Below, piece after piece: positions 1-37,146 of a stretch of DNA of 37,146 bases (position 1 is the stretch's first letter; every line of letters begins with the position of its first letter). Origin of the DNA: an uncultured Olsenella sp. (GTDB lineage Bacteria > Actinomycetota > Coriobacteriia > Coriobacteriales > Atopobiaceae). Location: NCBI GenBank assembly GCA_900314575.1, contig OMVS01000012.1:1-37146 (forward strand), read 5' to 3'. The position numbers were made by a program, and so were the translations under genes. The notes under the pieces are model-generated. The model saw only the letters and a program-made list of their open reading frames with translations, was not told where the DNA came from and searched no databases.

Positions 1-1
1 C

Positions 2-367
2 AGCCGCCGCACCGAGGAGGAGCGCCTCGGCGCCATCGCGCAGGAGGCCTGGGCGCGCCGCGACGAGGCGGCGGAGGCTCTCGCGCGCGCGATCGAGCGC
101 GGCAACGCGGCTCAGGCGAAGGTCGACGCGGCCAGCCAGGAGCGCGCGAAGGCCGAGTGGATCGCCGGCGAGGCCCGCGCCGCCCTCGCGGACGCGAGGG
201 GCCGCACGAGGGACCTCGAGGCGCGCGTCGAGGAGGCCGAGAAGGCCTGCGAGGGCGCGAGCGTCGACGCGGCCCAGGCGGCGGAGGCCCTTGCGGCGGT
301 GCAGGAGGGGGCGAAGGGGGTCGACCGGGGCGCCCCCAAGGCGGCCGAGGAGCGGCCAAAGGCCTGA
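2..367 (+). CDS. C-terminal end of an Ala/Glu/Arg-rich coiled-coil protein (5' partial)
   Basis: The frame is open from the first bases of the window and stops at TGA 365-367, giving about 121 residues; the true start lies upstream. The translated segment is almost entirely Ala, Glu, Arg, Asp and Gln with regular alternation, as expected of a long alpha-helical coiled coil. The other forward frame over this region gives Arg/Gly/Pro-rich sequence and reads like a shadow. No enzymatic motif, membrane segment or signal is visible. It could be the tail of an SMC-like, DivIVA-like or other filament-forming protein; I cannot choose between these. The frame choice is well supported by composition, the identity is not. 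Confidence 0.6.
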   Translation, partial: SRRTEEERLGAIAQEAWARRDEAAEALARAIERGNAAQAKVDAASQERAKAEWIAGEARAALADARGRTRDLEARVEEAEKACEGASVDAAQAAEALAAVQEGAKGVDRGAPKAAEERPKA

Positions 368-466
368 GCGTTCAAACATATGAGCAGGTAATACATAGTG
401 CAGGTTCCTTGGAGGAGGCGTCGGGGGAAGCTTTGCGCGAGGGCCTTGCGGTAAGGTCTTGCACCT

Positions 467-491
467 GACGGCGGGCCTGGCGCCCGCCGTC
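467..491 (+). terminator. GC-rich hairpin after the coiled-coil gene, no U tract
   Basis: There is a perfect 10-bp stem (467-476 with 482-491) around a 5-base loop, about 100 bases after the stop of the first gene and 109 bases before the ZIP gene. No T run follows, so intrinsic termination is uncertain. The rest of 368-600 shows no gene. Confidence 0.35.
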
Positions 492-600
492 GGTCGCCGC
501 AGGCGCCAGGCGGCCGGGGACGTGCAGGGCCCCGGAGCGCCTCCTGCTCCCGCCTAGCCGGCCGAGCCGAAGCCCACCCTCGAAACTCGGAGGCTGCACC

Positions 601-1338
601 TTGGAACTCCTCGTCACCTTCCTCGCCGGCATGTCCATGGCCGTCGGGGCTCTCTTCGTCAAGCTCTTCCGCGACCCGCACCGCCTGAGCCACGCCTCCT
701 CGGCGCTGGCGCTCGGCGCCATCCTCGCGCTCGCCCTCTTCGACCTCGGTCCCGAGGCCGTAGAGTTCGCGGGCGAGGCGGGCGCCGCGAGCGCGCTTCT
801 GCTCGTCGGGGCGGGCTTCGGGCTCCTCGCCCTCCTCGAGCTCTTCGTCCCCGACCACGACGACGCGGCGGCCCACGAGCACCACGTCTCGGAGGACGCG
901 ATCGACGCCCACATCGGCCTGCTCTCGGTCGTCGCCCTCGTGCTCCACAACCTGGTCGAGGGCATGGCCATGTACGCCCTCGCCAGCGTCTCCCTGCAGC
1001 AGGGGCTCGTCTACGCCTTCGGCGTGGCGCTGCACAACATCCCCATGGGCATGCTCGTCTTCACGGCGCTGCGCACGGAGGGGCGCGGCGTCAAGTCGCT
1101 GGCCTTCGGCGGGGCGCTGCTCTCCACGGTCGCCGGCGGCCTCGTGATGATGCTTCTCAGGGGCTACGTCTCCGGGCACGTCATGGAGATGCTGACCTGC
1201 GTCGCCTTCGGCATGATCCTCTACATCGCCTTCGTGGAGCTCGTGCCGCACGTCGCCCGCACCAAGCCGGCGTGGGCGTCGGCGGCGGGCGTCGCCTGCG
1301 GCTTCGCCCTGGTCCTCGTCGCCACGCTCTTCGAGTAG
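601..1338 (+). CDS. ZIP-family divalent metal transporter
   Basis: This is a 245-residue integral membrane protein of the ZIP family, which imports zinc, iron or manganese into the cytoplasm. It has about eight hydrophobic segments. The two signature helices are present: HNLVEG with His116 and HNIPMG with His145, which form the metal site in this family. A His/Asp-rich loop (about residues 82-95) lies between the third and fourth helices, typical of ZIP proteins. The start is TTG at 601, chosen because CGGAGG at 588-593 sits 7 bases upstream and the hydrophobic N-terminus begins directly after it. It resembles ZupT or GufA-type bacterial members; the metal cannot be told from sequence. It stands alone between a hairpin and the next promoter. 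Confidence 0.88.
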   Translation: MELLVTFLAGMSMAVGALFVKLFRDPHRLSHASSALALGAILALALFDLGPEAVEFAGEAGAASALLLVGAGFGLLALLELFVPDHDDAAAHEHHVSEDAIDAHIGLLSVVALVLHNLVEGMAMYALASVSLQQGLVYAFGVALHNIPMGMLVFTALRTEGRGVKSLAFGGALLSTVAGGLVMMLLRGYVSGHVMEMLTCVAFGMILYIAFVELVPHVARTKPAWASAAGVACGFALVLVATLFE

Positions 1339-1408
1339 GCGGGCCGCCCGTCGCATGTCCCGTCCGGCCCCGTCGCAGCACCGTCTGCGGCGGGGCCGCG
1401 ACGTCTGG

Positions 1409-1437
1409 TTGGCGGGCGGGGCGCCCGGTTGTACCGT
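1409..1437 (+). promoter_or_regulatory. Candidate sigma-70-type promoter for the BFD-DUF1653 gene
   Basis: TTGGCG at 1409-1414 and TACCGT at 1432-1437 are separated by 17 bases and lie 32 bases upstream of the ATG at 1470. The match is partial (TTG in the -35; TA and final T in the -10), so this is a candidate only. Confidence 0.35.
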
Positions 1438-1469
1438 GGCAGGACGCATGCCGTCGGGAAGGGGGCTCC

Positions 1470-2081
1470 ATGGGCTCGAAGAGGCGGGGCGAGAAGGGCG
1501 ACGAGGTCGTCTGCGGGTGCAAGCACGTCACGCGCGCCGACGTGCGCCGTGCTGTCGAGGGAGGGGCCCGCACCTACAAGGAGGTGCGTTCCGCCACCGG
1601 CGCCGGCTCCAAGTGTGGGCACTGCAAGTCGAAGGTGAAGCGATGCCTGGGGGAGTGCCTGGCGGAGCACGAGGCGGCCGCCGCGACCGGGAGTCCCGCC
1701 GCGACCGGGAGTCCCGCCGCGACCGTGACCGAGAGTCCCGCCGCGACCGTGACCGAGAGTCCCGCCGCGACCGGGAGGTCCGTCTCCGCGCAGCCCTTCC
1801 TCGCGCTCGCGCGTGGGGCGAAGGAGCCGGCAGGGGCGCGCAAGGTGCTGCCGCACCGGGTCTACCGCCACTTCAAGGGCGACTACTACCTCGTCGAAGG
1901 GGTCGCCACGGACTCCGAGACGGGCGAGCGGTGCGTGGTGTACCGCAAGCTCTACGGCGACGGCTCGCTGTGGGTGAGGCCGGAGGGCATGTTCCTCTCC
2001 GAGGTGGACGCCGAGAGGTACCCCGAGGCCCGGCAGCGCTGGCGCTTCGAGCTCATGGACATACCGAGCGCGAAGGAGTAG
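1470..2081 (+). CDS. BFD-like [2Fe-2S] domain fused to DUF1653, with a repeat linker
   Basis: This 203-residue protein has three parts. Residues about 12-60 look like a bacterioferritin-associated-ferredoxin (BFD)-type [2Fe-2S] domain: CGC at Cys15/Cys17 and CGHC at Cys49/Cys52 give the CxC-x31-CxxC spacing. Residues about 70-103 are a low-complexity Ala-Thr-Gly-Ser-Pro linker made of tandem repeats. Residues about 120-185 match DUF1653: a KVLPHRVYRHFKG-type opening, then paired YR and a WVRPEGMF motif. DUF1653 proteins are usually short single-domain proteins of unknown function. The ATG at 1470 is chosen because a GGAAGGGGG tract lies just upstream and the Fe-S domain starts soon after. The dCMP deaminase gene follows 56 bases downstream on the same strand. 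An electron-transfer or redox-sensing role for the N-terminal part is inferred. Confidence 0.8.
   Translation: MGSKRRGEKGDEVVCGCKHVTRADVRRAVEGGARTYKEVRSATGAGSKCGHCKSKVKRCLGECLAEHEAAAATGSPAATGSPAATVTESPAATVTESPAATGRSVSAQPFLALARGAKEPAGARKVLPHRVYRHFKGDYYLVEGVATDSETGERCVVYRKLYGDGSLWVRPEGMFLSEVDAERYPEARQRWRFELMDIPSAKE
1680..1778 (+). repeat. Coding tandem repeat (2 x 18 bp, 2 x 24 bp, partial fifth copy)
   Basis: Two identical 18-bp units (1680-1697, 1698-1715) are followed by two identical 24-bp units (1716-1739, 1740-1763) and a truncated copy (1764-1778). The 24-bp unit is the 18-bp unit with a 6-bp insertion. All lengths are multiples of three, so copy-number change would keep the reading frame. 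It encodes the linker between the Fe-S and DUF1653 domains. Confidence 0.9.
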
Positions 2082-2137
2082 ACCGGTGCCCAGCGGCGCC
2101 CCTTACGGCGCCGGGCACGGGCGGACGAGGGGGAGAG

Positions 2138-2608
2138 ATGCCTGACAAGCGCAGGGACGTAATCTCGTGGGACGAGTTCTTCATGAGGGTCGCCATCGCG
2201 GCCTCGCTGAGGAGCAAGGACCCCATCACGCAGGTCGGGGCCTGCATCGCGGACACCAACCACAGGATTTTGTCCGTGGGGTACAACGGGACTCCCTCGG
2301 CGATCAACGACGACGACTTCCCGTGGGGCTCGAGCGACGACCCGCTGCGCGACAAGCACAGCTACGTGGTCCACGCCGAGGCCAACGCCGTCCTCAACTA
2401 CCGCGGTTCGCTCAAGGACATGCAGGGCGCCACGGTCTATGTGACGCTCTTCCCCTGCCACGAGTGTGCGAAGCTCCTGGTGCAGGCTGGCGTCGGCGAG
2501 GTGGTCTACCTGGACGACAAGTACGAGGGCACCCTGGACAACCAGATCTCGCGCCGCTGCCTCGACACCTGCGGCGTCACCTACCGTAGGGTCGCCGTGC
2601 CGGCGTAG
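2138..2608 (+). CDS. comEB: Deoxycytidylate (dCMP) deaminase
   Basis: A 156-residue cytidine/deoxycytidylate deaminase. The zinc-binding catalytic motifs are intact: HAE with His79 and Glu81, and PCHEC with Cys107 and Cys110. The N-terminal WDEFFMRVA segment and the QVGACI and GYNGTPS stretches are typical of dCMP deaminases and the ComEB family, which convert dCMP to dUMP as the source of dTMP precursor. It is cytosolic and close to the usual family length. ATG 2138 is preceded by a GAGGGGGAGAG ribosome site. It may be cotranscribed with the BFD-DUF1653 gene (56-base gap) and is followed by a strong hairpin. The comEB name reflects homology to the B. subtilis protein; no other competence gene is nearby. 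Confidence 0.92.
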   Translation: MPDKRRDVISWDEFFMRVAIAASLRSKDPITQVGACIADTNHRILSVGYNGTPSAINDDDFPWGSSDDPLRDKHSYVVHAEANAVLNYRGSLKDMQGATVYVTLFPCHECAKLLVQAGVGEVVYLDDKYEGTLDNQISRRCLDTCGVTYRRVAVPA

Positions 2609-2664
2609 CCCCGCGAGGGCAGCAGCGCCCCTGGGCGCGCGAGGGGGGCTGAGACTGAGACGCA

Positions 2665-2696
2665 AGGGGGCGCGGCCCGACCGGGCCGCGCCCCCT
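2665..2696. terminator. Hairpin terminator between convergent comEB and DEAD-box genes
   Basis: A 14-bp near-uninterrupted GC stem (2665-2678 with 2683-2696) closes a 4-base loop, 57 bases after the comEB stop and 22 bases before the end of the opposite-strand helicase gene. There is no long T run on either side, but position and stem strength suit a shared terminator. Confidence 0.7.
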
Positions 2697-2717
2697 CTCC
2701 TGCTACGTTGCGCTCCG

Positions 2718-4259
2718 CTACTGCCTGCCTCCGTGGTCGCCCGGGTGGCGACGGTGCTTCTGCCGGCTCGCCGACGGCGCCTTGGGCTGGGCCGTCCCTG
2801 CCGGGCGCTGGCGCCTCTGCGACTGGCCGCGCCTGCCCTGGCTGCGCCTCGCGTCGGAGCTGCGCTTGGGCGTGGCGTTGCCCTCCGTCGCCCTCCTGGC
2901 GTCGGCGGGGGTGCGCTTGCGCTCCTTGGGCGTGGACTCGCGCTTGCCCCCGACGGTCCTCGTGGCCGACTCGCTCGCGCGCTGCTGCTCGCGCCTCTTG
3001 GCCATCTGCTTGCGGGCGCGCTTGCTCGGGAGCTTCTCGCGCGGGTTGCGCCTCGGGTCGGGCACGAAGGGGTCCTCGCCCAGGTCGAGGCCGTCGGTGC
3101 GCGGGAAGGGAGGAATCACCTTGCCCATGAGCTTCTCCACGTCGCGCAGGTCGAGGTAGTCCTCCTCGGTCACGAACGTGAGGGCCCAGCCCGCCTCACC
3201 GGCCCGCCCGGTGCGGCCGATGCGGTGGATGTAGCTCTCCGGGTCGTCGGTGGGGACGTCGAGGTTGATCACATAGGAGACGTCCGGCACGTCGATGCCA
3301 CGCGCGAGCACGTCGGTCGCCACGAGGACGTCCACCTCGCCGTCGGCGAACTGCTGGAGCGCGCGGGCGCGCTGGTTCTGCGAGCGGTTGCCGTGGATCG
3401 GCGCGCAGCTGACGCCGTCCTGGCGCAGCTTGCGGCAGATGAAGTCCGCGCGGTGCTTGCCGTTGGTGAAGACGATCACGCGCTTCGAGCCCTCGCGCTT
3501 GAGGATCTGCCTGAGCAGGCGCTTCTTGGCGTCGCGGGAGGTGCCGAGCACGTACTGCTCGACGGTCTCGGCGGCGGAGCCCTTCGGCGCGATCTCGATG
3601 CGGGCGGGGTCGCGCACGAGCGCCTTGGTGTTGTCGAGCACGTGGTCGTCGAGGGTTGCCGAGAAGAGCAGCGTCTGGCGCTCATCTGGGCAGCGCGCCA
3701 CGATCTTGCGCATGTCGGGCAGGAAGCCCATGTCGAGCATGCGGTCGGCCTCGTCCAGCACGAGCACCTCGACGCGGGAGAGGTCGCAGGCGCCCTGCTC
3801 GATGAGGTCGATCAGACGTCCGGGCGTGGCTACGAGCAGGTCGACGCCGCGCTTGAGGGCCTGGCGCTGCGGCTCGTAGGAGAGCCCGCCCACGACGACG
3901 GTGACGCGGTGGTGCGTCTCGGCGCAGACGGTGGTCGCGACGTCCTCGATCTGCTGGGCGAGCTCGCGCGTCGGCGTGAGCACGAGCATGAGGGGGCCCT
4001 GGCCGCGCCTGGCGTGGGGGAGGGCGTCGAGGGTGGGGAGGAGGAAGGCGGCGGTCTTGCCGGTGCCGGTCTGGGCGGCCGCCATCACGTCCCTGCCTGC
4101 GAGGACCTCGGGGATGGCCTGGGCCTGCACGGGGGTGGGCAGCGCGTAGCCGAGCCTGGCCACCGCCTTGAGGGCGTGGTCGGAGAGGCCGAGCCCCTCG
4201 AACGAGGGGGCCGCGCCGCCCTCGCGGGCGGTGGCGCTTGCGTTGTTCTTGTCTGGCAT
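2718..4259 (-). CDS. DEAD-box ATP-dependent RNA helicase with basic C-terminal tail
   Basis: A 513-residue RNA helicase of the DEAD-box family (RhlE/CshA-like). It unwinds RNA duplexes in cold adaptation, ribosome assembly or mRNA decay. The motifs appear in order: Q-motif, AAQTGTGKT (Walker A), PTRELAQ, TPGRL, DEAD, SAT, then in the second RecA domain GIDVP and HRIGRTGR. The last 110 residues or so are a disordered Lys/Arg/Ser/Gln-rich tail, common in RNA-binding members. ATG 4259 is preferred to an in-frame ATG at 4319 because GGAG lies about 9 bases before it and the extra residues resemble no helicase N-terminus. It is convergent with comEB and divergent from the next gene. Confidence 0.93.
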   Translation of the reverse strand: MPDKNNASATAREGGAAPSFEGLGLSDHALKAVARLGYALPTPVQAQAIPEVLAGRDVMAAAQTGTGKTAAFLLPTLDALPHARRGQGPLMLVLTPTRELAQQIEDVATTVCAETHHRVTVVVGGLSYEPQRQALKRGVDLLVATPGRLIDLIEQGACDLSRVEVLVLDEADRMLDMGFLPDMRKIVARCPDERQTLLFSATLDDHVLDNTKALVRDPARIEIAPKGSAAETVEQYVLGTSRDAKKRLLRQILKREGSKRVIVFTNGKHRADFICRKLRQDGVSCAPIHGNRSQNQRARALQQFADGEVDVLVATDVLARGIDVPDVSYVINLDVPTDDPESYIHRIGRTGRAGEAGWALTFVTEEDYLDLRDVEKLMGKVIPPFPRTDGLDLGEDPFVPDPRRNPREKLPSKRARKQMAKRREQQRASESATRTVGGKRESTPKERKRTPADARRATEGNATPKRSSDARRSQGRRGQSQRRQRPAGTAQPKAPSASRQKHRRHPGDHGGRQ

Positions 4260-4561
4260 GTGTTGTGACTCCGATTGGTTGCGTACCGCGTCGCGTGCGA
4301 CGGGCCGTCGTGGTTGCAAAGCCGTCCTACTCTACGTTCGCGCCGTCCCCCTCCGGGGCTGCATGCGGCGGTATCTGCGAAAACAACGTATCTCGGGCGC
4401 CCGCGGGGCCTTTCGCCCCGCTCGCGCCCCGCGTGCGGGCCGGCTGGACGCGAGGGGTCGGCTACCGTGCGGGCGTGACAGCGCGCCCCGCTCATGGTAG
4501 GGTCAGGCGGAGCGCGCGGGCATTCGGAGCTGCGCGTACACGTCCGTGGAGGTGTCCTGGC
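4260..4561. other. Divergent intergenic region, no gene seen
   Basis: These 302 bases separate the minus-strand helicase from the plus-strand CmpB-like gene and should hold both promoters. Apart from a candidate plus-strand promoter at 4475-4503, I see no conserved RNA, repeat or credible small gene. The open frames crossing it are Arg/Pro-rich and lack ribosome sites. Confidence 0.5.
4475..4503 (+). promoter_or_regulatory. Candidate promoter for the CmpB-like gene
   Basis: GTGACA at 4475-4480 (5 of 6 to TTGACA) is followed after exactly 17 bases by TAGGGT at 4498-4503, 58 bases upstream of the ATG at 4562. The -10 fits the TANNNT pattern common in high-GC Gram-positives. Confidence 0.45.
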
Positions 4562-5506
4562 ATGTTCTGGTCACTCGTCAGCCTTCTCCTGGTCCTTCTC
4601 GCCATCAGGCTCGTGGTGTGGCTCGTGCGGAGCTTCGTCGCCTGGCTCGGCAGGGGGCCGCTCATCCACCGCGCGGCGGAGGGGAGAAACGTCCCCGAGG
4701 ACGTCCAGGTCGCAGCCCGCCTGCTCGAGGAGTACCAGGTCGAGAAGGCCGTCGGCAGGGAGGTGGGCAAGCGTCCCCGCCTCACGCACCGCCAGCTGCG
4801 CCTCGTCCGCCACGCCGAGAAGGTCGTGCGCGACGACTACGTCGACCACCTGCGCATCTCGGCCTACCAGGTCGTGATCTTGTTCGTGGTCGGCTCCGTG
4901 GGCGGCCTCTTGCTCGAGGAGGCGTGGATGTACGTCACCGCAGGCCTCACGCAGAGCCGCGTCGGCCTGGTGTGGGGGCCCTTCTCGCCCCTGTACGGCG
5001 TGGGGACGGTGCTGCTCACCATCATCTCCCTCGCCCTGCGTCGCAAGGGGGCGCCGTGGTGGGCGATCTTCCTGGTGTCGATGCTGGTGGGCGGTCTGCT
5101 CGAGCAGGTGACCGGCTGGGGCATGGAGACCTTCATGGGCGCCGTTTCGTGGGACTACTCGCACGTCTGGGGGCACATCACCAAGTGGGTCGCCGTCCCC
5201 TTCCTCTTCTTCTGGGGCGTCCTGGGGCTGCTCTGGGCGCAGGTCGTGACCCCCTGGGTCTTGCAGCTCATCGGCGAGCCCACTACCAGGCGCCAGGTCG
5301 CCTTCGTCAGCCTCCTCGCCGTCTACCTCGCGGCGGACATCTCGATGACCCTCGTCTGCTTCCAGCGCCGCGCCGCACGCGACGCGGGCGTCGCACCGCG
5401 TAACGGCTTCGAGGAGTGGGTCGACGAGCACTACTCGAACGAGTTCATGAGCAACCGCTTCCAGAACATGGTCATAGAGGGCGTCTCCGGCGCCACCACC
5501 GCGTAG
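4562..5506 (+). CDS. CmpB-type putative ABC transporter permease (PF06541-like membrane protein)
   Basis: A 314-residue membrane protein. A first transmembrane helix (about residues 3-22) precedes a soluble charged stretch (about 35-100). A block of five or six helices follows, with the family-like features GGLLLEEAW, a WGPFSPLYG loop, a GGLLEQVTGW segment and a conserved WDYS. These match the CmpB family, annotated as putative type IV ABC transporter permease though the transport role is not well established. ATG 4562 has GGAGG at 4548-4552, 9 bases away. No ATPase gene is adjacent, so if it works in a transporter the partner is encoded elsewhere. The family call is fairly secure, the function is not. 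Confidence 0.75.
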   Translation: MFWSLVSLLLVLLAIRLVVWLVRSFVAWLGRGPLIHRAAEGRNVPEDVQVAARLLEEYQVEKAVGREVGKRPRLTHRQLRLVRHAEKVVRDDYVDHLRISAYQVVILFVVGSVGGLLLEEAWMYVTAGLTQSRVGLVWGPFSPLYGVGTVLLTIISLALRRKGAPWWAIFLVSMLVGGLLEQVTGWGMETFMGAVSWDYSHVWGHITKWVAVPFLFFWGVLGLLWAQVVTPWVLQLIGEPTTRRQVAFVSLLAVYLAADISMTLVCFQRRAARDAGVAPRNGFEEWVDEHYSNEFMSNRFQNMVIEGVSGATTA

Positions 5507-5700
5507 GCCCGCCACCGCCGGCGGGGCGGCGGTCCCTGCTGCAGGGGGTGCCCGTCCCTCCCATGGTTTCGCTTCCCGAAAAAGGGGCCCGCCACGGCCG
5601 CGCCCCCGCATGTTCTCGGGTAGACTCGCCTGAACCGGTGACGTCTCCCGGCGCCGTGCGGGCGGGTCGCCCCGGCGCCGGGGCTTGCGAGGGGGTCGAC

Positions 5701-7005
5701 ATGGGCGTGAGGGAAGAGGCACGGAGGATGAAGGCGGCCGCCCCGCGGCTGGGCGCCTCTTCGCTGGAGCAGCGAAACGATGCGCTGGCGAGGGTCGCGG
5801 CCGGGCTCAGGGACGCGGCGCCCATCATCTTCGAGGCCAACCGCCTCGACCTGGCGGCCGCTGAGGAGGCGGGCCTTCCCGCCACCATCCGCAAGCGCCT
5901 GCGCTACGACGAGGTCAAGATGGCCGAGAGCCAGGCGCAGCTCGAGGGGCTCCAGGGCCTGCCCGACCCGATCGGGCGCGTCTCCCTTAACCGCGAGCTC
6001 GCGGACGGCCTCGTCCTCACGCGCGTGAGCTGCCCCATCGGCGTGATCGGCGTGATCTTCGAGGCCCGCCCGGACGCGCTCGTCCAGGTCGCCTCCCTTT
6101 GCGTCAAGAGCGGCAACTGCGCCTTGCTCAAGGGCGGCAAGGAGACGGCGAACACCAACCGTGCCCTCTTCGAGGTCGTTCACCGGGCCGTGGAGGGGGC
6201 GGGCCTGCCGGCCGAGAGCCTCGCGCTCGCCGAGTCGCACGCGGAGGTCGACGAGCTCCTGGGCTGCGACGGGGACGTGGACCTTCTCATCCCCCGCGGC
6301 TCCAACGCCTTCGTCCGCTACATCCAGGAGCACACCAAGATTCCGGTCATGGGCCACTCCTCGGGCGTCTGCCACGTCTACGTGGACAAGGACGCGGACC
6401 TGGAGCTCGCCTGCCGCGTGGTCGTGGACGCCAAGACGCAGTACCCCGCGGTCTGCAACGCCGCAGAGACGCTCCTCGTCCACGAGGGGGTCGCGGCCGA
6501 GTTCCTGCCCATGGTCCAGGCGGCCCTCGCGGGGAGGGGGGCGCGCCTGAGGGGCACCCGGCAGGTCGTCGACCTCACCGCGGGAGACGGCGTGGACCCT
6601 GCGGTGGAGCTAATGGGCGACGACGAGTTCGGCACCGAGTACGGCGACTACGTGATGAGCTCCAGGGTCGTCTCGGGCGTGGAGGAGGCCGTGGCGCACG
6701 TCAACCGCTGGGGCTCGCACCACACCGACTGCATCGTCACCCGCGACGACGAGGTCGCCGAGTACTTCATGCAGATGGTCGACTCGGCCGGCGTCTACCG
6801 CAACTGCTCCACGCGCTTCGCGGACGGCTTCCGCTACGGCTTCGGCGCGGAGGTCGGCATCTCCACCGGGAAGCTCCACGCGCGGGGGCCGGTCGGCCTG
6901 GAGGGCCTCGAGACCTACAAGTATCGCCTGGTCGGGCACGGCGACGTGGTCGCGGACTTCGCCGAGGGGCGCAGGAGCTTCTCGTTTCGCGACCTCGAGG
7001 CGTAG
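5701..7005 (+). CDS. proA: Gamma-glutamyl phosphate reductase (proline biosynthesis)
   Basis: A 434-residue enzyme of the aldehyde-dehydrogenase superfamily that reduces L-glutamyl-5-phosphate to glutamate-5-semialdehyde with NADPH. Family features are all present: GVIGVIFEARPD near the N-terminal third, the KGGKE stretch, the QYPAVCNAAETLL segment with the catalytic cysteine, and the C-terminal GFGAEVGISTGKLHARGPVG block. Length matches the usual 415-435 residues. ATG 5701 follows a GCGAGGGGG ribosome site. The glutamate 5-kinase partner (proB) is not in the window, which is less common since proBA are often adjacent. The 194-base gap before it contains only GC-rich palindromes (for example 5670-5683) and no gene. 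Confidence 0.95.
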   Translation: MGVREEARRMKAAAPRLGASSLEQRNDALARVAAGLRDAAPIIFEANRLDLAAAEEAGLPATIRKRLRYDEVKMAESQAQLEGLQGLPDPIGRVSLNRELADGLVLTRVSCPIGVIGVIFEARPDALVQVASLCVKSGNCALLKGGKETANTNRALFEVVHRAVEGAGLPAESLALAESHAEVDELLGCDGDVDLLIPRGSNAFVRYIQEHTKIPVMGHSSGVCHVYVDKDADLELACRVVVDAKTQYPAVCNAAETLLVHEGVAAEFLPMVQAALAGRGARLRGTRQVVDLTAGDGVDPAVELMGDDEFGTEYGDYVMSSRVVSGVEEAVAHVNRWGSHHTDCIVTRDDEVAEYFMQMVDSAGVYRNCSTRFADGFRYGFGAEVGISTGKLHARGPVGLEGLETYKYRLVGHGDVVADFAEGRRSFSFRDLEA

Positions 7006-7025
7006 GGGGCGGCGCCGGGATATCC

Positions 7026-7823
7026 CTATGGGAGCAGCGGGCCGACGAGCTCGTCGGGATCCACGACCTCGATGTTCGAGAGGCCCGCGTCCCTGAGCTC
7101 GGCCAGGTCGGTCGGGGTCGCCCACTTGTCGGTGATGAGCAGGTCGAACTCGTCGGCGCGCGCGTAGGCGAAGCCCGCCTGCTTGCTGAGCTTGGTCGAG
7201 TCCGCGAGGATCACCTTGTAGGTGGAGTGCTGCAGCATCTGCGAGTTGACGATGGCCTCCTGCAGGGTGTTGGAGGTCGCGCCCGCCTCCGCCGTGACGC
7301 CCGCGCAGCCCACGTAGCACTTGGTGGCCGTGACGCTGCGGATGTTGTTGAGGGCGAACTCGCCGGAGAGCACGCCGCGCGGCATGCGCACCTCGCCCCC
7401 GGTGACGAGGACCGTGATGCCCGGGGAGGGCGTGGCCATCGTGAGGCCGGAGACGCTGTTCGTGATGACCGACACGTCGCGCGAGGTGATCTTGCCGATC
7501 ACGTCGAGCGCCGTGGTGCTCGTGTTGACGAAGACCTGCTCGCCGTCCTCGACGAGCTCCGCCGCACGCTGCGCGATGGCTGACTTGGCGCGCTCGATCC
7601 TGTTGGTGCCCGAGAGCCCGCCTGCGTCGTCGCGGCTCATCGCCACGCCGTAGCGGCGCGAGACCAGCCCCTTGCTTTCGAGGTAGTCGAGGTCGCGCCT
7701 CGCCGTGAGGGGGGAGACCCCGAAGTGGTCCGCCAGGTCGGAGACCTGGACCTGACCGCGCGAGCGGATCAGCTCCTCCATGCTGGCCCTGCGCCTCTCG
7801 ACGAACGCCCTGCTCTGTCCCAT
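7026..7823 (-). CDS. DeoR-family transcriptional regulator (UlaR-like by context)
   Basis: A 265-residue regulator with an N-terminal DeoR winged helix (about residues 5-60, including VSDLADHFGVSPLTARRDLDYLESKG) and a C-terminal sugar-phosphate-sensing domain. The latter contains the family's VITNS, GG and LADSTKL elements and the ADEFDLLITD stretch. DeoR proteins usually repress a neighbouring sugar operon until a phosphorylated sugar binds. It is divergent from the ascorbate PTS operon, as expected for UlaR, the DeoR-type ascorbate repressor of enterobacteria; that assignment is by context. ATG 7823 is chosen because a GAGGGGGGGGG site lies just upstream. The upstream region has inverted repeats likely used for autoregulation. 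The stop codon lies in a 10-bp palindrome (7017-7026), and no clear terminator separates it from proA. Confidence 0.88.
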   Translation of the reverse strand: MGQSRAFVERRRASMEELIRSRGQVQVSDLADHFGVSPLTARRDLDYLESKGLVSRRYGVAMSRDDAGGLSGTNRIERAKSAIAQRAAELVEDGEQVFVNTSTTALDVIGKITSRDVSVITNSVSGLTMATPSPGITVLVTGGEVRMPRGVLSGEFALNNIRSVTATKCYVGCAGVTAEAGATSNTLQEAIVNSQMLQHSTYKVILADSTKLSKQAGFAYARADEFDLLITDKWATPTDLAELRDAGLSNIEVVDPDELVGPLLP

Positions 7824-7895
7824 CAGAACCCCCCCCCTCGTAGAACCCCGGGCCGATCCCTGCTGAGGGCGCCGAGCGAACAATCCGAACTATGC

Positions 7896-7925
7896 GATTG
7901 GTTTGCTACCTTATCATAACCAATC
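7896..7925. promoter_or_regulatory. Inverted repeat flanking a -10-like hexamer of the deoR gene
   Basis: GATTGGTT at 7896-7903 and its exact complement AACCAATC at 7918-7925 are 14 bases apart. Between and overlapping them, the minus strand reads TATGAT (7918 down to 7913), a good -10 hexamer for the regulator gene; no good -35 is visible. This is a plausible autoregulatory operator. Confidence 0.5.
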
Positions 7926-7996
7926 AGTCTGAAATTTATCACTTTGCAATGCTTCCATGACGCTTAGAACGAAAAAGGTTGCTTTTGAATACTATT

Positions 7997-8038
7997 GTGA
8001 ACGAATCTAACGCCAAAACGACCAATAAATTCGTTCAC
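7997..8038. promoter_or_regulatory. 10-bp inverted repeat, candidate DeoR operator upstream of the PTS operon
   Basis: GTGAACGAAT (7997-8006) and ATTCGTTCAC (8029-8038) are perfect inverted arms 22 bases apart, so their centres are about three helical turns apart. The arms carry the TGAAC/GTTCA half-site that recurs downstream at 8091-8103 and 8116-8132. The surrounding 370-base gap (7824-8193) is markedly AT-rich compared with the genes around it. Confidence 0.6.
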
Positions 8039-8090
8039 GGCAAAATTAATGCCGCAGAGTAACTTGGGATGGTGTAGTATCCGTGTAAGA

Positions 8091-8132
8091 GTTCATTATG
8101 AACGTAGCTTTCGTCGTTCAAACGTTCAGAAC
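8091..8132. promoter_or_regulatory. Cluster of GTTCA/TGAAC half-sites before the PTS operon
   Basis: GTTCA-TTA-TGAAC (8091-8103) is a 13-base palindrome. It is followed by GTTCA at 8116-8120 and GTTCAGAAC at 8124-8132. A possible -10 (TAGTAT, 8075-8080) lies just upstream of the first palindrome, without a good -35, so repressor binding here could block transcription. The same half-site forms a palindrome upstream of the transaldolase gene (25507-25523). Confidence 0.5.
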
Positions 8133-8193
8133 GATATGTAAAGTACCTTATGCCGGTAAGGAGCTCGGAGGAGCTCTACAGAAGGGAGAGGGC

Positions 8194-8658
8194 ATGCTTC
8201 TTAAGCAGCTGTACGAGCAGGGGCACTGCAACCTGGTGGACGGGCCGCTCGAGTGGAAGGAGGCCCTCCTGGAGGGCATCAAGCCCCTCATCGCGGATGG
8301 CTCCGTCGACCCCGAGTACGGTGACTGCCTGATCGAGAACGTCGAGAAGCACGGCCCCTACATCGTCCTCATGCCGGGCGTCGCCATGCCGCACGCCATG
8401 GAGAACGCCCGCGGCACCAACCGCGACGCCATCAGCTTCATGCGCGTCAAGGAGCCGGTCCATTTCGAGGACCCCGCCAACGAGGACACCGACGCCACCA
8501 TCTTCTTCACGCTGAGCGACACCGACCCCGACGAGCACCTCAAGAGCATGCAGCGCCTCGCGCAGGTGCTCTCCAACGAGGAGGTCGTCGAGCGCCTCAA
8601 GAAGATCGAGAGCACGGAAGAGCTGCTCGAGATCGACGCCATGGTCGGCGACGAGTAG
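8194..8658 (+). CDS. ulaC: PTS ascorbate-family EIIA component
   Basis: A 154-residue cytosolic EIIA domain of the mannitol/ascorbate type. It takes phosphate from HPr and passes it to EIIB. The phosphorylated histidine is His67 in the GVAMPHAM segment, and the SFMRVKEPVHFED and DEHLKSMQRLAQVLSN stretches are typical. The start is ATG 8194, preceded by AGAAGGGAGAGGG. An in-frame ATG at 8098 would add 32 residues, but those would overlap the operator cluster. A short hairpin (8161-8176) with GGAG in its loop lies just upstream of the ribosome site. It is the first gene of an operon with EIIC, EIIB, a propeller-like protein and UlaG; that context supports ascorbate as substrate. Confidence 0.87.
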   Translation: MLLKQLYEQGHCNLVDGPLEWKEALLEGIKPLIADGSVDPEYGDCLIENVEKHGPYIVLMPGVAMPHAMENARGTNRDAISFMRVKEPVHFEDPANEDTDATIFFTLSDTDPDEHLKSMQRLAQVLSNEEVVERLKKIESTEELLEIDAMVGDE

Positions 8659-8724
8659 GCGGACGCGCGACAGAGAGCCTATTTGGGGCAAACGGGTTGC
8701 CCTGGAGATAGAGAGAGGAACAGC

Positions 8725-10332
8725 ATGGACATTTTGTTGGCAGGGGTGAACTGGTTCTCTTCGACCATTCTCTCCCAACCGGCCTGGATCATCGGCTTCA
8801 TCGTCGTGATCGGCTACGCCCTGCTCGGCAAGCACTGGTACGAGGTCCTCGCGGGCTTCATCAAGGCCTCCGTGGGCTACATGATCCTGCAGGTCGGTTC
8901 CGCGGGCCTGACCAACTCCTTCCGCCCGGTCATCGTCGGCCTGAAGGAGCGCTTCAACCTGACCGCTATGGTCATCGACCCCTACTTCGGCAACAACGCC
9001 GTCGACGCGGGCGTCAAGGCGGCCGCTGCCGGCGACTTCTCCCTCGCTGACGTCTCCTTCCTCCAGGGCGCGAACATCTCGCAGTACATGCTCCTGCTGC
9101 TGTTCGCCTACATCCTCAACATCGCGCTGGTCGCCTTCAAGAACAAGACCAAGATGCGCGCCATCTTCACCACGGGCAACGTCCAGGTCCAGCAGGCCGC
9201 TACCGCCCTGTGGCTCATCATGTTCTGCTTCCCCCAGCTCGCCTCCGGCCCCGCCCTCTTCGTCATGACCCTCCTCCTCGGCCTCTACTGGGCCGTCGGC
9301 TCCAACCTCACGGTCGGCCCGACCCAGGAGCTCACTGACGGCGCCGGCTTCTCCATCGGCCACCAGCAGATGTTCGGCATCTTCTTCGCGTCCAAGGTCG
9401 CCGGCTGGATGGCTCGCCGCGACGCCAAGAAGCAGGCCAAGAACCCCGAGAAGCACTCCGTCTTCGACAAGCGCCTCGAGGACATCGAGCTGCCCGGCTG
9501 GCTGTCCATGTTCAACGAGAACATGGTCTCCACGGCCATCCTGATGACCATCTTCTTCGGCATCATCCTGTGCGTCATCGGTCCGGACTTCCTGATCAAG
9601 CTGACCGCCGACAAGCAGCTCACCGGCAACGCCGCGCTGACCCCCGGCAAGGACTTCTTCTTCTACGTCCTCTACAACTGCTTCCAGTTCGCCGTCTACC
9701 TGACGATCCTCCAGCTGGGCGTCCGCACCTTCGTCGCCGAGCTCACCACCTCCTTCCAGGGCATCTCCTCCAAGCTGATCAAGGGCTCCGTCCCCGGCGT
9801 CGACTGCGCCGTCACCTTCGGCTTCGGCTCCACCAACGCCGTCACCATCGGCTTCATGGCCGGTGCCGTGGGCCAGTTCCTCGCCATCGGCGCGCTGCTG
9901 CTCATGCACTCCCCGGTCCTCGTGGTCGCCGGCTTCGTGCCCCTGTTCTTCGACAACGCCGTCATCGGCGTCTACGCCAACAACAAGGGTGGCCTCAAGG
10001 CCTGCCTGATCCTCCCGTTCATCTGCGGCCTCTGCCAGGTCTTCGGCTCCGCCCTCATCGCCTCCTGGGTCCAGATGTACGCCTTCGGCGGCTACCTCGG
10101 CATGTTCGACTGGGCTACCATCTGGCCGCTCTTCACGGTCATCATGAAGTACCTCGGCTGGATCGGCGTGGCCATCGTCGCCGTCATCCTCATCGTCATC
10201 CCGCAGCTCCAGTACAAGGCCGCCCCGAAGGACGAGAACGGCAACAGCACCTACTTCCTCGAGGTCGAGGACTACGACAAGTACAAGGAGTACGCGGCCA
10301 AGGCCGAGGCTTCCGCCGAGAAGGCTGAGTAG
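8725..10332 (+). CDS. ulaA: PTS ascorbate-family EIIC permease
   Basis: A 535-residue polytopic membrane protein of the EIIC-GAT (SgaT/UlaA) family, the channel that moves ascorbate across the membrane during phosphorylation. It has around eleven hydrophobic segments, the GFGSTNAVTIGFMAG segment and the PLFFDNAVIGVYANNKGG stretch characteristic of UlaA-like proteins. It is longer than the roughly 465-residue enterobacterial UlaA, partly from a charged cytosolic C-terminal tail (about the last 35 residues) and a charged loop near residues 225-255. ATG 8725 has an AGAGAGGAA site. The codons end almost uniformly in C, suggesting strong expression. The gap to EIIA is 66 bases. Substrate is inferred from family and from UlaG in the same operon. 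Confidence 0.92.
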   Translation: MDILLAGVNWFSSTILSQPAWIIGFIVVIGYALLGKHWYEVLAGFIKASVGYMILQVGSAGLTNSFRPVIVGLKERFNLTAMVIDPYFGNNAVDAGVKAAAAGDFSLADVSFLQGANISQYMLLLLFAYILNIALVAFKNKTKMRAIFTTGNVQVQQAATALWLIMFCFPQLASGPALFVMTLLLGLYWAVGSNLTVGPTQELTDGAGFSIGHQQMFGIFFASKVAGWMARRDAKKQAKNPEKHSVFDKRLEDIELPGWLSMFNENMVSTAILMTIFFGIILCVIGPDFLIKLTADKQLTGNAALTPGKDFFFYVLYNCFQFAVYLTILQLGVRTFVAELTTSFQGISSKLIKGSVPGVDCAVTFGFGSTNAVTIGFMAGAVGQFLAIGALLLMHSPVLVVAGFVPLFFDNAVIGVYANNKGGLKACLILPFICGLCQVFGSALIASWVQMYAFGGYLGMFDWATIWPLFTVIMKYLGWIGVAIVAVILIVIPQLQYKAAPKDENGNSTYFLEVEDYDKYKEYAAKAEASAEKAE

Positions 10333-10405
10333 CTTCGCTCCCCGTACCTGGTTCGTCGAGCACGTAGTCGAGCCTGCCCCGGTGGGTAGACTTCAGGCAA
10401 GTACC

Positions 10406-10430
10406 GTCCGGGCCCCGACGGGGCCCGGAC
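10406..10430 (+). other. Intercistronic GC hairpin between EIIC and EIIB
   Basis: A perfect 11-bp stem (10406-10416 with 10420-10430) has a 3-base loop and no T tract, in the 133-base gap between the EIIC and EIIB genes. It resembles an mRNA-stabilising or partial-termination element more than a full terminator. Confidence 0.6.
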
Positions 10431-10465
10431 TCAGATGGGGCCAAGCCCCAGAAAGGATGTCAACC

Positions 10466-10771
10466 ATGGCAACCAAGATCCTGTGCGCCTGCGCGAACGG
10501 CTCCGGCACCTCCCTGATGATGCAGATGGCGGTCGAGCGCGTCGCCAAGAAGCTCAACCTCAAGGATCCCAAGGTCCACCACTGCGCGCTGGCCGAGGGT
10601 ACCTCTACTGCCAAGACCTATGACATCGTCTGCTTCCCGCGCAACTTCGAGAACATGTTCGCCGACGCCAAGGCCGCCGGCATCATCACCGTGCCGCTGA
10701 AGAACGTCATGAGCGACAAGGAGATCGAGGAGAAGTTCCTCGAGGCCGGCGTCGACAAGAAGTTCGCCTAA
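10466..10771 (+). CDS. ulaB: PTS ascorbate-family EIIB component
   Basis: A 101-residue cytosolic EIIB of the lactate/ascorbate/galactitol fold. The phosphocysteine loop CANGSGTS is at residues 9-16, with Cys9 the expected phosphorylated residue; a second cysteine (Cys7) sits just before it. It carries phosphate from EIIA to the incoming sugar on EIIC. The start at ATG 10466 is chosen over ATG 10457 because the AAAGGA ribosome site gives proper spacing only to the former. Length agrees with UlaB (about 100 residues). It follows a GC hairpin and precedes the propeller-like gene by 44 bases, in the same operon. Confidence 0.92.
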   Translation: MATKILCACANGSGTSLMMQMAVERVAKKLNLKDPKVHHCALAEGTSTAKTYDIVCFPRNFENMFADAKAAGIITVPLKNVMSDKEIEEKFLEAGVDKKFA

Positions 10772-10815
10772 GACCAACGCCACGTCCAAGCACCACGTCC
10801 GCACAGAGGTGAGAG

Positions 10816-11868
10816 ATGAACTACCAGAAGCACGTTCTCGCGACTGACATGGTCAAGTGCTACGCCGTCTGCATGTTCGACGGCGCCGACACCAACGGCT
10901 TCGTCGTCGCTACGGAGAAGGAAGGGCCGATGCGCCGCTTCACCCTCGACGGCAAGGTCATCGAGGACGTCAACGAGGGCCCCGGCGGCGTCATGACCGT
11001 CACGCAGGCCCCCGGCAGGGGCGACCAGCTGATGGCCACCTACAAGTTCTTCTCGCCCAACTTCGGCGCGGACGACGCCAAGATCGTCACCTGGACGCGC
11101 CAGGCGGACGGCACCTGGAAGATGTCGGTCGTCTGCGACCTGCCCTACGTGCACCGCTTCGGCGTCCTCAAGGGCGCCGACGGCCAGGACTGGCTCATCG
11201 CCTGCACCATCAAGAGCGAGTGCCGCCAGTTCAAGAACGACTGGCGCGACCCCGGCGCGGTCTACGTCGCGCCGCTCGACGGCGACCTCGAGCGCTATGA
11301 CGAGGACCACCAGCTGCAGCTCACGAAGATTGCGAACTACCAGCTCCAGAACCACGGCTTCTACATGGCTCCGGACCGCAGCTTCGCCCTCGTGGGCACC
11401 GCCGCCGGCGTCTTCCGCTACACGGCGCCCGAGACGCGCGACGGCGCGTGGGACGTCCGCTGCCTCCTCGTGCAGCCCACGAGCGACATGTGCCTCGTGG
11501 ACCTCGACGGCGACGGCAAGGACGAGGTCGTGACCATCTCCACCTTCCATGGCGACACGCTCTCCGTGTGGCACGCCACCGAGAACGAGGACAGCTACGA
11601 GAAGGTCTGGGAGGACCCGGAGAAGCGTCCGTTTCTGCACGCAATCTGGTCTGGTGACCTCGCCGGCAAGCCCAGCGCGGTGCTCGGCAACCGCAAGGGC
11701 GGCCGTGACCTCATGCGCCTCGGCTACGAGGACGGCGCCTACGCCGTGGAGATCATCGACCACGACTGCGGCCCCGCCAACTGCTGGGTCTTCAACGACG
11801 GCCAGGACCACATCATCTCGGCCAACCGCGAGACCAACGAGGTCGCCCTCTACGACGTGACCGCCTAG
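10816..11868 (+). CDS. Beta-propeller-like (FG-GAP/VCBS-type) cytosolic protein of unknown function in the ula operon
   Basis: A 350-residue soluble protein without signal peptide or membrane segment. The sequence is built of repeating beta-strand units with W/F/V-rich blades. One repeat holds a Ca2+-type loop, LVDLDGDGKDEVV (about residues 226-238), as in FG-GAP/VCBS propellers. It also has several cysteines and His-containing turns (for example NHGFYMAP and HDCGP near the C-terminus). I do not recognise a characterised family. It sits between EIIB (44-base gap) and ulaG (63-base gap), all co-directional, with a strong GAGGTGAGAG site before ATG 10816, so it is very likely cotranscribed. A role in handling ascorbate-6-P or its lactone is possible (propeller lactonases and isomerases exist), but this is inference only. 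Confidence 0.7.
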   Translation: MNYQKHVLATDMVKCYAVCMFDGADTNGFVVATEKEGPMRRFTLDGKVIEDVNEGPGGVMTVTQAPGRGDQLMATYKFFSPNFGADDAKIVTWTRQADGTWKMSVVCDLPYVHRFGVLKGADGQDWLIACTIKSECRQFKNDWRDPGAVYVAPLDGDLERYDEDHQLQLTKIANYQLQNHGFYMAPDRSFALVGTAAGVFRYTAPETRDGAWDVRCLLVQPTSDMCLVDLDGDGKDEVVTISTFHGDTLSVWHATENEDSYEKVWEDPEKRPFLHAIWSGDLAGKPSAVLGNRKGGRDLMRLGYEDGAYAVEIIDHDCGPANCWVFNDGQDHIISANRETNEVALYDVTA

Positions 11869-11881
11869 GCACTAAGACCTT

Positions 11882-11908
11882 CCCGCCCCCGGTCGCCCCG
11901 GGGGCGGG
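11882..11908 (+). other. Intercistronic GC hairpin before ulaG
   Basis: A perfect 11-bp stem (11882-11892 with 11898-11908) has a 5-base loop and no T tract, between the propeller-like gene and ulaG. The ulaG ribosome site follows 12 bases later. Confidence 0.6.
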
Positions 11909-11931
11909 GCTCACTTACGAAAGGAGCTTGA

Positions 11932-13050
11932 ATGTCCGCTATTGACGAGGTAACCCGCGAGAAGTGGATCATGAACACGTTCCCCGAGTGGGGCACGTGG
12001 CTCAACGAGGACATCGAGAACGCCGTGGTCCCCGAGGGCAACGTCAAGATGTGGTGGCTCGGTTGCACCGGCATGTGGGTCAAGACCCCCGGTGACGCCA
12101 ACATCACCATCGACCTGTGGACCGGCAACGGCAAGCGCACCCACGGCAACGGCCTCATGAAGGTCGGCCACCAGATGGCCAACATGGCCGGCGTCCGCGC
12201 CATGCAGCCCAACCTGCGCAACATCCCCTACGTCTTCGACCCCTTCGCCTTCAAGCACGTCGACGCCGTCCTCGCCACCCACTACCACCAGGACCACATG
12301 TCCAAGGAGTGGGCCGCCCACGTCGTCAACTCCGGCATGACCACCACCGACGAGAACGGCAACGAGGTCCCCGTGCCGTTCATCGGCCCGGAGAAGTCTG
12401 CCGAGTTCTGGCGCAGCTGGGGCGTCCCCGAGGACCGCATCAAGGTCGTCAAGCCCGGTGACAAGATCAAGATCAAGGACATGACCATCGTGGCCATGGA
12501 CTCCTTCGACCGCACCTGCATCACCACCACCGACTCCACCGGTCCCGACCGCGAGGACCTGGCCGGCAAGTGCCCGACCGACATGGACGAGAAGGCCGTC
12601 AACTACCTGCTCGTCACCCCGGGCGGCAACATCTACCACTCCGGCGACTCCCACTACTCCATCTACTTCGCGAAGCACGGCAAGGACATCATGAAGGAGT
12701 ACGGCGGCGTGGACGTCTGCTTCGGCTCCTACGGCTGCAACCCGGTCGGCATCCAGGACAAGATGGAGGCCACCGACATCCTGCGCATGGCCGAGGCGCT
12801 GCAGGCCAAGGTCGTCATCCCCATCCACTGGGACGTCTGGACCAACTTCATGGCCGACCAGCGCGAGATCGAGGTCCTCTACCAGATGCGCAAGGACCGT
12901 CTCGGCTACACCTTCCACCCGTACTACTGGCAGCCCGGCGGCGACTACACGTACCCCCTCGACAAGGACAAGAAGGAGTACATGTACGACCGCGGCTTCC
13001 ACGACTGCTTCGAGCACGAGCCCAACGTGCCGTTCCGCTCCGTCCTCTAG
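11932..13050 (+). CDS. ulaG: L-ascorbate-6-phosphate lactonase (UlaG)
   Basis: A 372-residue metallo-beta-lactamase-fold enzyme that hydrolyses L-ascorbate-6-P to 3-keto-L-gulonate-6-P. It matches E. coli UlaG over its full length. It shares the N-terminal TFPEWG-WLN, the MWWLGCTG strand, the metal-binding HYHQDH (His117, His119, Asp121, His122), the WGVP segment, YHSGDSHYS, and a C-terminal GGDYTYPLDKDKKEY block. It is cytosolic. ATG 11932 has AAGGAG upstream. It is the last gene of the PTS operon and is followed by a very strong terminator. Together with EIIABC it defines the operon as ascorbate-specific, but the decarboxylase that should use its product (UlaD) is not beside it. Confidence 0.94.
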   Translation: MSAIDEVTREKWIMNTFPEWGTWLNEDIENAVVPEGNVKMWWLGCTGMWVKTPGDANITIDLWTGNGKRTHGNGLMKVGHQMANMAGVRAMQPNLRNIPYVFDPFAFKHVDAVLATHYHQDHMSKEWAAHVVNSGMTTTDENGNEVPVPFIGPEKSAEFWRSWGVPEDRIKVVKPGDKIKIKDMTIVAMDSFDRTCITTTDSTGPDREDLAGKCPTDMDEKAVNYLLVTPGGNIYHSGDSHYSIYFAKHGKDIMKEYGGVDVCFGSYGCNPVGIQDKMEATDILRMAEALQAKVVIPIHWDVWTNFMADQREIEVLYQMRKDRLGYTFHPYYWQPGGDYTYPLDKDKKEYMYDRGFHDCFEHEPNVPFRSVL

Positions 13051-13080
13051 GACCGTCGAGCCAGGGCGACTACCAGGCCA

Positions 13081-13121
13081 GGGGGCCGGTCGCGGCAGCA
13101 GCCGCGACCGGCCCCCTTTTT
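13081..13121 (+). terminator. Strong rho-independent terminator after ulaG
   Basis: A perfect 16-bp GC-rich stem (13081-13096 with 13101-13116) with a 4-base loop is followed directly by five T. This is the clearest intrinsic terminator in the window and marks the end of the PTS-ulaG operon. Confidence 0.95.
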
Positions 13122-13232
13122 CATGCGTGCGGCAGGGCTTCTCCCCGGGCGCCGTTTGGGTATGCTCTCTTAAAACACGCTGTACCTCGCCGCCGCCTTG
13201 CAGGCGCGGTATCGGGATCGGATGGGTGAGAG

Positions 13233-14036
13233 ATGCCAGCTGGAGCAGGGACGTTCGAGGAGGGGGAGGTGCGCCCTGCCCCCAAGCGCGGGGGGAGCGA
13301 CATCTCGGACGAGATAGTGGTGCTTCCCAAGTCCGAGGACGAGACGAGCCTGGAATACGCCTACCGCGTACTCAGGTACAACATCCTCATGTACAAGATG
13401 CCGCCCGGCGCCCAGCTCAGGGAGACGGCCGTCGCGCAGAAGCTCGGCCTCTCCAAGATGCCGGTGCACCAGGCCGTGGCCAGGCTGCGCGAGCAGCTCC
13501 TCGTCGACGTCGTCCCGCAGAGCGGCACCAACATCTCGCGCATCAACGTGAGCGCGATGCGGCAGGGTTCGCTGCTCCGGACCGACGTCGAGGCCCAGAC
13601 CCTCTTCCGCATGGCTGGCAGGCTCCCGAGCAGCTACATCGTGCGCCTGAGCCAGTGCTTGGACGAGCAGCGCAGCACGCTCGAGGCCACCCCGCTCGAC
13701 ATCTTCCGCCTCGCGAGCCTAGACGACGAGTTTCATCGCATCGTCTTCGAGGGGTCGGGGCTCGAGTTTACCTGGCGCATGGTGCGGGCCGCCTCGACGC
13801 ACTACGACCGAGTGCGCTTCATGGGGCTCGTCTACGGCTTCGACGACCCCTATACCTTCTACCGCGACCACGAGGACCTCGCCAAAAGGCTCGCCTTCGG
13901 CACGCGCCTCACGAAGGACCAGCTCTACACCTTCATCTATGGGCACCTCAACCACTTCGTGGACTTCTGGGACCAGATGGTGGAGCAGCACCCCGACTAC
14001 TTCGACTTCGGGCCCGTCCCAGGGGACGCGGTCTAG
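13233..14036 (+). CDS. GntR-family (FCD-like) transcriptional regulator
   Basis: A 267-residue regulator. A poorly conserved leader (about residues 1-38) is followed by a GntR winged helix-turn-helix (about 40-105: YRVLRYNIL, LRETAVAQKLGLSKMPVHQAVARLREQ, then a wing with SGTNISRI). An all-helical C-terminal ligand domain (about 110-250) contains DDEFHRIVFEGSG and a GHLNHFVDFW helix typical of FCD domains, which bind small organic acids or sugar acids at a metal site. ATG 13233 follows a GGTGAGAG site; a -10-like TATGCT lies at 13161-13166. It stands between the ula operon and the long ABC/pentose operon. A 12-bp GntR-type palindrome (14237-14248) in the downstream gap makes the latter its likely target. 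Confidence 0.85.
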   Translation: MPAGAGTFEEGEVRPAPKRGGSDISDEIVVLPKSEDETSLEYAYRVLRYNILMYKMPPGAQLRETAVAQKLGLSKMPVHQAVARLREQLLVDVVPQSGTNISRINVSAMRQGSLLRTDVEAQTLFRMAGRLPSSYIVRLSQCLDEQRSTLEATPLDIFRLASLDDEFHRIVFEGSGLEFTWRMVRAASTHYDRVRFMGLVYGFDDPYTFYRDHEDLAKRLAFGTRLTKDQLYTFIYGHLNHFVDFWDQMVEQHPDYFDFGPVPGDAV

Positions 14037-14236
14037 GACGAGCCGGTGGAGGTGCTGTAAACCTATAGCCGGGCACCCAAATGACGCGAGTTTCGTACCT
14101 TTGATATTCCAGATGGAAAAACTCTCTTGAGGAGAGAGCTACGGGTCCCCCCCGCGAGGGGTCTCCCGATGCCATTTCTACAGCCTGTCCGGGTTCTGGC
14201 CAAGGCGCGAGCCCTGTTAGAATCTCAGGAACACAA

Positions 14237-14248
14237 AGGTTATAACCT
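14237..14248. promoter_or_regulatory. Perfect 12-bp palindrome, candidate GntR operator
   Basis: AGGTTATAACCT is a perfect palindrome containing GGT-TATA-ACC, the general shape of FadR/FCD-family operators. It contains TATAAC, a possible -10 hexamer, and lies about 200 bases after the GntR gene stop. Confidence 0.55.
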
Positions 14249-14416
14249 ATGCCAGGCAGTTCTCCGCATCGATGCGCCCGTCCGCCGGAGTAACATTGAG
14301 CAAACAAAAATATCACTTGTCCAAACAGCACTACACGAACAAAGAGTCGACCGCAGATTGCCGTCAAGGGTCAGTCCGTTTAGCCCGAAAAAACAGCCGT
14401 TTACGCAAGCGGACTC

Positions 14417-14434
14417 AAAGTGATATTTCACTTT
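14417..14434. promoter_or_regulatory. Perfect 18-bp palindrome, candidate operator
   Basis: AAAGTGA-TATT-TCACTTT has two perfect 7-bp arms around four bases. An upstream copy of one arm in context (AAATATCACTT, 14308-14318) is complementary to 14418-14428, about 110 bases apart. Such spaced sites would suit a looping repressor. The binding protein is unknown; the motif differs from the GTTCA sites and from the 14237 palindrome. Confidence 0.6.
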
Positions 14435-14528
14435 TGTGCCGACTATGAAAACATAAGAAGTTGACGGGAGGTCCTGACGCCCCCCGCGCGTGCATCCCAA
14501 GGAGCCACGACGGCAAGGGGATAAGACC

Positions 14529-15452
14529 ATGGCCCAGGAGATCCTCCCTTCTGCGCACCTGCTCGAGATGTTCAACCCCTACATGCACGATGAGGCCCGC
14601 ATGATCGAGGTGCTCCGGAAGACCGTGAGCCTCGGGTTCTACCGGGCCGTCGAGCTGCCCGTGTTCTTCGACGCCGCCAACCGCTCTGCCGTGCGAGCGA
14701 CCATCGAGGGGGAGCGTCTCCTCGGGACCACCTTCGCAGGCCCCTATCTCGCGGCCCGCGGCCTCAGCCTCTCGGACATGGACGAGGGCGCCCGCAGGCG
14801 CGCCGTCGCCCTTGCCGTGCAGCTCGCTGACTACGCGGCGGAGTCCGGGATGCGCAACCTCTGCGTGGCCAGTGGCCCCGACCCCGCGCCCGAGCTGCGC
14901 GGGCTCGCGAAGGTTGCCCTCGCGGACTCGATGGTCGCGCTGGCCGACCATGCCCGCGATCTGGGCCTCAACCTCACCATCGAGCCACTGGACCGCAATG
15001 CCCACAAGCGTCAGCTCATCGGTCCCATGGAGGAGGCGGTCACCTGGTTCGCGCCCATACACGACCGCTGCCCCAACGCCTACATCCACTGGGACAGCGC
15101 GCACGAGGCCCTGGGCGGCATCGACCTCATGCGGTCGCTCGATCTCGCCTCCCCCTACCTCGCGCAGCTCCACCTCTGCGACGCGATCCTGGACCCGGCG
15201 CACCCCTGCTTCGGCGACCTGCACATGGACTGCGCCCTGGCGCCCGGCTGGGAGACCGAGGGCTTCCTCACGCCCGAGGTCGGTGCGCGGATCCTCTCCA
15301 GGGTCGCCTCCTTCGACACGCCCGCGGGGGTGAGCGCCGTGTGCGCCTCCGTCGAGATCCACGGCCACCCCGGTGACCACCTCTGGCTCATTGAGGAGCA
15401 TGCCCGCAGCTTCTTGCGACGCTGCTTCGACCTGGCGGGGGTCGGGGCCTAG
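14529..15452 (+). CDS. Sugar (phosphate) isomerase/epimerase, xylose-isomerase-like TIM barrel
   Basis: A 307-residue protein of the AP-endonuclease-2/xylose-isomerase-like barrel family. The residues that bind the divalent metal in this fold are visible: Glu152 in TIEPLDRN, Asp189 and His192 in HWDSAHE, a histidine in QLHLCD, and a glutamate in SVEIHGH near the C-terminus. It is therefore likely an active epimerase or isomerase on a ketose, ketose phosphate or related compound. ATG 14529 is chosen because AAGGGG lies 8 bases upstream; a GTG at 14490 has no better site. It leads the ABC operon (123 bases before the binding protein) and is distinct from the UlaE-like barrel further downstream. 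Exact substrate unknown. Confidence 0.8.
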   Translation: MAQEILPSAHLLEMFNPYMHDEARMIEVLRKTVSLGFYRAVELPVFFDAANRSAVRATIEGERLLGTTFAGPYLAARGLSLSDMDEGARRRAVALAVQLADYAAESGMRNLCVASGPDPAPELRGLAKVALADSMVALADHARDLGLNLTIEPLDRNAHKRQLIGPMEEAVTWFAPIHDRCPNAYIHWDSAHEALGGIDLMRSLDLASPYLAQLHLCDAILDPAHPCFGDLHMDCALAPGWETEGFLTPEVGARILSRVASFDTPAGVSAVCASVEIHGHPGDHLWLIEEHARSFLRRCFDLAGVGA

Positions 15453-15575
15453 CCCCGGCTCGCGACGGGTCCCGCGCCTGGTGCACGCCGCGCCGCCGCG
15501 GTCCTTATCGGCAGGACGTTAATACGGGTACGTGCTTGTCCTCTGGGCACCCCGTCTGTAGAGAAGGGAACGTGT

Positions 15576-16622
15576 ATGGACAGGAGAACGTTTCTGACGG
15601 CCGCCGCAGCTGCCCCCCTGGCGCTGGGCACCCTCGCGGGATGCACCTTCGAGAAGGTCGACCGCACGGGAGGCGGTGGGTCCGGCGCCGTGGCGGCGGG
15701 CTCCAGCAACAAGGTGACGGTCGACCCGTACAACGCCGAGAACCAGATCAGGATCGCCTACGTCGCGCACGACCTCTCCACCCCCAACAACCAGGCGTGG
15801 CTCGAGGGCATCCAGCGCGAGTGCTCGTCGTGGGACAACATCACCATCGACTCCTTCAACGGCGAGTCCTCGGCCGAGACACAGGTCACGCTGATGGCCG
15901 ACATCATCAACCAGCAGTACAACGCCGTCATCCTGCAGTGCTCCGACGGCGCGGCGCTCGCCTCGTCGGTCGCCCAGGCAGAGTCCGCGGGTATCCCCGT
16001 CATCACGCTCAACCTCGACTGCTCTTCCGACACTGTCCACAGCGCGCTCGTGATGGCCGTCGACTACGACGCCGGACGCCTCGCCGCCGAGAAGATGGCC
16101 GAGCAGATGGGCGAGAAGGGCGGCGTCGCCATCATCCAGGGCGTGCCTGGCCTGACCCGCACCGACAACCTCGAGCGCGGCTTCCGCGACACGATTGCCA
16201 ACTACCCCGGCATCACCATCGTCGGCGCCAACAGCGCGGCCTTCGAGAAGGAGAAGGCGAGGACGGTCATGGAGGCCTTCATGCAGCAGTACGACGGCAT
16301 GACCGGCGTCTTCTGCATCAACGATGCAATGGCCGAGGGTGCGGCGCTCGCCGCGGACAACGCGGGCAAGCGCGGCAAGTACATCATCTGGGGAGCCGAC
16401 GGCGAGTCCGACGCCCTCACGATGATCGAGAACGGGCAGATGAGCGGCACGATCTACACCAACAGCTGGGACGAGGGCTCCACCGCCGCGAAGATCGCAC
16501 TGCTCATGATCGGCTCCGAGTACAACTACACGGTGCTCACCAAGACCCCGCAGGTCGTCATGGAGCCGATCGTCGTCACCGCGGAGACCGTGGGGAGCAT
16601 CTCGCAGGAGGACCGCTGGTAG
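15576..16622 (+). CDS. Sugar-binding lipoprotein of a ribose-type ABC importer
   Basis: A 348-residue solute-binding protein of the periplasmic-binding-protein-like I (ribose/galactose, CUT2) type. The N-terminus has a Tat-like RRTFL motif, a hydrophobic stretch, and the lipobox LAGC with Cys23, so it should be exported folded and anchored as a lipoprotein. A Gly/Ser-rich linker follows. The mature part contains the family's ADIINQQYNAVILQ, AGIPVITLN and GAD-ES segments and the hinge pattern of two alternating domains. GAAGGGAA precedes ATG 15576. It is followed by permease, ATPase and second permease genes. The ligand is not readable from sequence; the downstream kinase and epimerases suggest a five- or six-carbon sugar or sugar acid. 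Confidence 0.88.
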   Translation: MDRRTFLTAAAAAPLALGTLAGCTFEKVDRTGGGGSGAVAAGSSNKVTVDPYNAENQIRIAYVAHDLSTPNNQAWLEGIQRECSSWDNITIDSFNGESSAETQVTLMADIINQQYNAVILQCSDGAALASSVAQAESAGIPVITLNLDCSSDTVHSALVMAVDYDAGRLAAEKMAEQMGEKGGVAIIQGVPGLTRTDNLERGFRDTIANYPGITIVGANSAAFEKEKARTVMEAFMQQYDGMTGVFCINDAMAEGAALAADNAGKRGKYIIWGADGESDALTMIENGQMSGTIYTNSWDEGSTAAKIALLMIGSEYNYTVLTKTPQVVMEPIVVTAETVGSISQEDRW

Positions 16623-16659
16623 GGCCTGGGCACACCGATCGACAAGAGAGGAGCAAGGG

Positions 16660-17693
16660 ATGAAACAAGCAACGCTCAGGCGCCTGATCTCCATAGGCAT
16701 GCTCTTGGTGCTGGTCGTGCTCTTCACGATCCTGAGTGGCATGTCCTTCCTTAACTCTACGAACCTCATCAACATCCTGCGCGACGCCTCGGTCGTCGCG
16801 ATCGTCGGCGTCGGCGTGACCTACGTGATCATCACGTCCGGCATCGACCTCTCGACGGGCGCCATCATGGCCGTGGTCGGCATGGTGATGGCTAACGTCT
16901 ACGCGTACACGCTCTGGCCCATCCCGGTGATGCTGCTCATCGGCGTCGCCGTGGGCCTCGTCTGCGGCCTCGTCAACGGCTTCATCGTCGGCAAGCTCCA
17001 CGTACCCGAGTTCATCGCGACCCTGGCGACGATGAGCATCTACCGCTCGTTCACCTACATCATCGCGGTCCGCGACGCCAACGGCGTCATCCAGAGCCAG
17101 CCGATGGTCGTCCGCGACTTCACGGTCTTCGGTGGGGCGATGTGGCTCGGCGGCGTCATCGGGCCCTTCTACATCGTGACCTCGGCCGCGCTCGTGTTCA
17201 TCATCGTCGGCCAGATCGTGCTCAAGCTCACGCACTTCGGCACCAACCTCTACTCCGTCGGTGCGAGCAAGAAGGCGGCGACCCTCTCGGGCATCAGCAT
17301 CTCCAAGACGCAGATCATCGCCTACGTGGTCGTAGGCTTCTGCGCGGCGATCGGCTCGATCTTCACCATCGCGCGCCTGCAGTCGGCGACGACCTCCATC
17401 GGCCTCGGCTTCGAGTTCGACCCCATCGCCGCGGCGGTCATAGGCGGCGTGTCGCTCGCGGGTGGCAGCGGCGACGTCATCGGCATGGCAATCGGCGCGA
17501 TCTTCATGGCGGCGCTCGACAACGGCGTCCTGAAGCTCGGAGTCAACACGGCGGTCCAGTACATCATCAAGGGCGCGGTCATCATCGCCGTCGTCATCTT
17601 CGACGCCGTCTACAAGAAGGTCATGGACAAGCGCGCGAAGGCGCGCGGCGCCGGGGCCGTCCCGGCGGTCGAGACGGAGAAAGGGGTGGCGGC

Positions 17694-17697
<4 letters not shown>
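16660..17697 (+). CDS. Ribose-type ABC transporter permease (first)
   Basis: A 345-residue integral membrane protein of the RbsC/CUT2 family with eight to ten hydrophobic helices. Family hallmarks include TSGIDLSTGAIMA in the first third, NGFIVGKLHVPEFIATL, a YSVGASKKAATLSGI cytosolic coupling segment, and GGVSLAGGSGDVIG near the C-terminus. It forms the channel with the second permease encoded at 19217. GAGAGGAGCAAGGG precedes ATG 16660, 37 bases after the binding-protein gene. Its stop codon overlaps the ATPase start (ATGA at 17694-17697), indicating translational coupling. Two different permeases flanking the ATPase imply a heterodimeric channel. Confidence 0.92.
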
Positions 17698-19216
<1,519 letters not shown>

Positions 19217-19220
<4 letters not shown>

Positions 19221-20230
19221 GGGGGAAGTTCAGTTTCAACACCTACAGCAAGCCCATCATTCTCATAGCGTTCATCGTCGTCCTGTGGCTCCTCGCGGGC
19301 AGCAACTTCATGAACGTCTCCAACATCGGGTCGGTCCTGAACTCGGTGTCCGTCATCGGCATCATGGTCTGCGGCACGATCTTCGTCTTCCTGATCGGCG
19401 GCATCGACCTCTCGATCGGCGCGTTGCTCGGCCTCACCGGCGTCGTCTGCGTCGAGGTCATCAACGCCCTGGGGGCGACGCCGGGCTCCGTCTTTGTCGG
19501 CATCCTCGCCGCGGTGGCGGTCGGCGCGCTCGCAGGCCTCTTCCACGGCTTCATCGTCACGACCTTCAATATCCCGGCGTTCCTCGTCACGTTTGCGACC
19601 CAGACCGCGTTCACGGGCATGTCCATGGTGATCACGGGCAACAAGATCGTCAGCTGCACGCAGCCGCCCCTGTTCACCGGCATCGCCGCGACCAAGATCC
19701 TCATGCTGCCGCTGCCCATCTACTTCATGCTCCTGATGGCGCTCATCAGCTGGTTCGTCCTGCGCAGGACCGTCTTCGGACGCCAGATCTACGCCGTGGG
19801 TGGCAACCCCACCGCGGCCGAGATCTCGGGCATCAACGTCAAGGGCCGCTCCATCGCCTGCTACGTGCTGTCCGGCGTGGCGGCCGCCATCGGTGGCGTC
19901 GTCCTCGCGTCCATGAACCAGCAGGGCATGGCCTCACAGGGTGCGGACTACGTGAACTCGGTGATCACCGCCGGCGTCATCGGCGGCGTGAGCCTGCTCG
20001 GCGGCGAGGGCACCGTGCCCGGCGCCATGTACGGCACCGTGCTCATGGGCCTGCTCACCAACGGCCTCAACCTGATGGGCGTAGACTCGACGCAGGCGGG
20101 CCTCGTGACTGGCGTCGTGACGATCGCCGCCGTGGCGCTCGACGCGGCCCAGCACCTCGACCAGTCCAAGAGGAAGGCTGGCGGGCTCTTTGCGGGGCTC
20201 ACGAAGAGAAAGGACGTGGCTGCATCATGA
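19217..20230 (+). CDS. Ribose-type ABC transporter permease (second)
   Basis: A 337-residue membrane protein of the RbsC family, paralogous to the permease at 16660. It has the GGIDLSIGALLGL segment, HGFIVTTFNIPAFLVT, the YAVGGNPTAAEISGINV coupling loop and GGVSLLGGEGTVPGA. It should pair with the first permease. Its start overlaps the ATPase stop, and its stop overlaps the start of the amidohydrolase gene (ATGA 20227-20230). The chain of three four-base overlaps from 17694 to 20230 ties the amidohydrolase to the transporter at the translational level. Confidence 0.92.
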
Positions 20231-21135
20231 AGAAGATAGACGCGCACGTGCACCTCGCGAAGGTCGTCGCGGGCTACTGCCGACGTGGCGAGAGCCGTGC
20301 CATCGGGGGCGGCAAGGCCCAGTGGGGCAACGGCGAGGTGTTCCAGCTCATCCCGCCCGAGATCGGGGGCGAGAACTTCCTGGCCGAGCAGCTGCTCGAG
20401 ATCATGGACGCCAACGAGGTCGAGCGTGCCGTGCTGATGCAGGGCAGCCTCTACGGCTTCCAGAACCAGTACCACAAGCAGCTGCTGAAGGAGATGCCCG
20501 ACCGCTTCTGCCCCTCGTGCACGGTCGACCCGTTCCAGACCGACCACATGGAGACCCTGAGGCACTACCTCGAGGACGACGGGTTCCGCCTGGTCAAGTT
20601 CGAGATCTCGAGCGGCGGCGGCCTGATGGGCACGCACGACCCGATAGACATCTCCGGCGACCGCATGATGGAGATCTTCAAGCTCATCGAGAAGAACCAC
20701 GGCAACGTGGCGCTCGACGTGGGCGACATCACGATGGAGAGCCACCAGCCCTACGCGATCATGCGCGTGGCCGACCGCTGCCCCGACCTCAAGATCACGG
20801 TGTGCCACCTGCTCGCCCCGGCGCGTGACAAGCACAAGGAGTGGGCTCTCTCCCTCGAGCTGCTCTCCAAGCCCAACGTCTGGTTCGACATCGCCGCCAT
20901 CCCCAAGATCATGGCACCGGACACCTACCCCTACCACGAGGCGGCGGCCTACCTCAAGGAGGCCAAGGGCATCATCGGCGCCGACCGCATGATGTGGGGC
21001 ACCGACGCCCCCTTCGCGGCGACGCAGGACACCTACGAGCACCTGACCGACTACCTGCTGAAGGTCGACGCCTTCACCCCGGAGGAGCTCGAGGACGTGT
21101 ACTACAACAACGCGCGGAAGGTCTACTTCGACTAA
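20227..21135 (+). CDS. Amidohydrolase-2 family protein, possible sugar lactonase
   Basis: A 302-residue TIM-barrel metal-dependent hydrolase of the amidohydrolase-2 family. The metal-binding HxH is at His7 and His9 (DAHVH), a later histidine lies in TVCHLLAP, and the catalytic aspartate is Asp260 in WGTDAPF. Other members open sugar lactones (L-rhamnono-, L-fucono-, pyrone-dicarboxylate lactonases) or decarboxylate aromatic acids. The coding overlap with the permease gene and the following hydroxyacid dehydrogenase and kinase argue for action on the imported compound. A lactonase, or even a decarboxylase filling the missing UlaD step, are both conceivable; the sequence does not decide. Cytosolic, no signal peptide. 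Confidence 0.78.
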   Translation: MKKIDAHVHLAKVVAGYCRRGESRAIGGGKAQWGNGEVFQLIPPEIGGENFLAEQLLEIMDANEVERAVLMQGSLYGFQNQYHKQLLKEMPDRFCPSCTVDPFQTDHMETLRHYLEDDGFRLVKFEISSGGGLMGTHDPIDISGDRMMEIFKLIEKNHGNVALDVGDITMESHQPYAIMRVADRCPDLKITVCHLLAPARDKHKEWALSLELLSKPNVWFDIAAIPKIMAPDTYPYHEAAAYLKEAKGIIGADRMMWGTDAPFAATQDTYEHLTDYLLKVDAFTPEELEDVYYNNARKVYFD

Positions 21136-21145
21136 CGGCGCGCCT

Positions 21146-21173
21146 GCCGGGCCCGGCGCAGGCCGGGCCCGGC
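21146..21173 (+). other. Intercistronic GC hairpin after the amidohydrolase gene
   Basis: The self-complementary 12-mer at 21146-21157 is repeated exactly at 21162-21173, giving a 12-bp stem with a 4-base loop and no T tract, in the 102-base gap before the dehydrogenase gene. It may attenuate or protect mRNA at this point of the operon. Confidence 0.6.
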
Positions 21174-21237
21174 CCAACCCCGCAGCAAGGATGAGGTCCC
21201 TCGCGCCCGCTTGGGCCGGGGCCGGAAAGGAACGGCC

Positions 21238-22230
21238 ATGAAGCGTGTCGTGAGTCTGTACGCGACCCACTCGGAGCTATACGACCAGCTCAACGAGAGG
21301 GCGGCCGCCTATGCCGCCGAGCGCGGCATCGCCTACGAGTGGCTGCCGCAGGAGAACTGGACGGTCGAGTCCGCGGTCGCCGCCCTCGAGGGCGCCGATG
21401 CGGGCATCATCGACGTCGAGACCTACGACAGCCGCGTCTTCGACCGCATCAAGGACCGCTGCAAGCTCCTCGTGCGCTACGGGGTGGGCTTCGATGCCGT
21501 GAACCTCGCCGACGCGACGGCTGCGGGCATCACGGTCGCCAGGACCGCCGGCGCCAACGCAGAGAGCGTCGCGGAGATGTCCCTCACCATGATGCTGGCC
21601 GCGAAGCGCCAGCTGCCGCACAACCGCAAGGTGATCGAGTCGGGCGTGTGGGAGCGCAGCATCGGCGGCGAGCTCTTCGGCAAGAAGGTCGGCATCCTCG
21701 GCTTCGGCGCGATCGGCAAGAGGCTCGCCAAGCTCCTCTCGGGCTTCGAGGCCGACGTCTACGTCTATGACCCCTTCCTGCCGGACGGGGTCGCCGAGTC
21801 GTTCGGCGCCCACAAGGAGGAGCTCGACCGGATCTTCTCCGAGTGCGACGCCATCTCCGTCAACTCGCCCTACACCCCCGAGACCCACCACCTCGTCGAC
21901 GCGCGCCGCATAGCCCTCATGAAGCCGGACGCGGTGGTCGTGTGCACCTCGCGCGGCAACATCGTGGACGAGGACGCGCTGGCGGACGCCCTGCGCGCCC
22001 ACCGCATCCTCGGCGCCGGCCTCGACGTCTTCGCGCAGGAGCCCCTCCCGCTCGACTCGCCGCTCATCGGCCTCGACAACGTCATCCTCACGCCCCACGA
22101 GTCCGCTCAGACCACCGACGCCCTCTGGAACATCTACGCGCGGGCCATCGAGATCTGCTCCGACTTCTTCGCTGGGAAGGAGCTCGCGAGGGCGGACTTC
22201 CTGAACCCCGACGTGAACAAGACTGCGTGA
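21238..22230 (+). CDS. NAD-dependent D-2-hydroxyacid dehydrogenase
   Basis: A 330-residue cytosolic dehydrogenase of the SerA/PdxB/GhrB superfamily. The Rossmann motif GFGAIGKRLAK sits mid-protein, with an acidic residue in VYVYDPF for NAD preference. The catalytic triad is visible as Arg239 (TSRGN), Glu268 (AQEPLP) and His287 (TPHES). The family interconverts 2-keto and 2-hydroxy acids. Here the likely substrate is a sugar acid from the imported compound; by analogy, E. coli YiaE/GhrB acts on keto-gluconates. ATG 21238 follows GGAAAGGAA. It is separated by only 13 bases from the kinase gene, so the two are cotranslated or coupled. It is not a clear SerA because it lacks a C-terminal ACT domain. 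Confidence 0.88.
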   Translation: MKRVVSLYATHSELYDQLNERAAAYAAERGIAYEWLPQENWTVESAVAALEGADAGIIDVETYDSRVFDRIKDRCKLLVRYGVGFDAVNLADATAAGITVARTAGANAESVAEMSLTMMLAAKRQLPHNRKVIESGVWERSIGGELFGKKVGILGFGAIGKRLAKLLSGFEADVYVYDPFLPDGVAESFGAHKEELDRIFSECDAISVNSPYTPETHHLVDARRIALMKPDAVVVCTSRGNIVDEDALADALRAHRILGAGLDVFAQEPLPLDSPLIGLDNVILTPHESAQTTDALWNIYARAIEICSDFFAGKELARADFLNPDVNKTA

Positions 22231-22243
22231 GGGGAGAGGTGCC

Positions 22244-23770
22244 ATGAGGTACTTCGTCGGCCTGGACAACGGCGGCACGGCGACCAAGGCCTCTGTCTTC
22301 GACGAGCACGGCGTCGAGGCGGGAAGCTGCGGCGTGTCGACCAGGGCGCTCACCCCGTCGCCCGGCCTCGTCGAGCGCGACATGGAGGAGATGTGGCAGG
22401 CCAACTGCGCCGTCGTCAAGGGCGCCCTGGAGCGTAGCGGCGTCCGCGCCCAGGACGTTGCGGGCATCGGCGTCTCCGGGCACGGCAAGGGCCTCTATCT
22501 CTGGGGCAAGGATGACGCACCGGTCCGCAACGGCATCATATCGACCGACGACCGGGCGTGGAGGTACGTCCAGCGCTGGAGGGAGGAGGGCGTCGAGCGC
22601 GAGGTGGGAGAGCGGACGCTGCAGCACGTGATGGCCTGCCAGCCTGGGCCGCTCCTCGCCTGGATCAAGGACCGGGAGCCGGAGAATTACGCGAACATCC
22701 GCTGGGTCTTCGAGTGCAAGGACTACGTCCGCTTCCGCCTCACTGGCAAGGCCGGCGCGGAGCTGTCGGACTACTCCGGATCGGGCCTCATGGACCTGCG
22801 GACCAAGCGGTTCGATCCCGCCATCCTGGACCTCTACGGCATCCCGGAGGTGTCCGATGCGCTCCCTCCGCTCTGCCGCGCGACCGAGGTGTGCGGGGTC
22901 GTGACCGAGGAGGCGGCCGGGCTCACGGGGCTGCTTCCCGGCACCCCCGTCACCGGCGGCATGTTCGACATCGACGCCTGCGCCATCGGCTCGGGCGTCG
23001 TCGTGCCGGACCTCGTCTGCATGATCGCGGGGACCTGGTCCATCAACGAGTTCATCAGGCGGGAGCCGGTGCTGGGCGGCAAGGTGCGGATGAACTCGCT
23101 CTTCTCGCTCCCTGGCTACTACCTGGTCGAGGAGAGCTCGCCCACGTCGGCGGGCAACCTCTCGTGGTTCGTGAGGCAGTTCCCCGAGCTCGACAAGAGG
23201 TGCGAGGAAGAGGGTAAAAGCGTCTACGACCTGCTCGACGAGTGGGTCGAGGAGGTGCCCCCGACGGAGTTCGTCCCCGTGTTCCTGCCGTTCCTCATGG
23301 GCTCCAACGTGCATCCCAACGCGCGGGGCAGCTTCGTCGGGATGAGCCTCAGCCACACGCGCAAGCACCTCGCGCGCAGCGTCTTCGAAGGGATCACCTT
23401 CTGCCACCGGACGCACCTCGAGCGACTGCTGCAGGCGGCCGACGAGCCGCCCCGGGCCATACGGCTCGCCGGCGGCGCCGCGCGCGCCGCGGTGTGGGCG
23501 CAGATGTTCGCTGACGTCTGCGGGCTTCCGGTCGAGACGGTGGCGGCGTCGGAGACCGGGGCGCTGGGCGTCGCCATCGCGACCGCCGTGGCCGTCGGGG
23601 CCTACGACACCGTCGAGGATGCCGTGGCCGCCATGGTCTCCGTGTCGGGGCGCTTCGAGCCTCGCTATGACCTGAGGCGGATTTATGACAGGAAGTATGA
23701 TTTGTATTGCAAGACCGTCGATGCCCTCGACGGCGTGTGGGATGATATGCAGAAGTTAGTCGACGCTTAA
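22244..23770 (+). CDS. lyxK: FGGY-family carbohydrate kinase, L-xylulokinase-like
   Basis: A 508-residue kinase of the FGGY family with the opening [12 protein letters not shown] phosphate-binding motif, the [14 protein letters not shown] segment, a [10 protein letters not shown] stretch, an AGTWSINEF motif, [12 protein letters not shown], and [16 protein letters not shown] in the second domain. These are the positions where E. coli L-xylulokinase (LyxK) has closely similar sequence, which sets it apart from xylulokinase, glycerol kinase and ribulokinase. The expected reaction is L-xylulose + ATP to L-xylulose-5-P; E. coli LyxK has also been linked to 3-keto-L-gulonate phosphorylation. Its product feeds the UlaE and UlaF genes directly downstream. 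GAGGGGAGAGG precedes ATG 22244. Confidence 0.82.
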
Positions 23771-23822
23771 CGCGTGCTCGGCAAGCGGTCGACGCCAACA
23801 GCCAGACGGAGGGAGTCTCTCA

Positions 23823-24536
23823 ATGATGCTCAAGGAGCTTCGTGAAAAGGTGTACGAGGCCAACATGGACCTGCCCAAGCACGGGCTGGTCGTCTTCACC
23901 TGGGGCAACGCCTCGGAGATCGACCGCGACAAGGGCCTGTTCGTGATCAAGCCCTCCGGCGTGGACTACGACGAGCTCAGCCCCGAGAACATGGTCGTGT
24001 GCGACCTCGACGGCAAGGTCGTCGAGGGCGACCTCAACCCGTCCAGCGACACCGCGACCCACGCCTACCTCTACAGGAGCTGGGAGAAGGTCGGCGGCAT
24101 CGTCCACACTCACTCCAGCGCGGCGGTGAGCTGGGCGCAGGCCGGCCGTGACATCCCGTGCTACGGCACGACGCAGGCGGACTACTTCTACGGCGCCGTC
24201 CCCTGCATGCGCGGCCTGACCGAGGAGGAGATCGAGGAGGCCTACGAGCTCAACACCGGCAAGGTCATCGTTGAGGGCTTCGAGGGCAAGGACCCCGTCG
24301 CCCTGCCCGGCTGCCTCGTGCGCAACCACGGTCCGTTCTCCTGGGGCAAGGACGCCGCCGCGGCCGTCTACCACGCCGTCGTGATGGAGCAGGTCGCCAC
24401 CATGGCGCTGCACACCGAGCAGATCTGCGCCACCGCCGGCAAGCCGATCGAGGAGGCCCTGGCCCCGCAGTACCTCCTCGACAAGCACTACATGCGCAAG
24501 CACGGCCCCAACGCCTACTACGGACAGAAGAAGTAG
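23823..24536 (+). CDS. ulaF: L-ribulose-5-phosphate 4-epimerase (UlaF/AraD type)
   Basis: A 237-residue class II aldolase-fold enzyme converting L-ribulose-5-P to D-xylulose-5-P. The N-terminal TWGNAS, KPSG and SSDTATH motifs, the zinc ligands His95 and His97 (HTHS) with a third histidine in RNHGPF near residue 170, and the C-terminal [16 protein letters not shown] tail are all as in AraD/UlaF/SgbE (about 230 residues). Two ATGs are adjacent (23823 and 23826); both suit the GGAGGGAG site at 23808-23815. The gene lies between lyxK and ulaE, which favours the UlaF/SgbE role over arabinose catabolism; no araA or araB is present. Confidence 0.9.
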
Positions 24537-24570
24537 CCAGGGACCACATCGAACACCACGTTGGCAGGGA

Positions 24571-24606
24571 GGGGCGCCGGACGGTCGAGCGAGCGTCCGG
24601 CGCCCC
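24571..24606 (+). other. Intercistronic GC hairpin between ulaF and ulaE
   Basis: A perfect 13-bp stem (24571-24583 with 24594-24606) closes a 10-base loop, followed by one C and only three T. It may terminate a fraction of transcripts; the ulaE ribosome site follows at once. Confidence 0.6.
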
Positions 24607-24629
24607 CTTTGCAAGGAGGGAGCCAAGAC

Positions 24630-25490
24630 ATGAGCAAGTCCTACAAGCTCGGACTGTACGAGAAGGCCACCCCGCAGGAGCTCGGCTGGGAGGAGCGCCT
24701 CCAGGTGGCGGCCGAGTGCGGCTTCGACTACATGGAAATCTCCGTCGACGAGTCCGACGCCCGCCAGGCGCGTCTCGACTGGACGCCGGCCGAGCGCCAG
24801 GAGGTCATCCAGGCGATGCGCAACACGGGGGTGCCCCTGGGCTCCATGTGCCTCTCCGGCCACCGCAAGTGGCCCTTCGGCGCGAAGGACCCCGCCAAGC
24901 GCGCGAGGAGCCTCGAGATGATGGACAAGGCCCTCGACCTCGCCTGCGACCTCGGGCTGCACGTGATCCAGCTCGCCGGCTACGACGCCTACTACGACGA
25001 GGACAAGTGGGACGGCTCCGAGGCGTGCTTCGCCGAGAACCTCGCCCGTGCGACCGAGATGGCCGCCGAGGCGGGCGTCGTGATGGGCTTCGAGACCATG
25101 GAGACCCCCTTCATGGACACCGTCGCCAAGGCCATGCACTACGTCGACCTCATCAACAGCCCCTTCCTCGGCGTCTACCCCGACGTGGGCAACCTCACCA
25201 ACGCCTCGCTGCTCTACGGCGTGTCCGTCGCGGACGACGTCGCCACGGGCGCGGGCCACATCTTCGCCGCGCACCTCAAGGCGACGCGCGCCGGCCAGTA
25301 CCGCGACATGCTCTTCGGCGAGGGGACGACCGACTACGAGGGCGGCCTGAGCCAGCTCGTCCCGCAGGGCGTGCGCCGTTACGTCTGCGAGATGTGGTAC
25401 CTCGGCTCGCCCAGCTGGAAGGAGGACGTCGCCCACGCCTCCGAGTTCGCCCGCGCCAAGGTCGACGCGGCGATGGCGGCTCTCGCGTAG
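24630..25490 (+). CDS. ulaE: L-xylulose-5-phosphate 3-epimerase (UlaE type)
   Basis: A 286-residue xylose-isomerase-like TIM barrel converting L-xylulose-5-P to L-ribulose-5-P. It aligns along its whole length with E. coli UlaE (284 residues): LGLYEKATP, MEISVDESDARQARLDW, SMCLSGHRKWPFG, VIQLAGYDAYY, YPDVGNL, HLKATR and CEMWYLG. The metal-binding Glu, Asp, His and Glu of the barrel are all present. It is cytosolic. ATG 24630 has a strong AAGGAGGG site. It follows ulaF, and the two epimerases together turn L-xylulose-5-P into D-xylulose-5-P. The order kinase, 4-epimerase, 3-epimerase is compatible with either the ascorbate or the L-xylulose branch. Confidence 0.93.
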   Translation: MSKSYKLGLYEKATPQELGWEERLQVAAECGFDYMEISVDESDARQARLDWTPAERQEVIQAMRNTGVPLGSMCLSGHRKWPFGAKDPAKRARSLEMMDKALDLACDLGLHVIQLAGYDAYYDEDKWDGSEACFAENLARATEMAAEAGVVMGFETMETPFMDTVAKAMHYVDLINSPFLGVYPDVGNLTNASLLYGVSVADDVATGAGHIFAAHLKATRAGQYRDMLFGEGTTDYEGGLSQLVPQGVRRYVCEMWYLGSPSWKEDVAHASEFARAKVDAAMAALA

Positions 25491-25506
25491 CGGCGGCCTT
25501 GCGCCA

Positions 25507-25523
25507 GGTTCAGAATCTGAACC
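25507..25523. promoter_or_regulatory. 17-base palindrome upstream of transaldolase, GTTCA-type operator
   Basis: GGTTCAGAATCTGAACC has 8-bp perfect arms around one base, 17 bases after the ulaE stop. Its GTTCA/TGAAC half-sites (25508-25512 and 25518-25522) match those upstream of the ascorbate PTS operon (8091-8103 and around). This suggests the transaldolase-transketolase genes have their own promoter under the same regulator. Confidence 0.6.
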
Positions 25524-25614
25524 CACGTCGGGCGATAAGACGGCGGGCGGGGGAGCCCGCATGCCGTACATTAGGTAGGACAGGAACCTCTGGAAGCACG
25601 GAAAGGACAAGGGA

Positions 25615-26301
25615 ATGAAGTTCTTCATCGACACCGCCGACCTGGACGAGATCCGCGAGGCCCAGAGCTGGGGCATCCTCTCTGGCGTCACCACCAACCC
25701 CTCCCTGTACGCCAAGACCGGCGGCAAGCTCGCCGACTTCGAGGACCACATGGTCAAGATCTGCGAGATCTGCGACGGTCTGCCCGTCTCCGCCGAGTCC
25801 ACGGCCGAGACCACCGAGGCCATGATCGAGGAGGCCGAGCACCTCGCCTCCCTCGCGCCCAACATCGTGGTCAAGCTCCCGGTCTGCGAGGCCTCCCTGC
25901 CGGCGACCCACCACCTCGCCAAGGAGGGCATCCGCGTCAACATGACGCTGGTCTTCTCCGCCCCGCAGGCCCTTCTCGCCGCCCGCGCTGGCGCGCGCTA
26001 CATCTCGCCGTTCGTCGGTCGCTTCGACGACATCGCTGAGGACGGCCTGGAGCAGCTCAACACCGTCGTGACCGCCGTCAAGAACTACAGCTACGGCTAC
26101 TGGGACGAGGAGGGCGGCCCGGAGATCATCACCGCCTCCGTCCGCACCCCTAACCACGTGACCCAGGCCGCGCTCATGGGCGCCGACATCGCCACCGTGC
26201 CGTTCGGCGCGCTCAAGAAGTGCGTCCATCACCCGCTGACCGACCAGGGCCTCGAGAGGTTCGCGGCCGACTGGGCGAAGGTCACCGGCGAGGCCAAGTA
26301 G
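25615..26301 (+). CDS. Transaldolase, small TalC/FSA-type
   Basis: A 228-residue class I aldolase of the small transaldolase family. FIDTADLDEI at the N-terminus, GVTTNPSL, the Schiff-base lysine Lys87 in IVVKLPV, NMTLVFSAPQALLAARAGA, and a YISPFVGR loop are characteristic. It exchanges dihydroxyacetone units between sugar phosphates; some relatives are fructose-6-P aldolases instead, and the two are hard to separate by eye. ATG 25615 follows AAAGGACAAGGG. It is placed directly upstream of both transketolase subunits and rpe, so transaldolase in the non-oxidative pentose phosphate pathway is the more likely role. Confidence 0.88.
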   Translation: MKFFIDTADLDEIREAQSWGILSGVTTNPSLYAKTGGKLADFEDHMVKICEICDGLPVSAESTAETTEAMIEEAEHLASLAPNIVVKLPVCEASLPATHHLAKEGIRVNMTLVFSAPQALLAARAGARYISPFVGRFDDIAEDGLEQLNTVVTAVKNYSYGYWDEEGGPEIITASVRTPNHVTQAALMGADIATVPFGALKKCVHHPLTDQGLERFAADWAKVTGEAK

Positions 26302-26428
26302 GGCCAGGGCACCACGCGCGAGGGCACCGCAAGCGGCCGAGGGTCGCCGGCGGTGCTCTCGACTTACCATCGAGGACAAGAGAGACGGCCCCGGGGGCAG
26401 CCCCGGCGGCAGAACGAAGGGAGCAAAG

Positions 26429-27271
26429 ATGGCGGAAGGGACGGCAGCCCCCGACTTCCAGGAGCTCGCTCGGATCGCCCGACGCGTGCGCCAACAGATC
26501 GTCATCGGCGTGCACGCGGCCAAGTCCGGACACCCCGGCGGCTCGCTCGGCGCGGCTGACATCATGACCTACCTGTACTTCCACGAGATGAACGTGGACC
26601 CCAAGAACCCGCGCGACCCCAAGCGCGACAGGTTCGTCCTCTCCAAGGGCCACTGTGCGCCCGCCCTCTACGGCACCCTCGCCGAGCGCGGCTTCTTCCC
26701 CGTGGAGGACATCCCCACGCTGCGCCACGTCGGCAGCCACCTGCAGGGCCACCCCAACATGAACGACACGCCCGGCGTCGACATGTCCACCGGCTCGCTC
26801 GGACAGGGCGTCTCCGCCGCCGTGGGCATGGCGCTGGCCGCCAAGCTCTGGGGCGACGACTACCGCACCTACACCCTGCTCGGCGACGGCGAGATCCAGG
26901 AGGGCCAGGTCTGGGAGGCTGCGATGTTCGCTGGTAGCCACCACCTGGACAACCTCTGCGTGATCGTGGACAACAACAACCTGCAGATCGACGGCACCAT
27001 CGAGCAGGTCAACTCGCCCTATCCCATCGCAGACAAGTTCCGCGCCTTCAACTTCCATGTGATCGAGGTCGCGGACGGCAACGACATGACGCAGCTTGCC
27101 CCCGCCTTCGAGGAGGCCAGGCAGACCAAGGGCGCGCCCACGGCCATCGTCTGCAAGACGGTCAAGGGCAAGGGCGTCTCCTTCATGGAGAACCAGGTCG
27201 GCTGGCACGGCAAGGCACCCAACGACGAGCAGTTCGAGCAGGCCATGGCCGAGCTCGCTGGAGAGGAGTAG
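26429..27271 (+). CDS. Transketolase, N-terminal (TPP-binding) subunit
   Basis: A 280-residue protein equal to the first third of a full transketolase. It contains SGHPGGSLGAADI, SKGHCAPALYGTL, STGSLGQG and the thiamine-diphosphate motif GDGEIQEGQVWEAAMF ending in DNNN. The C-terminal half is encoded by the next gene two bases later. Split transketolases of this kind are normal in many anaerobes and archaea, so this is not a frameshift: both parts have their own start, ribosome site and stop. It transfers two-carbon units from D-xylulose-5-P, the final product of the upstream UlaE/UlaF steps. ATG 26429 follows GAAGGGAG. Confidence 0.94.
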   Translation: MAEGTAAPDFQELARIARRVRQQIVIGVHAAKSGHPGGSLGAADIMTYLYFHEMNVDPKNPRDPKRDRFVLSKGHCAPALYGTLAERGFFPVEDIPTLRHVGSHLQGHPNMNDTPGVDMSTGSLGQGVSAAVGMALAAKLWGDDYRTYTLLGDGEIQEGQVWEAAMFAGSHHLDNLCVIVDNNNLQIDGTIEQVNSPYPIADKFRAFNFHVIEVADGNDMTQLAPAFEEARQTKGAPTAIVCKTVKGKGVSFMENQVGWHGKAPNDEQFEQAMAELAGEE

Positions 27272-27273
27272 CC

Positions 27274-28215
27274 ATGGCAGACGTCAAGAAGGTCGCAACG
27301 CGCCAGAGCTACGGCGAGGAGCTCGTCGAGCTCGGCAAGGAGCACGACGACTTCGTGGTGCTCGACGCCGACCTCGCGGCCGCTACCAAGACCGGCCTGT
27401 TCAAGGCCGCCTTCCCCGACCGCCACGTCGACTGCGGCATCGCCGAGCAGGACCTCATGGGCATCGCGGCGGGCATCGCCGCCGCCGGCCACACAGTCTT
27501 CGCGAGCTCGTTCGCGATGTTCGCCGCCGGCCGCGCCTTCGAGCAGGTCAGGAACTCCATCGGCTACCCGCACCTCAACGTTAAGATCGGCGCGACCCAC
27601 GCCGGCCTCTCCGTCGGCGAGGACGGCGCCACCCACCAGTGCTGCGAGGACATCGCGCTCATGAGGACCATCCCGGGGATGACGGTCATCGTGCCGTCCG
27701 ACGACGTGGAGGCCCGCGCCGCGACCCGCGCCGCCTACGAGATGGACGGCCCCGTCTACCTGCGCTTCTGCCGCCTCGCCACGCCGGTCGTCAACGACCG
27801 CCCCGACTACGACTTCAAGGTCGGCAAGGCCTACGTCCTGCGCGAGGGCACCGACGTCACCATCGTGGCCTGCGGCCTCATGGTCGAGCAGGCGCTCGAG
27901 GCCGCCCGCCAGCTCGAGGCCTCCGGCGTGTCCGCCGAGGTCATCAACGCCCCGACCGTGAAGCCGCTCGACGCCGAGACGATCGTCGCCTCCGCGCGCA
28001 AGACGGGTAGGGTCGTCACCGCCGAGGAGCACTCGGTGATCGGCGGCCTCGGCTCGGCCGTGTGCGACGTCCTCTCCGAGCAGCACCCCGTGCCGGTCAG
28101 GAAGGTGGGCGTCGAGGACACCTTCGGCGAGTCCGGTCCGGCCGTCGAGGTCCTCAAGAAGTACGGCCTCACCGCCGAGCACGTCGCCGAGGCGGCCCTC
28201 TCGCTCGTCAAGTAG
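27274..28215 (+). CDS. Transketolase, C-terminal subunit
   Basis: A 313-residue partner of the preceding gene, carrying the pyrimidine-binding and C-terminal transketolase domains. The catalytic glutamate is in DCGIAEQDLMGIAAG, followed by a FAMFAAGRAFEQ segment, THAGLSVGEDGATHQ, and a C-terminal EEHSVIGGLG motif. The two subunits should form a heterotetramer with the TPP site at the interface. It begins two bases after the stop of the first subunit, with the ribosome site GGAGAGGAG inside the end of that gene, so translation is coupled. A branched GC hairpin follows before rpe. Confidence 0.94.
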   Translation: MADVKKVATRQSYGEELVELGKEHDDFVVLDADLAAATKTGLFKAAFPDRHVDCGIAEQDLMGIAAGIAAAGHTVFASSFAMFAAGRAFEQVRNSIGYPHLNVKIGATHAGLSVGEDGATHQCCEDIALMRTIPGMTVIVPSDDVEARAATRAAYEMDGPVYLRFCRLATPVVNDRPDYDFKVGKAYVLREGTDVTIVACGLMVEQALEAARQLEASGVSAEVINAPTVKPLDAETIVASARKTGRVVTAEEHSVIGGLGSAVCDVLSEQHPVPVRKVGVEDTFGESGPAVEVLKKYGLTAEHVAEAALSLVK

Positions 28216-28279
28216 GGTCCCACCCGCGCGTCGACGGGCGCGCGACGACGCGATGGCCGCGTCACGAACGACTACAGAA

Positions 28280-28328
28280 GCGCCCCCGCGGCGAGCGCGG
28301 CCCCGTGGGGCCGCCCACCCGGGGGCGC
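28280..28328 (+). other. Branched GC hairpin between transketolase and rpe
   Basis: An outer 9-bp stem (28280-28288 with 28320-28328) encloses an inner 8-bp stem (28297-28304 with 28307-28314) with a 2-base loop. There is no T tract; the rpe ribosome site follows within 7 bases. It may reduce readthrough or fold over the rpe ribosome site region. Confidence 0.55.
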
Positions 28329-28349
28329 GTCATGAAGGGAGCGCATCTC

Positions 28350-29030
28350 ATGGAGACAGCGGACGGAAGGCAGGCGGGGGCGATGGTGGCCCCCTCGCTG
28401 CTCGCAGCTGACCGCATGCACTTCGGCCGCGAGCTGGAGAGCGTGGCGGACGCCGACTACCTGCACGTCGACGTGATGGACGGCCACTTCGTCCCGCCGA
28501 TCGCGTTCGGCGCCATCGACGTGCGCTCCGTCGCCGCCGCCTCGCAGGTGCCGCTCGACGTGCACCTCATGGTCGACAACCCCGACGAGTGCATCGACCA
28601 GTACCTCGACACGGAGGCGCGCATCGTGACCTTCCACTGGGAGGCCGCGACCCACGCGCACCGCCTCGTCGAGAAGACCCACCAGGCCGGCAAGCTCTCC
28701 GGCGTCGCCCTCAACCCCGCGACGCCCCCTGAGGCCCTGCGCGAGCTCCTGCGCTGGGTCGACCTCGTGCTCGTCATGACCGTCGACCCCGGCTACGGCG
28801 GGCAGGGCATCGTCGAGGGCAGCCGCGACAAGGTCGCCCGCACGAGCCGTCTCTGCCGCGAGCTGGGCGTGAGCCCCATCATCGAGGTGGACGGCGGGGT
28901 CAGGGCGGGCAACGCCGGCACCCTCGCGGCCGCTGGCGCGAGCCTGCTCGTCGCGGGCAGCGCCGTCTTCGGCAGGGAGGATAGGGCCGCGGCCATCCAC
29001 GAGCTGCGCCTGGCGTCCCAGGAGGGCTAG
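28350..29030 (+). CDS. rpe: Ribulose-phosphate 3-epimerase
   Basis: A 226-residue TIM barrel interconverting D-ribulose-5-P and D-xylulose-5-P. Signature motifs are complete: APSLLAAD, LHVDVMDGHFVP (metal His and Asp), DVHLMVDNP, a TFHWEA histidine, MTVDPGYGGQG, and EVDGGV followed by GSAVFG. These exclude the related decarboxylase UlaD, which shares the barrel superfamily but not these motifs. ATG 28350 is chosen because AAGGGA lies 9 bases before it; ATG 28332 upstream would add six residues and has no good site. It closes the pentose phosphate block that begins with transaldolase. Confidence 0.93.
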   Translation: METADGRQAGAMVAPSLLAADRMHFGRELESVADADYLHVDVMDGHFVPPIAFGAIDVRSVAAASQVPLDVHLMVDNPDECIDQYLDTEARIVTFHWEAATHAHRLVEKTHQAGKLSGVALNPATPPEALRELLRWVDLVLVMTVDPGYGGQGIVEGSRDKVARTSRLCRELGVSPIIEVDGGVRAGNAGTLAAAGASLLVAGSAVFGREDRAAAIHELRLASQEG

Positions 29031-29090
29031 GCCGGGGCGAGGCTGGCCCTGCGCAACGGCCCCTGCGAGAGGAGCGTCCCGGACATGCGA

Positions 29091-29125
29091 GGGCGGGCGG
29101 CCACGCACCTGGTGGCCGCCCGCCC
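29091..29125. terminator. Terminator hairpin between convergent rpe and icd genes
   Basis: A perfect 14-bp stem (29091-29104 with 29112-29125) closes a 7-base loop and is followed by TTCTCG. Its place between convergent genes suggests termination from both sides. Confidence 0.75.
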
Positions 29126-29176
29126 TTCTCGTCCGTGCTCTATCCCGAGCCGGCGCCTTGTGCCCGGCGCCTTGTA

Positions 29177-30382
29177 CTATGCCCTCCTGAGGCGCTCCGC
29201 GATGGCGAGGATGAACTCCTCGGTGTCGAGGGTGGTGGGGTTCGGGAGGGTCGTGATGCGGGCGAGGTCGCCGGTCATCTCGCCGCCCTCGATGGTGTCG
29301 ATCGTGGCGCGCTCGAGCCTGTCGGCGAAGTCTGCGAGCTCGGGTAGGCCGTCGAGCTCGCCGCGCTTGCGCAGGGCGCCCGACCAGGCGAAGATCGTCG
29401 CCACGGAGTTGGTCGAGGTCCTCTCGCCGCGCAGGTGCTTGTAGTAGTGGCGCTGGACGGTGCCGTGGGCGGCCTCGTACTCGAAGTAGCCGTGGGGCGA
29501 GACGAGCACGGAGGTCATCATCGCGAGCGAGCCGAAGGCGCTCGAGAGCATGTCGCTCATCACGTCGCCGTCGTAGTTCTTGCAGGCCCAGATGAAGCCG
29601 CCCTCGGACTTCATGACCCGGGCGACCGCGTCGTCGATCAGCGTGTAGAAGTAGGTGATCCCCGCCTCCTCGAAGCGCGTGCGGTACTCGGCCTCGTAGA
29701 GGTCGGCGAAGACGTCCTTGAAGCGGTGGTCGTAGGTCTTGGAGATGGTGTCCTTGGTCGCGAACCACAGGTCCTGGCGGGTGGAGAGCGCGAACTCGAA
29801 GCAGCTGCGCGCGAAGCTCTCGATGGAGGCGTCCAGGTTGTGCATGCCCTGCACGACGCCCGGGCCGGAGAACTCGTGGATGAGGCTCCTGGTCTCGGTG
29901 CCGTCCGCCGCGGTGAAGACGAGCTCGGCCTTGCCGGGGCCCTCGACGCGCATCTCGGTGTTGCGGTAGACGTCGCCGTAGGCGTGTCGGGCGATGGTGA
30001 TGGGGCGCTTCCAGGAGCGCACCTGCGGCTCGATGCCCCTGACCACGATCGGGGCGCGGAAGACGGTGCCGTCGAGCATGGCTCGGATGGTGCCGTTGGG
30101 GCTCTTCCACATCTGGGAGAGGCCGTACTCCTTCACGCGGGCTGCGTTGGGGGTGATCGTGGCGCACTTGACGGCCACGCCCAGGCGCTTGGTCGCCTCG
30201 GCCGAGTCGACGGTGACCTGGTCGTGGGTGGCCTCGCGGTTCTCGAGGCCGAGGTCGAAGTACTCGGTCTTGAGGTCGACGAACGGCTCCACGAGGTCGT
30301 CCTTGATCATCTTCCAGATGATGCGGGTCATCTCGTCGCCGTCCATCTCGACGAGCGGCGTCTTCATCGCGATCTTGGCCAT
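29177..30382 (-). CDS. icd: NADP-dependent isocitrate dehydrogenase, eukaryote-like type
   Basis: A 401-residue dimeric-type isocitrate dehydrogenase that converts isocitrate to 2-oxoglutarate and CO2, giving NADPH. The N-terminal [13 protein letters not shown], the substrate motif KSPNGTIR, a central [14 protein letters not shown], the metal-binding YDGDVMSD and the C-terminal [10 protein letters not shown] and NSVATIFAW blocks are typical of the subfamily II enzymes found in eukaryotic mitochondria/cytosol and some bacteria. This differs from the E. coli Icd subfamily. ATG 30382 has GGAGG just upstream; a TACAAT -10-like hexamer lies about 50 bases before it (minus strand, 30440 to 30435). 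No other TCA-cycle gene is adjacent, so it probably serves glutamate synthesis. Confidence 0.94.
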
Positions 30383-30538
30383 CCAAGCCTCCAACTATCG
30401 GGCCGCGCGGGCGGCCGGCGTATCGACCTCCCACATTGTAGCCGGCGGCCGCGCAGGGGCGGTTGCCCGCGTGTTACGGCCGCGGCGGTCGTGGGGTCAC
30501 GTCCCGTGGCGGCCCCCGGGCCGCGTCTGGGCCCGGAG

Positions 30539-31453
30539 CTACTCCTGGTGCCGCCGCGAGGCCCCGCCCGCGCCGGCGCCCCCGTCCGCGCCGGCCGTGC
30601 GGCCGCGCCTGTCGGCGTGGCGGGCGTCTGTCCTGGGGCGGCCCTTCGCCTCGAGGTTGCGCAGGTTGGTGACCGTGCGCTCCATGCCGTGCGGCACGTA
30701 GCCCATGGTGGAGAGGTTGTCGGGCAGGTAGTCCACGAGGCTCAGGGGCGCCGTCTGCACCACGTGCGCGGGCTCGGGCCCGGGCTTGGCGCAGAGCCCG
30801 AAGACCGTCGCCCCCTTGGCGCACAGGCGCTCCTCGTAGGCGCTCACCGGGTCGTCCGGCAGGAGCGCGCGGCAGTCGTCCGTGCTCCAGACGAGCTCGT
30901 AGCCGGCGAGTTCGACCTGGGTCAGCGTGAAGTCGCGCAGGGGCTGGCTGTCCGTCTTGAGCTGCACGCGGCCGTCGGGCGCCAGCACGCGGCGGAAGTC
31001 CATGAGGCGGTCGACGTAGGTGAGGCGCTCCCTCGCGCGCCTGGCGCGCGGGAAGGGCGTCGGGAAGTTGAGGTAGATTAGGGAGACCTCGCCGGGCGAG
31101 AAGAACTCGGGCACGTCGCTCCCCTTGCCGGGGACGAAGACGACGTTGGGCAGGCCGCTCTCCTGGGCCTTCTGGGCCGCGTAGGCGATGCAGAGCGGCT
31201 CGTAGTCCACGCCGACGAAGAGCACGTCCGGCTCGCGGCGCGCCGCCTCGACGGTGAAGCCGCCCTTGCCGCAGCCGAGGTCGAGCCTGACCTCCGAGTA
31301 GCGCGCCCCCGGCCGTCCCGGCTCGAGGGGGTGGCAGGCCTCGGCCCAGGCGCCCGCGAGGGAGCGGGGGCTCGTCTCGATGCTGTCGGCGTAGCGCTCG
31401 AGCCGCTCCTCGAGGACGAAGTGCTTGGGCAGGCGGGTGTGCATTCCGTGCAT
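30539..31453 (-). CDS. trmB: tRNA (guanine-N7-)-methyltransferase, TrmB family with altered motif
   Basis: A 304-residue SAM-dependent methyltransferase of the TrmB type, forming m7G46 in tRNA. Motif I is DLGCGKGGFTVE (about residues 58-69), followed by FVGVDYEP, a family-specific IYLNFPTPFPR segment, and a TDSQPLRDF stretch. In most TrmB proteins the middle segment reads NFxDPWPK; here the conserved Asp and Trp are Thr and Phe. The protein is also longer than usual (about 215-240) through a C-terminal extension with a low-complexity Arg/Gly/Ala end. ATG 31453 has GGAG and AGGA upstream; ATG 31444 is an alternative. Family membership is quite secure, activity on G46 less so given the altered motif. 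Confidence 0.82.
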   Translation of the reverse strand: MHGMHTRLPKHFVLEERLERYADSIETSPRSLAGAWAEACHPLEPGRPGARYSEVRLDLGCGKGGFTVEAARREPDVLFVGVDYEPLCIAYAAQKAQESGLPNVVFVPGKGSDVPEFFSPGEVSLIYLNFPTPFPRARRARERLTYVDRLMDFRRVLAPDGRVQLKTDSQPLRDFTLTQVELAGYELVWSTDDCRALLPDDPVSAYEERLCAKGATVFGLCAKPGPEPAHVVQTAPLSLVDYLPDNLSTMGYVPHGMERTVTNLRNLEAKGRPRTDARHADRRGRTAGADGGAGAGGASRRHQE

Positions 31454-31712
31454 GGCGTTCCTATCTCCGGGTGCGGGCCGCGCCCGGCGCGGCCCCGGGC
31501 GCTCGGGCGCCCTCTCGCAAGACCACAGTGTACGTGCGCGCCGGCGTCGGCGCGCGTCCGCGGCTCCCTCTTCGCAAAAGATGCCCGCGCAGACCCGACG
31601 GGCGCTTTGCCGCGCGGCTCCGGGGCGCTACATTTATCTCCGTGAGCCTGCCGCGCGCGGCCCCTGGCGCGAGACGGCGCCGACTGCGCGCCGCCTGTCG
31701 TGGGGGAGACAC

Positions 31713-32723
31713 ATGAACCGCTTCGCAAGGGGAATCGTCGCGACCATCGTCGGTGCGAGCCTGTGGGGGCTCTCCGGCGTCTTCGCCCAGTACCTCTACG
31801 CGCACTACGAGATCACCGCGCTCTTCGTGACGGCCGTGCGCACGGTCTCGGCGGGCCTCGTCTTCCTGCTGTACTTCCTCTGGCGCCGCCGCGACCTCCT
31901 GCGCGAGCTCCTGGGCGACCGCGCGTCCGTGCGCCAGCTCCTCGTCTTCGGCTGCTGTGGCCTCTACACCTGCCAGCTCACCTACATCGTGGCCGTGGGC
32001 TTCACCAACGCGGGCACCGCCACGGTGATGCAGAGCTCGAGCGTCGTCTTCGTGATGCTCGCGACCTGCCTCATCGGCCGGCGGCTGCCCCACGCGCGGG
32101 AGGTGGCGGGGCTCGTCTGCGCCTTCGCGGCCGCCGTGCTGATCGCAACCAAGGGCGACCTCGGGACGCTGCAGATTCCCGTGCCCGGCCTGGTCTGGGG
32201 CGTCCTCAACGCGCTGAGCGTCACGTTCTACATCATGTACCCGCGCCGGCTCTTCGAGCGCTGGGGGAGCCTGCCCATCACGGGCCTCAGCCTGCTCGTC
32301 GGCGGGGTGCTCGCGTTCGTGGTGTGGCTGGCGGCCGGGGTTCTCTGGGGCGCGACGGATGGGGCCCTCGGGGTCTCCGCCGCCGTGCCGGCCTTCGGCT
32401 GGGACGGCATCGCCTGCCTCGCCGGCATCGCGGTCGTGGGCACCCTGATGGCCTTCTCGCTCTACCTGCACGGCGTCTCCATCGTGGGCGGCCTCACCGG
32501 CAGCCTGCTCGGCACCATGGAGCCGCTGAGCGCCAACGTGCTCGCGGTCCTGTGGCTGAACACCCCCTTCACCTGGGCCGACTGGGTGGGGCTCGCCCTC
32601 ATGCTCGTGACCACGGCCCTGGTGTCTCTCGGCGGGGCGCAGGGCTCGGGAGAGGCCGCGCCCGGCGCCGAGGGCGCGCCTGCCGCCGAGGGAGCCCCGG
32701 CGTCCGAGGCGGGGGAGGCGTAG
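31713..32723 (+). CDS. EamA/DMT-family transporter
   Basis: A 336-residue membrane protein with ten predicted helices arranged as two EamA repeats (about residues 8-135 and 148-300), the drug/metabolite exporter superfamily. Typical elements are the N-terminal GASLWGLSGVFAQ helix, an RTVSAGLVFL segment, NAGTATVMQSSSVVFVML and the repeat-two GGLTGSLLGTMEPLSANVLAVLWL. The final 30 residues are an Ala/Glu/Gly-rich soluble tail. ATG 31713 has GGGGGAG upstream. Substrate unknown; members export amino acids or other metabolites. The GH2 gene begins only 3 bases after its stop, so the two are one operon. Confidence 0.9.
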   Translation: MNRFARGIVATIVGASLWGLSGVFAQYLYAHYEITALFVTAVRTVSAGLVFLLYFLWRRRDLLRELLGDRASVRQLLVFGCCGLYTCQLTYIVAVGFTNAGTATVMQSSSVVFVMLATCLIGRRLPHAREVAGLVCAFAAAVLIATKGDLGTLQIPVPGLVWGVLNALSVTFYIMYPRRLFERWGSLPITGLSLLVGGVLAFVVWLAAGVLWGATDGALGVSAAVPAFGWDGIACLAGIAVVGTLMAFSLYLHGVSIVGGLTGSLLGTMEPLSANVLAVLWLNTPFTWADWVGLALMLVTTALVSLGGAQGSGEAAPGAEGAPAAEGAPASEAGEA

Positions 32724-32726
32724 GGC

Positions 32727-34685
32727 ATGGAGCTCGACCTCAGGCGCGTCATCGGCGGCATGGCCCCGGAGCCGCTCGACGTCGAGCTGCACCGGCTGGA
32801 GACGCCCTGGACCGGCCAGGTGGAGCGCTCGGAGCACCCCCGGCCGGAGCATCCGAGGCCGCAGTTCGCCCGCGCGCGGTGGTGCTCCCTCAACGGCTGG
32901 TGGGACTGCGCGGTGCGCCCCTGCGCCGACGCGCGCGCCCGCTGGCGGGAGGCCCGCCCGCCAGCACGGGGCGCCTGGGAGTCGCGGATCCGCGTGCCCT
33001 TCTCGCCCGAGGCGCCGCTGTCCGGCGTGGGGCATCGGCTCGCCCCCGACGAGCTGCTCTTCTACGGCCTCTCCTTCGACGCGCCGGCGCTTGCGGCCGG
33101 CGAGCGGCTCCTGCTGCACCTGGACGCCGTCGACTGGGCCTGCGCCGCCTACCTCAACGGGGGGAGGGTCGCCGAGCACGTGGGCGGGTACCTGCCCTTC
33201 TCGGTCGACCTGACGGACGCGCTGCGGACGGGCGAGAACCGCCTGGAGCTGTGCGTCTTTGACCCGAGCGAGACGGGGACGCAGCTGCGTGGCAAGCAGC
33301 GCATCCGTCGCGGCAACATGTGGTACACGGCGCAGAGCGGCGTCTGGCGCGACGCCTGGCTCGAGGTGGTGCCCGCGGCGCACCTCGTGGGCGTCTCGCT
33401 CGCCCCCGACCCCGACGCGGGGCTGCTGCGCCTCAAGGCACGCGTGTGCGGCACGGGGACGCTGCGCGTCGAGGTGTGCGCGGGGGAGGAGGTCGTCGCC
33501 ACGGGAGGGGTCGTCGTGGGACAGGAGGCCGCCCTTCCGGCCCCTGTGGGCGCCGCGGGGCCGGACGTCTCGGGGCGGGGGGCCGGGGGCGCTGCCGCCA
33601 CGGGCGTCGGGGGCGAGGTCTCGCTCGAGATCCCGGTCGCGAGCCCGCGCCTGTGGGGCCCCGAGGACCCCTTCCTGTACGGGCTCAGGCTCTCGTTCGG
33701 CGACGACGAGGTCACGAGCTACTGCGCCTTCCGCACCGTGGGCGTGGAGCTCGACGCCGAGGGCACCATGCGCTTCTGCCTCAACCACGCCCCGCTCTTC
33801 CTGCGCGGCGTGCTCGACCAGGGCTACTGGCCCGACGGGCTCATGACGGCACCCAGCGACGCGGCGCTCGTGGCGGACGTGCGCCGGGCGCGCGAGGCAG
33901 GCTTCAACCTGATGCGCAAGCACGTGAAGGTGGAGTCCGAGCGCTGGTACTACCACTGCGACAGGCTCGGCATGCTCGTCTGGCAGGACATGGTCTCCGG
34001 CGGCGGCAGGCGCCACGAGTGGGACGCGCTGAACAAGCCCACCCTCTTCCGGCACGCGCAGGCCGCCTTCGACGACCGGCCGCGCCTGCACCAGCGGCGG
34101 CTCTCCGCAGGCGACGCCGCCTTTCGCGAGGAGTGGCGCGAGACGGCGGCGGGCACCGTGCGGCTGCTCGCCAACCATCCCTGCGTCGTCACCTGGACTC
34201 TCTTCAACGAGGGCTGGGGGCAGTTCGACGCGCGGGCGGCCACGCGCCTCGTGCGCTCGCTCGACCCCACGCGCCCGATAAACGCCACCTGCGGCTGGTA
34301 CGACCAGGGCGCAGGCGACTACCACGCCATCCACAACTACTTCCGCACGATGCGGGTCTACCCCGAGACGCTCGTCGCGCGCCTCGCGGGCGCCCGGCGC
34401 GCCTTCTTCGTGAGCGAGTTCGGCGGGCTCATGTACCACGTGGAGGGGCACAGCTCCCTCGACCGCGCCTACGGCTACGACAAGTTCGACTCGGAGGAGG
34501 GCTGGCGCGAGGCGGCGCGCGCCCGGCTCGAGGAGGCGGCTGCGCTCGAGGGGCAGGGGCTGGCGGGCTTCGTGTTCACGCAGCTGAGCGACGTGGAGGA
34601 GGAGACGAACGGGATCCTCACCTACGACCGTCGCCTAGACAAGCTGACGGGCGAGCGCTTCGGCGACGCGGGCGGCGCCGGATAG
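32727..34685 (+). CDS. Glycoside hydrolase family 2 enzyme
   Basis: A 652-residue GH2 glycosidase, cytosolic as there is no signal peptide. The N-terminal jelly-roll sugar-binding domain (about residues 40-210) has the LHLDAVDWACAAYLNG and VGGYLPFSVDLTDAL features. An immunoglobulin-like domain follows (about 215-340), then the TIM barrel with acid/base Glu495 in TLFNEGWG and nucleophile Glu564 in VSEFGG. It is shorter than classic LacZ and closer to the beta-glucuronidase or beta-galactosidase-like short forms; the exact sugar cannot be read. A Gly/Ala-rich insertion around residues 270-300 interrupts the second domain. It is coupled to the EamA transporter (3-base gap). A pair of GC hairpins (34733-34780) ends the unit. 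Confidence 0.88.
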   Translation: MELDLRRVIGGMAPEPLDVELHRLETPWTGQVERSEHPRPEHPRPQFARARWCSLNGWWDCAVRPCADARARWREARPPARGAWESRIRVPFSPEAPLSGVGHRLAPDELLFYGLSFDAPALAAGERLLLHLDAVDWACAAYLNGGRVAEHVGGYLPFSVDLTDALRTGENRLELCVFDPSETGTQLRGKQRIRRGNMWYTAQSGVWRDAWLEVVPAAHLVGVSLAPDPDAGLLRLKARVCGTGTLRVEVCAGEEVVATGGVVVGQEAALPAPVGAAGPDVSGRGAGGAAATGVGGEVSLEIPVASPRLWGPEDPFLYGLRLSFGDDEVTSYCAFRTVGVELDAEGTMRFCLNHAPLFLRGVLDQGYWPDGLMTAPSDAALVADVRRAREAGFNLMRKHVKVESERWYYHCDRLGMLVWQDMVSGGGRRHEWDALNKPTLFRHAQAAFDDRPRLHQRRLSAGDAAFREEWRETAAGTVRLLANHPCVVTWTLFNEGWGQFDARAATRLVRSLDPTRPINATCGWYDQGAGDYHAIHNYFRTMRVYPETLVARLAGARRAFFVSEFGGLMYHVEGHSSLDRAYGYDKFDSEEGWREAARARLEEAAALEGQGLAGFVFTQLSDVEEETNGILTYDRRLDKLTGERFGDAGGAG

Positions 34686-34732
34686 GCCCCGGGTACGCGG
34701 GGGGCGTCCGGGCCCCGCGCCCGCCAAAAGGG

Positions 34733-34780
34733 GCGGCGCCCCGCAAGGGCGAGGCGCCGCGTGCCGGGCGCGCGCCCGGC
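34733..34780. terminator. Tandem GC hairpins between convergent GH2 and PPase genes
   Basis: Stem 1 is 8 bp (34733-34740 with 34753-34760, 12-base loop); stem 2 is 8 bp (34763-34770 with 34773-34780, 2-base loop). No T tract is present. The convergent arrangement suggests a shared terminator. Confidence 0.5.
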
Positions 34781-34802
34781 GGGAGGTCCTTGTCGGCCCT
34801 GG

Positions 34803-36473
34803 CTACTCGCCGTCCTCCTCGGACATCTCGAGCAGCGTGCTCATGAGGGCGGGGGTGACCTGCTTCTTGCGGCTCACCACGCCGGGCAGGGTCGCGACGC
34901 CGTCCTCGGGCGTGACGCCGAAGGCACGTGAGACCATCGCCTCGGAGTTGGGGCCCCAGTAGAGCATCTCGGTCGTCTGGGACTTGACGTCGGTGAACAT
35001 GTAGAAGACGACGGGGATCTCGTTGACCTTGGCCCCCTCGGGCAGGTAGGGGCCGCAGAGGGCCTCGGCCGCCTTGCGGCTGTTCTCGGTCATGAAGGAG
35101 CCCTGGCCGACGCCGAAGCGGACCTTGCCGCGGCTGAAGACCTTGAAGTCCGAGTTGAAGAACTCCTCGGCCGTGCGTCCGGTGAGGTCGGCGCCGGCGT
35201 CGAACATCTGGTCCGCGTAGGTGTCGATGTCGACCCCGGCGATCTTGGCGAGGGCGTTGCCGGCCTCGACGTCCATCGGGGTGCAGGTGGGCGAGCGGAA
35301 CGCGAGGGTGTCGGAGAGGATGGCCGAGAGCATGAGGCCGGCGATGTTCGCCGGGATCTCCACGCCGTTCTCGCGGTAGATGCTGTAGATGATGGTGCAG
35401 GTGCAGCCCACGGGCATGTTGCGGAAGTAGGCTGGCGCGGAGGTCTCGATCGAGCCGATGCGGTGGTGGTCGATGATCTCCATGATGACGGCCTGCTCGA
35501 GGCCGTCGACCGCCTGGGAGCGCTCGTTGTGGTCCACGAGGATGACGTGCTTCTTCTGGGGGTCGAGCAGGTTGGGGCCGTTCACGACGCCGGCGTAGTG
35601 GCCGCCCTCGTCGACGACGGGGAAGAAGCGGTGGCGCGACTGGGTCATGACCTTGCGCGCGTCGTCGATCGTGGTGTTGACGCTGAAGTGGATGACCTTG
35701 TCCGCTGGCAGCATCTTGGCGCGCACGGGCATGGCCATGGAGATCAGGCGCGCGGCGGCGTAGGTGTCGTAGGGGGTGGCGATGACGGTGCAGTTGCGCT
35801 TCTGCGCCTCGTTGACCACGACGTGCGAGACGTGCGCGCCGTTGCAGACGATGACGCAGCTCACGCCGGACTCGACGGCGAAGCGCTGGGTCTCGTAGCG
35901 GTTGGTGACCAGGACGATGTCGCCGGGCTGGATGTTGCCCTCCATCATCTCCGGCGTGGTGCCGACGCGGATGCGGCCCTCCTCGATGCAGCCCTCCGGG
36001 TCGCCGGCCACCATCTCGCCGTTCAGGGTGTCGAGGACGTTGGTGTAGCGCGTCTTGCTGCTGGAGAGGACCGCGGCGTCGAAGATGTCCATGTTGGCGC
36101 TGGCGATGTCCTTGACGGAGATCAGGCCCTCGATGTCGTTGTCGGCGTCGGTGATGACCAGGGTGTCGACCTTGGACTCCTGGATGAGGTTCCACGCGAC
36201 GTAGAGGCTCGTCTCGGCGTCAATGCCGGGTTGGTGCTGGAAGCTGATGTCCTTGATCTGCGGGGCGACGCTCGTGATGAGCGCGGGCTCGTCGAAGCCG
36301 AAGTGCCTGAGGGCGAACTGCGTCTCGCGGTTGACCGTGCCGGCGCGACGTGCCTCGTAGATGGGCTTGTCGATCTGGTTCTTGAGATAGGCGTAGCTGA
36401 TTGCGGCACAGATCGAGTCCGTGTCCGGATGCAGGTGGCCTATGACGTTTACCTTGCGGATTGCGTCTGGCAT
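34803..36473 (-). CDS. ppaC: Family II (Mn/Co) inorganic pyrophosphatase with CBS-DRTGG regulatory insert
   Basis: A 556-residue DHH-family pyrophosphatase that hydrolyses PPi to phosphate. The N-terminal metal motif GHLHPDTDS (His13, Asp17, Asp19) and the later VDHNERSQ and EIIDHHRIGS form the active site, with the DHHA2 domain at the C-terminus. Between them (about residues 70-315) lie a CBS motif, a DRTGG-type domain, and a second CBS motif (around RHRFFPVVDEGGHYAGVV). This CBS-DRTGG architecture is known from Clostridia and Coriobacteriia, where adenine nucleotides and diadenosine polyphosphates regulate activity. ATG 36473 has AAGGAG upstream and gives the expected N-terminus; a -10-like TACAAT lies on the minus strand at 36539-36534. 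Confidence 0.94.
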   Translation of the reverse strand: MPDAIRKVNVIGHLHPDTDSICAAISYAYLKNQIDKPIYEARRAGTVNRETQFALRHFGFDEPALITSVAPQIKDISFQHQPGIDAETSLYVAWNLIQESKVDTLVITDADNDIEGLISVKDIASANMDIFDAAVLSSSKTRYTNVLDTLNGEMVAGDPEGCIEEGRIRVGTTPEMMEGNIQPGDIVLVTNRYETQRFAVESGVSCVIVCNGAHVSHVVVNEAQKRNCTVIATPYDTYAAARLISMAMPVRAKMLPADKVIHFSVNTTIDDARKVMTQSRHRFFPVVDEGGHYAGVVNGPNLLDPQKKHVILVDHNERSQAVDGLEQAVIMEIIDHHRIGSIETSAPAYFRNMPVGCTCTIIYSIYRENGVEIPANIAGLMLSAILSDTLAFRSPTCTPMDVEAGNALAKIAGVDIDTYADQMFDAGADLTGRTAEEFFNSDFKVFSRGKVRFGVGQGSFMTENSRKAAEALCGPYLPEGAKVNEIPVVFYMFTDVKSQTTEMLYWGPNSEAMVSRAFGVTPEDGVATLPGVVSRKKQVTPALMSTLLEMSEEDGE

Positions 36474-36707
36474 GTGCGCTCCTTGGTGAGAATCGGTTGC
36501 CGTCGGTGAAGATGGCGCGAGCAGGACTTCCAAATTGTAAAACCGCTGCTCATTGATATGCGGTCTGACTTTCCCAAACTTTGGCGAACAATCGGGGCGC
36601 ATCGGCGCGAGGGCCGCTCGCTCGGTGAGCGTATCGGGGGCCGGCGGCGCGCCGTCCCAGGGCGCTTTCCCGGCGACTTCCGGCGATCTCGAAGGCGTCC
36701 CGGACGG

Positions 36708-36742
36708 AGGAGGGGCCGCGCCCGTCGGGTGCGGCCCCTCCT
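36708..36742 (-). terminator. Hairpin terminator after the dehydratase gene
   Basis: A perfect 12-bp stem (36708-36719 with 36731-36742) has an 11-base loop, about 30 bases after the stop of the partial dehydratase gene. No T tract on the minus strand. The rest of 36474-36769 shows only the ppaC promoter region. Confidence 0.6.
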
Positions 36743-36769
36743 GGAAGTGCGTCCGTCGCGCCCGTTCGC

Positions 36770-37146
36770 CTAGATCATCTCGATGAAGGCCGAAAGGCGC
36801 GTGGAGACCTGGCCCTGGTCGCCGGCGGAGTAGTCGGTCTCGAGCTTCATGTAGGGGATGCCGCGGTCCTCGAGGGTGCGGCCCATGTTGACGCTCTCGA
36901 GGTTGAAGGTGTGGCAGGCCTGCAGCACGGCGTCGACCACGCCGTCCGCGTGGTACTTCTCGACCATGGCGAGGGTGTTCTCGACGCGGCCGGGGTTGGG
37001 GGTCATGACCGAGCAGTTGATCTGGAGGTAGCGGTCGGAGATGGCGCGCAGGATGTCGGGGGCGTCCTCGTCGACCATCATGGAGTTGGTGCGCTCGCCC
37101 ATGCAGTTGTCGAGGCAGACGATGACGCCGCCGTTGTCGTCGATGG
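36770..37146 (-). CDS. 2-hydroxyacyl-CoA dehydratase D-component family, C-terminal end (5' partial)
   Basis: The frame is open through the end of the window; about 125 C-terminal residues are visible. The VICLDNC-like strand, a CHTFNLE motif, the GIPYMKLETDYSAGDQGQVSTRLSAFIEM ending (given here only in part as key positions: LETDY and RLSAFIE) are typical of the HgdB/FldC/BcrC family. These subunits bind a [4Fe-4S] cluster and, with an ATP-driven activator, dehydrate 2-hydroxyacyl-CoA esters in amino-acid fermentation. Without the N-terminal part I cannot tell a dehydratase subunit from the related activator-fused or 'double-cubane' proteins. It is upstream of ppaC on the same strand but separated by a hairpin and a promoter. 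Confidence 0.82.
   Translation of the reverse strand, partial: IDDNGGVIVCLDNCMGERTNSMMVDEDAPDILRAISDRYLQINCSVMTPNPGRVENTLAMVEKYHADGVVDAVLQACHTFNLESVNMGRTLEDRGIPYMKLETDYSAGDQGQVSTRLSAFIEMI

Follow-up and report, generated by a model that had tools for sequence, protein, structure and literature searches.

In E. coli, L-xylulose-5-P is produced by the 3-keto-L-gulonate-6-P decarboxylase UlaD, and in a 2011 survey of ula regulons every case had the ulaABCDEF unit (PMC3219644). UlaD, which shares the model NF009832 with SgbH, has a TIM-barrel fold and belongs to the OMPDC suprafamily. SgbH is the decarboxylase of the E. coli yia/sgb route. Aldos-2-ulose dehydratase (AUDH; PDB 4a7k, 4a7y and 4a7z) is a fungal enzyme of roughly 900 residues (879-900 in the 4a7k chain) that dehydrates and isomerises its substrates, and its propeller reportedly contains a catalytic zinc, with His155 proposed as the acid/base. 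A WD40-like protein from Ralstonia eutropha is said to rearrange 2,3-diketo-L-gulonate, which suggests that propellers are capable of unusual chemistry on ascorbate products. Compared by description, it resembles the protein considered here as a propeller-type protein in ascorbate catabolism and differs in its unphosphorylated substrate and its pathway. VCBS/FG-GAP propellers carry a DxDxDG motif in the loop between strands A and B, which forms a structural cation site (PMC8023676).

The stretch of DNA analysed here, referred to as the window, comprises 37,146 nucleotides of contig OMVS01000012.1 from an uncultured Olsenella sp. and includes an ascorbate operon with the gene order IIA-IIC-IIB-X-UlaG, where X is a propeller gene (Table 1). 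The predicted 350-residue product of X, here called 'UlaX', starts at an ATG. X is a real gene: its GC3 is 0.96 vs 0.63 in an overlapping antisense ORF, and homologues in other genomes of the family and order conserve the start at 56-75% identity. Its position between ulaB and ulaG, noted in a preliminary description of this DNA, is confirmed by the flanking PTS IIB and UlaG genes, and no export signal is seen, as that description also held, because the N-terminus (MNYQKHVLATDM...) is not hydrophobic. The neighbouring DeoR-family regulator is conserved in most operons of this kind.

Table 1. Positions of the genes, motifs and signals discussed, numbered from the first nucleotide of the window
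Feature	Position	Strand	Evidence
DeoR-family regulator (UlaR-like), upstream, divergent to operon	7026..7883	-	
PTS EIIA (UlaC-like)	8098..8658	+	Pfam/NCBIfam
PTS EIIC (UlaA-like); called start TTG, may be over-extended	8683..10332	+	Pfam/NCBIfam
PTS EIIB (UlaB-like); internal ATG favoured over listed GTG at 10382	10457..10771	+	
'UlaX', seven-bladed VCBS/AUDH-like propeller, predicted 3-keto-L-gulonate-6-P decarboxylase	10816..11868	+	
HR motif, codons of invariant H113-R114	11152..11157	+	40-sequence alignment; weak HMMER alignment to 4a7k
N179-H180-G181, invariant, codons	11350..11358	+	40-sequence alignment
DxDGDGxxE loop D229-E237, putative structural cation site, blade 5 A-B loop	11500..11526	+	
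FHG motif, codons of invariant F244-H245-G246	11545..11553	+	
H275, invariant, codon	11638..11640	+	40-sequence alignment
UlaG, L-ascorbate-6-P lactonase	11932..13050	+	NF008688 581.6 bits, cut-off 306
Intrinsic terminator 3' of ulaG, ends unit: perfect 17-bp stem, then T-run	13080..13121	+	
UlaF, L-ribulose-5-P 4-epimerase	23823..24536	+	
UlaE-like 3-epimerase	24561..25490	+	
TalC-type transaldolase/F6P aldolase	25615..26301	+	
Split transketolase, N and C halves	26429..28215	+	

Two perfect GC-rich hairpins, at 10406-10430 in the IIC/IIB gap (12-bp arms) and at 11882-11908 between the propeller gene and ulaG (11-bp arms), are without T-runs and are possible mRNA stability or attenuation elements. 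Between ulaG and ulaF a second sugar-acid module has been inserted (13233-23770), which encodes a GntR regulator, a TIM-barrel isomerase-like protein, a ribose-type ABC transporter, a 2-hydroxyacid dehydrogenase and an FGGY kinase. Relatives of its TIM-barrel and FGGY genes adjoin a propeller of their own, without UlaG, at two other loci (L146 and L151).

UlaG, UlaE, UlaF, TalC and transketolase are all present in the operon and UlaD is absent, a point on which the preliminary description was silent. The downstream UlaF, UlaE-like epimerase, TalC and split transketolase are all needed after L-xylulose-5-P. No UlaD/KGPDC homologue was found in the genome of the window (96.5% complete) at E<=1e-3 with either a protein query or NF009832, and a UlaD hidden elsewhere in it was dismissed after these searches. 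A literature search for propellers tied to UlaD or UlaG returned none. The reading favoured here, with a probability of about 0.75, is that 'UlaX' is a metal-dependent propeller enzyme predicted to decarboxylate 3-keto-L-gulonate-6-P to L-xylulose-5-P, as a non-homologous replacement of UlaD.

In Clostridia and Bacilli the survey of the two genes started from UlaG, because selection on the propeller was to be avoided, and clusters with UlaG, UlaE and UlaF were counted in a tally of 52 UlaG loci. Forty such clusters were found, spread over Coriobacteriia, Clostridia, Bacilli and further phyla, 30 with the propeller only (29 distinct, L136 and L169 being the same locus), nine with UlaD only, none with both and one with neither; the last lies on a broken contig that starts inside the propeller gene (L083). 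Neither gene occurs at four UlaG loci that have PTS genes and are without UlaE and UlaF. UlaG paralogues about 44-51% identical sit at L088, L089, L090 and L091, in PTS clusters where UlaD, the propeller, UlaE and UlaF are all missing from the vicinity.

UlaG is above cut-off in 8 of 291 Clostridia, and all eight carry the propeller, one of them being the centre genome, which was picked for its propeller; none has any UlaD hit. UlaG occurs in 7 of 250 Bacilli, every one with UlaD and none with a propeller in the same cluster; six are without any propeller, and in the seventh a distant homologue lies on a separate contig. Among 398 Coriobacteriia genomes, 24 carry the propeller (from 25 hits, the one in G379 being chance), none with UlaD above the NF009832 cut-off. 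In 22 of these 24 the propeller gene lies directly upstream of a UlaG orthologue (74-98% identity), one pair being split across contigs; of the remaining two, G098 is cut off by its contig end and G312 has no UlaG at the locus. Wherever the neighbourhood of an intact Coriobacteriia copy can be read, the gene sits in the operon, which supports, like the presence of the gene in all UlaG-positive Clostridia, the role in ascorbate-6-P handling proposed earlier. At the G312 locus (L070) the propeller is intact though UlaG is absent and IIC is interrupted, the product of a deletion or an assembly fault.

Two classical-UlaD Coriobacteriia (G243 and G218) have UlaD directly after IIB in the ula operon and no propeller, and in matched operons X takes the UlaD slot: DeoR-G-A-C-B-X-F-E (L139, L174) vs DeoR-G-A-C-B-D-E-F (L086, L087, L181). 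Gene orders vary widely (E-X-F, X-G-F-E, X-E-F, G-X) and the neighbours stay constant; the arrangements include IIB-X-UlaG-UlaF-UlaE, UlaE-X-UlaF in Ruminococcaceae, UlaG-X-UlaE-UlaF and DeoR-UlaG-IIA-IIC-IIB-X-UlaF-UlaE. The association of the propeller with ula genes is independent of gene order, and like a ula regulon member it adjoins UlaG, PTS-Asc and UlaE/UlaF across lineages. In the smallest clusters it is the sole unassigned gene. On the UlaG tree about two changes account for the propeller/UlaD state, with one independent contrast on well supported branches and two on all branches. The strength of the exclusion therefore lies in the number of clusters and not in independent events; the counts describe a strict rule over many genomes rather than many independent swaps. 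In the Olsenella group, a HAD/Cof-like phosphatase gene was observed between ulaE and ulaF (L068:4099-4896, L069:10198-11208 and relatives).

The preliminary description proposed a beta-propeller and suggested structure prediction and a fold search, which bore it out. An AlphaFold2 model built on a 40-sequence alignment (mean pLDDT 94.7, pTM 0.92) forms seven blades, and fold searches with it are full of propellers. Among solved structures, the closest match is to the AUDH propeller domain (Z 34.8, rmsd 2.6 over 334 aligned residues, 12% identity); the next family follows at Z 28.1, 6.7 Z units below, and AUDH is also present among the many propellers in the Foldseek list. Gluconolactonase/SMP30 and 6-phosphogluconolactonase propellers were dismissed for their weaker fit. 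At the level of sequence the relationship is distant: no Pfam or NCBIfam model scores above its cut-off with 'UlaX' (FG-GAP reaches 18.7 bits, cut-off 22.1), and the AUDH_beta_propeller model PF22301 appears below its cut-off of 27 bits in 3 of 40 homologues, all distant members, at 20.5 bits or less. A phmmer search of PDB sequences with 'UlaX' gave no match, and further sequence searches of the PDB gave short, weak matches only.

'UlaX' shares with AUDH the seven-bladed VCBS-type propeller, the HR and FHG motifs and keto-sugar chemistry, the last by prediction. AUDH, however, has further domains and is a dehydratase and isomerase, whereas 'UlaX' is a lone bacterial propeller in an ascorbate operon; because of this domain architecture and scores below the Pfam cut-off, it is not classed as AUDH proper. 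With UlaD it shares the slot and the operon company, but there is no sequence similarity, the UlaD/KGPDC models NF009832 and NF009831 are not matched (the NCBIfam hmmscan returned zero families), and the predicted all-beta propeller is unrelated to the TIM barrel of those models. It is not classed as UlaD because the fold differs.

Six residues that may form the active site, H113, R114, H180, H245, H275 and R293, are invariant in 40 diverse homologues with identities down to 27%, as are G58, M60, D142, W143 and N179. HMMER aligns H113-R114 with H155-R156 of AUDH ('MHR') and F244-H245-G246 with F294-H295-G296 ('FHGNTVSVY'); these alignments are short and weak (domain scores of -1.8 and 6.0 bits), yet they fall on invariant positions. 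On the strand list of the model, the invariant residues lie where strand A begins (blades 2, 3, 4 and 6) or in B-C loops (blades 3, 5 and 6), positions that would form one face around the channel, and from these strand positions the histidines are predicted to converge on one site. The invariant His/Arg set looks catalytic, and to our knowledge this His set is not known in FG-GAP/VCBS propellers.

The Ca2+-type DxDGDGKDE loop reported in the preliminary description is present and conserved (D229-x-D-G-D-G-x-x-E237). It links strands 224-228 and 237-241 on the A-B side of blade 5, where VCBS/FG-GAP propellers such as integrin-like proteins and rhamnogalacturonan lyase family 11 carry theirs. 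Those propellers are mostly secreted or binding proteins, and their sequence similarity to 'UlaX' is below cut-off. The loop lies on the other face, away from the conserved site, and one homologue (L150) is without it; an active site at the loop was dismissed on both grounds. Most probably it binds a cation in a structural role, like its counterparts in other VCBS propellers.

In the proposed pathway, the PTS (IIA/IIC/IIB) would bring in ascorbate as L-ascorbate-6-P, and UlaG would open its lactone to give 3-keto-L-gulonate-6-P. The propeller would then take C1 off as CO2, and UlaE and UlaF would convert the resulting L-xylulose-5-P to D-xylulose-5-P, which with TalC and transketolase would enter the pentose-phosphate pool. 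This activity is what the genome context predicts; for the metal, the chemistry, the substrate and the roles of individual residues, we infer the following. By analogy with the catalytic zinc reported for AUDH, the invariant histidines may hold a divalent metal where the central channel opens, and this metal would polarise the C3 keto group. The C1-C2 bond would be broken to leave an enediolate, which may be protonated at C2 by H113 (aligned with His155 of AUDH) or a neighbour, and R114 and R293 may bind the carboxylate or the phosphate.

A decarboxylase is not the only activity that could be assigned to this slot. It is unlikely, but conceivable, that the propeller acts on the 3-keto-L-gulonate-6-P branch by another reaction, such as isomerisation, dehydration or rearrangement, with L-xylulose-5-P formed by another route or spontaneously. 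Its nearest structural relative is a dehydratase, and 3-keto-L-gulonate-6-P is a beta-keto acid that could decarboxylate slowly unaided, leaving the propeller with another task. The propeller, however, swaps with UlaD instead of adding to it, and it is accompanied in most clusters by UlaE and UlaF, whose substrates are L-xylulose-5-P and L-ribulose-5-P. The same one-for-one replacement, together with four His and two Arg invariant on one face, speaks against a non-enzymatic accessory that binds, senses or protects ascorbate-6-P or its oxidation products, even though the classical ula genes encode no propeller and many propellers merely bind ligands. With a DeoR regulator already in place, such an accessory is very improbable, and the earlier suggestion that the protein senses or protects an oxidisable intermediate is not supported.

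Slightly less probable again is a lactonase or mutarotase assisting UlaG. The fold list does include several sugar lactonases of the propeller type (4qrj, 3scy, 8djf), but the AUDH fit is much closer, UlaG is intact in almost all clusters, and at three loci (L146, L151 and L152) the propeller occurs where UlaG is missing. The slimmest chance is given to a diverged UlaD that decarboxylates from elsewhere in the genome, with the propeller incidental. UlaD-like genes below the family cut-off do occur in G182 (L176) and G237 (L177), and several other genomes give weak OMPDC-suprafamily hits; yet most propeller genomes, including that of the window, have no hit at E<=1e-3, and the genes of G182 and G237 lie in separate PTS clusters of their own, which probably serve another sugar-acid pathway. 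At L177, UlaE- and UlaF-like genes follow the UlaD-like gene.

An alignment-based scan of genome contigs found 42 loci, and a single-sequence scan of genome contigs found nothing; tblastn of plasmids and a scan of viral contigs returned no relative. The weak class hits L084/G379 and L085/G263:C8 were both dismissed as matches in unrelated or antisense frames. The preliminary description proposed surveying whether homologues always accompany ulaABCG, which proved too strong a statement; distant members in Tetragenococcus, Planctomycetes and some Spirochaetes lie in other sugar-acid neighbourhoods. Two clusters with an FGGY kinase, L146 (X-UlaE-FGGY-UlaF) and L151 (X-FGGY), come from genomes without UlaD and resemble the yia/sgb route. 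In Tetragenococcus halophilus (L144, L145, L149) the propeller lies beside a 2-hydroxyacid dehydrogenase and a TIM-barrel isomerase-like protein, with a galactitol-type PTS, galactonate dehydratase and KDPG aldolase; in strain G411 there is, in addition, a UlaD at another site. The neighbours at L141 are zinc-type and 3-hydroxyisobutyrate-type dehydrogenases, those at L147 a short-chain dehydrogenase and an SMP-30 lactonase, and at L152 there is an OtnK-type kinase. Members in other sugar-acid settings lie beside dehydrogenases of the 2-hydroxyacid, short-chain or zinc type and FGGY or OtnK-type kinases, which fits, without proving, a family acting on 3-keto sugar acids. Distant homologues without UlaE/UlaF indicate that the family is not confined to 3-keto-L-gulonate-6-P. 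We would give even odds that the whole family, in Actinomycetota, Bacillota, Spirochaetota and Planctomycetota, is a new class of metal-dependent propeller enzymes that decarboxylate 3-keto-aldonates and the corresponding phosphates, and that it replaced UlaD in ascorbate catabolism and also serves other sugar-acid pathways.

UlaD is missing from an entire branch of bacteria of the gut and mouth, in which the decarboxylation step is probably carried out by an unrelated fold. Annotation by known families alone would leave the propeller-bearing organisms without a complete ascorbate pathway. Many gut bacteria have an ascorbate operon without UlaD, and most likely the uncharacterised propeller found there performs the missing step. 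If so, a hole in vitamin C fermentation would be closed for Olsenella, Atopobium relatives and many Clostridia, an unannotated family would gain a function, and decarboxylation would join the chemistry of propellers.
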